From assembly GCA_018417955.1 (NCBI GenBank), contig JACTVC010000036.1:124001-188000 (forward strand): 64,000 nucleotides of DNA, given 5' to 3'. The position numbers were made by a program, and so were the translations under genes. The notes beneath the pieces are model-generated. The model worked only from the letters and a program-made list of their open reading frames with translations, was not told the origin of the DNA and searched no databases. The DNA comes from Laccaria trichodermophora (taxonomy: Eukaryota > Basidiomycota > Agaricomycetes > Agaricales > Hydnangiaceae). Below are positions 1 to 64,000 of this stretch, in pieces. Each line of letters starts with the position of its first letter. The first letter of the stretch is position 1.

Positions 1-545
1 GCTAGCGCATGTAAGACTGAGCGCTTCGCTTTTGCTGCGCTAATCTGGACCATTTTCCGGGTTGGATAGACCTTGGCGAGGCGATCCAGTGGGAAGAAGG
101 GTGGAACTTTCGCTCGGGGGGGGAAGCGGTCGTCAAATTCGACAATGAAGCGTATGCAGCTCTGAGTCCGTGTCAAATCGGTCGCGCAGATCCGTCGTTG
201 GTGCTCTGCCATTGACCATCCGCCCAATCTCTCCTCTACGGGGACCGCTGTTTCGAGTTGATCGTACCACGGTCTCTGTTTGAGCAGGGAAGAGGTAGGG
301 GTCCACGCGGCCCATTGCTCGTCTTCTCTGTACCAGTCCGGATCCCTAGCGCTGTCGATGGGCAGAATGCGGCCAGCGTCGGAGAAGTCCTCGACGCTCC
401 AGCAGGGGTCCGGCAGATCTTTGAAGGCTATGGCGGCGTCTGGGATGAGGGAGGTATCCGAATTCAATCCTATCCATATTGCGTCGGGATCGGTTCTAAC
501 TGATGCCGTAGCGAGGGGGTTTAGGTGATGAATTGAGTGATCCAT
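1..545 (-). CDS. Third ORF of gypsy-1 (partial, open at window edge)
   Basis: An uninterrupted frame from an ATG at 545 runs off the left edge (181 codons seen). It starts 317 nt downstream of the gag-pol stop, on the same strand. The N-terminal part resembles the broken ORF downstream of gypsy-2 pol (37851-38167): both have a W-x-G/A-L-N segment, then an E/D-P-x-W-F/Y segment and W-x-A-W. Its last visible part (A-A-K-A-K-R-S-V-L) aligns with the start of the C-terminal gypsy-2 piece (H-E-A-R-A-K-A-L-E-F-L). So it is a conserved third ORF of this chromovirus group, probably about 900 residues when complete. Function is unknown; I see no protease, RT, RNase H, integrase or obvious envelope-type membrane segments in the part present. 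Confidence 0.7.
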   Translation of the reverse strand, partial: MDHSIHHLNPLATASVRTDPDAIWIGLNSDTSLIPDAAIAFKDLPDPCWSVEDFSDAGRILPIDSARDPDWYREDEQWAAWTPTSSLLKQRPWYDQLETAVPVEERLGGWSMAEHQRRICATDLTRTQSCIRFIVEFDDRFPPRAKVPPFFPLDRLAKVYPTRKMVQISAAKAKRSVLHAL

Positions 546-861
546 GAGGGCAGTATCAAGCAGGACAGTCCGCTGCAAGGTACGCCTTCCTCCAGTCTTT
601 CACTCGTGGACAGTCCCAACGAATGACGGAAGGAGTAGGAAAGTGAGGAGGAAAGAAGGGGGTCGCAAGGCTGCTCCTGGTTTTCTATGTACATGAGGCT
701 GATTGATGGAAGTGATTGGAATCCGATAGTACCTTGCATGTGTCCCTTCCATTTGTTCTTTCTGAAAAAAAATTTTAGCGAAGGAAATTGTTCAAAAGTG
801 TGCTTATAGATATGAGTGAAGAAAATAAAGGAATGCATAGTAGACTCGGACTTGACGCAAC
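546..861. other. Spacer between gag-pol and third ORF of gypsy-1
   Basis: A 316-nt non-coding stretch within gypsy-1. The corresponding gap in gypsy-2 is 168 nt. No RNA gene or repeat was recognised here. The third ORF may be expressed from a spliced or internal transcript, but nothing here proves it. Confidence 0.4.
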
Positions 862-3800
862 TCAAAGATTGTTCTTGGCGCGATAGTTATTGAGTAGGAT
901 CGGGGAATTCTTCAGATCAGTGGCTGTGCCCCAGGTGTCAAACTGCGGCCCGTAATTCGCCCACCTTATCAAGTACTGAAGTGTCGCCCTTTTTCCAACT
1001 CTTCTATGCCCCACAATCTTTTCCACTTCAAATTCTTCGGATTCGGTTTTGCGAACGAATGAATTGGGTAAAGAAGTGCGATCTTGGTGAGTCGTGTCTG
1101 TCTCGTATTTTTTTAGATGTTGTATGTTGATTACTGGAGAACCCGGATAGTTGTCTCCCATTCGTAGCCGATACACGTTAGGATTGATCTTTTGCAGGAC
1201 TTCGAAGGGACCGATCCAGCGCGGGGTGAGTTTAGTGCCTTCCCCTTTAGACTCTACCCATTCTAATGAATGGGGATTTACTAATACTTTGTCGCCTTCT
1301 TTGAACTGTAGCACTTTACGACCCTTATTGTGTTCCCGAGCCTGGTGATGTTGCGCGTGGGCTATAGCGCGCCTGGCACTGTCCCTGTGCATCTGTAGGC
1401 GAGCGAGCCACTCTTCAGAGTTCGTTCTTCTCACTTCCTTTGCGTTAACGGCTTTAGGGAGCAAGAAGTCAATCGGCGACCTGGGTTCGAATCCGAACAT
1501 CAGGAAATTCGGCGAGGTTCCCGTGGAGTTGTGAACGCTAGCGTTATATGCCCACTCTAGGAGCGGTAGCCATAACGCCCAAGTCTCTTTACTCTCGGCG
1601 ACGAACGCTCTTACCATGGTCTCAAGGAATCTATTAACTATCTCGGTTTGGCCGTCGTGTTGTGGATGGTGTGAAGAGGACAGGGCCATCTTGGTGCGTA
1701 AGTATTTCGCTACCCCTTTCCAGAAATCCGAAGTCCAACGGGGATCCCTGTCACAGATGATACTTTCCGGAAGCCCGAAGCGGCACACTACTTTTCTTAC
1801 AAAAAGAGCGCCAAAGTCTTCAGCGTTCAAACCTGTTGTAGTGGGTGTGAATGTGCCGTGCTTAGTAAGTCTGTCGACAGTGACGTGTATTGCGTTGAAT
1901 CCTTCTGACCAGGGCAAGTTTACGATGAAATCCATCGCGATTGATTGGTAAGGACGGCTAGGTATGGGGTTTGGGATGAGATATCCATATCTGTTGAAGT
2001 TGGAGGGCTTGATTTTCTGGCAAACATCACAGGTCTGTACAAATTTCATAAGGTCGGCTTTCATTCTTTTCCAGTAAAACTTGCTGCTTAGTTTCTGCCA
2101 TAGTTTCTCTAAACCCTGGTGTGCCCCGTCATAGGCTTGCTCATGGGCCTCCTCCATTATCAATCTTCTCTGGTTGAGCGGAACGCAAAGCCTTGGTTGA
2201 TAATCTGCATCCCGGAAGAATAGCAAGCCGTTTTCGTCTTTGAAAAAGCGATGCCCGGGGATCCAGGTTTCCACACTGGACTTAGGGTCATCCCACAATT
2301 TAGATAGGTGAGGATCCTCGCTGTAACCTTTAATCCATTCTTGCACTACCCCTTCTTCGAGGTGGACTAAAACGTTAGGCGGAGGATTCGTCGCGCCCCA
2401 ATATTCGTCAACTTCATTAGTCGGGGCGGTCGCGCTCACGGTTTCAGAGTGTTCGGTTAGAGGCGTCGATTCTTCCTGCAAGGTGTTGTCTTTCCGACTT
2501 TTGCTCCTTGTGTTGATAGCGACTACTTTTATCTCTTCCAGGCAATCGTTGATGCTGAATGCCATAAACGCTGCCTTGCCTAATGAGGGATTCGAGGAGA
2601 AATCGATATGTGTAGGACTCATCTCCAAGGCCATGGTGTCGTCTCTTGCGGGGGAGTCTTGTGGGGGAGGGGCTCGGTAAAGCCTTGATAAAGGGTCGAC
2701 GTTCGAGTGTTTTCTGCCTGGCCGGTGGACAATGGAGAGGTTCGGCGCGTATGCTGAAAAAATCGTTCCCCAGGCTGCTAAGCGTCTGTTGGAGTTTTCG
2801 TAGGTCTTCGCCCATTGCAAAGCGGCATGGTCAGTGATAAGCGTGATTTTCTCTCCCTCAATAAAAGGCTGAAACTTTACTAGACCCTCCTTGGCGGCCA
2901 AGGCCTCGCGTTCGGTGGTTGAATAGCGTGTCTCGGCTGACTTAAAGGTTCTTGACCAGTACGCAATGACGCGTTCGACATATACTAACGTTTCATCGAA
3001 TGTTTTTCCCCAGGACTCGGCTGTAAGACTATCATTCAAACTTGAAGGTAATTGTACCACCAATTTAGGTGGGTTTTTTTCGGCTTCGAATGCTTTCCTC
3101 AACTGATCATACAATCTCGTATTTGCTAGATCCTTGATGGCTATTGGTTGAACCTGCTGCAGGGCGCAACCTAGAGCCTCATCCGACGCGTCAGTATACA
3201 GCCGGTATGGTAATCCTTCCAATGGATGTCCTAGTACTGGAGCCTCTTGGAGAGCGCTTTTGATGGAATTAAACGCTGTCTCACATTCCGCGGACCAGAC
3301 CCACTTCGCTCCTTTACGAAGTAGCTGGAATAAAGGGTAGCAGCGGTCGGAGTAATAAGGAATGAATGCTGAGAAGTATACGGCCATGCCTAAAAACGTC
3401 TGTAGTTGGGATAATTTTGTAGGGCTCTGCAATTCTAGAATGGCTCGCACTTTCTCGGTATGCGTGGAGAGTCCTAAGCGCGAAACCTTGTGGCCTAAAA
3501 GTAAGATGGACGAATAGAACAGATGACATTTGACGGGGGATAACGTGATACCCGCTTGTTCGATAGCTTCAAGAACTTTATCCAGGTGGTCTATATGGTC
3601 TTCGTAAGTTTTCGAATAGATCACGATATCGTCTATGTAGACTAAACAGAAAATCCATAGGTAAGGGGCTAAGATCCCTTGCATCACGCGTTGGAAGATA
3701 GAGGGCCCGTTCCGTAACCCAAATGGCATTCGTTTAAACTGAAACAGCCCTCTGTGAGTTCTAAAAGCTGTTTTCTCAACATCCTCTTCGTCCATTTCCA

Positions 3801-6800
3801 GTTGAGTAAAGCCCGAGAGCGCGTCTAATGAGGACAGAACTTGCGCGCCTGATAACGACGATAAGATTTCCGATTGTCTTGGAATAGGAAATTCGTCAGG
3901 TACTGTTGCTGCGTTGAGTTTACGGTAGTCGACGCAGAACCGCGGCTTGCCATTCCGATATGCAATTACGACCGGAGCGCTCCAGGGACTCTTGGAGGGT
4001 TCGATCACGTCCAATTCAAACCACTTGTCTAGTTGTTCGTCCATGACCGCCCTTTTCGCAGGTGAAGCCCCATACATTGGTACGGCGATTGGGACTTGTC
4101 CATCGACGGTCCTGATGTGGACTTTACTCGGGTGGTGTCCCAGGCGTCCGTCGAATCCAAAAGCCCTCTGGCGTTTCTTCAGCATCTGCCAAGCTCTTTC
4201 CTTCAGATTCTCCGGTAAAGACCCTACGTCCAGGTACTCTTCCATATTTCGGGAGGGATAGTCTGTTAAATCGGGGAGTTCAGCTGTTTTAGGACCGAAA
4301 AGTTCAGGCTCCTCTGGTTCTTTTGGCTCATCTTCCTCTCCTTTCGTATTTTCACTGGTAACGTCCTCTGGAGGCGGTGACTGATGGAGCTGGTCGTTTG
4401 ATATGGCGATAATAGCCGCTACCGCCTGTGCAGATCTAGCCAACTTATCAAATTCTTCATGGGTATGAGGTACATCAAAGAATTCTTCTGGATCGGACAA
4501 ATAGCCGATGATGTCGCCCTTCCTGATGACTTTCGGATGAGGGGAGGGATTAGAAACAGGGACCCATGGGTCTGAAGTGGAAATAAGTACATTCGGCACT
4601 AGGAATGGCGAGTCGTTGGCGGAAGCTAGTACATTTTTCTCGACCAACCAAGTCCTATCTTCTTCAAAATGTCCCTCTACACGGATCCGTCGACATTCAT
4701 CTGGTTTTATACGATAGTCTTCGGCAGCTCTCACTGTTCTTTGTTCTAAACCGAGTCTCTTCTTTTGTCTGGATTTCTTGGCTTTATTCCGTTTATGAAG
4801 CTTCGATTTAACAAAGCTAGCGACAGCGCAGGCACTCTGACGCATTCTATCGAAGTCTTTAGAGCGACTTACACCCCTGGCTGGAACTGTATACGTAACT
4901 CCTGCGAAGTTCACCACGGAGCGGAAGTCGACTTTGTGGGCTACTAGGAGTTCATAATTGATGTGATAATCCTCCCCGAGCAATATAGGTACTGTCATGT
5001 TTGGAACCACATATGCTTCAGCTTCGGTCTCTATAAGAACGCCTTCTGAAGATTCCATGATAATCGGTATACGAACGTAGCCTTGGATTGTTGAGTCTTT
5101 GTCGGTTAGCTGCCATAAGTTCATCTTCATTCCTTTCTGACATGCAGGGCGGTCTTTTAAGGATTCTAGGTACTCCTGGGAGATTAACGTCACGTCCGCG
5201 CATGAATCCAATCTGAGGTCAACGCGATCATTCCTGGTAGATCCTACCCAACCCTGTACAGCCACCACAGAAACTCCTGCTGCAGAAGCACCCGCAGGCG
5301 CGAACCTCCTTTTCTTCAGCTTGATTCTGATATCGGGAATGGGAGGTTCTCTGGATTCCGCGGCGAAGGAATACGAATTCTCGTCTGTGTCGGAAGCTGG
5401 TGGACTAGATCCCTGGGCTCGAAAAGGTTCGTCGGTCTCGTGTTCAGCAGGGGGCGATCTAAAGTTTGGTTCCACGTTCTCGGTTCTTTCATGGGGCCGT
5501 AGAGTCTCCCTGTCCGATTCCACTTCCTCCAGCAAGTCTTTGAACGCTTTTGGCTTAGACTTTTGGGCTAGCCAATCTTCGTCCTCTATTTCCTCCATCG
5601 TGGTATGCAGTGGAGCCTTAGACGGCTCACGCATTCCGGACTTACTCGCTCCTAACGCAGTTACCTGTGCCAGGAGGGATGCCGCTTTAAAACCCTGTTG
5701 CTGCGATGAAGTCTCTTCAGGTAACGGTTCAGTATCAATCCCTACTTCGGCCAACCTTTCGTTCAAAAGAATCGAATAAGCTGTAGCGTACGTCTTTTCC
5801 GAATCGTCCTCAGGCCAAACTTCTGTGACATTTGCTGATCGTTTAACCCTTTCAAAGTATACGTTCCAGTCTGGGCATTCCTTGTCCCAGTGGTTGGCAC
5901 TTCCGCAAACTTTGCAAGGGGAAGGTGGCATCTTCCCCATCCTTGTCATGACATGATCGTTCTTAGGAAATGGGTACCCTCCCTTAGGTGGTGGACGTTG
6001 ACGTTGCCGGAGTACTTGATACGCTTCGTGTAACAGGTGATGAGAAGCGTTGAAGTCGCGAAGGGAGGCAGTAATATCTTCGTTAGCTACAGGATTTCCC
6101 TCCGAAACATTTAAGGTCAAGTTCGCGCGGCGCGGAAAAGATCGTTGATTTTCTTGCACGAATCCCATCTGCTTTAGTTGTGCTGCTATCTGATCAATCG
6201 ACGACGTCTGACTCGGACCGTTCCTCGAGATACGGTAGGCTTCGAGTAGGGCCTCTTCGTGTTCCGTGACTCGCGAATATAATTCACTCGAGTCTTTGAT
6301 GCTACTTACCAATAAGATTGGTCCCCAGCTGATGGGGGCTTTCCTCATGATATAGAAAACCTCCAACGGGCCTCCCGAATTGACTGACAAAAGCATTCGA
6401 GTGTATATTATGCGTCTAAGAACGAAGTCCGAGGGTGATTCACGCTCATGGTTTCTTTCACGGAACGTCTGGGAGTTATAATAATTGTTCATTTTAATCT
6501 GCCATCGGTGCCCTAGGTAACCGTCCTTGACACCTTTCAGAAATTTGAGGTAATGAGAGCGCATATAGCTCTGGTGGGTGGTCGGTAAAGTAACGAACCA
6601 CTTTTTTACTGGTGAGCCATCCTTTAAACGAAACCATAGCCAATAACCGAGTGCCTCCAGGATCCATCCCCCTAGATGCGCTAGTTGTTGGACCTGCCAG
6701 AAGTATTCGATAGCGGTCCAGTGATTGCCGTCCCATTCCGGCAATTGTTCCACTTTGAGTTCGGTTTTCATTGTAGCTGGCATATTGCCATAAGGCGCAG

Positions 6801-8259
6801 GAGGTCCGAATTGATTTCCGTTTCCTGGATAAGGAGGTTCTCCGCCACCACCCCCTCCTCCAGGGTTGCCGCCTCCTCCTCCTGAAGGTGGTTGGCCACC
6901 TGGTGAGGGGAAGTTAGGATTATTAGCAAGAGGGGGATTCGGAGAAAATCCTCCTCCTCCATGCCCTCCACCGCCTCCTCCGCCACCGTTGCCACCTCCT
7001 CCTGGGGGACCTCCATTGTTGTGGTGAGGAGGGCCTCCCTGAGCATTCGGAAAGTCGTTGTTTCCTAAGGAGAGATTGTTGCTTTGTGACGGTGGATCGA
7101 AGGAGTTGGATACATGGGCGTTCTCCCCAACGTCGCGTTTGGAGAGAACCATGACGTTCGACGGTTGACTCGTCGCTGCAGAGTGATTCCTGACGTTATC
7201 CGCGAAGACGGTTCGAGATGGGGTCGCTAACCCCACTGTAACGTCTTGTGATGAAACGGGGTTTGCGGCAGACATGTCGCCCGGAGTAGAGAAAAAGGGA
7301 GCGGAAGGAGTGCTTGAGGTGTCGAAGAATTTGTTATTGGTGCGGAAGGGGGTTTGAAATCCGAAGGAGAGTTCTGTGCTCCCTTCCACATCCCTTCCTT
7401 GCTCAATACTAGAGAACTTCTCCTCCCACGGGGGTGTATCCTCCCAATCAACCTTCTTCTTCCCAGCTGAAACGTCCGATCTCAAGGGTTGGGAAGGTTG
7501 AGGCTCTCCTCTCGCAGGAAGAGGCTGAGTAGGATGGACTACGCACCACGATCGACCTTGAGCGACAGCCGCTAGAGCTCCAGCCGTCAGTTGCTCTTGG
7601 TGACGTGGAAACTTTTGAAGCATAAGCCTCATGCGCCCGTCAATGCTACTAGTATTGTCGAGCTCTTCATGGAGCTCTGGGGCTGTCGAAATGGGCGATA
7701 AAGGAGCTTCGAGATGTTGGTACTGCGCTTCGTACTTGGCGACAGTCTGCTGAGCGGCAAGCAGCCGTCTGAGTAGGATCCCGTAAGCTACTTCTAGTTG
7801 CGATCTACTTTCGCAACCTTGTAGGACGACGGTCATCGTTTCTTCAGGGTCGATTCGAAAAGCTGTAGTACGTTCTTCTATTAATTCTGACATCTTGTCG
7901 AGGAACGTTTGCAGTTCGGTAACCGCTCGTAGTATGCGCCTGAGACAAGAGTCTGATAGACAAATCCTGGTATCTGGATCCGAATCGTCGTCTTTGACGA
8001 CGATGTCTTTCATCTTGAGGTTAGGTTGTTGTAGAATCCATGAGACTTCAGCAGCTGTCGAAAAATTCGAACCTTGTTCGCGGTTATATTCCAAAATGAG
8101 GCTGTACATAGGGGATAGAGCGTATCCCCTTTCCATGCCGAGGCGATGATTTCCTGAGCTCTCAAGTGCGGCATTAGCTGGTGTCGAGGAGTGCGACGGA
8201 TTGGGAACTCCCGAGCCAGGAGGATGATTCAAAGGGAGAGATGAAGAGTCGCCCGTCAT
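862..8259 (-). CDS. Gag-pol polyprotein of Ty3/gypsy chromovirus (gypsy-1), intact
   Basis: A single 2465-residue frame encodes all retrotransposon enzymes. In order: Gag with a Gly/Pro-rich stretch (about residues 400-485) and a capsid-like region; a CCHC zinc knuckle at C782, C785, H790, C795; an aspartic protease with D1018-S-C (D-S-C instead of the usual D-S/T-G); reverse transcriptase with Y-I-D-D at 1541-1544; RNase H with T-D-A-S near 1689; integrase with an H-H-C-C finger and D2110, D2170, E2206 (exactly D,D-35-E); and a C-terminal chromodomain (about 2407-2460) expected to direct insertion to heterochromatin. RNase H carries an extra segment of roughly 60 residues between L-Q-Q and Y-W-S-R. 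Start: ATG at 8259, although the frame stays open another 115 codons upstream without a Met. No frameshift separates gag and pol, so processing must rely on protease. Confidence 0.95.
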   Translation of the reverse strand: MTGDSSSLPLNHPPGSGVPNPSHSSTPANAALESSGNHRLGMERGYALSPMYSLILEYNREQGSNFSTAAEVSWILQQPNLKMKDIVVKDDDSDPDTRICLSDSCLRRILRAVTELQTFLDKMSELIEERTTAFRIDPEETMTVVLQGCESRSQLEVAYGILLRRLLAAQQTVAKYEAQYQHLEAPLSPISTAPELHEELDNTSSIDGRMRLMLQKFPRHQEQLTAGALAAVAQGRSWCVVHPTQPLPARGEPQPSQPLRSDVSAGKKKVDWEDTPPWEEKFSSIEQGRDVEGSTELSFGFQTPFRTNNKFFDTSSTPSAPFFSTPGDMSAANPVSSQDVTVGLATPSRTVFADNVRNHSAATSQPSNVMVLSKRDVGENAHVSNSFDPPSQSNNLSLGNNDFPNAQGGPPHHNNGGPPGGGGNGGGGGGGGHGGGGFSPNPPLANNPNFPSPGGQPPSGGGGGNPGGGGGGGEPPYPGNGNQFGPPAPYGNMPATMKTELKVEQLPEWDGNHWTAIEYFWQVQQLAHLGGWILEALGYWLWFRLKDGSPVKKWFVTLPTTHQSYMRSHYLKFLKGVKDGYLGHRWQIKMNNYYNSQTFRERNHERESPSDFVLRRIIYTRMLLSVNSGGPLEVFYIMRKAPISWGPILLVSSIKDSSELYSRVTEHEEALLEAYRISRNGPSQTSSIDQIAAQLKQMGFVQENQRSFPRRANLTLNVSEGNPVANEDITASLRDFNASHHLLHEAYQVLRQRQRPPPKGGYPFPKNDHVMTRMGKMPPSPCKVCGSANHWDKECPDWNVYFERVKRSANVTEVWPEDDSEKTYATAYSILLNERLAEVGIDTEPLPEETSSQQQGFKAASLLAQVTALGASKSGMREPSKAPLHTTMEEIEDEDWLAQKSKPKAFKDLLEEVESDRETLRPHERTENVEPNFRSPPAEHETDEPFRAQGSSPPASDTDENSYSFAAESREPPIPDIRIKLKKRRFAPAGASAAGVSVVAVQGWVGSTRNDRVDLRLDSCADVTLISQEYLESLKDRPACQKGMKMNLWQLTDKDSTIQGYVRIPIIMESSEGVLIETEAEAYVVPNMTVPILLGEDYHINYELLVAHKVDFRSVVNFAGVTYTVPARGVSRSKDFDRMRQSACAVASFVKSKLHKRNKAKKSRQKKRLGLEQRTVRAAEDYRIKPDECRRIRVEGHFEEDRTWLVEKNVLASANDSPFLVPNVLISTSDPWVPVSNPSPHPKVIRKGDIIGYLSDPEEFFDVPHTHEEFDKLARSAQAVAAIIAISNDQLHQSPPPEDVTSENTKGEEDEPKEPEEPELFGPKTAELPDLTDYPSRNMEEYLDVGSLPENLKERAWQMLKKRQRAFGFDGRLGHHPSKVHIRTVDGQVPIAVPMYGASPAKRAVMDEQLDKWFELDVIEPSKSPWSAPVVIAYRNGKPRFCVDYRKLNAATVPDEFPIPRQSEILSSLSGAQVLSSLDALSGFTQLEMDEEDVEKTAFRTHRGLFQFKRMPFGLRNGPSIFQRVMQGILAPYLWIFCLVYIDDIVIYSKTYEDHIDHLDKVLEAIEQAGITLSPVKCHLFYSSILLLGHKVSRLGLSTHTEKVRAILELQSPTKLSQLQTFLGMAVYFSAFIPYYSDRCYPLFQLLRKGAKWVWSAECETAFNSIKSALQEAPVLGHPLEGLPYRLYTDASDEALGCALQQVQPIAIKDLANTRLYDQLRKAFEAEKNPPKLVVQLPSSLNDSLTAESWGKTFDETLVYVERVIAYWSRTFKSAETRYSTTEREALAAKEGLVKFQPFIEGEKITLITDHAALQWAKTYENSNRRLAAWGTIFSAYAPNLSIVHRPGRKHSNVDPLSRLYRAPPPQDSPARDDTMALEMSPTHIDFSSNPSLGKAAFMAFSINDCLEEIKVVAINTRSKSRKDNTLQEESTPLTEHSETVSATAPTNEVDEYWGATNPPPNVLVHLEEGVVQEWIKGYSEDPHLSKLWDDPKSSVETWIPGHRFFKDENGLLFFRDADYQPRLCVPLNQRRLIMEEAHEQAYDGAHQGLEKLWQKLSSKFYWKRMKADLMKFVQTCDVCQKIKPSNFNRYGYLIPNPIPSRPYQSIAMDFIVNLPWSEGFNAIHVTVDRLTKHGTFTPTTTGLNAEDFGALFVRKVVCRFGLPESIICDRDPRWTSDFWKGVAKYLRTKMALSSSHHPQHDGQTEIVNRFLETMVRAFVAESKETWALWLPLLEWAYNASVHNSTGTSPNFLMFGFEPRSPIDFLLPKAVNAKEVRRTNSEEWLARLQMHRDSARRAIAHAQHHQAREHNKGRKVLQFKEGDKVLVNPHSLEWVESKGEGTKLTPRWIGPFEVLQKINPNVYRLRMGDNYPGSPVINIQHLKKYETDTTHQDRTSLPNSFVRKTESEEFEVEKIVGHRRVGKRATLQYLIRWANYGPQFDTWGTATDLKNSPILLNNYRAKNNL

Positions 8260-8649
8260 TGTTTTAGGCGAAGTAGGATTTCGGCTAGATGGAGATTTAA
8301 GCCGAGGGATTTGGGATGAGGATTGATGAGGGGGCGGATCCCGCGAAGTGGTTGCTTTGGAAGTAGTGAGGGGAGCGTCTCCGATAGGACTTCTCCTCCA
8401 AGGGGAATCCGTCGATAGGGGCAGTGAAGTGGTTGTGGAAGATTTCGGAATCCTTGAAGATCCAAAAGTGCCTGAGAAGGCAGGCCTACCCCCCCTAGAT
8501 ACGACGGGGGGAGTCGAGTTCTTCGGTGCTCGGTAGTTGGACAGGGTGGTCGACGGAGCGAAAGGTATAGCGTAGAAGACCGGATGTACGAATCTAGTTT
8601 AGATTAGAAGTCGGCTAGGTGTATCGACTGTTCCCACAGTGTCCACCTT
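8260..8649 (-). promoter_or_regulatory. Gypsy-1 5' leader with primer-binding site
   Basis: On the minus strand the LTR end is followed by AAGG and then TGGACACTGTGGGAA (8645-8631), which starts with TGG as a tRNA-3'-CCA-complementary primer site should. The same AAGG plus 15-mer follows the gypsy-2 5' LTR (60259-60245), which supports the assignment. The rest is leader; the gag frame is open through most of it after a TAA near 8604. The primer tRNA was not identified. Confidence 0.7.
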
Positions 8650-9088
8650 TGTGAGCGCTACTTGACGTAGGAATCACTCAGGTAGTGGGACAGTCGTTGG
8701 AGCACCTAGCGAACGCGACGTACAGAGGTGTGAAGACTCACCTAGTTGATCCAAACGGAATCGTTGTGCGCTCGGAGTCGTGGAACGTGACCGTTCAGCG
8801 TACCCGTGTTCCGATCTCCACGGACAGTCCCTGTGGAGATTGCGTAAACGATTCCTCTTGATGCCTACTTGCGATTTCTCAGAGTTCAGAGCAAAGCCGT
8901 TGGTAGGGCCTTTGTATCCGAACGATACGAGATTTGCGAGTGGTGGTAAAAAGAGATACTATTGCCTCATGTACTACATGAGGTATAAGTACAATGCTTA
9001 TGTAAAGCATGACATAATACAAAGTAAGTAGGCATAAAGGGTAGACTTCGGGGAGCGGAAAGGATATAGGAGCAGGATCTTACTTGCA
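8650..9088 (-). repeat. Probable 5' LTR of gypsy-1
   Basis: Starts (plus orientation) with TGTGAG directly after the primer-binding site and ends near TTGCA at 9088, giving TG...CA ends. The inner boundary is firm by comparison with gypsy-2. The outer boundary is inferred from where copia coding sequence begins; CTACA at 9095 is an alternative. The partner LTR is outside the window, so length (about 439 bp) is provisional. Confidence 0.55.
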
Positions 9089-10821
9089 TACTACAGCCGT
9101 GGCCGTCACTGACTATGAGTCAGATGATAGCATGCCTGACCTTCAGGCTGTGTCGGACTCCGATTCAGATGACGAGCCTGAGAGTGGCGCCGTTACTGAT
9201 AGCGACTGGTTCTCTGAGGCGGCGGATGAAGGGGCGAGCGTTGAAGGGTGTTCTGAAGGGAGTAACTGGGATTTTGACGATTTATTCGAAGATCCCGCGC
9301 CAGCCGCTGATGCGCCGTTTGTGCTGGAGGACTCTGGCACCCCTGAACATGTTGCAGCATTTGTCAGTGCTGATAGCAACGTCGCCAATGCTTCACGCAC
9401 TGAGGTTTATGACTCCGGTTGCACGTCTCACATTTCGCCATACCGAGATGATCTCAAAAATTTTGTTGAGATTCCGCCGAAGTCTTTCCGAGCTGCCAAC
9501 AAGCAAGATTTTCAGGCTGTTGGCAAGGGCGAGATGGTGATTGACATACCTAATGGTGCCGACATCTCGCAGCTGCGCCTTACGGAAGTTCTCTATTCCC
9601 CTGAGGTTGGATACACCCTCGTGTCTGTTGGACGACTCGACAACAATGGTTTTACAGCCACTTTTGGAGGTGGCAAGTGCGTTGTTCAAGATCCTGATGC
9701 GGAGGAACTAGGTTCCATCCCCAAGTCGAGCCGAGGCCTGTATAAAGTTGTACATGAGGGGGAATCTGCAAACACAGCGGAGGAAGCTATTACCTTGGAG
9801 CAGCTCCATCGTCGAATGGGCCACATCTCCCCAGGCATCGCAAAGAAACTTGTTACCCAGGGCTTCGTGACGGGTGTTCGTCTGGTCTCTACGGCTGACG
9901 CAGAAATTTTTTGCGAGTCGTGTATCTACGCTAAAGCTACGAGGAAGCCTGTTTCCAAGGCTCGCGAGGGTGAGCGCGCCAAGAAATTTGGCGAAGAGGT
10001 CCATTCAGACCTCTGGGGACCTGCTCCTGTTCAGACGAAAGGCGGTCGACGTTACTACATTACATTCGTTGATGACTACACTCGGCTTACCCACCTTTAT
10101 CTTCTTCGCTCGAAGGATGAGGCTTTTGAGGCCTACAAGGAGTTCGAGGCTTGGTCCACAAACCAGCTCGAAGCGCCAGTTCGTGTTCTTCACTCAGATC
10201 GAGGGGGAGAATACCTAGGGAAAGAATTCACGGTTCATTTGAAGTCAAAGGGCACGAAGCAAAAACTTACTGTCCATCATACCCCTCAACACAATGGTGT
10301 TGCAGAATGGTGTAACCGCACTATCGTCAAACACATTCGAGCCCTCTTGCACGCTAGTGGCCTTCCCAAGTATTTGTGGGGAGAAGCGGCATGTCACGTT
10401 GTTTGGTTGATGAATCGAACGTTGACGAAGGCTGTCGATGGCAAAACACCTTACAAAGCGGCCCTTGGCGTGAAGCCGGATCTGAGCAGTGTGCGTGAAT
10501 GGGGTGATAAGTGTTGGATCCGCGTGGAAAAGGGCAATAAGCTGGGCGGCCGTGTCCGTGAAGGTTGTTGGGTTGGCGTAGACGACGAGAGCAAGGGTTG
10601 CCGGGTTTATTGGCTGGATACAAAGACGGTGACAGTTGAGCGCAATGTCTATTTTGACCCTACTAGCGCGTCAGTTGATCGTCTCGAGGGGGAAGACTGG
10701 CAGTTTGTCGAAACGACAACTGACGGACTCACCTCTACATCACTATCCCCTTCCCCTGCCGTTTTGACACCACCTAGTCAACCCAAACCATCCCACAAAC
10801 CCGAAACTCCTGCTGAAAGTG
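9089..10821 (+). pseudogene. Ty1/copia polyprotein, 5' part: protease and integrase (gag missing)
   Basis: First half of an interrupted copia polyprotein. After an acidic Ser/Asp/Glu-rich stretch comes the aspartic protease motif Y-D-S-G (near 9407), then the GAG-pre-integrase H-H-C-C finger (L-H-R-R-M-G-H ... F-C-E-S-C), and an integrase core with H-S-D-L-W-G-P, L-H-S-D-R-G-G-E-Y and N-G-V-A-E-W, so all three catalytic acidic residues are present. Gag and its zinc knuckle are absent because gypsy-1 sits immediately upstream. The frame continues a few codons into the KDZ terminal repeat and stops at 10853. The second half resumes at 30105 in the same frame: one GAAAGTG copy joins the two into 3543 nt (1181 codons), so copia was intact here when KDZ inserted. 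Confidence 0.9.
10815..10821. repeat. KDZ target-site duplication, left copy (GAAAGTG)
   Basis: GAAAGTG directly precedes the KDZ terminus (CACTTCAGTCACCC) and is repeated at 30105-30111 after the other terminus. The first base of each copy is a codon start of the copia frame, so precise removal of the element plus one copy restores the frame. Confidence 0.88.
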
Positions 10822-11169
10822 CACTTCAGTCACCCATTTTAGGGTACCTGTGAGGTATATGAATTCTTTGATTTAGGGGACCTCCATGGTACCCATTCCA
10901 AGGGTGGTATATGAGCACATACCAATACCATGGTACCATGGTATGGAAAAGCCATACCAAATCCCACTCATACCAATACCATGTTACCATACCATACCAT
11001 GTCATCTCATACCATACCAAATGATCTCATACCATACCATACCATCATACCAAAGCTGTCACAGGGTGTCTGGGGTCCTTTTCCAAAATATATAAATTAT
11101 TTCTGCAGGCTGCAATACTGGTCCATTGGGTGGCATTTTTTGTGGGGTGGTTCTCCAGGATTTTCCTGA
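10822..11169 (+). repeat. KDZ left terminal inverted repeat
   Basis: Begins CACTTCAGTCACCC and matches the reverse complement of 29757-30104 over 348 bp without a difference that I can see. Similarity continues inward at roughly 90% to about 11290 and faintly to 11380. It contains several TACCATGGTA-type palindromes, the same word as the internal arrays. Confidence 0.9.
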
Positions 11170-12325
11170 GATATTAAGGTAAAAATTGAGGCTAGATAGT
11201 CCAAACCATCCAGTGAAAATCAGTTCAAATGGGCTTTATCCCAGCTTTTTCCATGCATCAAAAGCCATTTAATGATACATATCTTTCCCAGTCCTTCAAT
11301 TAGAACAATATTCATCACAAATAAAACAATACTGCATCCATTGTGATGATGTGGTCTTTGAAGACATTTTGTGTACTATCAGTCCTGAACAATGTGTGAT
11401 ACCACACATTGCAAAAGCCTGGACTTGAACTAAATTATTATCCAACAGCCTAGGGTGAAATATGCACTTCAACTAATCAACTACTTTAAGTACCACTCCA
11501 CATATAATTCCTTTCAAAAGCATGCCATTTGGATTTGAAAAGTGCAAAGCTGTTGCTGTCAAAGAAGTATGTTTAAATATTTACCCAGTGTTTTGTAATC
11601 CTGGTCAGCTTACTTACTGTGCTGCAACCTAGGGGACCAGGACCCAACACCATATATAGAGCCAAGTGGCTGAACAATTAATTGTTCAGTTATCTGCCTT
11701 TTGGTGTAATGGCTAAGTGTTGGTTTTCTGGCCCTCTTACATGTTTATGCAGCAAAGTCAGAATTCACTCTGACCTGAAACCTTAACTGAACTATTGTGT
11801 GTATATTAAACACTCCAGACTTCATGGATTGAAGACTTACACATTAGAACTATGTGTTAATAGCTAGATTAAAGTTATCCAATTGTCATACCATATAAGA
11901 AAGAGATCACCTCACAATTCGTTTCATGGGTCATACCACCTGTCAGACAATCGCCCTACATAGTGTTCTATTTACCATATAGTGTTGTCATGTTTTATGT
12001 CCCAATTTTTGGGTTTGCCGAGTATATGAGAAGTAGATCTAAATTTTGTTAACCCCAAGATTGCTAAGAAATACTGAGCTTTCATTGAGATATTTGGTGA
12101 GCTAAGAAACAAGCCTAGCTCAACAGAGTCATGAGTCAGTCACCTGCTAAATGTGAATGAAAACATAATACTTTTTTACTTCTTTCTTTATAATGTATAT
12201 GATTTTATCTACCTCCTATCTATATGGACATTCCCAGAATGTCAAATTGTGCTCTATATAAGTGAAAACAAAAAAGAATGAACTTAAAAATGCAGCAACA
12301 CTGAGTATGGTATCTACAGCACACA
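11170..12325. other. AT-rich non-coding subterminal region of KDZ element
   Basis: The first 100-200 bp are the decayed inner part of the terminal repeat. The rest is AT-rich with no convincing ORF, splice pattern or RNA gene. Confidence 0.5.
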
Positions 12326-12339
12326 ATGCCAGGTATAGA

Positions 12340-12840
12340 GCCATCCCATAGTCATACCCATACCATTCTCATACCATGGTTATACCATACCAAGGTCATA
12401 CCATATAGGTATGACATAGCCAAATCATACCATACCATACCAAGGTATGACCAAGTTATACCATACCATACCATAGGTATGACCAAGTTATACCATACCA
12501 TGGTATGACATAGCCATACCATACCATGGTATGACCAAGTTATACCATACCATGGTATGACCAAGTTATACCATACCATGGTATGACATAGCCATACCAT
12601 ACCATGGTATGACCAAGTTATACCATACCATGGTATGACATAGCCATACCATACCATGGTATGACCAAGTTATACCATACCATGGTATGACCAAGTTATA
12701 CCATACCATACCATAGGTATGACCAAGTTATACCATACCATGGTATGACATAGCCATACCATACCATGGTATGACCAAGTTATACCATACCATGGTATGA
12801 CCAAGTTATACCATACCATAGGTATAACTTTGTATGGATG
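12340..12840 (+). repeat. 26-bp palindrome array, left (KDZ subterminal)
   Basis: About 17 units of roughly 26 bp built on CATACCATGGTATG, separated by two spacer words, CCAAGTTAT and CATAGCC. The core is a perfect palindrome, so both strands carry it. The counterpart at 28657-29186 is inverted relative to this one. Likely transposase-binding or replication-related sites; that role is inferred from position. Confidence 0.75.
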
Positions 12841-13206
12841 GTATTACAAAGTCATACCATGGTATGGTATGGTCTAACTTACCATGGCACATGGTAAGGT
12901 ATCTCTGGTATGGCCTCAGACCTGAATCCAACTTGTATTGATCTACAAGTGTCAGAACTACAGGATATGATACTAACAACAAAGTGCATCCAGTGACCAG
13001 CAAAGGAGAGTAATCAGTACCATGAAACTCTATCTACTAGACAGAGAAATCGTGAGGCCCCCACTTCACCCTGGAAACATCCACTACGAAGTCTGCAAAT
13101 GTAATGTTACCAGTAAGTAGTAAAACGTCTCAAGTATAAGTCCCACCAACACCCACACCTCACACCAGTCACTCAAAACTCCTCCTCCTCCTCTGTTGAA
13201 GACCCT
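12841..13206. other. Junction between left array and cargo gene A
   Basis: Residual TACCATGG words to about 12905, then unremarkable sequence turning GC-richer toward gene A. It includes the presumed 3' UTR of gene A. An alternative last frame (to 13173, acidic E-rich end) exists if one more intron is used. Confidence 0.35.
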
Positions 13207-16200
13207 TCAGAATCCACCGCCCTCACTAGGGTGTCGTCGACGTAACACGCCACCATCTGTGAATCGCTGTTCATCGCCAATCTCCGAATGCCCGCGTCCA
13301 ACCCTGCGAGGGCCATACCCAGTGAACCCTTCGTTTCCTTGGCCATAGTAGCCATTAGAGTCATACGGACGAGCATGTCCTCGAAATTGGGGGCGGAGGC
13401 CACGGCCTCTTCCACCAAAGTCAGATGGTGCATACTGTCGTGGATGGTGGCCATGATGTTGGTTATTTGAGAACTGAGGTGGTGGTCGGTGATAGTGATC
13501 CTGCATGGAAAAGGAGGGATCAAACCTATTCGCCTGATACTCGTCCATGAAAGCATTGTCGTACCCATCTTCGTCGTACATATTCACGTCAGTGTCGAAG
13601 TTCATGTGATTTGGACCTTTGGTATCGCTCCAAGGAATGACTGCTCGCTGACGAGAGCTACCAGCACGGTCTGAACCAGCCTCGTTATGAGAATTCTGCT
13701 GCTGGGACCTCCCATGTGAATCGTGGCCTTGCTCCAGCCCACGCTCAATGTCTGGGCCCTGGGACATGTTCCGGGGATGCGGCCCATCTTGACTCTCCCA
13801 ACCACCGTCTCTGAATCCACCTTGGATCTCGCGCACTGGCCGTGAACCCAAATCAACCCCTTGGCCTACCAACTCCTGGCGACGGACACGTTTGGCTGGA
13901 GGCGAATGAATGGGGGAGATAACAGGAGCGCGAGAGCCGTCATGAGATTCCTCATCAGAAGACGGTACTTTTTCCACCTCGACCCCTGCTCCTGAAAGCT
14001 TGGGCTCCTCACGTAATTTGCGCTTCTGCCGGCCAACTTGTGTGGAGGTCGTGGCTGCCTTCTTCTTTTTGTTTACTTTCAAGGTGTTCTCATCGATCAT
14101 CAGGCTACGTGCTCTGGCACGGAGTAGTGGAGGGCAGTCAGCGCCTCCATCATTTTGACGAGCAGCATTCTCCACCTCAGGCGTGCAGTTTTTGACACGG
14201 GCGAGGACCACAAGCGCCCCTGATTCGGATACACCAGTAACAATTGGTATGTCCAAGAAATCCTCACTCCCCTCCACCAAGTCCATGTAATCCAAACCCC
14301 AATCCTTTAGAACATGCCTCATGAACATAACAAGTAAAACTCACCATCTGACCACGAGACAATTTGAGGGGCCAGCTTGTTCGTCTCGTCCTTGCTAATC
14401 ATGTACGTGAAAATCAGATTGATTCCATTTGAAGATATGTCGGTAATCGACCATCCCTTTGCCCCAGGGATGGGTTCATTGCAAGGCCAACGTTTAAGAA
14501 CCATCTTAGCGTCACGGCAGTGGGTGAAAAAGTTGGCCCACAACGCTGACGCCGACGCTATCTCAGGACCTGCACATTCCGCTGCCAACTAATCAGCACC
14601 TAATGCACAACAGCAAGAACAATGCGACGTACCAATCCCAAACCTCATTAAGTAAGGTACACATCTTCGCGAGCGATCCCTAGGTGATTCCGTGGATCGG
14701 CAAAGCCAATAAGAGGCAGGAACGGCCGTGATGGGGAGGTTTAGATCTGGGTCGGCAGAGCTTGCCACACCTTTGGAGAACTTCGATTTTTTGGGCAGAC
14801 TTTTCGATGCCTTCCTAGGCGCCGCGGGATTCCCAATCCGAGGCTCGGGCACTGCACTTGAGCCTTTCGAGCCTTTGGGATCTGTGTCGAAGTTCGAGAT
14901 ATCAACACCCAGGACTTGCGACATGTCCACCAATTCAGGTATAATCATGTTAGAATCCATCCCCCTACATAGTTGAAGGTCAATACAAGTTTGAATATGA
15001 TGATACTTATATGATATAACTTACCGAAGGAGAGTCGTCAAAAGATGAAGCGTCTTCTTAACGTCCGCTTGACAATGCTCGATGACGCGTTGCAGCTTGT
15101 CATTGCCCGTGACAATGGTAGCGGCCTGGTTTGCCACAGGATCTCGAGGAATGATGATACCAATCATGTCGACGTCCGCCCTTCCCAACGCTGTAGCCTA
15201 CAAACAATGATATTAAAGAAGGTCGGCCGCCATGAAGGGTGCAAACTCACAAGATCTTGGACTTGCTTCAGCGCCGTTTTCGTCATTTTAAATGCCTGCC
15301 GCTCCGTCTCTGACTTGCTCTTTGCCAACTCGTCGAGCATATTCTGCTGGAAATCCTCCAGGTCTTCCCCTGACAAGGCGTCGGTGAGCTGCTTGTACAT
15401 CACCGCAGCCTGGGCTGACCACGAGCCTAGACTGGCACCTAAAACCAATCAATGAAACCTGATACCCTGGACCAAAGATAACAGACATACTTGGTTGGGG
15501 ATTGTAAGTCTGAATACGCAAGTACATCTGCCATATGTCCCACCAGGATGGCTGACGAGCAAGAGAAACATTGAAGCCCCCTTTGCGTAGGACAGACTCA
15601 GGTGTACGCCCCATGTCCTTGCAGTAGGCCACGATAGTGTCTGACAGCTCCTTGACCTTATCTAATTCACTAGCTGAGTAACGGCCACGCTTTTCTTTCC
15701 CAGCAGGAGCTGCACGTTTCTTCCCCAGTGCCTTTGCACTAGCAACCGGACGTGCCCGACGACTTTGGGTTGCACCATCCTCGCCTGATCCGTCACTGTC
15801 TCCCGAAGTCTGTGGAGGTGGCTTACTTGCCACCAAACGACGTAAAATTCGCGTAAACTCCGGGCCTTCATCGCCCGACTCGTCATTGCCTGCTGAAGTT
15901 CTTTGTGCAGGACGTTTTCCCTTCACCAAACGACGTCGAACTTGGTGGTTCTTCTCCTCCCTGGATCCGTCATCCTGTGGTGTTGCTTTCTTGGGCGCCT
16001 TTTTGCTCTTCGTTCGAAGATGCAGATCCTGCTCATCAGCTTCCTTCATTAACCTTTCGTCATCAGCCTCCTCCTCCTCAGTGTTCATCTCGTCGTGTCC
16101 AATTCCCCGATTCTTCTGAGCATGTTCACGTTGCTTCGTTTTTTCCTTCGTGGACTCACTATAGTCACTGGGCGTCAAGGATGACTCTGTCCTGTACCCA

Positions 16201-18566
16201 GGACGTTGGTGATCGATCTGCAAGTCGGCCTCTGGTTCTGATTTGTCGTCGGGTATGCACTGCGCCTGAGGCTGTTGATTGCCATGGATGATGCGGGCAG
16301 GCTGGCGTCTCCAATGGCTCGACTCTGCGTCCTGGCCACCTTCTGCTTCGTGCCCTGCCTCTGTTTCGTGTCCTTCGTCGCCTGTCTCTGCTTCGTCGCC
16401 TGACCTTGCTTCATCGCCCAACTCTGCAGCGTCACCTGACTCAGCTTCGCACCCTGACTCTGGTTGTGCGCTAGACTGTGCCAACTTTGCCGCCAAGCGT
16501 TTGGCCCTATGCCTGGCCAATATCTCCGCTTCCTCCCACCATGCCTCCACCTCGCCAAGACAGTTCGTCGCAGGGGGGGGATCGGTGGTGTAGCCTTCGG
16601 GGAGGGCCTCCCATCGTTCACTCGCCCGATTGTGCCAGCAAGTATACTTGGTATACTGGTGGGCAGGGTGAGCATCGGTGGCTATCCAAATTCTCGAACG
16701 ATATCCGATATAACCCATCCCTTCCATGACTCTGCCAATACGGCAGAAGTAAACCGTAACTGGATGCGGAAGAGATGACGGCGGAGGGAGGGGCATCTTA
16801 TCATCTGATGGCATCGTCGAATCGAAATCCTCATCACTGGACGCCGGGTCAGGGGTCTTGGGTTCACGATAGGCCAATGTCGGATCAACAAGAAGGAGCG
16901 AAGGTACGTCGGGCCTGTTGCGTAACGTGTAGAGGCCACGCGAACGAGGCTCAGCCTGAGGGGGGCCAGGAATGGGTGAAGAGGGAAAAATACCAGACGA
17001 ATCATTTCTGTAGCGTAGTCAAAAACCACCCTTACTCTAATGAATCTAAGATACGTACGTCGGAATGAGAGTTGATTTGATAGAAAACGTGCCCTCCATT
17101 GGCGGAGAAACTCTGGCAGATGCAGCACTACAAGTCATGCACGGTAAGCGAGATAGGGAAATTCGTTATAAACAACGACTCACGTCAACGTGGCCTGGAC
17201 AGACAACGGCAGGCCGAAGCCAATCGAACCAGACATTCCCCTGAGGCAGAATATCAATATCGTCTTCGACAGAGGTCCTTATCAGCGCTCACCTGCCCCC
17301 CGTACTGTCTGCGCGGCGTGCAGGCACGAAGTTCTCCAAGTAAGATGGCCGCTTCTTCGGATCTCTGTTAAAGAACACGTCTTCAGCCGCTAGGGTCAAA
17401 TTGTCCATGACTCTGGAACGTTACAGTCAGTCGTACACCCGATTGATGTCCAAGTATAAGCAACCAACCGATTGGCATGGGATACAAGTTCCTGGGTAGG
17501 TGTTGCATCTGGATCCGCAATATTCTCCACCCTGTATAGTTGTTAGAGATATATTGAAGGAGTAGAAACAGCGAACAAGGAGTTTACGCTGGTGACACCC
17601 GAGTGAAACGACAAGGAGTCAAATTTCGCTCTGGTGACGACTCGCCGCGACAAAGAGTCAAACGGAGAGCCCTGAGAAAGGGAGAGGTACGCACACTTGC
17701 TTGAGGCCGTACATGCGGAATGACTTTGTCTGACTGAGCTTGACCAGAGCCAAGTGGGTCTCAGTCCCAGATGTCGCCCCACTCCCTCCTGCGACCACAT
17801 CAGTGGGGTCACTGTCGACGAAGGGGTTTAACCCGTCATCAACGTTCGTGTTCTGTTGACTGGTGTCAACCGACTGATCAATCCCCAGATTGACCGCGGA
17901 GATGGGGACAACATCAATAGGACGTCCCAGAGTCTGACTGGGTTCAGTGTCGGCAAGGGCCTCGTGGCCGTTGTCCATAAACCTAAAATTCACAATGAGA
18001 CTCACCCCACCCACGATAAATCGCTACCAAGACCTCACCTGATTTTGTCCGCCATTGGCGCAGACTTTTCAGGTTCAGACTCACTCGGTAAAGCTTTCTT
18101 GACCGTTTTGGATTTATTTCTGTACGCAAAGGTAAGTTCGTTTGTTTACCTTTAGCGGAATACCTACTTTTTGGCCCGACTAGGGCGAGAACGAGCCGGA
18201 GTAGGAGCATCGTCGACGGTGTTGTTGACTACGGCGTCCGCGGCCTTCCTGACTCGGGTACGAGAGCCAGTGGCCTGAGTGGGCGCAGTGTTGCCCACGA
18301 CGTTGCCCACAGTATCAGCCTCTGTAACACTGAAATTACGTTGAGGTGAAAGGCCTCACTACCAAGCGTAAAAGCTTACCTATCGTTGAGTGTACTTTGT
18401 GCCACCTTGGCCGCTCCCTTCTGCAAATTTCTTTTTTAACAACGTGGCAAATTGTGGCAGAGGAGTCTCTCACCTTGGTGGAAGCCTTGCCTCTACCCAC
18501 GGGAGGTAGAGGCACAACAGGAGGCACCACGGGCTTACGAGTGCGAAGTTGACGAGGTTCCGACAT
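13207..18566 (-). CDS. KDZ cargo gene A: large hypothetical nuclear-type protein, 15-exon model
   Basis: Function not recognised. Model exons (minus): 18566-18474, 18420-18380, 18329-18168, 18119-18039, 17982-17695, 17531-17469, 17412-17293, 17240-17184, 17127-17059, 17007-15491, 15438-15251, 15197-15025, 14964-14633, 14581-14345, 14219-13207. All introns are GT-AG and the sum is 4434 nt (1477 residues), in frame throughout. The protein starts M-S-E-P-R-Q-L-R-T-R-K and has a Trp/Tyr-rich block around 16700-16550, an acidic G-D-E-A-rich degenerate repeat (about 16430-16310), Lys/Arg-rich nuclear-localisation-like stretches, a helical middle region and a Gln/Arg/Gly-rich tail. It faces away from gene B across a shared intergenic region. 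The last intron (14344-14220) is the least certain. I believe similar multicopy proteins exist in Agaricomycete genomes but could not check. Confidence 0.6.
17609..17662 (-). promoter_or_regulatory. 15-bp word pair inside gene A intron 5
   Basis: Two copies of the word TTTGACTCCTTGTCG (minus strand; second copy has TTT for CCT) at 17623-17609 and 17662-17648. They lie in the intron between 17694 and 17532 and point in the direction of gene A transcription. Confidence 0.6.
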
Positions 18567-19710
18567 TTTTGAGGTTAGTTTTGGTGTTGAGTTTTGTTCA
18601 AAATTCGAGGGCTTTTTCTGAATAGGATGGGTCAGAGAGGCGTCCACTGCGTTTCTAATATATATTCATCTTTTTACTTACGTGAGGACAGGAACAAGCT
18701 AACCCGAAGGGGTTTGTTGTTGCATGTTAACCGGGTCAGCGTAAATCTGGCGCTTTGCCCCAAAAGAACTGTCTACAGTTCTTTTACAATGTAATGACGT
18801 GACCCAAGTTCCTAATCTCTGGGTCAGTACTTAGCAATTAGGAGGTTTTTGACATACTACCAAAGCCATAGATTATAATATAGCTGGTCAGCGAAACCAA
18901 GGCACGTTTGGCGAAGCCAACACGCGCAGAGATGGAAGGCGACGATTGGAGTTCTGAAATACATATATCCCCGATGAGCGCGCATGGGTCGCTTGTGGAG
19001 GCCAGTTTTCATGACTTACCCTGCCAAAAGAGAGAGACGAAGGAGCCCGGGCGGCATCTGGAAACTTCAACGGCGTGTAGAAAGGCGCCTCTGAGCCAGG
19101 CCAAGGGGCAACAACACTGCATAGTGTCCAAGCTATTGTTGGCTTGATTACGATGGCCAGCCATCTGAGTGGGCGCAGCGTTGATAAACTGTCAGGAGTA
19201 AGTTCGGGTTTGACGTTGTAAGATGGGAGCAATACGTGCCTTCAGTCAATCGATTTGATGGTACGCCTTGAAGGAATTGCTTGCCGAAATACCAGCACTG
19301 AGTAACGATCAGGATGGGGGTCGCCAACTGGTTTGGATTTTGGGGGACGAAGTGACACGGCTATCGCCTCCGAAGGATACACGACCCTTCCCGTGGTGCG
19401 CAGAAACATGTTCAGAATCTGGACGCATTCCTTTGGCGTGTAGTACTACAACTCCAGGTGAGAGAAGCGGGGTGAATGAAAAGGGAGAAGATTACCTCAC
19501 GTGGGCGAGGGCAAAGTCGGCAGGAATCAGACATTTCTGGCTTGTTGCGACAAAAAAGATGGTTTATACTCGGGGCAAGCGAAAGAGGTCCCGGAGTAAC
19601 GACCACGAACTAATCTGACAAGGATGAAAGAGAGGGGACAGGAACACGCCTCCAGTCTGTAAGATGACTATGAGCAAGGTGTTCAACCCGGAACTTTGAG
19701 AGGATAGCAG

Positions 19711-19780
19711 CGACACAGAGTCAAACCGCCAGGCCGACAATGAGTCAAAGCCTTCGCAACGAGGACGACAAGGAGTCAAA
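19711..19780 (-). promoter_or_regulatory. Word triad toward gene A (1)
   Basis: Copies at 19711-19725, 19735-19749 and 19766-19780, spaced 24 and 31 bp. On the plus strand they read CGACAAGGAGTCAAA with one-base variants in the first two. Confidence 0.7.
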
Positions 19781-19967
19781 TCCAGGTGCGCCAGAAGGAA
19801 GACAAACAGAGCGAATTATAATACTCACGTATGATAGAGGCGCCGGGATAAGGAACAACGGCGGGCATGGGTTTGACAAGAATGAAAGATGTAGCAAGGG
19901 AACAGCGTCCGATCTGTTGGAAAACAATGAGGATTGTCTTCAACCAGGAACATTGAGATAATAGCGG

Positions 19968-20045
19968 CGACAAGGAGTCAAACCGCCGGAATGAAAGGCT
20001 GACAAGGAGTCAAAGCCTTCGCAACAAGGACGACAAAGAGTCTAG
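19968..20045 (-). promoter_or_regulatory. Word triad toward gene A (2)
   Basis: Copies at 19968-19982, 20000-20014 and a degenerate third at 20031-20045, spaced 32 and 31 bp. Flanks match triad 1, showing a local duplication. Confidence 0.7.
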
Positions 20046-20378
20046 TCCAGGTGCGCCAGAAGGAAGAGAAAGGGAGGGTTTTGAAGTACTCACTTGAGAA
20101 CTAGCCACCCGTCCACGATGAAGAAAGGACCGCGAAGGAACCAAGACAAGCGTCGGAGGGAGTGCGGAAAGACGGAGTTACCGTGGCTTTGAACGGATGA
20201 TCAAGTCAACACGGGATCAGATCTCAGATTGGATAAGATCAATTAGTAAATAAAGGTTCGTGATCAACGTTCAACTCTGGCTTGAATACTTACCTCCTTG
20301 TTGTCCCCCCATCGCAGGCGATGTTCAGGTGAGCTATTCCCAATAAATGTGGTGGATTGGAAGATTCCATCCCCGGGG

Positions 20379-20461
20379 TTTGACTCTTTGTCGTCCCGTG
20401 GAGGACGGACCTTGACTCCATGTCGGTCTGCCATGCTTAGGTCGAGCTTGACTCTTTGTCG
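20379..20461 (+). promoter_or_regulatory. Word triad toward gene B (1)
   Basis: Copies of T/CTTGACTCYNTGTCG at 20379-20393, 20411-20425 and 20447-20461, spaced 32 and 36 bp, all on the plus strand. Confidence 0.7.
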
Positions 20462-21554
20462 CTCGCCCAGTTGTTCCAATCATTCACATAGGGTACTAGC
20501 GCTGACGTGTTAATCGATTCTTTTGGGTCTCGCGGTTACTTTGCACCTGGCATCACCGCGCCAATAGCAGATACCCTCAAGGCGCACGCTGCAGGTCCCA
20601 GCCTCTTCCACTTAACCAAGGCGGCTTATTCAAGGTGCGTGTCCCGTTGTACTTCACCAAGACCTCAGCGCTGATCCCGTTCTTCGTAGGATCCTTGCAC
20701 AACAAGCATCCCCGCGAGTCTTCGAGGTATCCACCGCATTATGAACGACCTACTACGGTTCAAGCGCCATCAATCCCCCTAGTGCCATCCGTCGTTCAGA
20801 TCTACGCTGCCAACGGTGGTGCTGTTGACACCAGCCAAACCCAACGGTGTCCACTGTCCCACGAAGATCCTCACCCCCAGCTGGTCAATTCTCTCGTCTC
20901 CCTCCCACACCCTCAAACCCGCCTAATATCCTCGATTGGAGCCTAGAACGGCGTATCACCCCTCTACATCCTCCGCAACATTCTCATACATGCATCAACA
21001 TCAGCGGGGATATCTTGTCGGCCAGCGTGGATGTGCGACTCGTTCATGACACCCGTAATAGTGTGACGAATACGGATCTTGACTACCGCACGTTCGACGT
21101 TGACAATCTCCAAGTTCGCGACTACGAATTTGATAAGATTTGGCCCACCCCCAAGGGTAGCAAGTACTCTTCGCTCGATACGGCATCCAGGAGAGCGCTC
21201 CCCAGTTCACTATTCGCGTGTTGTTACCCCAGTTCTGGGGAGGCTGTCCTACGGTGTCTATGTGTTTCATACGTGGGGATTCACAAGTTGACATTACGTA
21301 GTGTGTTTTTCCGTACTTTCGTCTTACATTCATGTTTCGTAGGTACAATGTAGGTACGACCGTACTCGCCATTTTGAGTTGTCACTTATTGACGCGTCTG
21401 ATGTTCACGTGATACCTGTGAACAACGTGATTGGGGTTGATCAGCGGTGCTCCTACTTCCGCGCTCAACGTTCAACTCTCCATATTCCTCTGACAATAGG
21501 TCGCGTTCAGCCTGTGAGTATTCCGTTGCATCTTCGTGATCTTTCTTTCGGGAA

Positions 21555-21638
21555 CTTGACTCCTTGTCGTTCCCTGGGATTGTGTGGATTTTGACTCCTT
21601 GTCGATCCACCCTCCCTCCTGAGTTTGACTCCTTGTCG
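21555..21638 (+). promoter_or_regulatory. Word triad toward gene B (2)
   Basis: Copies at 21555-21569, 21590-21604 and 21624-21638, spaced 35 and 34 bp; two are exact TTTGACTCCTTGTCG. Confidence 0.72.
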
Positions 21639-21967
21639 CTCAGTTTCGGTTCGCTTGGCCCCATACTCCATTTACTACATACTAATCTGTTGCTTCGTAG
21701 GCGTTGGCGTGCATCCGTCATTGTTTGCCCTTTGGAACCATAACTTCCTCGATCGGTGAGTATCTCATCTTGCCTTATATTCTCTTACTGATCAGCCGAT
21801 CCCTTGGGCTTCAGCTTCTTCCTCATTCCTTGAACCCTACAATCTGCCACTCTTTGGTGCTTCTACGGTGTCCCTCTCGCGTCTGCCTACCCACTCTAGT
21901 GTTGTATCGACTCGATTCTGATTGGTGAGTGGTCGTCCACTGGTTTCGGCCCTGTTCGAGCGCGGAA

Positions 21968-22052
21968 TTTGACTCCTTGTCGTTCCGTTGGAGGACGCAT
22001 ATCTTGACTCCTTGTCGATGTACGTCCTCTCCTCGTGTTTGACTCTTTGTCG
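21968..22052 (+). promoter_or_regulatory. Word triad toward gene B (3), just upstream of ATG
   Basis: Copies at 21968-21982, 22003-22017 and 22038-22052, each spaced 35 bp. The last ends 56 bp before the gene B start codon, fitting a role in transcription or in the 5' UTR. Confidence 0.72.
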
Positions 22053-22108
22053 CATGAGGTTCATATAACAATCGGGCTTATGATTCAATTCTGACTGTAT
22101 TGCTAGCC

Positions 22109-24720
22109 ATGTCCGATACAACGACTCAAGACTCGAAACCGTACTACAAGGAATACACGCGTGATTCGGACAGGGAATTCCTCGCGACGGATGCCTACTG
22201 TTGGGATGTGATAGATCGCAAGGTTCGGACGAAGGAGGTTGTGAGTGAGGCGGGGATCAACACTTTCATCGAACATCCAGACAAGCTCGACCCCGCCTCC
22301 TGGTGGGTTATCACTACTCCGAATGCGGGTTACGTCCCCACTGCTCCCATCGGCATTCGACATATTCAAGCGAGGGCAGATGGCCGCTTTGGACTAGACG
22401 ACCGGACCCTCCACCCCCAGATGTACGTCAAAGGATTCGAGTACATTTGCTGCATCCCCCAACGCGATCAGTCTCGCCACATGTTGTGGTGGACACCCTC
22501 CCTCGCTGATTGCCCTATGATTCCCAATTCGCCGTTCTCGATCTCCATTTGCGTACTCAAGCCGGAACTCCTGAACGGGTTCAAGGAGCTTCGTGACAAG
22601 TATGTTGGTCTAATCGCAAAACGAGAGGGACGCGACCGCTCCCCTCTTGCGGGTCTTTTGGTCACCACAATGTGTCAAGCCCTTGATAGGCTTCGATCGT
22701 TCGGGATGACATACAAAGAAATCCTACTCGCCGTAGCAGAATTCCAGAGAGCTGTCCTGGACATCCACGCATGGATCGGTTTCGTAGACGTCTATCAACC
22801 TCGTCTGTTTCCTGGACCCGATGGCGTGGTGAAGTACGATGCCAATCAGGATTTGATGGGTGCTTTGACGGAAAAGGTTCAGGTTGCCCAACAACTGCAG
22901 GCCATGGGGATCCCTGTATGGCTAATCCGCCCTTCGTTTCGAATCCTCCCCACCATGAATGTCAACATCCCATCTTTCCAGCAACATTGTAAGATGATCG
23001 TTCTTGACCATTTCAAGGATCGTGAGGGCAATTTAGACCCATACCCTGTTCTGGCGACTGGTCCGCCCTCGTCCGAACTTTACAGGTGGACCCAACGTAT
23101 AGGCTGCGCAATTATGGACCTTCAAAATGTCACTGCAATCGGTCGACAGGACTTTATCGAGGGGAAAGCTAGTATTGGGGGAGTTCGAGATGACTGTAAG
23201 TTTTCAGCTTGTAATGATGCAAACCAATTCACAAATCTCAATGCAGATTCTATTCCTGTCCCGTCCGCTTCTGCGTTGTCGTCCGCAGGGAAAGTTGGCC
23301 CATCTGGTTGGTGCTTTCGTATTTCTTTCTATGTAACCTTGGAGTCTAATATCCACTTTTTCTTTCAGCTTATTTGTTACCATCAAGTGTCGGACAACAA
23401 CTCTCATCATCCTCGAAAGGTGGGGCTCGCGATTCTAACCTTAGCATGGGACAACAACACTCATCATCTTCGAAAGGTGGGTCTCGCTCGCTATTCTAAC
23501 CTTAGCATGTGTAGTAATTGTGAATTCTGGCAGTTCTGCTCTCTGTGGCCTCTCACCAGCTGTCCCGACGCTCCTCGGTACCATCCAACCCACCAGTCAT
23601 GCCCAACCCAACACGCCATGGTGGTCCTGGACCTTCGAAGCGCCCCCGCATAGCTGAGGCGAACGTAGCTGATGTCACTTCTCCTTTCATGCCTGTCCCC
23701 GTTCCCACGTGGGCCAATGCTTTACGAAACTTAGATACCGATCGTCGTCGTTTGAGACGTCAGCCGGGGGATGTGGTGAACATCGGGTACAAATACCCGA
23801 AACCTGATATTTTCTTGAACTCCAAGAATCGGGCTTTGTACACCGCTACTTGGCTTGCAATCCGGGCTCATCACGCATACACACTGGCAACGGGAACCGA
23901 GCTACCGCCACCTATCACTGCCCAGCAATGGCGGAATTTCCTCATGCGAATCATACCTTTCTTGGACGCCGAAGACATCGATTATGCAGCAGATCTTGAA
24001 GATACCACCTCCGTACCGTTGCCTCCCCAGCCTGCCTCGAAAGGGAAACAGAAAAAGGTTGGTGCCTCGTCCCGAAAGAAGCATGTCAAGAAATCGAATT
24101 CGTACCTGGACGAGATCCCCTTGGCAAACACCGTGATCGATCGGGTGGTCTTTTATGATACGACCATCCAGTTGGGCACAACACAGGAGCTTGAGCAGGC
24201 GTTGACGCCAGAGGTCACTCAGGAGATTCTCTGGGAACTCTGCCACATGAGTTTTCGGTTTGAACTCTTGAGCCTGGATGCTCTCCTTGCGGACACATTG
24301 TACCATGGCCGGTGGGGTGTTACAGATGCAGAAGCGGCGAGGTCTCGCTCCGAGCAACTTCTCAGGGTTTTCCCCATGTCGGGTGATGTGCTCGGATCTT
24401 TTATGATCAACGAAATCCCCAATCGCGACTTGGGTTTGACATCATTTGATTTGGAAGAACGGAACCGTCATCTTGTGGAGCTCGGGAGATTGATGTGTCC
24501 TTGGAAGGGCTGCCCAGATTCAATCAAGGATGCTAGCCAGCTACCGATAGAGGCACATGTTCAGGCACTGGAAGAAGCGTGTACGAGCTTCTACTGCCAG
24601 TCTTTCTTCGACAACTTCGGTCGCGCTCCCATCATCCCTTGTCGCCTTCCTCCTCGTTCTCTGGCACGCCCGGAGCCGGTGACCTTTGCAGATACTGTCA
24701 TGACCGCCCAGCCCTTATAA
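22109..24720 (+). CDS. KDZ cargo gene B: hypothetical protein, 4-exon model (813 aa)
   Basis: Function not recognised. Exons 22109-23195, 23246-23305, 23369-23476 and 23534-24720 sum to 2442 nt in frame. The start M-S-D-T-T-T-Q is the first ATG after the last word triad. Exon 1 is a compact, Trp-rich globular region (residues about 1-360) containing G-I-P-V-W-L-I-R-P. A Ser-rich linker with an imperfect duplication (S-S-V-G-Q-Q-L-S-S-S-S-K-G-G, then M-G-Q-Q-H-S-S-S-S-K) follows. The C-terminal exon has an N-terminal P-S-K-R-P-R stretch, a basic K-G-K-Q-K-K...R-K-K-H-V-K-K segment and a helical region. Donor GT-TGG after exon 2 is weak. No intact known enzymatic motif, no signal peptide and no TET/JBP iron-binding pattern is visible. 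Divergent from gene A and 190 bp upstream of the transposase in the same direction. Confidence 0.65.
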
Positions 24721-24913
24721 TCTTTGGTACAATCATAGCAATTTCTCGGACTTTGTTGTCATGTCGGCCTCGTTGTTGTTCTTGCTATTACCACATGACA
24801 TGTAATATCATCTACCTCGTGTTCGCGTTTGCACCCGGTGGTTTGGGGGGTTAGTTGTGTACGTGGGTAAGACCTTCTTTCCTTTCCCCTTGCTTGTCGT
24901 GCTTGTGAACTCT

Positions 24914-27900
24914 ATGGCTTTCAACAAGAGCCGTTACTTGGGCAAGGCTGGGATTGGTATTGGGTCTCCATCATTGAAGAAGAAGTCCTCAGGTCATGCT
25001 TGGGCATCTACTAGTGAATCTAATGTGTCCCGTCGTCCTTATGGGTTGCCAGGCATTCAGATCTTACCTAGGCAAGACTTGACCACTTCTCTTGGGTCAT
25101 TTGTTCAAATTCCAATGCCCACCAGGGCTGATTTGCATGATGCTGCTGCTTCTGCTGCTGCTGCTGCTGAGGATGATTTATCTGAGTCCTCGGGTGGTGA
25201 CTCTGAGGATTCTGGTGATGTTTCTGCCAGTGATGTCCTTCACCCTTTGGTATTTCCTGCAGAGCAAGCTTCCCCAAAGAAGAAGTTAGACAAAAAGTTG
25301 GCCTTGTGGAGGAACTGGGCTCTGAAACTGATCCCAGAACTATTGGATCCTTATCTGGGCTTGTTAAGGGAGTCTGAGAATTTGAAAAACATAGATAGAA
25401 GGTTACCTCATTGTTCTTGTGATGGGACTGGGCATAAAATGAGTGTTATTGCTGTGTTTTTTGAAAGTGAGTGGCTTTTTGGTTAAGATATCTACTTGTA
25501 ATAACTGATCCCTTCATCCATCTTAGAACTTGTTTCTGTGGAAGTTTGTTCTTGCTCTGCTGTTTTTCAGCTCTTGGCCATGGGTTTGTTTCCTGCCTCA
25601 CCCCTTCGACCAACATTAGCTGTGGATTTGAATATGCTTGACTTTGTTAATGAGCTTTTTGTTCGTTCGCCTCCAAACACTACTGCATGGTGTGACTCAC
25701 TTGAGGCATTTCTGGGTTCTCGTACATATAAGCTTGAGAGTAGAGATGCCATAAGACGTCGCTTTGGAAATGCACTACAGTGGTATGGCAATCTCATTGC
25801 CCAGAAAGAACTTTTGATATCTGGGGTTATAAATGAGGGTCGCCTAAAATACCTTGCAGAGGCTGGGTCTTCACTTGAATCAGATGACATAGATAGGGGA
25901 GACCAAAACTATGAACCTCCCCCTTCTTCTAGTCCTACTTCAGTGGCAGATGATGCTAGTGATGATTCTCATGAGAGTCAGAATACTACAAACACTGATT
26001 CTGATCTTCCTCGTCCAAGTGAATACTTGCGGAAGCGATGTCCTCTCTGTTTTGGTGGGGATAATCCACATGACCCAAGTTTTATGTAAGTTGTTTTGAA
26101 ATTGGTCAAAAATATGTTCTGATGACTGGTACATTTCAAGGGTGGATGTCATTGTATGCATTGATGCTTGTTTTACTCACAAGAGAAGAAACCCTGCAAA
26201 AGGTGGGGCAAAGGGACCTGAAAATCTGCATCCTGATACAGTATTTGTGCCTGAGAAATATGTAATGGAGATGAAGGCTTTAGTTGAGACAGTTCGACCA
26301 GAGAAGTCAAAAGGAAAAGAAAAAGCTAATGTACCATCTGATGAACAACCTGTTGAAGACTCATATGAACCTGGCATGAAGGTCCCTGTCTCAGCTTTGG
26401 AGGGATGTCTGGCCTCCTTTATTGCAGCAGATGAGAGAAGAACTAAAGCCAGCACGCAGTTCTTTGCAGATACAGGTCTTATGGCCATGCTGTGTCGTCA
26501 TGACCATGTTCTCTGGCTAGTAAACATGACTACTGCTGGAGAACGCCAATACTATGCTCTGGTATTGATAAAAATGCTATTTATGAATTTGCCTTTATCA
26601 ATGACAGTTGGAATTTTGTATGACATTGGATGCCAGTTGGAGAGAAGTTGCCAAATCTGGGGGTTTCTGGAAGAATTCATGGCAAGAATCCTTTTTGCAC
26701 TTGCAGTTTTTCATGCATATGGTCACCAGTGGCCCTGCCAGCTTGTTTATCACCCTCGTAAATGTGAAGGGTTTGGCCTCTCTGATGGTGAGGGTTGTGA
26801 ACGTTTCTGGAGTGCTATCAAGTTATTAATCCCTTCAATGCGTGTGGCAGGGGTAAGTGTCCATCTCATATATATGTGAAGATAATCTGATAATTGAGCC
26901 AAATAGTTCTATCATCGGCTGTTTACTATTGATACTCAGGTCAAGCATCTGGATAAAAAGTCTTTCAATATGATGGGAAAATGGCTTCAATGCAAATGGT
27001 TGACTTGCTTGGAAAGAAAAATTGAGGCTGAGGAAATTCTCAATGAACTGGGGTTTGAAATATCTTTGCTTCAAAATGAATGGAAGCAGCAAGTGGCTGC
27101 ACAGACCAAGCCCTTGGCACGACAATCAAAGAATATTGCAAATATTGCAATTAAGGAAATTTTGGCATTATATACTGCAAAGAAAAGTTTTGTAATGGAG
27201 TTGGGAGGGCTTGATGACCAGCTAATTTCAGGGGTCTATGGGGATGATATGTCAGTGGAGGATGTTTTGGCTGCACGTAAAGCAATCATGAAAAAGCAAG
27301 GTGTGATTGATGCAAATATAAAGACAAAGAAGAAAAGGCTGGGGGTGAAAGATAAGGAAGATTTGAAAAAGTTGATGGGCAATAAGTTTCTTCAGTTGAA
27401 ACTTAATGCCAGGGCTCTTAAGCAAAGACTCAGAGATCGTTTAAGAAATCGTAAATTTGAATTGGAAAGGTTAGAGAGAGCATATCGACAAACAACTTCC
27501 AATGGTAAGGAGTTTTCTGACACAGACCACTTGCTCTTTATTGACTTCTATTTTAATAGAGACTAAATTACATTCACATGTCCAGAAACAAGTCAATAGG
27601 CAGCAACCAACAATTGCCAGATTGGCAAAGAAGTACAATGACATGTGCTATGATATGACAAAGCAAATCCAGGAGGGAAAGGCCCCTGCTAATTCTATAG
27701 CTCCTGTGCCAATCAATCGAGAGCATTTATTTGCTCTGGATGTGGATGATGACATTTGGCAGGATGTTGGATTAGATGAGAATGAAAGTGAGGTTATACC
27801 TGGCTGGCTTGGGAATGAGAAGATTCGTGAAGGAATCAAAGCAATGCTGACAACCAAGAGATGTGCAGAAGAGATGGCTAGAATCAAACAAGAGCGAACA

Positions 27901-28440
27901 GCCCTGCAGGAGTGGTCAAGGGAAGAGTGGGAAGCTATCAATATGGCCATTCTTATGTGTGGTAAGCTTGTTTTTATTGCTATTTGGGTGTATCTAACTG
28001 TACTGTTCTTTATTACAGAGGATGAAGATATTGAGCATCAGTTGGTTATGAGACAGTCAAGACATCTGAGTTTGTGTGCACAGTGGAGGGAACAGGTGTC
28101 TCTGATTCCTGGCACATATCCAATGCTGAAAGGATGGGGACCTAATGTCAAAGATCTGGAGACTGCATTGAAGGATTTGTCCCAAGAATATGTTGATGAA
28201 GAGGGAAGTGATGATGAACAATTGAATTGCACATATAATGTTGAAGAAGCAGACAACAACAATGTTATTGAAGAGACAGAATCCATGGCAGTATCAGATG
28301 CATTTAGGGTATCAGATAATGGGCTGGCCTTTGGGAGATGGGAGAGTGAGGATTTGTGGGAGGATCTGGAAGATGAAGATGAAGATATCTTGGATGTTGG
28401 AACATCTCGAAAGAGGTCAAGGCAGAAGTATTATAGGTAG
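24914..28440 (+). CDS. KDZ-family transposase (Kyakuja-Dileera-Zisupton), 6 exons, 1070 aa
   Basis: DDE-type transposase expected to cut and join the 10822-30104 element. Exons 24914-25466, 25527-26085, 26141-26852, 26940-27504, 27560-27961, 28019-28440; all introns GT-AG, total 3213 nt, in frame. An Ala/Ser/acidic N-terminus is followed by a cysteine-cluster domain typical of KDZ proteins (P-H-C-S-C ... V-C-S-C ... L-F-P-A-S-P), then C-P-L-C-F-G. The catalytic core shows I-D-A-C-F-T (first Asp, about residue 377), Y-D-I-G-C-Q (about 531) and G-L-S-D-G-E-G-C-E-R-F-W-S (Glu, about 588). A Lys/Glu-rich coiled-coil-like region and a very acidic tail follow. No disabling mutation seen, so the copy may be active. 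More AT-rich than genes A and B. Confidence 0.9.
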
Positions 28441-28656
28441 ATTTGGTGGGAAATAAGTTGGAATGAAGTTTTCATGGGATGGTGCAATTTGTAGCTTGGT
28501 GATGTTTGTAAATATCAATAACATTCAATTAGCTGCCTGGTAGGAAATGATAAGTACAGTTGGTAGTTAGTTCATAGAATTGTAGAATGGTACAATTATG
28601 AATGGATATACTAGTTGGCAGGAAGGTTTAAGTTAGAGATAGTTCTGGTATGAGAG
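28441..28656. other. 3' flank of KDZ transposase
   Basis: AT-rich non-coding sequence between the transposase stop and the right palindrome array; presumably 3' UTR and terminator. No distinct signal identified. Confidence 0.3.
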
Positions 28657-29186
28657 TGCAATACCATGGTATGAGATTGCAATACCATGGTATGGTATGA
28701 GATTGCAATACCATGGTATGGTATGAGATTGCAATACCATGGTATGGTATGAGATTGCAATACCATGGTATGGTATGAGATTGCAATACCATGGTATGGT
28801 ATGAGATTGCAATACCATGGTATGGTATGAGATTGCAATACCATGGTATGGTATGAGATTGCAATACCATGGTATGGTATGAGATTGCAATACCATGGTA
28901 TGGTATGAGATTGCAATACCATGGTATGGTATGAGATTGCAATACCATGGTATGGTATGAGATTGCAATACCATGGTATGGTATGAGATTGCAATACCAT
29001 GGTATGGTATGAGATTGCAATACCATGGTATGGTATGAGATTGCAATACCATGGTATGGTATGAGATTTCAATACCATGGTATGGTATGAGATTGCAATA
29101 CCATGGTATGGTATGAGATTTCAATACCATGGTATGGTATGAGATTGCAATACCATGGTATGGTATGAGAGTGCAATACCATGGTA
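28657..29186 (-). repeat. 26-bp palindrome array, right (KDZ subterminal)
   Basis: About 20 nearly perfect tandem 26-bp units, ATACCATGGTATGGTAT plus spacer GAGATTGCA. Read on the minus strand the units resemble the left array (CATACCATACCATGGTAT), so the arrays are mirror images. The array is open in three minus frames, which makes spurious ORFs of up to 204 codons. Confidence 0.85.
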
Positions 29187-29756
29187 TAATATTTTGATAG
29201 TAAAGACTCTCAGGACAACAATACATGATTTCATCTTCATTTGACAAGACTTTGGATTGGATAGATTCACTCAGCTTTAATGGACTGAACCAAATATGTT
29301 GTCAAAGAAGACTTTGGCCAAAGACTCAGGACAACAATATTTGATTCCATCATATGTAGTTTTGAAGAAAATTGAGATTATATGGTGGTGTTGTTGGCCA
29401 TACTATATGTGTATGCTATCTAAGTGGGCAGGACTGTCTGATTGGCCCTACTGGGCAAAATACATTTAACCTATAATTGAAAGCATTCATGTTAATGGCT
29501 TTTTAGGAATGGAAAAACTTGGAAGAAAACTGATTTGAACTGATTTTCAAAAGGTTGGAGTGGACTATCTGGCCTCCACTTGTAGTTGTAATTCTTAGCA
29601 AAAACCTGAAGAACCTTTCCACTTTTCTTGGCTTCTCAAAGACCACTTCATCACAATGGGGCTTTGGATGCATGGGAAAAGCTGGGGTAAAGCCCATTTG
29701 AACTGATTTTCACTGGATGGTTTGTACTATCTGGCCTCAATTTCTACCTTAATATC
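29187..29756. other. Right non-coding subterminal region of KDZ element
   Basis: AT-rich, no ORF. A short direct duplication (AAAGACTC...AGGACAACAATA at 29200-29225 and 29320-29340) is visible. From about 29600 it is the decayed inner part of the terminal repeat. Confidence 0.45.
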
Positions 29757-30104
29757 TCAGGAAAATCCTGGAGAACCACCCCACAAAAAATGCCACCCAA
29801 TGGACCAGTATTGCAGCCTGCAGAAATAATTTATATATTTTGGAAAAGGACCCCAGACACCCTGTGACAGCTTTGGTATGATGGTATGGTATGGTATGAG
29901 ATCATTTGGTATGGTATGAGATGACATGGTATGGTATGGTAACATGGTATTGGTATGAGTGGGATTTGGTATGGCTTTTCCATACCATGGTACCATGGTA
30001 TTGGTATGTGCTCATATACCACCCTTGGAATGGGTACCATGGAGGTCCCCTAAATCAAAGAATTCATATACCTCACAGGTACCCTAAAATGGGTGACTGA
30101 AGTG
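29757..30104 (-). repeat. KDZ right terminal inverted repeat
   Basis: Reverse complement of 10822-11169 with no difference seen. Ends GGGTGACTGAAGTG, followed by the duplicated target GAAAGTG. Confidence 0.9.
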
Positions 30105-30111
30105 GAAAGTG
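30105..30111. repeat. KDZ target-site duplication, right copy (GAAAGTG)
   Basis: Direct repeat of 10815-10821, immediately after the KDZ terminus. Confidence 0.88.
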
Positions 30112-31916
30112 AACATGAGGAGGAGGAGGAACCCCGCAAGAAACGTGCTCGCAAACCCAGCCAGCGGGTACTTGACATCCTTGCTGGGCGCGCTGTGAAC
30201 TCCTCTCGCCCATCTGACCCCCTTGTCGCACCTGGTGTTCAAGTGCCGACTGTTGTTGTTGAGGAAACCCCTGACATGTTGACAGCCGCCGATCTTGATG
30301 AGTATGTTATGGTGACTGAAATGAGTGAGGCTGAGGGATTGGAACCCCGCAGCCTTGCAGAAGCGAAACGCAGTCCGGATTGGTTGTTCTGGGAGAAGGC
30401 GATTCGCAAGGAGTTGCAGACGCTCGAGGAGGCTGGTACTTGGGAGCTCGTGGACCTTCCTGCTGGTGCAAACCTAGTTGGGTCGAAATGGGTGTTTCGC
30501 GTGAAAAAGGATGCTGGTGGGCACATCGTACGCTTCAAAGCGCGTTTGGTTGCCCAGGGTTTCTCGCAAGTGCCGGGTGTCGATTATTTCGACACGTTTG
30601 CGCCAGTTGCGAAACTCGCGTCAATCCGGACTGTACTCGCAATGGCTGCCAAGCTGGATTTCGAACTTCATCAGATCGATATCAAGAGCGCGTACTTGAA
30701 TGGTGAACTTACCGAGAATGAAACCATCTACATGAGACAGCCCCCTGGATACCCTGCACCCAACTCCTCCGGGAAGGTGTGCCATCTCTTGAAGACATTG
30801 TACAGCTTGAAGCAGTCGGGTCGTCGTTGGTACCAGAAGCTCATGGAGATTCTGGTGAAGCGTTTGGCGTTTGTCAGAAGCGACGTTGATCAGGCTGTGT
30901 TCTATCGTCACAGTGGTCACGATGGTCACGCTACCATAATCGTTGTCGTTCATGTCGATGACTGCACCATCGCTGCGTCCACGCTTACCCTCATCGTTGC
31001 CTTCAAGCGTCAGATCGCCGAATATGTGGAGATAACCGACCTTGGGGAGCTTCACTGGCTCCTTGGCATCGAGATCAAACGCGACCGCGAACGCCGGACC
31101 ATCCACCTGTCCCAACGCTCCTACATCGACTCAATCATCGCTCGATACAACTTCCAGGATTTGAAGCCGGTATCGATGCCCATGGAGACCAGCACACGTC
31201 TTTCCACCTCACAAGCTCCAGCCACCACGCTCGAAATCGCCAAGATGCGCGACGTGCCTTATTTGGAAGCAGTCGGCTCCCTCATGTACGCCTCTCTTGG
31301 TACTCGTCCTGATATCTCGTTTGCTGTTCAAACAGTTTCTCGGTTCTCGAAGAATCCCGGTCTCGCACATTGGGACGCCGTCAAGCGAATTTTTCGCTAT
31401 TTGAAGGGGATGGCGGATTTGTGGTTGTCATATGGCGCGGCTAAGGAGAATTTAGTCGGGTATGCGGATGCGGATGGGAGTATGGCAGAGGATAGGCACG
31501 CTATCTCTGGGTATGCATTCATGCTTCATGGGGGAGCTGTTTCTTGGAGTGCTAAACGGCAGGAGATCGTTTCCCTCTCCACCACGGAGAGCGAATACGT
31601 TGCCATCACCCACGCTGCAAAGGAGGGCCTCTGGATTCGGTCCCTCCTCTCACAACTATTCCCCAGCAAACTCGACCCCACAACTCTGTTTTCCGACAAT
31701 CAATCCGCTGTCGCGCTCGCCAAAGACCACCAGTATCACGCTCGCACCAAACATATCGACATCCGATTTCATTTTATTCAATACGTCATCGAAAACGGTT
31801 CTATTCGACTTATCTACTGTCCTACAGACGACATGGTCGCCGACACGCTCACCAAAGCCCTTCCGTCTGTGAAAGTCAAACATTTTGCGTCTCAGCTCGG
31901 ACTTTCCGTCCCTTGA
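30105..31916 (+). pseudogene. Ty1/copia polyprotein, 3' part: reverse transcriptase and RNase H
   Basis: Second half of the copia polyprotein interrupted by KDZ. It opens with the right target-site copy, an acidic/basic linker, then W-E-L-V and the RVT_2-type reverse transcriptase (S-K-W-V-F-R-V-K, F-A-P-V-A-K, I-D-I-K-S-A-Y-L-N-G, catalytic H-V-D-D near 30955), and RNase H with D-A-D-G-S, S-T-T-E-S-E-Y and D-N-Q-S-A. It ends at 31916, 7 nt before the LTR. No internal stop or frameshift, so the KDZ insertion and the missing gag are the only defects seen. The GTG at 30093 is inside the KDZ terminus and is not a real start. Confidence 0.93.
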
Positions 31917-31923
31917 GGGGGAG
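31914..31923 (+). promoter_or_regulatory. Copia polypurine tract
   Basis: TGAGGGGGAG directly before the 3' LTR start, as expected for plus-strand priming. It overlaps the stop codon of the polyprotein. Confidence 0.7.
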
Positions 31924-32246
31924 TGTTGGAATAATCAAGGTGACGACGTCCTCGCCGTCTCCATATCCTCGGATAAATTCCTTTGCTTACATTCTTTTCC
32001 CCTTACTCACATGTTCCTCTGTATTTCATATTCTGTATTACTCGTGATACGTTCCTTGCACGCGTCCAAATCTACTGTGTGCCTTTTTATTTCTCCATAG
32101 CAGTTAAATACTCTAGTCTACGTACTTACACCTCAGTTGTTTGGCTTACCTGTGCAAACACTGAGGTGAATATCTTTTACTTACTTTCTATTCACTTTAC
32201 TGATTCACCTGTAGTCTACGTTATCTTCGTATAGGTGAATCCAACA
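31924..32246 (+). repeat. Copia 3' LTR (probable)
   Basis: Begins TGTTGGA and ends TCCAACA (inverted heptamers), 323 bp. A partial copy of its 3' part (TTTGGCTTACCTG...TCTACGTTATCTTCG) recurs just downstream to about 32300, so the true end could be later. The 5' LTR is not in the window. Confidence 0.6.
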
Positions 32247-33828
32247 GTCGTTTGGCTTACCTGCGCAAACACTGAGTCTACGTTATCTTCGTATAGATAT
32301 TCTTACAGACGTTACTTACATTATTGGCTTTCCTACTAGCTACACTCTTTCATCCTTGACGTGTCCTCTGCTCCAATCAAGGAAGAAACAACCCCCTTGC
32401 AGAAGAAGAAAGTTGAGGCACTGATTAAAGCAGATGCCGTGTGACGGAGGGCAGAGAAATCCCACTGCAACAATGTCAAAAAGGGTAGGAGGGGTGGGGA
32501 TTGGTTTTGAACAATGTGAAACTTTGTTATGTGGTTCTTTTAGAGGCACAGCTCAATCTTTGTTGTCTGATATATCTCTAACGCATCTCCGAATATTACA
32601 GCTGATCGTCAAGACACTACACAGCCTGTATCATTTTTTAAGCTGAACGTGTGGTCACTGTGGTGGGTGGATGGCCCAGGGTGGCAGATGCCACTGCCAG
32701 GGACACATAGGCGACATCCCCGACTACCTGAGGAAATCTCCTGTGTATCTACTCAAATTCGAAAAAATGACTGAAGCTGACTCACGTTGGAACAGACTTG
32801 ACTTGTTAAATATCCCTTTGCAACGTTGGTTTGATGCAGAAGCATGCAGGTCTCTCTGTCATCGAGTTAATACCGTTTGAATTGGACACTGTTTGCTCTG
32901 GATCCTACACCAGACTGGTGACTCAGGTTCAGAGGCCTCCCCAAGCTGACGTTATTTTTTGCCGTTCGTTGCAATCTCGTCCTGTGCTCTAAAAATCCTA
33001 GATGAACATTGATGACAACTTGTCGACCTTCCTTACTTTTGAGACGACATTGCAATTTGTGCAAGAAAGGAATTGCATTGTTCTCGAATCTCCACTCAGG
33101 TCCTGCGGCAATGTCGGGATGTTTCCCATTGGTTTCCCGCCAACATATGAGGGTAATTCAATCCTGTTCCATCCATCCCCAGCTGCCCTAACTGATTGGC
33201 CCTCAGAATGGCATGAACATCAACAACAAACGATTGCTTGATAGTTAAAGCACCACCCGCGTCTGCACCACCCTCTAGTTTCAACCAGGCATGGCCAGCA
33301 TCCACACTATCAAATCACGATCAAGCCCAACCCATTACAACCAGGTTCCCTTCACTCCACCAGCACCTGCACTCCCATGAGTCCCATCTATTTATAACCA
33401 ATCTCCACTACCATCTACGCTCAAACTACAACCATCTGCCACCAGCTGCCAACTACAACCACCCATCATCGGCGGTGGCCAACTACAACCAGACAGCACC
33501 GGCCACCGACTACAACCAACCGCCACCTTCTGCTAATTACATGCAAGCACCCTTGGCGTTTTATCACCAGGCTCTACCACCATCTCAGCCCCCATCTACC
33601 TACGCCCAAGCTTCATCTTCTGCACCCCAGTCTACCTACAACCAGGGTCCACCACCCGCTTCGTCCTATCCAATGCATTCCCAACCCTACCCAGTGGGAA
33701 CGACATAGCCAAGCTACCCTCAATCAGTACATAGATATGCAGGGAGAGCGGGGTACCAGGAGCGATTGCCTCAGGAACATCCTCACAACAATGGGGCGGC
33801 GCACAGAATTACCCCTTATTAGGGGCAT
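32247..33828. other. Degraded host sequence left of gypsy-2
   Basis: No intact gene. Coding-like fragments: a short frame at about 32359-32439 ending in a stop (contains L-Q-K-K-K-V-E-A-L), and a Pro/Gln/Tyr-rich frame at 33238-33708 with degenerate Y-N-Q/A-x-P-P repeats. The Pro/Gln/Ala-rich character resumes right of gypsy-2 (60853-60980), so one former gene was probably split by gypsy-2. Identity of that gene not recognised. Confidence 0.4.
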
Positions 33829-33833
33829 CCACC
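33829..33833. repeat. Gypsy-2 target-site duplication, left (CCACC)
   Basis: CCACC immediately before the LTR; the same five bases follow the other LTR at 60848-60852. This proves the two LTRs belong to one insertion. Confidence 0.88.
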
Positions 33834-34417
33834 TGCGCAACCCTATTCGTAGGGATTCGATTACGCAGTGGGTTTAGTATCAACAGCAAGCGGATCCCGG
33901 CGAACGTAGACCTATTCGGTTTGCGTACTGGTGTGGAGACCCTGTCACAGGTCTGATTCTGAAAAGCTAAGGAAGGATCTGAATACGCGAGTGTCTGCTT
34001 ACACCCTGGAAAACCACGAGCGCAGACAACCCAACTCTCTTGGGAAGCCGCAGAGAGGAGTAAGCCAATCCTTTCCGAAGGAGAAAGATCTGTCAGCTTC
34101 TAAGGGAGACACGAGCTCCCAGGGTAAGTTCTAACTGGAACTGACCTAGATCCTTTTGCACGGATTTCTTCAGTGAACTTGGGTCAAGTCGTGAGTACGA
34201 TGCTCGAGTTACAAGTCAAGAAAAGAATAACAGTGTAGAGAAAAGATGTATTGTTTGTTCTTTACAGGAAAGTTATACTGAGCATGACTAATCATGACTA
34301 TCGTGACTAAATGTGACTGAATGACTCTGAAGTTCAAAGAAGAGAAATAAAAGCTCCTGCACTGTTGGATGGGAAATATAATCCTAAGAGGGAGTGCCGT
34401 GGTACTGACCCCTCACA
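33834..34417 (-). repeat. Gypsy-2 3' LTR
   Basis: 584 bp, TGCGCA...CTCACA. Same length as the partner at 60264-60847 with 12 base differences, all transitions. Confidence 0.92.
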
Positions 34418-36510
34418 AAGCCCCCCTATTTCCGATCTGACGGGGCTTAAACTCCTCTGGAAGTTCAATGTGGGCAATGCGTCTCTTGTGCCAGTCGACT
34501 AGAAAGCCATCTAATAGCCTGGAGTGAAGGCGGAGTAAAGATGCTGGGATGAGATGGTTCAAGTGACTGCGTGTCCCCCTGCTCAGACGATTCCGACACC
34601 TGAAGTAATCGTTCCACATCCCAGGTGTATGGAATTTTGCCGTGCCTTGCAAGATTTCTTTAGTGAGGTCGCAGAACATATCCTCCATCCGGGAATCCCA
34701 TTCTCCAGTCCAAAAGAAACACCCGTCATCCAAAATATCCTTAGAAGGGTAGAGGGACTTGTCTCTGTCGCTGTCGCTACGGATGCAGCTGAACATGACG
34801 TCAACCTCTTGAGGGGACATTTCATCAGTGTACAAGAACATTGGGTGCTCGTCATCCGAGTCGATGTTGCCTCGACGATGCACATATACGTCAGGAGAGG
34901 GTCCCGACATGAACTGAGCTACCAGCTCTGCACCGCCCCATTTACGTCCAAGCCATGCAATGGGGCCCCCCATGCCAATAAGGATCCTGGCATGTGGGCG
35001 ACGAATGACATCGTTGACGCGGCTCATGTAGTAAGCTTTGAGTGCGCCTTGGGCTGTATAGACAAAGGGAGGTTCTGTGTTACAGGTGGGTTTGCCCACA
35101 AGATGATCCATATCCGAGACGTCTTCGGGTTTGAATCGATGGAAGTCTTCAACCTTGACCCCAATCGCGAAGGGGATTCCGAATCGAATGCCGTTGAAGA
35201 GAACTGCCGCCATGGATGACATGCCGCTTGAGCACGCAGCCCAATAACGCAACCGGGCTTGTGCTTTTGGATCTGGAACTAGGAGGTAGCCAGCATCAAG
35301 GAAGTCCAAGTTCCAACTTAGAGGCTTCTTGGTCGTCCACGTCGCTTCCTGAACCGCGAATTCGTCGCCTATCTTGCGGAGCTCAGCAACGAAGGCACTC
35401 CGTGACGTCGGGAGAGAAGGTTTACAGGAGGCGCTGGGAGGCGAGGCCGATCTCCGTGAGTCTCTTGAACTCTGGCGGATTGACGCGCTTGATTGTCGAG
35501 TGACAGATGACGCTCGTGACTCTGTCAGCAATGGTAAAGGCGCTGACATTGCTTGTAACCATCGAGATGGAACGTCCCCAGGAGTCAGTGGTTTTGGTAC
35601 TGGCAGACTGGGATGAGCTTCTGGCACCCAGCTCGGGCGTGGGAGCATCAAGGCGGACGTTGCATGAGGTGAAGTACCTAATGAATCAGAGGAGCCTTGG
35701 GATGACTCACTGCTGACTTCTCCCGGAAGGCGTAAATGGCCCCACTTGTCAAAATGTTCCTTCGACGAAGGCGCGTACAAGCTCTTGAAAATCTCACGAA
35801 TCTCCCTGTTGCTACGACGTGCTTCCACGCTAAGGCCCGTGCCTTCGATGCCCGCCTTCTGATCCGAACCGGTATCAGGAACCCTCGGCTTCCACCTCCA
35901 AATCGTTACCAGACCTCCTGTCATCTCGAGGTCGATAAAGAAGTGAAATTTCTCGGCATAGTCTTTGACTACTAAGAAGTCCGTGATGGGCCTTCGAGCC
36001 CAGCCTTCGAAGTCGACGATATAGACTGTGGCGGTGGAAGGGATGTCGATGAAGAGCGGGGACGACATATGATCTGGCGCGAAGCGTCGTTGGAGAAATT
36101 CGTCATGACGCTGAATTGTCGCGATCTCGTCATCGTAACCCATCATTTCGTCAATGTGGACTTCCGTCCTGTCAAGTGCCGCGCACGTATCATGGTAAGC
36201 TTGAAGAATGGTGGGGGACAGTCGGGTAAGACTAGGGTATTGCGTGAGGTCCTCCATCCAAAAGTAATAAACGGGTACGTCCTCTGCGAGTAAGTGAGCG
36301 ATGTTCAAGTGATGCCAGTTCTTGACTAGGTCCAAGAAGACGCCCCTCTTCTTGAGGCTGCGAAGACGAAAGGCGGATATGAAGTCGACCATCCATGGTT
36401 GAAGAGTAGACTCCCAGTGTGTAGTTGAAGATGTCCACCAATTAACGAATCCCAAAAACTCAAGAGCTTTCGCTCGAGCTTCGTGAGCTACGGACTCCGC
36501 GCTGTTGGCC
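34413..36510 (-). pseudogene. Gypsy-2 third ORF, C-terminal piece
   Basis: About 695 codons of real coding sequence, from H-E-A-R-A-K-A-L-E-F-L-G-F to the stop. A longer frame upstream (to 36824) only translates the 18-bp minisatellite and is not protein-derived. The piece is globular, with Trp-rich motifs (V-N-W-W-T-S-S; G-G-P-I-A-W-L-G-R-K-W-G-G) and a Ser-rich linker near 35350-35500. The final codons lie in the polypurine tract and the stop TGA is inside the first bases of the 3' LTR, so this ORF is an integral part of the element. It is the homologue of the ORF at 1-545. About 60 residues present in the gypsy-1 homologue are missing at the breakpoint, so insertion was accompanied by deletion. 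Function unknown. Confidence 0.75.
34418..34433 (-). promoter_or_regulatory. Gypsy-2 polypurine tract
   Basis: Minus strand GGAAATAGGGGGGCTT directly before the 3' LTR. It also encodes part of the third ORF's last residues. Confidence 0.75.
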
Positions 36511-36745
36511 GGGAGGGACAAGCAAGGGGGAGGGACAAGCAAGGGGGAGGGACAAGCAAGGGGGAGGGACAAGCAAGGGGGAGGGACAAGCAAGGGGGAG
36601 GGACAAGCAAGGGGGAGGGACAAGCAAGGGGGAGGGACAAGCAAGGGGGAGGGACAAGCAAGGGGGAGGGACAAGCAAGGGGGAGGGACAAGCAAGGGGG
36701 AGGGACAAGCAAGGGGGAGGGACAAGCAAGGGGGAGGGAGTGAAG
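36511..36745. repeat. 18-bp minisatellite
   Basis: About 13 near-perfect tandem copies of GGGAGGGACAAGCAAGGG, then degenerate copies to about 36890. On the minus strand it reads as Pro/Leu/Ser/Cys repeats. Confidence 0.9.
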
Positions 36746-37623
36746 GGGGAGAGAACAAGCAAGGGGGAAGGGGAGGGGAGAGGGACAAGCAAGGGGAAGG
36801 GAGTGGTGAATGGGAGAGGGACAAGGAAGGGGAAGGGAGTGGTGAATGGGAGAGGGAGTGATGAATGGGAGAGAGTGTGATGAGGAAGGAGTGGTGGTGC
36901 CTCGTCGTCGCGTGCCGTGGGGTGGTGTTTTCGTGGGCAGTGTGTCGTTTTCGTTGGCGTCCGCTGGCGTTGTTTTTGGTCCGCTGGGCGTCGATTCGTG
37001 TCCGCTGGCGTTGTGCGCTGTCCGCTGGCGTCTGCGGGTGTCGTTTTGCGTCCGCTGGTGTCGTTTTGTGTCCGTTGGCGTTGTTTTTGGTCCGCTGGGC
37101 GTCGTTTCGCGTCCGCTGGCGTCGTTTTGCGTCTGCGGGCGTCGTTTTGCGTCGTTTCGTGTCCGCTGGCGTCGTGTTCTATCCGCTGGGTGTCGTTTCG
37201 TGTCCGTGGGTGGTGTCCGTGGGCGCTGGGGTCGCGTTGGCGTGGTCATGTCGCCGTTGGTGGGCGGCGGCAATCGTGGATGGTGGGGGTGGCACGTCGG
37301 TGTTACCTGGAGGGTGGTGGGCGGTCGTGGATCGTGGTGCCGCGTCGTTTTCGTTGTCCGTTTTGTTGCCACGTCACTGGCAGTGACGTGGCACCTGGTA
37401 AGGAATGGGGAGCGAGGGGGCTGCAACGGATGCGGATGGCGTCGAGTGAAGGGGATCGTGGTGGTGGCGACGGGCGTGTTTGGCGGCGGTGACGAGCATG
37501 GTGGTGGGAGGAAGAGGGTGGTCGTGTTTGGTGAGCATGATTGCCAAACAGATATTGTTTGTTAACCATCTCAAATAAACCAATTATAATACATAACAAA
37601 TAAATAAAATAAACAAATTGCAG

Positions 37624-37850
37624 TGGAATTCTGTTCCTGCACATTCCGGGGAACCCTATTCCTGCCCATTCCGGGGAAGACCATTCCGGGGAACATTCCG
37701 GTGTACATTCCGGAATCCACCGGAATTCCACTGGAATGGAAAACACCGGAATAAATAATTTAGCAGGGCCTTCTGCTAAATTCCATTCCACTGGAATCCA
37801 CCGGAATTCCACCGGAATGACCGGATTCCTGCAGGAATAGGGGGGGCACT
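37624..37850. repeat. Short-palindrome repeat region (CCGGAATTCC words)
   Basis: Dense CATTCCGGGGAA, CCACCGGAATTCCACTGG and similar words with an internal palindrome AATTTAGCAG...CTGCTAAATT (around 37757-37782) whose flanks are mirror copies. Looks like the terminus of a DNA element with palindromic subterminal repeats. Confidence 0.6.
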
Positions 37851-38167
37851 GCTAAGACCTCTGAATTCCCTTCACTGAAGTACCACAGAACATTATCATT
37901 CTCATCAGGGAAGTACTCGATCATGTTCCACGCGTCCCAGTGGTAACATTGACTGAACCAGGCAGGTTCCTTCGTCCAGGTCCAGCGCGACGGGTGTGCA
38001 CAGGATTCCTCCATCTGAAATGCCCGGTCCTCCAAGGCCTGCTGAAAGACTTCGGTAGACGGGATCTTACCTGCGGACGCGTTCAGGGCCACCCACTCTC
38101 CAGCAGGCATGATCTCATGGCCAGACGTCAGAATGACTCCATCTCCATCAGTATACAGGAATTCCAT
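37851..38167 (-). pseudogene. Gypsy-2 third ORF, N-terminal piece
   Basis: From ATG 38167 (M-E-F-L-Y-T-D-G), 169 nt downstream of the pol stop, about 105 codons until the frame runs into the insertion. It shares W-V-A-L-N and E-P-A-W-F...W-D-A-W with the gypsy-1 third ORF. The frame is open upstream to 38257 and would add a hydrophobic leader, but gypsy-1 has no counterpart, so 38167 is preferred. Confidence 0.65.
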
Positions 38168-38335
38168 CGTGTGTGGGGGCGAATGTAAACGGTGAGACGA
38201 TATCGATGAGAATGCGAAGAGAAGGGAGAGAAAGGGAAAAACGAAAAGAGAATACAAAGAAGAAGAAAAAGGGGCATAAGGTCGCCCATCAGTTATGTCA
38301 CTGATCTGGGCAAGATAAGTTAGTGTATGGTAATA

Positions 38336-41300
38336 TTACAAATCCTCCGGGCCCCTCTCGCCCCGTCGTTGCCATTTGGCGACTATCTCGGGGGCATTCG
38401 TGAGCGCCTTCCTGGGTTCCCAAGTATCATACAGCGGGCTATAACCTTGCCAGCGCACCAAATACTCGAGACCTCTCCGGGTCCGTCTTTCTGCTATGAT
38501 CTGCTCCACTTCATACTCCTCCTTGGCCAGCGCAGTAGCACGTGTTTCTGGAAGCATGGTTCGTGACCCGAATTCTGCAGGTGAGTCTTCATATTTTTTT
38601 AAATGCTGATAGTTGAAAATTGGTAGCCCCAGGTATAGGTTGCTCATTCTAAGGCGATACACATTAGGATTGATCCGCTGCATGACGTCAAAAGGGCCTA
38701 TCCATCGTTGAGTGAGTTTCTTTCCTTCACCCTTAGACTCAATCCATTCCAATGCGTGTGGATTGACTAACACACGGTCGCCTTTCTTCAAAAGGGGAAC
38801 TGGCTTCCTTCCTTTGTTGTAGGAGCATGCTTGCTGGTCTTGCGCTTTAGCGATGGCTTGCTTTGCGCTATCCCTGTGCATTGCCATATTTTCTAGGAAA
38901 GTCACGGCTTCTGGACTTAAAGCGCGATTCACAACTTTGTCGTTACGTTTAACTCCGGTGAAATCCAATGGGGTCTGTGGGCGGAAACCTAACAACAAAT
39001 GGAAAGGAGCTGCACTTGTTGACGAATGTACTGCACTGTTGTAAGCGAATTCTAGCAGATGGATCCATTTAGACCATTCAGACTTTTTACCAGCCGTGAA
39101 TGCCCATAACATTGTTGTGAGTAATTTGTTGACAACCTCCGTCTGCCTGTCATGTTGAGGATGGTGAGACGACGACAAACTCATGCGTGTCTGGATGAAT
39201 TTCGCTATGCCTAACCAGAAGTCTGTGGTCCATCGTGGATCTCTGTCTGTAATGATACTCTCTGGCAAGCCAAATCGACAAACGATGTACTTGACAAATA
39301 GGTTGGCAAATCCTTCAGTGTCTAACCCCGTCGTAGTTGGGATGAAGGACGCGTGTTTCGTCAGGTGATCAACCATGACATAGATGGCATTAAATCCATC
39401 CGACCACGGAAGGTTGACTATAAAGTCCATCGAGATAGACTGATAGGGTCGGGAGGGAATGGGGTTTGGAATCAGTAAGCCGAATTTGTTGAAATTGGAA
39501 AATTTTGTTTTCTGGCAGACGTTGCAGGACTTGCAAAATCTTTCGAGATCTATCTTCATCCTCTTCCAATAGAACCGGGTACTCAGGGATTGCCACAATT
39601 GTTCCGGTCCTGCATGCGCCGACTCCATAGGATTCTCATGGGCCTCTTTCAGGACAAAATTTCTCTGACTCACTGGCACGCAAAGGCGAGGTTGATAGTC
39701 TTCGTTGCTGAAGAAAATCATCCCATCGTTATCGACAAAAAACTGACGGCCTGGCGTGAATTGTTCATAAGAATATTCAGGGTTCGTAGCGATAACTTTG
39801 AAAGAAGGGTCCGACAAATAACCCTCTCTCCATTCCTTTTTAGCTTCTTCCATCATGGACAGATGGACGTTGGGAGGTGGGTTCATGGCGCCCCAATATT
39901 CGGTCGTAGTTTTCAGTGTATCCAACTCATCTCCGTCGCTCTCTGGAGTATCTAGCCCTTGATCGCTGATAGGCTTGTCCGTAGTTGACATATCCCTTCC
40001 AGTTTCGTTGATTCTCTTATTTCTGGAGCAGACGTTTATCATGGCTTCCTTGGGAGTGTCTAAGCAGTCTTCTATCGACCAAGCTGCGAAAGAGTAAGCG
40101 GCCATTCGCTTCGCTGGACATTCAACCTCCTGTCTAACATCCAAGGTCTCTTTAGCTCGAATAACTGGTTCGTCGAATCCGAGAGGGGAAGTTTGAGGGG
40201 GAGGGGCTCTTGGGAGTCGAGAGAGGGGATCCACGTTCGAATGCACCCTACCTGTGCGGTGGACAATTTCCAACTTCGGCGCGTACGCTGAAAAAATTGC
40301 CCCCCATGCCACGAGACGACGATTAGCGTTCTCATATGTCCTAGCCCATTGAAGGGCAGAATGGTCTGTCACAAGGAGTATCTCTTCGCCCTCGATAAAT
40401 GGCTGAAATTTGACGAGCCCTTCTTTTGCAGCTAAAGCTTCATGCTCAGTTGTCGAGTAGCGTGTTTCCGCATTCTTGAATAACCGAGACCAATAAGTGA
40501 TGACGCGCTCAACATGTACAATAGTATTGTCGAAATCCGGAGCCCATTCATCCTCAAAATTCAAGTCTTTCTTCCCAGTTCCTATCGCCGTGACCAGCCG
40601 GGGGGGTTTCAAGCCATTCTCATATGCTTTCCTCAGCTGTTCGTAAGTACGTGTTCCCTTTAAATCCCGCACTTTGATCGGTTGCACTTGCTGTAGGGTG
40701 CATCCTAGGGCTTCATCTGAAGCATCTGTATAAAGGCGATATGGAAGGCCTTCTATTGGATGGCCGAGGACTGGGCTTGAGTTCAACGCGGACTTGGCAG
40801 CTTGAAATGCGTGCTCTTGTTCTACTCCCCACGTCCATTTATGGCCTTTACAAAGGAGTTGAAATAGAGGGGTGCATATGGAGGCATAATAAGGTATGAA
40901 TGCAGAAAAATACACAACCATCCCTAAAAACGCCTGTAACTGAGACAGTTTCCTAGGTCATTCTAACTCCATAATGGCTTTCACCTTTTCATCGTGTGTC
41001 AATAGTCCCAAACGAGAAACTTTGTGTCCAAGCAATAGAATAGAACCGTAGAATAGATGACACTTCTTCGGCGAAAGAGTTAGACCGGCTTTCTCGATCA
41101 CGGCTAGCACTTTGTCTAAGTGGTCGATGTGTTCCTCATAACTTTTGGAGTAGATGACTATATCGTCTATGTAAACTAAACAGAATATCCAAAGGTAAGG
41201 CGCTAATATGCCTTGCATGACCCTTTGAAAAATGGAAGGGCCATTGCGTAGACCAAAAGGTAACCTCTTGAATTGGAATAAACCACGATGTGTTCTAAAA

Positions 41301-44300
41301 GCCGTTTTTTCGATGTCTTCCTCTGCTAGTTCAAGCTGGGTGAATCCCGATAGCGCGTCTAAAGAAGACAGAACCTGTGCTCCCGACAATGAAGCAAGAA
41401 TTTCCGATTGTCGTGGTATCAGAAATTCATCTGGAATTGTGGCGGCGTTCAGTTTTCTGTAATCGACGCAAAATCGGGGTTTGCCATTACGGTAAGCGAT
41501 CACTACTGGAGCGCTCCATGGACTCTTAGAAGGTTCAATCACTCCTTGTTCAAACCACGTATCGATTTGTTCGTTGATGATTGTTCTCTTTTCTGGTGAA
41601 GAATTGTACATGGGCATTGATATTGGAACCTGGCCGTCGACTGTCCGAATATGCACTTTAGCCGGTAAGTTTCCTAATCTTCCATCAAACCCGAATGCTT
41701 TGATTCGTTTCCTTATCATAGCCCAAGCTCTTTCCTTTAGGTAATCTGGTAAACTTCCAACGTCAATTAAGTCTTCAAGCTCTGATGAAGGGTAAATAGT
41801 AGGATCGGGCATGGCCGCAGTTTTGGGTCCATATTCTTCTGGTTCCGTGGCCTCGTCGGCTGAGCCTTCTGTATTCGTTTCCTCCATTTGAACTGCTATG
41901 ACAGTACGTATTTTCTCTGCCGCGTCTTGGAAACGCTCTAATTCCTCTGGGGAACTCGGGCTGTCAAAATATTCTCCGGGGTCACTGATGGCTCCTATTA
42001 TTTCCCCTTTACGGATATAACGTGGTTGGTCCGTAGGGTTCACGACTGGTACCCAAGGATGAGCAGCCGAAATCAGCACATTAGGGACCGCAAAAAACGA
42101 ATCGTTTGCATTTGCTAGTAGGTTTTTCTGTACCAACCATTCGCGGTCCTCCCCTAGCTGACCTTCTACTCTAATGGGTTTACTCTCATGCGGTTTCAGA
42201 CGATAGTCTTCTGCGGCTCGTACAGTTTTCTCTTCTATCCCGAACTTGACTTTTTGACGGTGCTGTCTCCCTTTATTACGTCTATGAAGCTTCTGCCGCA
42301 CGAATTGGCCAACCATGTATGCGCTCTGACGTAATCGAGTGAAATCTTTCGTACGTTCCACAGGAACTGCTCTGATACGATGATTGTGTTGGTGGAAGGA
42401 TATGTGCGTACCTTCCTCTACGTTCCTAGTCACACAGATCTCATATGACTGCTGGAAATCTTCACCTAGAAGTATATGCACTGTCATGTTCGGAACAACA
42501 TACGCTTCCGCTTCTGTCTCGACGATTTCTCCATTTTCCGTGACCATATATACAGGTATGTGAACGAACCCCTTCAGCTTGGCATCTTTATCCGTTAATT
42601 GCCACAGTTGCATCCGCATACCCTGCTTCATCTTTGGTTTATTTAGTAATGATTCATAGAATTCGCTCGAAATCAGTGTTATATCTGCACAAGAGTCCAG
42701 CCGCAAGTCCGTTTCTCCGTTTTTCACCGATCCCACATAACCTCTGGTAGATAATACCGATACTCCGATCGCAGACATTCCATCTGGCCTAGAACGAACT
42801 TTAGGAATACGCACAAATTTCTCTTTTGAGGGTGGTGGATCCATATGGTTTATGGGAGGATCTTTCACTTCGGATGGTTTATTCTTTTCCGGCGGCATGT
42901 ATTCAGACGTTGAGGTGGTAGGTTCATTGGTAGTTGAGTTAGGTGAATCTTGTTCGGGAAGTTCCTCTGGTCTGACCGTTTCCGTTTCAGGAACTTTATT
43001 TCTGGTGGAACAGTGGGCTTCCTTCAGCGATTCTAGATCGTCCTCATCTCCAACCTGATATAGCAAGTGGTTTTCGGACTTCTCTTTTGCTCTATATGCC
43101 TCCCAATACTCATCCTCAACCTCTTCCATGAACACAGTTTGTTTCTTCCAAAGGCTAGGCATTTCATCGGACTTACGTTCTCTTGATTTAGGGAGCTCCT
43201 CTTGAGCTCGAAGAACAGCCTTGTCAAAATCCTTCTCTAGAGGGGTGCTATGTTCTTTCGCTAATCTTTCAGCCACGAGGATTGAGTATATGCTGCTATA
43301 GTAATTTTCTAGGTCTTCCTCCTCTCTCAATTCGATGCGATATGCTGATTTTTCTTGCATTGCTAGGTACACATCCCAATCAGGACATTCTTTGTCCCAA
43401 TGATTGTTACTTCCGCATACTTTGCAAGGAGAAGGTGGAAGATGTCCCATCTTCGTGGTAACATGGTCATTTTTACTATAAGGGTAACCCCCTTTTGGGG
43501 GAGGACATTGTCTTTTCAACAGTACTTAGAATGCTTCCCTTATTACTTCTGGAGCAGACAATATTTCTTGTTCGAATTTGTCCCTGCTCAATTGACCTAA
43601 GAAGGCTTCATGTATGATGTCTTCTTTCTCTCTGTCGGAACTGACGAATTTAACTGATCTGTCATAAGGGCGATTCTTATCTGTATTGATCCCTAGTCGC
43701 TTCAGAGCAGGCAGTAAATTGTCTGCAGTTATGAGATTTGATGATTCGTATTTAGCTGCGTGTATGAGGGCGTACTCATGGTCGGTAGCTCGTGAATATA
43801 ACAAGGAAGTGCTCCGAATTGTCTCAACGTTCAAGATGGGTCCCCAGGAGATGGGGGCCTTTTGCATTACGAGGTAAACTTCTGTAGGACCCCCGTCATC
43901 CGAAGCAGCCAACATTCTGGTGTACATTATGCGATGGGTGATGAACGCTGGAGGGGATTCACGATCATAACCTTCTTGTCAAAAAGCTTGACTCTCATAT
44001 TTCGTGTTCATGCTGATCTGCCAAGTTCGGCCCAAATAGTTGTCTTTGATGCCTTTGAGATAGTACAGGTAATGAGTTCTCATCTTCGCTTGTTCAGCAA
44101 ACAGTAAAGTCGAGAACCACCACCAAATTTTGGAGTTCTCCTTCAGACTCTTCCATAACCAGTATCCTAAGGCTTGAGGGATATCTCCTTCTAGAGCTGC
44201 TAACTGTTGTACTTTCCAGAAATACTCGATAGCCGAATTTTTATTACCATCCCATACAGGAAGTTGGTCTTGCTTCAAGTCATTTCTAATGGTGGCTCGC

Positions 44301-46261
44301 GTGTCCCCATAGGGTACTATAGCTCCTTGGTACTGTCCGTCGTTTCTGGCATTACTGGGATTCCCTCTTCCTGGACCTCCTCCGCCTCCTGGAGGATCAT
44401 TTCCTGGTGGGTCACCTCCTCTTCTATTCTGAAAAGCAGGGTTGTAACGGTTGTTAACCCTGGAAGAATTTGAGTCCTCGTTGCTCTCTCCATCCTGATT
44501 GCTATAGGGATCTCCGTTTCGATTACCACCGCCTCCACTCCCTGAAGGATCATCAGTGTTTCGGTGATTAGAATCGGTGTTGGTGTCTCGGTCATGAGGT
44601 GGGTTATACGAATTGGGAGCGATTCCTGTATTCACACTCGATTGGTTATTCTGTTCGAAAGGATTAGAGCGTCTAGATTGGATAGCATGCCTTCTCTGAG
44701 CATGTTCGTCCAAATTTTGAAACGCTGGAGTGTTAGGAAGACCTAAACCCACTAAGACCTTTTGTTGCGACAATACAGTGGGTGCAGGTAACGGAAATTT
44801 TTGTCTATCTGGCTTACTGAAGAACTGAGAACTAGATCGAAACGGTGTGCCGAATCCTACGTTCAGTGAATGAGAGACTGGTAAGTCTTCATCGTTCCCG
44901 AAGCTTCTCCCTTTGCCTTTGTTGCGCGGGAAAGCTTGATGCACTCCAGACAGGAAGGAGTTTGCTTCACTGCGGTGTAGTTCCACCAAGTTCTCTGGGA
45001 GAGGAATGATATCATTCCAATTTGACCCATTCAACCTTCTCGGTGAATGAATTTCCTCCTGGAGGTGAGGTACATTCTGATACAAATATCTCATTCGGGA
45101 ATCCGCATCTCCTCCCAAGTCAGACATAGCTTCGTAGATACCAGGATCCGTTGAAATAGGAGATGTGGGCATTGCGATTTCCGAAGGCTCGCTTGAATGG
45201 CGGTATTGAGCCTCGTATTTCATCAGATTATCTTGTGCTAATCCTAGTCGTCTGTTCAATCCTTTCCAAGCTGCATTTAGCTGTGGCAAATCCATGGCTC
45301 TGTTTAAAACATTCATGAATGAGTCTCGCGGGTCTACTTTGAAGAAAGTTCGCCTCTCCGCCAAAAGACCAGAAGTCCGCTCGAGGAACGTTTGCAATTC
45401 TCCTAGTACTTGTGTTATCTCTGCTAATAATTCATCCACTAACGCTACATTCGCGTCCGAGTTGTCTAGGTAAATGATATCCCTAGCCGCTAGTATCTTT
45501 TTTGCGAACAAGTTCGTGACACGTTGTTCAGTAGAGGAATCCTCGTCTCGTTCTCGCCTGTATTCCTCCATGAGCCTAGCCATTGGAGAATTCATATATC
45601 CTCCTTCGCTACCCAGGCGAAAAGGAGGATTAAGGGTCGTCTCCATGGTCGACATGATACCTAAGTCTCTTGTGGGAGTGTCTCTTGACGACAAGGTAGT
45701 TAACGAGGGTGAAGATAACGGGCTTGGATCGATGTGAGGGTTAGGAGTTGAAGAGGAGAAATTTTGTGGTTGCTGAGAAGAAGTCGAGTCGTGAAATTGA
45801 GTGGGAGGGGAGGATAGTATTTCCCCTGTAGCCATAACGTCGGTGGTGGGAGTGATAGGAGTAGGGGACTTGAAATCGAAAGCTAAAGTCGGTTCGATTT
45901 CGACGTCTGATATACGAGGCTGGAAGGTAGATTTGATTGGAATTTTGGCGGGTTGGAATAGGTGATGTCTAAATGTAGCGGTCCTGCTGGAAGTTGTAGC
46001 TTCTTTTGCAAACTGATTCGTTGATTGACCCTGGTTAGAGTTGTCAAATCGTAACGCGGATTTGAGAGCTGGAGGAGCGGGGTTTATAGAAGGAAGTCGA
46101 CCGCTAGCGGGGAGTTTAGGAGAGTTTGCGTTGTCGACGACTAACGACGATGGTTTGGAAGGCGAAACCGATCTAGAAGATCTTTGGAAAGGTAAGCTAA
46201 GGGAAGACGGTGGGACACCTTGCCTTGTACGTGCAACTCCCGGTTTCACCCCTGGCTGTAG
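38336..46261 (-). pseudogene. Gypsy-2 gag-pol polyprotein, three nonsense codons
   Basis: Same domain order as gypsy-1 and clearly homologous: Gag with a Gly-rich segment, CCHC knuckle (C-K-V-C-G-S-N-N-H...C, near 43400), protease D-S-C, RT with Y-I-D-D (near 41165), RNase H T-D-A-S with the same extra segment, D-D-E integrase and a chromodomain ending at 38336. The frame is interrupted by stop codons at 43981-43979 (in Gag), 43528-43526 (just before the knuckle) and 40960-40958 (RT/RNase H junction), all in the original frame. Gypsy-1 has Arg, Gln and Ser at or next to these sites, so C-to-T changes explain at least the first two. The N-terminus continues at 60142 and beyond, beyond a 13.9-kb insertion; the GTG at 46249 is not a true start. 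Confidence 0.9.
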
Positions 46262-46376
46262 TCATTGCCCTACTCACCCACATTATTGCACTTAATGCTT
46301 TGCCATTATCCATGCATTCAGGCCAGGGGTCTGCAGCATGCATTGCCATCCTGGGTTTGGCCTAGGATTGTTGGGG

Positions 46377-46784
46377 TGGGCTTTTCACATAAATATAATT
46401 CTTGTCTAAATATATGTCAACAATGTACAGTTCAAATTCTGAGGAGATATATATGTCCTACAGCTTTGTTTTTCCTAGAAAGAACACCTGAAACTTTACC
46501 AAATATATATTTGATTTTGTTCTGACATGCTTACATAGTTTCCCTTTGCCAAACCCGACCGAAATAGGCTGGATGTGACAAATCCATTTCGGATGACCTT
46601 GGGCCTTTTGATGCCATTGGTACACAATTGTCAACAATGCATAGTTTTAGTTCTGAGGAGATATATATGTCCTATAGCTTTGTTCCTCCTAAAAACCACC
46701 TCTGAAACTTCACCAAATATATGCTTGATATTGTTCAGACCACTTCAGATAGTTTCCTTCTGTCAAATCAGACCGAAATAGCTG
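46377..46784 (+). repeat. Tandem duplication, about 210-bp unit, third copy split by hAT
   Basis: Two diverged copies sharing GTCAACAATG, TCTGAGGAGATATATATGTCCT and CAGACCGAAATA; a partial third copy (CCATTGGTACACA) continues at 50887-50950 after the hAT element. No coding potential. Confidence 0.7.
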
Positions 46785-46792
46785 GATGCAAT

Positions 46793-49700
46793 TAGTGTTG
46801 CCGCAAAGCAAAGTTCAAAGTCCTTTAAAGTCGGCTATTTCCGCCTTTAAAGGACTTTAAACCTAAAGTTGCTTTAAAGCAGTTTCCATTTTCGATCAAC
46901 GGCGCACAGCCTTCTTGTGAGGACGGAAGCTCGCCGCTTCCTCGCGATTAGATACAATTAGCGCGCTTGGTATATTCTACAGTTGAACAGGATATTAGTA
47001 TTGAGTTGAAAAGGTCTGCAAAGTTGTGGCTAAGTAAAAGAGGAATCAATGAGCTGATCAAGGTCAGCAATCCTCTGCTCAGAGATCATCCCTTCAACTA
47101 CTTCAGGAGAGATATCCATAACAGAGAGCTCCCCCTCTGAGGATACCCAATTGTTGTTGAAATCGAGTCGCTCTGATCGGAACTGAAATTTGAGGATTTG
47201 TAACATCTCCATCATTTCGGGTGAGAGCTGTGATCGGCGAAGGGTATTGGTTTCTTTGCTTGATGAAAAGATGCGTTCACATGGAACGGACGACGCTTGC
47301 ATGGGGAGGACATCCATAGCAGCCCAATAAAGTATGTCATAATCATGTTTTTTTTCCTGTGAACATTTTATCCAGTTATCGAGAGCGAAAGATAATTTAA
47401 ACAGAGAAAGCGCGTACCTGCCAATAGCGCACGATATTGAAGTCATCAAGTCTGCTCACACTGTTGTCCTCACCATCATCAGAAATTATCGGGTCATTGA
47501 TGTACTTGTCCCATATTGCTAATACATCTTTTTTATCTGCTTCAAGTTGTTCTTCCGGTGTTAGAACTGGTGGAGGTGGAGCAGGGGAGCCATTGTTGGA
47601 ACCTTCTGCCATTGATTCTGCTGACAGGTTTCGTATGAGTTGATTTATGCGCCTCAGCCCCGAGGTTTGCGCTTGCGCTGCGTGTGAAGCGGATGAGGGA
47701 GAAATAGTTGTGCGCGTGACAGACATCAGTGGAGAATTGGTTGTTTTTTCTCTTTTCTCCTGAAGCATCACTTGGTAATCAAGGAGCTAGAATAAGTCGC
47801 GTGAGCTCTGCAAAGTTGAAAAGCCTATCGGAGAGCATACTGCGTTGAGTACTACTTTTTTCACTGATTCGCATTCCCCCTCAGTCCAGTTCTCTTTCAT
47901 CCACGAAAATTTGATTGTAGGATTTAGGACTAAAGAAGGCCATTTATAATTAGTAGTTATGAGAGGCAAGAAGCACATACTCATTGCGAGTGCATAAGTA
48001 CACGTAGTCCGGGTTTTCTTCAGATATTTGTTGAGTTTGATTGCCGCTGCTTTGATTGCGGGGCGTAGCTTGGGAAACTTTATCGCAGCTAGCTTGTACA
48101 TTTGCATAAGTTGCTCGTACAGAGGGAGCGCGATCGTGAGCGTCGGTGTTCTCTCAGCAGAAATGGTTTGTTGAACGGCGTGTGGATACGAAAGAAACTC
48201 CCGTATGTCGGCGAGGACCTTTAACTTGGTATTTGAGAGTGCTTCGTGTTGGAGGTCGCGTTCCTTGAGAAAAACATCAATTGCCTATTCAAATGTTTAA
48301 AAAAAATCGAAAGAGATATGAAAAATGCAACATACCGGATATAACTCAAGAACACGGTCAACCATGAGATAAGTGGAGGACCACCTAATGTCCATATCAC
48401 GGAGGAGCGTGACTACGCGTAAACCCTTTTCACCAAACGTCCCATTTTTGTTTCCTTCTTCAATTGTTTGACGAAACCCTTCACGGCGCTGTCCCGAAGC
48501 ACGACATGTGGTGACAAGATGGCGAGCAGCGGCGATGACATCAGTTTTAAGGGTCTCGATGTACTCTTCATCGTCGTCTTCCTCAATGTAGCTCATGTCG
48601 AGCCAGCCATTGTCTTCGTCTTCGTCGTCGTCGTCGTCGCTGAGATCCTCGTTATCCCATTCAAATGCGGAAGGTGTGCCAAAAACTTTGAGTGCAGCCT
48701 TGACAGACAGATTAATAATATGAGGTAGGCATCTAAAAACTTTGAGGATGCGTTGCGGCGTTGTTTAAATGAGGTTACACGCACCGTATTCGATTGCCTT
48801 CTGCTGAAAATTTTATTCCCAACTGCCGTAGTAGCCTAGCGAGGTCTTCCATCATACTTGCACAATTGGATGCATTATCTAGCGTTATAGTTCCTATCTG
48901 TTAAAAAAAGCTTTTGAGGGATGGTCGTCATGAATTATCAATAAGAAATTTACTTTGTGTAAGACGTTGAGCTCTTTTAAAATTTTGAGGAATATCTTCG
49001 CAATGTTCGCGCCGCTGTGGGTACCCGTCACAAGGCGGAATGCGACAAGCTTGGAAACCAGTCTCTCATTTCCATCTGAACCTTTCGCCATATAGTGTGC
49101 AGTCACCGCCATATAGCCTTCGAGGTTTTGACGAGACCAAATATCGCTGGTAAACGAGACTCTGCCCAATGAGTTCTGTGTATTCGAGATCAGAACTACT
49201 CCTTCTCATGTAGAAAAAAAAAACATACCTCTAGGTCTTCGAGAATCTGTTTATATTCAAACTGAAACCTCTCTGTAATTAATTGCGCAAGTTTGGTGCG
49301 ATGTGGGATATCTTTGTCCAGTAAATCTGCACCAATAAAAAGGAGCAGATCCCGAAGTTCGGGACAATCAACAACATTTATAGACTGAAAAACCATGTTA
49401 GAATATTGTACAATACCGGACCACTTTTCCACGTACCTGATCATCAACTGCAACCCAACGGACAAGCCGCTGATAAAATCCTTCCAAAGAAAATGGCTCC
49501 CGATGTTTTTTCCTGATGGTTGGCAGGTCAATACTTTCCCAACCTTTCAGTTTGTTCAATACGACAATTTCGCGCCAAGCCTTGCCATGGTAAAGTGCCA
49601 TGTGCTCACGAATGGTGTCGCTTTGAGGGTTTTTGTTTTTCCAAGTCTGCCATTTCGGCCATCTTGTAATACAAAGATTAGTGGATCCAACATTTAAAAA

Positions 49701-50878
49701 GGACACAAATTTACTCACACACACAAACGACATCCCAGGTAAGGGCTTTTCGGCCGAGTCTTGTGAAAGGTCGTATCAGGAGGTGGTCTTGTACGAGGCG
49801 CTTCGTCTGTCTCCAATGCCGTAGTGAAGTACCACACGTCGCTTGCCACTGTGTTGGACCTTTGGCAGGACTCGCGTTCTGTAACCAAGGAACTATAACG
49901 CGGCGCATTGGTGCCAGAACTTCCATCGGCATTTGATACGGGGATAGAGGGACCAATGCCGAAAACTTCTTCTGGTTCAGGCTCAGGGGCTGTTATCGCC
50001 TTCCCAGTTTTGCGTTTTTTCGACGTTTGTTTGGACCCAGACGCTGATTTTCGTTTACGAGTGCTCGGCACTCCAGTTCCGTTCACTTCCGTACCAGTGG
50101 CATTACCTAGAGGGGATCGGAAGTCACCGTTGGTATTACCAAATGTTTGTGGGTATGCATTTTCGAATTGGAAATAAGGTTGAGAAGGTGGCGGCGTTGG
50201 AGTGATCGGCGCAAAGTGGGAAGGTTGAACGGCATTGAAATGGTTCGGGTGATGTAGAGGCTGTGGGGAATCCCAGCGAGGATAGCGATATGGTTGAATT
50301 GGCGGTGTCCCGGAAGTCGAGGGCGATTGGAAGGAGGTCAGACCACGTTGTGAACCATCCAACGACGATGAGGGGGAATGAAAATACCGCGGACAGACAC
50401 AATAGGTAGGATCTTGACACATCTGTAGTGTAAGTAAATTACAGAATCACTTAAATACAATTTGAGGCTACCGGAGCATCCTGTTGACTGAATTGAAATA
50501 CAGGAATGGGAGAGGAAGGTTGCTGCTAGTGCCTGTTTCAACGCGCTGTGTCAGGGCACATATATGTGCAAAGCGGTGCTCGTTGAAATGTTTTGTACCT
50601 ACTTGAAAATCTCCAGAGCTTGATGGTTTTTCAACGCGTTGAAGTTCGACGCAATAAATCAATACTAAGACATTGAGCGCCCTCACTGATGTCATAATCT
50701 CATATAGGCGCGCACAAAGGGCGTGCTGATAACCGGCCAAGATTTCACACCGCCGGCGTGGGCCGGCGTTGCTCAAAAGCACAGCCTTGGCCTAAAGTAC
50801 CTTAAAGTGCCGAATATAGGCATAAAGGCCTTTAAAGGCACTTTAACAGCTAAAGTACTTTACTTTGCGGCAACACTA
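46793..50878 (-). mobile_element. hAT DNA transposon, complete
   Basis: Ends TAGTGTTGCCGCAAAG...and its inverted copy (about 22 bp with one mismatch), with 8-bp duplications GATGCAAT at 46785-46792 and 50879-50886, exactly as for hAT elements. Just inside the termini both ends carry repeated TTTAAAG/CTTTAAA words, likely transposase-binding repeats. Length 4086 bp, containing one minus-strand transposase gene. Confidence 0.93.
47030..50422 (-). CDS. hAT-family transposase, multi-exon
   Basis: Spliced minus-strand gene; exon blocks are approximately 50422-49715, 49690-49390, 49390-49220, 49170-48950, 48900-48790, 48770-48340, 48290-47790, 47770-47410 and 47370-47030. A Pro-rich N-terminus with a basic R-K-R-K-S...K-K-R-K nuclear signal leads to a BED-type finger (Y-L-G-C-R-L-C ... 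H-M-A-L-Y-H). The catalytic core shows F-T-S-D-I-W-S (first Asp), T-L-D-N-A-S-N (second Asp) and an acidic insertion (about 48660-48540). The C-terminal dimerisation domain has S-V-P-C-E-R-I-F-S-S-S (catalytic Glu). Exon edges were not all resolved; no clear disabling mutation was seen. It presumably mobilises the 46793-50878 element. Confidence 0.82.
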
Positions 50879-50886
50879 GATGCAAT

Positions 50887-51501
50887 GAACCCTTTTTGGA
50901 TGTATTGGGGCCTTAGACGCCATTGGTACACAGATGTAAACAGCAATGAAAAAAAAAAAGAATTGAAAAACGGCTAGTAGTAGCTACTCTACAACACAAC
51001 ATACAGGGAAGCAAGAACTGTAAAGAGGATGTAATGAAGGCCAATAATATGCATTTCAAAAAATACATAAATGAGCTCTTAACAACCTGTCGCAATTCAG
51101 CGTCCGTGCATCTCCCCTCTTCCAGCATCCGTCACCTCCGCTTGCTGCCGTGCACTTCACCTCGTCCTTGACGCGGTCGAGTCGAGTCCAATCCTATATG
51201 GCTAGGCTATACACTCACTGCATGGGCCTGGATTGTCGCCGCGTGGTTGTCGTCCTGCGACGTAGTGGCGTGGTCATTCTCCGGGGTCGGGGTCACGTTG
51301 TTGTTGTTCTGGGTCGTCGCGTCGCAACTGTCCTGGGCGTCGTTGTGCTGTCGTCGTCGTCTTGTTTCCGTGTGGTTGTCGTATCGTCGTTGTCGGTGAC
51401 GTCGTCCCGTGTCGTTACGCCGTGCCGTGATTGTGTTGTTGATCACATTGGTCGTCCGTCATCGTGTTGTCGCAGCCAGTGCTGTTACCTGAAGCCTTCA
51501 G
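50887..51501. other. Spacer with GTCGT-rich low-complexity sequence
   Basis: Remainder of the tandem repeat (to 50950), a poly-A stretch, then AT-rich sequence and, at 51230-51480, degenerate GTCGTCGT/GTGGTTGTCG repeats. Similar GT/CG repeats occur at 36940-37220, 56690-56980 and (complement) 63680-63760. No gene. Confidence 0.45.
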
Positions 51502-53617
51502 AATGGGAAGTTGTCCAAAAAGCATCTTATATCAGAATGGGTAGTTGCCTGCTGGACAGTTTACCAAGAGTCATGATGTGTCGTTAACGTAGGCTATAGA
51601 GGACGTGAGTGAGCTCAGTGGTTGTGCTCACTGTTGGTGACGACGTCGGGCACTGTTTTCAGGGTCCAGGGCGCATTTCCAAATAAGGAAATATGCGCAT
51701 TTCCAAATGAAAAATAGCAATAAAATAGGGAAAAAATCAGAAAAAAATGGGGGATGGTGCTCACTGTTAGTGACGACGTTGGGGGCTGTTTTCAGGGTCC
51801 AGGGCGCATTGCCAAATATGGTAATATAGCCAAGAATAGCCAGAAAATAGCCAAAAAATCAGAAAAAAATGGGGAATGGTGCTCACTGTTAGTGATGATG
51901 TCAGGCACTGTTTTCAGGGTCCAGGGCACATTGCCAAATATGGTAATATATCCAAAAATAGCCAGAAAATAGCCAGAAAATCAGAAAAAAATCGCAGGTG
52001 GTGCTCACTGTTAGTGATGACATTGGGGTTGTTTGCAGGGTCCAGGGTGCATTGCCAAATATGGTAATGTATCCCAAAATAGCCAAAAAATCAGGAAAAA
52101 ATGGCAGGGTGGTGTTCACTGTTGGTGATGACATTGGGGTTGTTTTCAGGGTCCAGCGTGCATTTCCAAATATGGTAATATATCCAAAAATAGCCAGAAA
52201 ATAGCGGAAAAATTGGAAAAACATATGAATGGTGTACAGAACATCAAGCACTGCCTTCAGGGTCCACTTCAGGGTCCATCCCAAAAGGGAAATATGACCT
52301 GGTGTGACTAAAAGTGAAGAAAAGCAAGATGAGAATGATTTTACCTATCAGGGTCCATGTAATGGGATGTTGGGATGTTGGTCACATGACCAATTACCAA
52401 AAATGGTCAAAAAACGAAAGTTGTAGCCCTATGCTGTAGCTTTCTGAATCTGTTTGAATTATGTTCTGAAGTGCTCCCATTGTGGAGATATGAGGTAAAG
52501 GAATTTCAAAAGCGTCGCGTTTTTTTTTGTTTTTTGTGTTTTTCTCCATGAAAACAAAACCAAATAACATGATTTCAGTATATTTAGAAAGCTAAAAGAA
52601 AGGGCTACAAATATTGTATCGTGGGAAAATTGACCAAAAAAGGAAGGTGCATGCCCTACAGATATAGACTACCAAGTTTACTGATAGACTACAAAAAAGT
52701 TGGACTTAGACTACAAAGTTTACTGACACATACAAAAGACTACAAAAGTTTATAGACTACCAAATTTACTGATAGACTATAAAAGTGAGATGCAGACTAC
52801 AAAAGCTTGGACTTAGACTACAAAGTTTGTAGTGTCCGCTTTTTCATAAGAAAGTCTGTATTGTCTGCTTTTTGAGACTACAAAAGTTTGTAGTGTGCGC
52901 TTTTTCATTAGAAAAGTTTGTAGTATCCGCTTTTTGAGACTACAAAAGTTGTAGTGTGCGCTTTTTTATTAGAAAAGTTTGTAGTATCCACTTTTTGAGA
53001 CTACAAAGTTTGTAGTGTGCGCTTTTTCATCAGAAAAGTTTGTAGTATTCACTGTTTGAGACTACAAAAGTTTGTAGTGTGTGCTTTTTCATCAGAAAAG
53101 TTTGTAGTGTCCGCTTTTTGAGACTACAAAAGTTGTAGTGTGCGCTTTTTCATCAGAAAAGTTTGTAGTATCCACTTTTTGAGACTACAAAAGTTTGTAG
53201 TGTGCGCTTTTTCATTAGAAAAGTTAGTAGTGTGCGCTTTTTCATCAGAAAAGTTTGTAGTGTCCACTTTTTGAGACTACAAAAGTTTGTAGTGTGCGCT
53301 TTTTCATTAGAAAAGTTTGTAGTATCTACTTTTTGAGACTACAAAAGTTTGTAGTGTGTGCTTTTTCATCAGAAAAGTTGTCTGCTTTTTCATTTAAAAA
53401 AGTAGGTAATTGACATGTAGTTTATGGTGTCCTTGGACCTATCTATGTTATGGGGATGAGGTTGAAGGATTGCCATCATATTGCCAGTGCTGCAGCATTA
53501 GTTTTTGACATCATGCACAAGTTGTCTTGCACATCAGGAAAGGCCATCCTAAGCCTTTCATATTGATACATGCTGTCCTATCTGAAAAGATAATTGGAAG
53601 CTCATGTGGGGATATGA
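51502..53617 (+). repeat. Giant palindrome, left arm
   Basis: About 2.1 kb, the reverse complement of 53984-56133. The outer about 120 bp (to 51615) carry small indels; the rest is nearly identical. It contains five tandem copies of a roughly 122-bp unit (51630-52240; GTGCTCACTGTTAGTGA ... CAGGGTCCAGGG) and about eight copies of a roughly 75-bp unit (52840-53390; GACTACAAAAGTTTGTAGT, GCTTTTTCATCAGAAAAG). No protein-like ORF. Confidence 0.93.
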
Positions 53618-53983
53618 TAAAGGATTGACATGACTTTAAATATTGCTATTGCCACATCAGCAGTTTCTCACATCATGCCCAAGTTGGCTTTCAGGTAGAG
53701 GAGGCTATTCATGTTGATATCTACTCAGTACATGGTCAACTTACAACATGACCTGACTTGAAGACACCTCCAAGGATGGATCAGCCAATCATCAAAAGCC
53801 AAGTTGGTCATGATGTCAAAAACTGGTGATGTTATGTCAATCCTTCAGTGATACCCCCACATGAATGTATCAAAGTTGACTATGTTTCATACAGGCCAGT
53901 AGCTCTAAATGTGAAAGCAGACAGGATGAAAGGTAACTTGGTCATGATGTCAAAAGACTGATGATGTCATGTCAATTTTTTAG
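53618..53983. other. Spacer of the giant palindrome
   Basis: 366 bp between the arms, with residual inverted similarity (AAGTTGG...CATCATG words), so it is an older, diverged continuation of the palindrome rather than unrelated DNA. Confidence 0.7.
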
Positions 53984-56133
53984 TCATATCCCCACATGAG
54001 CTTCCAATTATCTTTTCAGATAGGACAGCATGTATCAATATGAAAGGCTTAGGATGGCCTTTCCTGATGTGCAAGACAACTTGTGCATGATGTCAAAAAC
54101 TAATGCTGCAGCACTGGCAATATGATGGCAATCCTTCAACCTCATCCCCATAACATAGATAGGTCCAAGGACACCATAAACTACATGTCAATTACCTACT
54201 TTTTTAAATGAAAAAGCAGACAACTTTTCTGATGAAAAAGCACACACTACAAACTTTTGTAGTCTCAAAAAGTAGATACTACAAACTTTTCTAATGAAAA
54301 AGCGCACACTACAAACTTTTGTAGTCTCAAAAAGTGGACACTACAAACTTTTCTGATGAAAAAGCGCACACTACTAACTTTTCTAATGAAAAAGCGCACA
54401 CTACAAACTTTTGTAGTCTCAAAAAGTGGATACTACAAACTTTTCTGATGAAAAAGCGCACACTACAACTTTTGTAGTCTCAAAAAGCGGACACTACAAA
54501 CTTTTCTGATGAAAAAGCACACACTACAAACTTTTGTAGTCTCAAACAGTGAATACTACAAACTTTTCTGATGAAAAAGCGCACACTACAAACTTTGTAG
54601 TCTCAAAAAGTGGATACTACAAACTTTTCTAATAAAAAAGCGCACACTACAACTTTTGTAGTCTCAAAAAGCGGATACTACAAACTTTTCTAATGAAAAA
54701 GCGCACACTACAAACTTTTGTAGTCTCAAAAAGCAGACAATACAGACTTTCTTATGAAAAAGCGGACACTACAAACTTTGTAGTCTAAGTCCAAGCTTTT
54801 GTAGTCTGCATCTCACTTTTATAGTCTATCAGTAAATTTGGTAGTCTATAAACTTTTGTAGTCTTTTGTATGTGTCAGTAAACTTTGTAGTCTAAGTCCA
54901 ACTTTTTTGTAGTCTATCAGTAAACTTGGTAGTCTATATCTGTAGGGCATGCACCTTCCTTTTTTGGTCAATTTTCCCACGATACAATATTTGTAGCCCT
55001 TTCTTTTAGCTTTCTAAATATACTGAAATCATGTTATTTGGTTTTGTTTTCATGGAGAAAAACACAAAAAACAAAAAAAAACGCGACGCTTTTGAAATTC
55101 CTTTACCTCATATCTCCACAATGGGAGCACTTCAGAACATAATTCAAACAGATTCAGAAAGCTACAGCATAGGGCTACAACTTTCGTTTTTTGACCATTT
55201 TTGGTAATTGGTCATGTGACCAACATCCCAACATCCCATTACATGGACCCTGATAGGTAAAATCATTCTCATCTTGCTTTTCTTCACTTTTAGTCACACC
55301 AGGTCATATTTCCCTTTTGGGATGGACCCTGAAGTGGACCCTGAAGGCAGTGCTTGATGTTCTGTACACCATTCATATGTTTTTCCAATTTTTCCGCTAT
55401 TTTCTGGCTATTTTTGGATATATTACCATATTTGGAAATGCACGCTGGACCCTGAAAACAACCCCAATGTCATCACCAACAGTGAACACCACCCTGCCAT
55501 TTTTTCCTGATTTTTTGGCTATTTTGGGATACATTACCATATTTGGCAATGCACCCTGGACCCTGCAAATGACCCCAATGTCATCACTAACAGTGAGCAC
55601 CACCTGCGATTTTTTTCTGATTTTCTGGCTATTTTCTGGCTATTTTTGGATATATTACCATATTTGGCAATGTGCCCTGGACCCTGAAAACAGTGCCTGA
55701 CATCGTCACTAACAGTGAGCACCATTCCCCATTTTTTTCTGATTTTTTGGCTATTTTCTGGCTATTTTTGGCTATATTACCATATTTGGCAATGTGCCCT
55801 GGACCCTGAAAACAGCCCCCAACGTCGTCACTAACAGTGAGCACCATCCCCCATTTTTTTCTGATTTTTTCCCTATTTTATTGCTATTTTTCATTTGGAA
55901 ATGCGCATATTTCCTTATTTGGAAATGCGCCCTGGACCCTGAAAACAGTGCCCGACGTCGTCACCAACAGTGAGCACAACCCCGAGCTCATCAGCACACC
56001 CTATGTACAGCCTACACCAATGGCACATCATGACTCTTGGTAAACTACCTTTAGGTAAACTGTCCCTTTGGCAAACTGTCCAGCAGGCAACTACCCATTC
56101 TGATATAAGATGCTTTTTGGACAACTTCCCATT
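53984..56133 (-). repeat. Giant palindrome, right arm
   Basis: Inverted copy of the left arm. The sampled differences (for example GGGCGC versus GGGCAC, GATGATG versus GACGATG, GGTTGTTTG versus GGTCATTTG) are transitions, most of them CpG decay. The right arm has about 30 extra bp near 56045-56075. Confidence 0.93.
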
Positions 56134-58244
56134 ATTCATATATGAAAGTAACAGCTACTGGTGGTTGTCGGTCCGAGGACGACGAACAGGAAAGCCCGTT
56201 GTTCATCATTTGATCGCCACGTCGCTGTGGGCGATGTGGCACCTGGGTTGTGTGCATGATGATGGGAATGGGAGGGACTCTCGCATTGCCAACCACCCCC
56301 CGCATGTCCGACGTCGATTTGGGCTGGGGAGACAAGGGGCCGCTAGTATTACTGAGTCACGAATCACCTAAGGGCAGGGGGTTAGTAACACTATAGAGGC
56401 AACAAAGAAATGTAATAACACACGTTTTCAAGGAAAATCTTCAAGACACCACGAGTCTCCCATAGATTAGACCCGAAATACGCTTCACACCTCCAAGACG
56501 AGCGGTAAGACGAATAGCGGGCTTTGTGAGACCTTTGAAACAAGTGAGCGAATGAGGGCGGCATTGACGGGAGATATACCTACGAAGAATCTTATGGTGG
56601 CGCTTAGCCGCCCTTTCCGAATTCCTGTTGAGGATGCTGTGGTCGTCATAGTGGGTATTTGAGCTTTGTTGGCGAAAGGACGTGGGTTGATGGTGAAGGG
56701 CGACTCGATGTTGTGTCTTCGATCTGGCAGTTGACGTGTGCCATGTCGTTGTCGTTGGGTCGTACTCGTTCCGTGTCGTCCCATGCCTTCGTCATGTCGT
56801 CGTTGTGTGGCCTCCTCGTCGCGTTGTCATCATCATGTGGCCTCCTCGTCGCATCGTCATCGTCCTGTCGCTTGTGGTTGGGTCGTCGCTGTGCCGCGTC
56901 GTTGTGGTTGGGTTGTACTCGTCCCATGTCGTCGTCCTGTGGCCTCCTCGTTGCAACATTGTCATCCTGTGGCGTTGTCTCAGCAAGGTGGGTTGAGGGA
57001 GATTAGGAAGTACTTACCTATTGTCGTTCAAGTGGTACTGGTACTTAGAAGTGAAGGTAATGTGCGCCAGAGACGTTGACGTGGCTGCTCAACCAGCCAT
57101 CAACAACGCTCGGAAAGTGCCGAGCACTGAAGGAGCACTGCGCGCACTCGTCGCACACTCGTTATTGAGGGGGAAAAAATACGGAAAAATGTATTTAAAG
57201 GTCCTAAGCAATAGAATTAACATTTGAGATAGGTAGTGCTATGTATTTACCAGGCAGGGAGTAAAAATCAGACGAACTTCAATCTACAGCTGAGTTTCCG
57301 GCACTTTCAGCTGCTTTACTGTGACCCTCTGCACCCATTCCCATTACCCGTATCCACACAATCCTCTGATTTCTATGAAAATTTGTGAATCTGTTCGAGT
57401 TTTCATTCTGAAGGTATCCATGTAAATTTCTTGGCCATTAGATGATTTTTGTGAACACAGTATAGTTTATATCAGACAAAATACACTCTATTCAAGGACT
57501 TTCACAACAAATCCTTCATTATCAAGGTGAATACAGCCCTCAATAATTTCATACTAGCATCCACCTTTAGCTGAGATTATGTGAATTTGACTCCCTGAGT
57601 ATGAGGTGAGCAGAGAAATGTATGCCAACACAATTGTATGTTTTAAAACCCTCCTAAAATTTGAAAAATGGGAACAAGACTTTCAGGTGTGTTATTTCAC
57701 TCAAAACTTAACAATGCCTATCCTAATATTATTTCACTTATGCTATGGGTGTTAGTAGGCTATAGCTGGCAGGTTTTCAATGTCAAATTGCTGGAATGAC
57801 ATGTTTTTTATCTTGAAAAAAGGATACTCCTTTCTCTGCAACTTTTAGCCAACTTCTGATGAAAGTGCAAGGTAAAAGTTGTAAAACAATCATGCTAAGA
57901 TGTATTACCATGGTCAGAGCAATATTGTCTTCCTCTCCTTGCTCAATCTCAGTTGTATTTCCGGTGTTTTCAATGTGTTTGCGAAGTTTGCATCTGTTTG
58001 TCTAAAGCTTCAAACATGTCATCCAAGTTCACTACGTTGCATCCATCTACTTGTGAGGGCGCCATGAATGTGAAACATGAAAAATCAGGCTGTATTCCAC
58101 TTGTAGAGCACCAGAATATTTATGTTTCATTAAAATTTAGGTGTAAAGAATGAATAGCGTGCCTTTTGAAAATCTTGCTACAGGGAGGCAACTATTTGCG
58201 ACTATTTGCGACTGTTTGGCAATGCCTTCCGCAACGTCATCCAG
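56134..58244. other. Unclassified repeat-derived region
   Basis: 56134-56200 is a faint outward extension of the palindrome. GTGACGT-like and GTCGT-rich low-complexity sequence follows at 56210-56980. From about 57200 to 58244 it is AT-rich with no ORF or RNA gene. A 99-codon minus frame (56485-56784) is mostly unremarkable sequence and I do not claim it as a gene. Confidence 0.4.
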
Positions 58245-58252
58245 CTGGAACC

Positions 58253-59392
58253 TAGTCTCGTTCCCATCCGTTGTAAGGGAGTGCGGTCCGCCGGACCGTC
58301 GGAGTTACAAAATACACGACAGAACACTCCCTACAACGTCTGGTGCAATTGGTAGGCAAAACCACCAGTCGAGTCACAGCGTGACAAACGGTAACATTTT
58401 GGCTGGCAACCTCGATCCGACGCTCAGGTCAAGCTCAGGTTGTCTCTTCTCCTGCTAATCGGCTACAGCTATAAACTACGACAGATCGTCATCGGCATCT
58501 TAGGTCACAAAGGTCTGAACAGAGGAAAGCTGCCTTCTTGCCCTCCGCAACCATTACCGTGCTGGATAGTCGTGACTTGTTTACATGGACTGTCAGTTAG
58601 AAGGTACGTTACACCTGTAGTCTCTTGGAAAATGGTCGACTAACAAATTCTCAACCGGTTCTCTGTGTTAAACGTCCTAGTACTCCCCGCACACATGGGA
58701 AAAGTCGAACTACATCAACGAGGACGACCCTTCCATGTCAAGTCTCCTACAAGCATCCCTGTTTTCACGTCTCCAATCTGCCCTACCTCCCAATATTGTC
58801 GCAACTGTAAACAACATGACTCCCGAGTCTCTTAAGCATGCTATGGACAACGTCGATTTTGCTGGCATACGCTCAAACCTCCTTACAGAATTCCAGCGCG
58901 TCCAAGGTGTCACACGCGCCCAGGCTGAGGAATACGTGCACAAAAGCCACATTTCCCCGCGTGAGTGACCGCCGGGTTGCCTGTGTACGCTCCGGCGTCA
59001 TATCCTCAAACACTGAGCTTCATTGTCTTGATGGCCATTCGCGAAGAGCAGATAGCGTGCATGCATTCGTCGTCCCTCCAGTTATCTTATGCAACTTCCT
59101 CTGAACCCCACATGTCCCTTCCCTCCGAGCTGGCTACCAGATTATAACATAGCCCACATGTACTTACCTTTACACATAGAAATATAGTTTGTAACAGGTC
59201 CAATGCTTGTGAACTGTGTTGATATTGCTCCCTACTCTATGTGAAGTTGTTACATTTTGTCACGCTGTGACTCGACCGTAGGTTCGCCCTACCAATTGCA
59301 CCAGACGTTGTGGAGAGTGTTCTGCAGTGTGTTTTCACACTCCGACGGTCCGGCGGGCCGCTCACTCTCCATAACGGATGGGCACGAGACTA
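58253..59392. mobile_element. Small non-autonomous hAT-like element carrying gene fragments
   Basis: 1140 bp bounded by 8-bp duplications CTGGAACC (58245-58252 and 59393-59400). Terminal inverted repeats of about 140 bp (58253-58395 and 59253-59392) begin TAGTCTCG and are imperfect. The interior has no transposase but shows coding-like exons. TAG-type ends with 8-bp duplications fit hAT; the ends differ from those of the 46793-50878 hAT, so another transposase mobilised it. Confidence 0.8.
58680..59147 (+). pseudogene. Captured host-gene fragments inside the small hAT-like element
   Basis: A frame through 58711-58957 reads like a real protein segment (Y-I-N-E-D-D-P-S-M-S-S-L-L-Q-A, then N-M-T-P-E-S-L-K-H-A-M, Q-A-E-E-Y-V-H-K-S), helical and amphipathic, followed by a GTGAGT donor at about 58960. 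A second piece after it (59025-59147) begins M-A-I-R-E-E-Q and ends in TAA. The host gene was not recognised. Likely a transduplicated fragment rather than a functional gene, but an expressed fusion is possible. Confidence 0.5.
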
Positions 59393-59400
59393 CTGGAACC

Positions 59401-60142
59401 TGTGCCATCCATCCAAATGCTGCTCAATAAAAATATCAAAAGTCATATTATATGTCAAAAATAAGTTGCAACTGAGGAAATATGAGCTTGATACAATCAA
59501 TAATATGAATGACACCCTCCAAAATGCATTTCCATGATTTTCCTGGCTTTGTTGACAATTGTTTGTTACTTGGAAAAGGTCATCCAGAACATGACTTGTG
59601 CATCCATCATCTCCACATCTCTGATTGTGGTGGAAATTTTTGGAAAAAATCGGAAAAATATTTCTACATCACTTGGTAGCTCTGAGTAGCTGTAACAATA
59701 AATTTGAAGGAGAAAAATGAGAATTATCACAACTGAAATATTCTGGTGAAATGCAGCTTTTTCAGAGAGATTTTGACATGGAAAAAACATATGTGGATGC
59801 TCTTTTGGCAAGAGAAACATACACAGGATACAGGAAAACATACCAGTCATCAATACTGATCCAGGATGTACCATTTCTAAGAATTTTATATTGTAAAACA
59901 TATCTGAGCTATATTTAGATTTGTTATATATCACAAACATGTTGGATCCAAAAATAGAACAGATTTCAAACATTAGCAAGCTATTTTTGATTTTTCTATC
60001 ACAGATATTGATATTTCACCCAAAAAAACCAAAAATTTCCCCCCTGGGGTGATTTTTTAAAGGTGAGCAGAATGCAAGCAAAAGTAGGCAAAGGACATTG
60101 CACATCAATTGGCAAATGGTGTGCAAGGTAATTGCACACCTC
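59401..60142. other. AT-rich right part of the composite insertion
   Basis: No gene. It ends in GGTGTGCAA-GGTAA-TTGCACACC (60118-60140), a short palindrome at the insertion boundary. A 137-codon minus frame (59566-59979) has hydrophobic, low-complexity content and no recognisable domain. Confidence 0.4.
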
Positions 60143-60263
60143 GTAGGGCTAGGACTACATCTATGGCTGCCGGTTTACCCGATCTCTCCTTATCGTCCTC
60201 TCCTAAGTTCGTGTTTGTAGCTACGCCGGCCAGGTTGCTGCTAATTCCCACAGTGTCCACCTT
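60143..60263 (-). promoter_or_regulatory. Gypsy-2 leader, primer-binding site and gag N-terminus
   Basis: On the minus strand, AAGG then TGGACACTGTGGGAA (60259-60245) follow the LTR, identical to gypsy-1. The following sequence is open and continues the gag frame across the insertion footprint. Confidence 0.75.
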
Positions 60264-60847
60264 TGCGCAACCCTATTCGTAGGGATTCGATTACGCAGTG
60301 GGTTTAGTATCAACAACAAGCGGATCCCGGCGAACGTAGACCTATTCGGTTTGCGTACTGGTGTGGAGACCCTGTCACAGGTCTGATTCTGAAAAGCTAA
60401 GGAAGGATCTGAATACGTGAGTGTCTGCTTACGCCCTGGAAAACCACGAGCGCAGACAACCCAACTCTCTTGGAAAGCCACAGAGAGGAGTAAGCTGATC
60501 CTTTCTGAAGGAGAAAGATCTGTCAGCTTCTAAGGGAGACACGAGCTCCCAGGGTAAGTTCTAACTGGAACTGACCTAGATCCTTTTGCACGGATTTCTT
60601 CAGTGAACTTGGGTCGAGTCGTGAGTACGATGCTCGAGTTACAAGTCAAGAAAAGAATAACAGTGTAGAGAAAAGATGTATTGTTTGTTCTTTACAGGAA
60701 AGTTATACTGAGCATGACTAATCGTGACTATCGTGACTAAATGTGACCGAATGACTCTGAAGTTCAAAGAAGAGAAATAAAAGCTCCTGCGCTGTTGGAT
60801 GGGAAATATAATCCTAAGAGGGAGTGCCGTGGTACTGACCCCTCACA
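60264..60847 (-). repeat. Gypsy-2 5' LTR
   Basis: 584 bp, TGCGCA...CTCACA, partner of 33834-34417 with no indel. The adjoining primer site and the shared CCACC show it is not a solo LTR. Confidence 0.92.
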
Positions 60848-60852
60848 CCACC
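60848..60852. repeat. Gypsy-2 target-site duplication, right (CCACC)
   Basis: Matches 33829-33833. Confidence 0.88.
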
Positions 60853-61090
60853 AGCCGATGGAGCTTCGCATAACGTTGTGCCACCAAATGCTCCGAACCT
60901 GCAAGGGCAAGCTCCATCAGCACAATCATATGGTCAAGCTCCTGCACCCCACACACAGTCATGGCGCCACTCCCTCATCTGACAATTGCCCACCCAATCA
61001 TTCCAAAGGAGCTAGACCCAGAGGACATTATCAAGGACAATACGGTGAGCCAACAGCTCATACTGATGATAAGGCTTGGGGGAAAGATTA
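60853..61090 (+). pseudogene. Host-gene remnant right of gypsy-2
   Basis: A Pro/Gln/Ala-rich frame (N-L-Q-G-Q-A-P-S-A-Q-S-Y-G-Q) continues the composition seen left of gypsy-2 up to a stop at about 60980. A different frame then reads P-I-I-P-K-E-L-D-P-E-D-I-I and ends at a GTGAGC donor (61044). Probably one old gene, disrupted and frameshifted. Confidence 0.4.
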
Positions 61091-62200
61091 GTGACTGTAT
61101 GTACTTGTTGGTGTGGTTTGGCGGTCGCTGTTGATATTCCCGCTCCTTTCACTTACCAGTACATGCTCCTTTTACATTATTGCCTCTCATATCTTGGACT
61201 CTCATTTTGTTAGTTTGGCTGCTGTATGTTTTTTCAATACAATTTTGTTCAGTGTCAGACAACACCTAAAGTGCCAAACTAGAAAGATGGCAAACACTAG
61301 AACCTCAGCTTGGGGATTGTTAGCAACTGCTGGAAGTGACACTGTCTCAGCAGACACAAGCGGCACTTCCACTTGCAAAATCTATTCGACTGCACATGCG
61401 TTGACGGTGGCAAGTTCAGGCAGTGTGAATTTTGCCATGGACACTGACTATCTATAGGCAGATCTGCTGTGATCCGGTTCCAGATTTGGATTTGAGTGGT
61501 GGCCATCACCCCCAATTTACCTTTAAGGCCCATTTCACACATCAAAAGAAGGGGCCTTAAAGGTAAATTGCCACTCTGAACCGTCATGCCTGGGGTGGGC
61601 CGCCTGACGACGCATGCTGAGTATGTGGTGGGCGGTAAGTATTGGAGAGTGTGATGTGACCTTTGGATGACAACAAAGGAAGGTGATGTCGGGGGAGTGC
61701 TGGGCATGGGGGTATTTGGAGGTGGTGATGTGGGGCCTCCATTTCGATGTGAAGGAAGTTGTCCATGGGTGATAGGATGGGTAACGCAATTTCGAGGTAT
61801 GTGGATTCACACCACCACAGGCACCGCCTTTTGACATACCAGTGGGCCTTGAAGGGCCCTTCTTTTGATAGGGTGTAATGGGCCTTTGAGGTCCCGCCGA
61901 CTTGCCATATATATCATTCATTCGATTGAGATCTTACGCTTTTAGCTTCTGCGACCGCCCTGGCACTTTGGCACTGCCATTGTCAGTTGCACTCGCCATC
62001 GTTGTTGGTTGCACTCGCTACGCCGAGCAGTCAATAGCTCTGTTTTGAATGTTTATATTTGAATGTTTGAACCCTCACTCCTCCATGTTAGGGTTTGAAA
62101 TTCTCACTAAAATACAAATGGCCCATGAGATGATATACTGAAATGATGAAACAATGCTATGGAGAAGAGATGGTACACACAACACCCAAGCTCTATATGT
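61091..62200. other. Non-coding stretch with short inverted repeats
   Basis: No gene. A perfect 19-bp inverted repeat (CAATTTACCTTTAAGGCCC at 61513-61531 and its complement at 61552-61570) could form a hairpin; related GGGCCTT words recur at 61845-61895, so this may be a small inverted-repeat element. Confidence 0.45.
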
Positions 62201-62239
62201 TAATGATGTTCCATTGTGAGGGAGAGGATGTGATATGCA

Positions 62240-62960
62240 GACAGATGGCCCAGATGAGAGTGTCAGATAAGATTAGGGATATTGTGCTGGAACGAGCCTT
62301 GGATATCCACGTTGCGAAGAGTGGCACTAGAGAGGGGCAGCATGACATTGTGGGAGCCCATGCCAATGAGCATGACCTTGCCACTGGCAATTGCGGCCTG
62401 TTAGAGAGGGTTCAACGTTCTGGCAGTAACCTGAATGAAAAAAAAACAGCGAGGGAAGAATGAGATCACAAGATCAGGGAACTTACATGGACTGAGGTCT
62501 GGATGGCTGGTTCAGCACCTGTGCATTCAAAAACAACATCAAAGCTGTCCTTCACCTCGAATGTGGAGAGAACCGACTGTGCAGTCTCCTTTGCACAACA
62601 GAGTTGTTCTTCTGAAGTCTTGGCTTTGTCAGACATAGACATGAGAGGCAAAGCTGTTTTCTTTTGCGAAGTCGAGTCGTGTTTGATTGATGTTGATGAC
62701 AACAATGTGAAATGCACCCAGTGATTTGGCGGCGGCACAAGCAAGAAGGCCAATGGCGCCAACACCGAAGAGAATGACGGTTTGACCAGTGGTAAGATTC
62801 ATGCAGCAGGTAGTGTGGATGAGGACAGACAGGGGTTCTGCGATTGCAGCTTGCTCAGAAGTGCAAGAATCTGGCAGACTGATGGGTGAGAGCATTGGTC
62901 AGAAACATCAGCAGGCGATTGGATGTAATACGTACTGGTGCAAAACATAGGCAGGGTGGT
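62240..62960 (-). pseudogene. Zinc-type medium-chain dehydrogenase (sorbitol/xylitol dehydrogenase-like) pseudogene
   Basis: Minus strand. L-P-D-S...A-E-P-L-S-V-L-I-H, then the Rossmann motif G-V-G-A-I-G-L-L-A (near 62750), a reading-frame change near 62665, then F-E-C-T-G-A-E-P-A-I-Q-T-S, an intron with GTAAGT donor and TAACAG acceptor (about 62487-62404), and A-S-G-K-V-M-L-I-G-M-G ... L-R-N-V-D-I-Q-G-S. This order is characteristic of polyol dehydrogenases of the MDR superfamily. The N-terminal catalytic zinc domain and the C-terminus are missing, and there is a stop at about 62273. So it is a broken gene fragment, not a working enzyme. Confidence 0.75.
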
Positions 62961-63126
62961 TCATAGGTGTTTGGAGGGTACCATCCATGTGAGGATGGCA
63001 GCACTACTGCAGAAGTGCAAATTTAGGCCATGCATGAGAGTAAAAGGTCATAGGAGACCACTTGTGGATGCGTGAGCTTCAGTGAGAGCTCGGCATTTTG
63101 GTGAGGTCTTTACCTTGCCCGGGTTA

Positions 63127-63420
63127 ATCCATATGGAATCCATCAGCAATTCCATGTGGAATCCATGGAATGAATGTTGGCTGGGACAACAGCCAATTTA
63201 TTGTTCCATGGACATCATGGATTCCATATGGAATGATCATGGAATGGTCATGGAATGGTCAATTCCACATGGAATCCATCACTATTCCACATGGATTCCA
63301 CTGAATTCCATATGGAATTTATGCATATCCACCATGGAATCCATGGACAAGTCCATATGGAATCCATGGATAAGTCCACATGGATTCCATGGAACAAGTC
63401 CATATGGATTCCATGGAAAC
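63127..63420. repeat. Short-palindrome repeat region (CCATATGGAATCCATGG words)
   Basis: Dense overlapping palindromic words ATTCCATATGGAAT, AATCCATGGA and TCCACATGGA across nearly 300 bp. Similar in style, not in sequence, to the KDZ arrays and to 37624-37850. Probably the terminus of an unidentified DNA element. Confidence 0.6.
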
Positions 63421-63517
63421 CATTAGAATACATACAAGCATTACTAGAAACTATTGAATAGAAACTCAGTAGCATTTGTAGTGTCCTTACTATATTAAAA
63501 ATAAAAATTTTAAAGTT

Positions 63518-63588
63518 GCATTCTCGAAGGATTGAACTTGAGACCACAGGGATGCAAACAGCGCTAAAGCCAACTGGACCAAACCGGC
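63518..63588 (-). ncRNA. tRNA-like sequence (probable SINE head)
   Basis: On the minus strand there is an A-box-like TGGTCCAGTTGG (63581-63570) and a B-box-like AGTTCAATCCT (63538-63528), about 31 nt apart, followed by T-rich tracts (TTTTTATTTTT) resembling a polymerase III terminator. The acceptor ends do not pair (GCCGGTT versus GAATGC), so it is not a functional tRNA; a tRNA-derived SINE or pseudo-tRNA fits. Confidence 0.5.
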
Positions 63589-64000
63589 TTTGTTAGATAT
63601 AGAACCATGGGAAAATATATCACACCCTCACAGCCTGTTGCGTCCCAAACGTGGTAACTATGACTGAAGCGTTGCCACGTCACTTCTTTCTTACCACAAC
63701 CACGACCATCAACGACCACGACCATCAACCAACCACTACCACCTCGACTCCATGCCACCCCGTACCCGTGCCGACGACAAGGCCTCGCGCAGCGGCCACG
63801 TACGCGCCCATTCGCCTGTCCGAAAGCGAGGACCGTCCAACGCGGGCGACCAGGCAAGCAAGCACCAGAAGAAATGTCAGGAGGACCCTGACGACATGCC
63901 CGCACAGCCCGAAGCAACGCAGGAGGAGGCGAGAGGAGCAAAAACGGGGAAGAAGAGAGGGGGGAAGATGAAGAAGGGGAAGAAAACGAGGTGCGTACCC
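63589..64000. other. Low-complexity region at the right edge
   Basis: ACCACGACCATCAACG-type repeats (63690-63750), then a purine-rich stretch. Related GT/CG repeats on the other strand occur at 51230-51480 and 56690-56980. The open frame (Thr/Arg-rich) is repeat translation; no gene is supported. Confidence 0.4.

Follow-up and report, generated by a model that had tools for sequence, protein, structure and literature searches.

Arrays of small bulged hairpins in predicted introns of a Kyakuja-type DNA transposon of Laccaria trichodermophora

Between two divergent genes of a Laccaria trichodermophora contig, a 15-bp word recurs in small clusters, which raises the question of what such a word might do there. 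In the window (the whole stretch of 64 kb that was analysed), the word is real and far above chance: allowing up to 3 mismatches, we found 21 matches, against 2.3 ± 1.6 in 100 shuffled sequences (8 at the most). Seventeen of them fall in 17609-22052, and the other four (5090, 7886, 27826 and 44469) are isolated. The original prediction had counted 17 copies, arranged as a pair and five triads. The five triads are indeed present, but an 18th, more diverged copy lies at 17574 on the minus strand (TAAACTCCTTGTT); the supposed pair is therefore a triad with a diverged third member, and the window holds 18 copies in six triads (Table 1). The strand switch (minus on the left, plus on the right) and the spacings within triads are as described for all 17 copies, and the final word, which ends at 22052, does lie 56 bp ahead of the ATG of gene B at 22109.

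The triads are carried by a large DNA transposon, inserted into a Copia element whose halves are found on either side. In the passages covered of PMC12730594, Kyakuja elements have a 7-bp target-site duplication and CA..TG ends. Our Kyakuja-type assignment rests on the KDZ domain of the transposase (PF18758, E = 1.8e-56, 191.7 bits for a cut-off of 26.6), on the GAAAGTG found on both sides and on the termini CACTTCAG and CTGAAGTG, which match 5'-CA..TG-3'. The CxC1 score of the transposase (26.6 bits) is below the cut-off of 26.9. The inverted arms (10807-11266 and 29660-30119) match at 97%, and the element also carries 26-bp subterminal repeats. Gene A has homologues in Laccaria bicolor (P0006-P0008), and no Pfam family was detected in the two ORFs tested. 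An RGG-like tail in its model was dropped, as it lies in one of two overlapping frames and L. bicolor P0006 favours the other. Homologues of gene B are found in Laccaria, Hypsizygus, Pisolithus and Obba; its product displays no Pfam family above cut-off and no recognisable RNA-binding domain, and its structure model (pLDDT 63.8) gave no clear fold match. The two genes had been described as transposon cargo. The transposon is there, but cargo is imprecise for gene B: for at least 22 of its 31 distant relatives, the KDZ matches listed include a transposase match no more than 12 kb away, which suggests that gene B is a regular partner of the transposons in this group.

Table 1. Features of the transposon and of the six triads (positions in the window)
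Feature	Positions	Strand	Remarks
Kyakuja-type (KDZ) DNA transposon	10822..30104		19,283 bp; long terminal inverted repeats
Target-site duplication, left	10815..10821		GAAAGTG, 7 bp
Target-site duplication, right	30105..30111		GAAAGTG, 7 bp
Gene A	13207..18566	-	15 predicted exons, about 1442 aa, home-made splice model; C-terminal frame unsure
Gene B	22109..24720	+	813-826 aa by model; splicing of about 23307-23597 unsure
KDZ transposase gene	24914..28440	+	6 predicted exons, 1082 aa, splice model
Triad T1	17566..17669	-	gene A coding intron, predicted 17694-17532, 163 nt
Triad T2	19704..19787	-	gene A leader; donor GTGAGT 19828; acceptor candidate 19657, by eye
Triad T3	19961..20052	-	gene A leader; donor GTGAGT 20093; acceptor candidate 19914, by eye
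Triad T4	20372..20468	+	gene B leader; donor GTGAGC 20329; acceptor candidate 20491, by eye
Triad T5	21548..21645	+	gene B leader; predicted intron 21514-21700, 187 nt
Triad T6	21961..22059	+	gene B leader; predicted intron 21925-22106, 182 nt, 2 nt short of gene B ATG

The word is the core of an RNA hairpin, made of an outer stem of about 5-8 bp of variable sequence, a 2-nt bulge, a GAC/GUC inner stem and a UCNNU pentaloop. Since the outer letters of the 15-mer themselves form a base pair, the conserved unit is a 13-nt core within a stem that varies between copies. With the true flanks of each copy, 65 of 68 positions are paired; swapping flanks between copies lowers this to 37.2 ± 3.4, and none of 100,000 swaps reached the true value. 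Minimum-energy folds give three hairpins in each of the six window triads, all of which fold more strongly than shuffled sequences (z from -2.1 to -4.2). Among 146 distinct hairpins (8 of 154 rows having been removed post hoc as register artefacts or lookalikes with weak stems beside real hairpins), 84.7% of 1606 cells are paired, against 64.4% in shuffles, with 418 double-changed cells against 149; slid-register controls reach 29.5-51.5% of paired cells. All 154 rows give the same kind of result (579 of 616 first-four pairs, against 377 ± 8.5). Two hairpins with poor stems were retained (L016:2854-2882 and L023:2900-2928); they resemble deletions that fused halves of neighbouring hairpins.

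In orthologous hairpins, 732 of 854 cells are paired, above the shuffle maximum of 713, and 30 of 126 columns show compensatory changes, which is not beyond shuffles (mean 21.8, maximum 31). Similarly, 9 of 11 pairs in the hairpin family F1 show a change on both sides, a value reached by 97 of 500 shuffles. The strand is informative: at stem pairs 2-5, F1 hairpins, chosen without any stem rule, contain 38 sense wobbles against 4 antisense (96.9 and 69.7 in shuffles). The corresponding count in distant families (27 sense, 0 antisense) was set aside, as the picking rule accepts G-U and rejects A-C. Counting near-copies, 75 of 79 F1 arrays have exactly three hairpins. At the level of sequence, the hairpin structure, its covariation and its recurrence are demonstrated. 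Searches with the curated covariance models of Rfam over 13000-28600 returned no match up to an E-value of 1. Of the undescribed RNA-level control proposed in the original prediction, an undescribed RNA-level feature is thus supported, i.e. covarying hairpins past splice donors with no Rfam match, and control is a putative function.

All six triads, and not only the supposed pair, look intronic, because each of them follows a GTRNGY donor at a distance of 22-62 nt (18.8% of random windows have one); they start 33-51 nt past a sequence resembling a 5' splice site. The coding intron of gene A in which the pair had been placed is also predicted by our model, and the L. bicolor proteins P0006 and P0007 continue across the site as predicted. 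Among 75 complete F1 triads, a donor was found in 66 and a CTRAY..YAG signal in 49, and the 47 triads with both signals imply introns of 159-193 nt, these statistics coming from simple consensus patterns rather than from a trained splice model. The triads are therefore predicted to sit within introns. The arrays would occupy about half of these introns, whose length is roughly threefold that of most other gene A introns.

We then considered the whole genome. The exact pattern identified 90 triads in 22 clusters (degenerate arrays may add to this count), and the reversed-pattern control none; 14 of the 22 clusters, window included, were examined. Locus counts are not independent, since several loci nearly duplicate one another (e.g. 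L010/L014/L015, L020/L022/L023, L038/L044 and L033/L040). A spread of the word without relation to genes A and B, which would have spoken against the original prediction, was not what we found: of 29 close gene B rows, 8 were set aside as second fragments of a copy already counted, and 19 of the 21 matches left have a triad from the list no more than 3.5 kb away. The other two (C34:2350673 and C21:436859), as well as gene A matches such as C34:1978029, have no listed triad nearby. Of the 6 possible stem pairs, 0-2 are present at each of the six isolated 13-mers examined, which were taken among the matches listed of 144 places, leaving out C14:304519.

Of 16 leaders belonging to very distant copies of gene B (23-32% identity), 13 contain related arrays with other bulges and loops. 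These 16 leaders were sampled from 31, and at least 11 of them have a KDZ match within 12 kb, among the matches listed. The 13 leaders contain 29 arrays in total, compared with a mean of 0.05 and at most 1 when the same leaders are shuffled; none was found in 59 kb of other loci or in the remainder of the window. Two of the 16 leaders have no array, and a third holds only two hairpins, 75 nt apart. A scan allowing any inner stem gave 34 clustered matches, all with GAC, none in shuffles or other loci, and 4 in the rest of the window with other inner stems. All families have in common the GAC/GUC inner stem and a 5' bulge. A GTRNGY donor stands at the expected place for 17 of the 29 distant arrays (15.1% at random), the other 12 having none. 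Hairpin classes coincide with gene B clades in a tree of 8 distant loci and 6 F1 copies, which takes in the coding DNA of only 8 of the 16 distant loci; plain descent would likewise make hairpin class track the gene B tree. The presence of gene B in every distant family gives no support to its product as a reader of the hairpins, because these families were found through gene B.

What, then, could the hairpins do? With a probability of roughly 40%, we propose that they are docking sites in introns for a cognate RNA-binding protein, perhaps encoded by the element, which would read the arrays before the transcripts are spliced and control their splicing. Both the protein and the effect of the hairpins are inferred. 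Small bulged hairpins, three per predicted intron, would be present in both divergent pre-mRNAs of the transposon. The protein would recognise the bulge, the GAC/GUC inner stem and the loop, the outer stem acting as a scaffold. It would probably travel with the element: members of one family share loop and bulge, families within the same genome differ in them, and both features track the gene B tree at the loci tested. Both genes, B and A, are candidates. In F4, the pentaloop differs between hairpins of a single array, which fits poorly with a reading of the loop. Binding may help or block the splicing of leader introns, an effect that is the simplest to suppose because the arrays would exist only in unspliced RNA, starting some 30-50 nt past the 5' splice site. 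The outcome of splicing might set the amount of gene A and gene B proteins, and perhaps of transposase, for example as a negative feedback when copy number rises.

A host RNA-binding or splicing factor might bind the hairpins instead, for efficient splicing of the leader introns or intron-mediated enhancement of expression. The inner stem and 5' bulge common to all families are what a single factor would require, and introns of such length might need help in splicing. However, loop and bulge vary by transposon family inside one genome, and nothing comparable was seen outside the element loci examined, neither around the six isolated 13-mers nor in the 59 kb without array; we regard a host factor as unlikely. 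Distinctly less probable is that the excised introns are themselves the product, either as stable trans-acting small RNAs or RNA-protein particles, or as a signal, of the Rev/RRE kind, for retention in the nucleus or export from it. The share of the intron taken up by the arrays, and the near-constant number of three hairpins, would suit a defined particle, but the only conserved single-stranded stretches that stand out are the loops.

The folding of the triads beyond shuffles is compatible with hairpins that merely shorten the effective distance in long introns, whatever their sequence; this is improbable, as the 13-nt core is kept while stems change, the opposite of what pure folding needs. 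Repeated transposase sites occur in many kinds of transposons, and subterminal repeats exist here, so the word might be a DNA site (bound by a transposase or a transcription factor, or forming a cruciform) with chance inverted flanks. Its orientation nevertheless tracks transcription, F1 wobbles are on the transcript strand, and the arrays sit past splice donors and not at the ends of the element, which makes a DNA site very improbable. We give hardly any credit to precursors of microRNA-like or Dicer-made small RNAs, or to silencing triggers: a location in transposon introns would suit them, but such precursors have a long imperfect duplex with a conserved stem, and here helices are short (a 3-bp inner stem plus about 5-8 bp), bulged and variable, with conservation in the loop.

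The docking-site reading can be extended to an RNA address system of mushroom Kyakuja transposons, a doubtful extension for the moment. Leader-intron arrays of three or four hairpins would let a co-evolving element protein sense the unspliced RNA of its own family and set splicing and transposition, family-specific loops and bulges preventing cross-regulation. We found no earlier account of intronic hairpin arrays in such transposons in the literature searched. If true, this would be, as far as that literature shows, the first structured RNA code specific to each family that is known from DNA transposon introns, spotted in raw sequence, then backed by covariation and by the related arrays, with different loops, that distant elements carry in this genome. 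It would give a handle on the self-limitation of large multi-gene DNA transposons and on the role of the common but nameless gene B protein, and would offer candidate orthogonal pairs of RNA hairpins and proteins.

Short hairpins read by a protein of the same element are known from the MS2 and PP7 coat proteins, lambda boxB/N, HIV TAR/Tat and Rev/RRE. As here, they combine a conserved loop or bulge with a freer stem; these systems are viral, whereas the Laccaria arrays are non-viral, lie in predicted spliceosomal introns and have other loop and bulge sequences. Among DNA transposons, the P element and En/Spm depend for their output on splicing that is regulated or alternative, and we know of no array of structured RNA sites in either. 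In yeast, Rpl22p autoregulates RPL22B by altering splicing through an intronic stem-loop, according to the parts covered of PMC4838235. That is a single element in the intron of a host gene, whereas the Laccaria introns are predicted to hold 3-4 similar hairpins each, and two divergent transposon genes have several such introns, with family-specific loops and a putative binder. Introner-like elements and symmetrical stwintrons, as presented in the passages covered of PMC8469720, are also families of structured fungal spliceosomal introns, but they are similar whole introns spread over many unrelated genes, while the exact triads are gathered in their 22 clusters, within one transposon group. 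Finally, the Kyakuja elements of PMC12730594 share the KDZ transposase, the 7-bp duplication and the CA..TG termini with ours; leader introns or hairpins are not described in the passages covered, where two L. bicolor families are without terminal inverted repeats, whereas the element analysed here has them.

A search of the window for the 15-bp word TTTGACTCCTTGTCG with up to 3 mismatches returned 21 matches, against 2.3 ± 1.6 in 100 shuffles (maximum 8). Seventeen of these matches lie in clusters, as in the original prediction, and the strands and spacings that it described hold for them. Its count of 17 copies in a pair and five triads was too low, as a looser search adds a copy at 17574 (minus strand), which makes the pair a triad as well and brings the window to six triads (T1 to T6) with 18 copies. 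Inverted repeats, varying in sequence between copies, flank every copy of the word. Between the 5' and 3' flanks of the same copy, 65 of the 68 positions beside the word paired (17 copies), while flanks swapped among the copies gave a mean of 37.2 ± 3.4, and 65 was not reached in any of 100,000 shuffles. This excess indicates that the word is the tip of a hairpin, with an outer stem, a 2-nt 5' bulge (U followed mostly by another U), an inner stem GAC/GUC and a loop UCNNU. The two terminal letters of the 15-mer also pair with each other (mostly U-G, C-G, U-A), and in the third hairpin of T1-type triads AAC/GUU replaces GAC/GUC, a compensated change. Minimum-energy folds of the six window stretches each contain three hairpins (z from -2.1 to -4.2).

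We then aligned, without gaps, 146 distinct hairpins from the window and 14 fetched stretches of the same genome (13 clusters). Paired cells amounted to 84.7% of 1606, vs. 64.4% after shuffling, and both sides had changed from the commonest pair in 418 cells, vs. 149 in shuffles. Sliding the partners by 1-3 columns, as a control, lowered pairing to 29.5-51.5%. Some both-sided change occurs in 9 out of 11 pairs, which is no excess, as 97 of 500 shuffles reached this number. Among orthologous hairpins, 732 of 854 cells were paired (maximum of 300 shuffles: 713), and the 30 of 126 columns with a both-sided change were also reached by shuffles (mean 21.8, maximum 31). At L016:2854-2882 and L023:2900-2928, the two halves of the hairpin correspond to hairpins that are neighbours in other copies, as though a deletion had fused them. 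Where one strand has a G-U pair, the opposite strand has an A-C mismatch. In stem pairs 2-5 of the window's hairpin class (F1), the transcript strand has 38 G-U pairs, against 4 of the opposite kind, whereas shuffling the same letters gave 96.9 and 69.7; selection therefore seems to act on the transcript-strand RNA. The same count for distant families was set aside because it is biased by the way these hairpins were picked.

The triads appear to lie in introns. A GTRNGY donor lies on the same strand, 33-51 nt ahead of the first core, in all six window triads, vs. 18.8% of random windows. In the set of 75 complete F1 triads, a donor (GTRNGH) is present in 66, and a sequence resembling a branch point (CTRAY) followed by YAG in 49; the 47 with donor and CTRAY..YAG, including T1, T5 and T6, imply introns of 159-193 nt, while the acceptors for T2-T4 were chosen by eye. 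Of the 13 other predicted introns of gene A, 10 measure 48-60 nt and the remainder 76, 125 and 135 nt. T1 is located in a predicted coding intron of gene A, and the Laccaria bicolor proteins P0006 and P0007 continue across its site, matching the prediction. The leaders carry two triads in gene A and three in gene B, whose final leader intron is predicted to end 2 nt ahead of the ATG.

In the whole genome (59.0 Mb, 77 contigs), the 13-nt core occurs in 144 exact copies (reversed pattern: 1), and 90 exact triads form 22 clusters, the window counted (reversed control: 0). Six out of six isolated 13-mers outside clusters form just 0-2 of 6 stem pairs. Counting near-copies, 75 of 79 F1 arrays have exactly three hairpins. 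One copy (L021:4775-5375) has seven triads, the additional leader triad on the gene A side being probably a duplication. Copies with identical hairpins were found at two contig starts (L010, C1:1-9990; L014, C6:1-9000), perhaps near chromosome ends. Searching with gene B exon 1 gave 60 matches, namely 29 close rows and 31 at 23-32% identity. The close rows represent 21 gene B copies, second fragments excluded, and 19 of these have a listed triad within 3.5 kb. At least 22 of the 31 distant copies have a KDZ match within 12 kb, as compared with part of the KDZ match list.

We fetched the leaders of 16 of these 31 distant copies, their content not being known beforehand. An assumption-free word count found TTGACTTYGCGTC in groups. 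An agnostic scan, which accepted any inner stem of 3 bp next to a 1-2-nt bulge, a 4-5-nt loop and an outer stem and required recurrence within 20-50 nt, gave 34 matches in 53 kb, in 12 of the 16 leaders, with the inner stem GAC in all 34. Neither 20 shuffles nor 59 kb of unrelated loci gave a match; the rest of the window gave 4, with other inner stems. A looser rule, with the inner stem fixed as GAC/GAT/AAC, detected 29 arrays in 13 of the 16 leaders (20 shuffle sets: average 0.05, maximum 1), and none in the 59 kb of unrelated loci or the rest of the window. These arrays are frequently on both strands, in divergent order, and 17 of 29 have an upstream donor, vs. 15.1% of random windows. L031 has two hairpins 75 nt apart; no array was found in the leaders of L037 and L041. 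The classes F1 to F4 are our own assignment. In a maximum-likelihood tree of 17 gene B sequences (6 F1, 8 distant, 3 from databases), every class falls within one well-supported clade, F3 and F4 sharing theirs; some branches are long and the deep branching order was not relied on.

Hairpin classes and repeats, with their locations
Feature	Location	Description
F1	window	2-nt bulge, loop UCNNU
F2	L030, L031, L032, L034, L035, L039, L045	2-nt bulge, loop mostly UUYGC
F3	L033, L040, L042, L043	mostly 1-nt bulge A; loops such as UUUNA or 4-nt
F4	L036, L038, L044	1-nt bulge A or U; stem often ending ACC/GGU; loop variable
Copia element halves	window 9084-10853 and 30093-31913	interrupted by Kyakuja-type transposon
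Gypsy-type retroelement ORF	window 862-8259	2465 aa, chromodomain
Mirror-image tandem arrays	window 51624-52221 and 55380-55977	122-bp units
Mirror-image tandem arrays	window 52815-53366 and 54235-54786	61/62-bp units

In RNA hairpins, a bulge, inner stem and loop that stay conserved while the stems vary freely usually point to protein binding. The loop is alike within a family and differs between families of one genome, which favours a reader brought along by the transposon family. Gene B and gene A are candidate readers; the presence of gene B in all families is by construction, since families were found through it. The arrays would be removed by splicing and could thus act on unspliced RNA only. 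The simplest effect would be splicing control of the leader introns, followed by export or retention of unspliced RNA. Details of this reading are weakened by the loop variation of F4, by leaders that have no array, by arrays that lack a donor and by the absence of a known RNA-binding fold. Hairpins in introns that proteins read are already known: the nearest described mechanism is the autoregulation of RPL22B through a stem-loop in a host intron (PMC4838235). The RNA elements of the transposon look new; in the literature searched, no paper connected intron hairpins with Kyakuja or KDZ transposons.

The triads lie inside a 19,283-bp element (10822-30104) flanked by GAAAGTG on either side. This element, whose last gene codes for a KDZ transposase (PF18758, E 1.8e-56), interrupts a Copia retroelement. 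In its 7-bp duplication and CA..TG ends it agrees with the description of Kyakuja in PMC12730594, where, however, the two L. bicolor families are reported without TIRs. Gene A has at least three homologues, all from L. bicolor among the matches listed. Homologues of gene B occur in Laccaria, Hypsizygus, Pisolithus (many proteins) and Obba, and gene B has no Pfam domain over the cut-off. At the 3' end of gene A (window 13207-13540), two open frames overlap, one RGG-rich and the other resembling P0006. Gene B and the transposase ATG are separated by just 193 bp (window 24720-24914), and both genes are fused in the L. bicolor gene model P0002; the transposase may share the gene B leader via alternative splicing. 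A 26-bp palindromic repeat (ATACCATACCATGGTATGACCAAGTT and related sequences) forms subterminal arrays (window 12432-12825 and 28666-29187), inverted between the element ends, that look like transposase binding sites. The mirror-image arrays within 51624-55977 resemble the long terminal inverted repeats of a further element.
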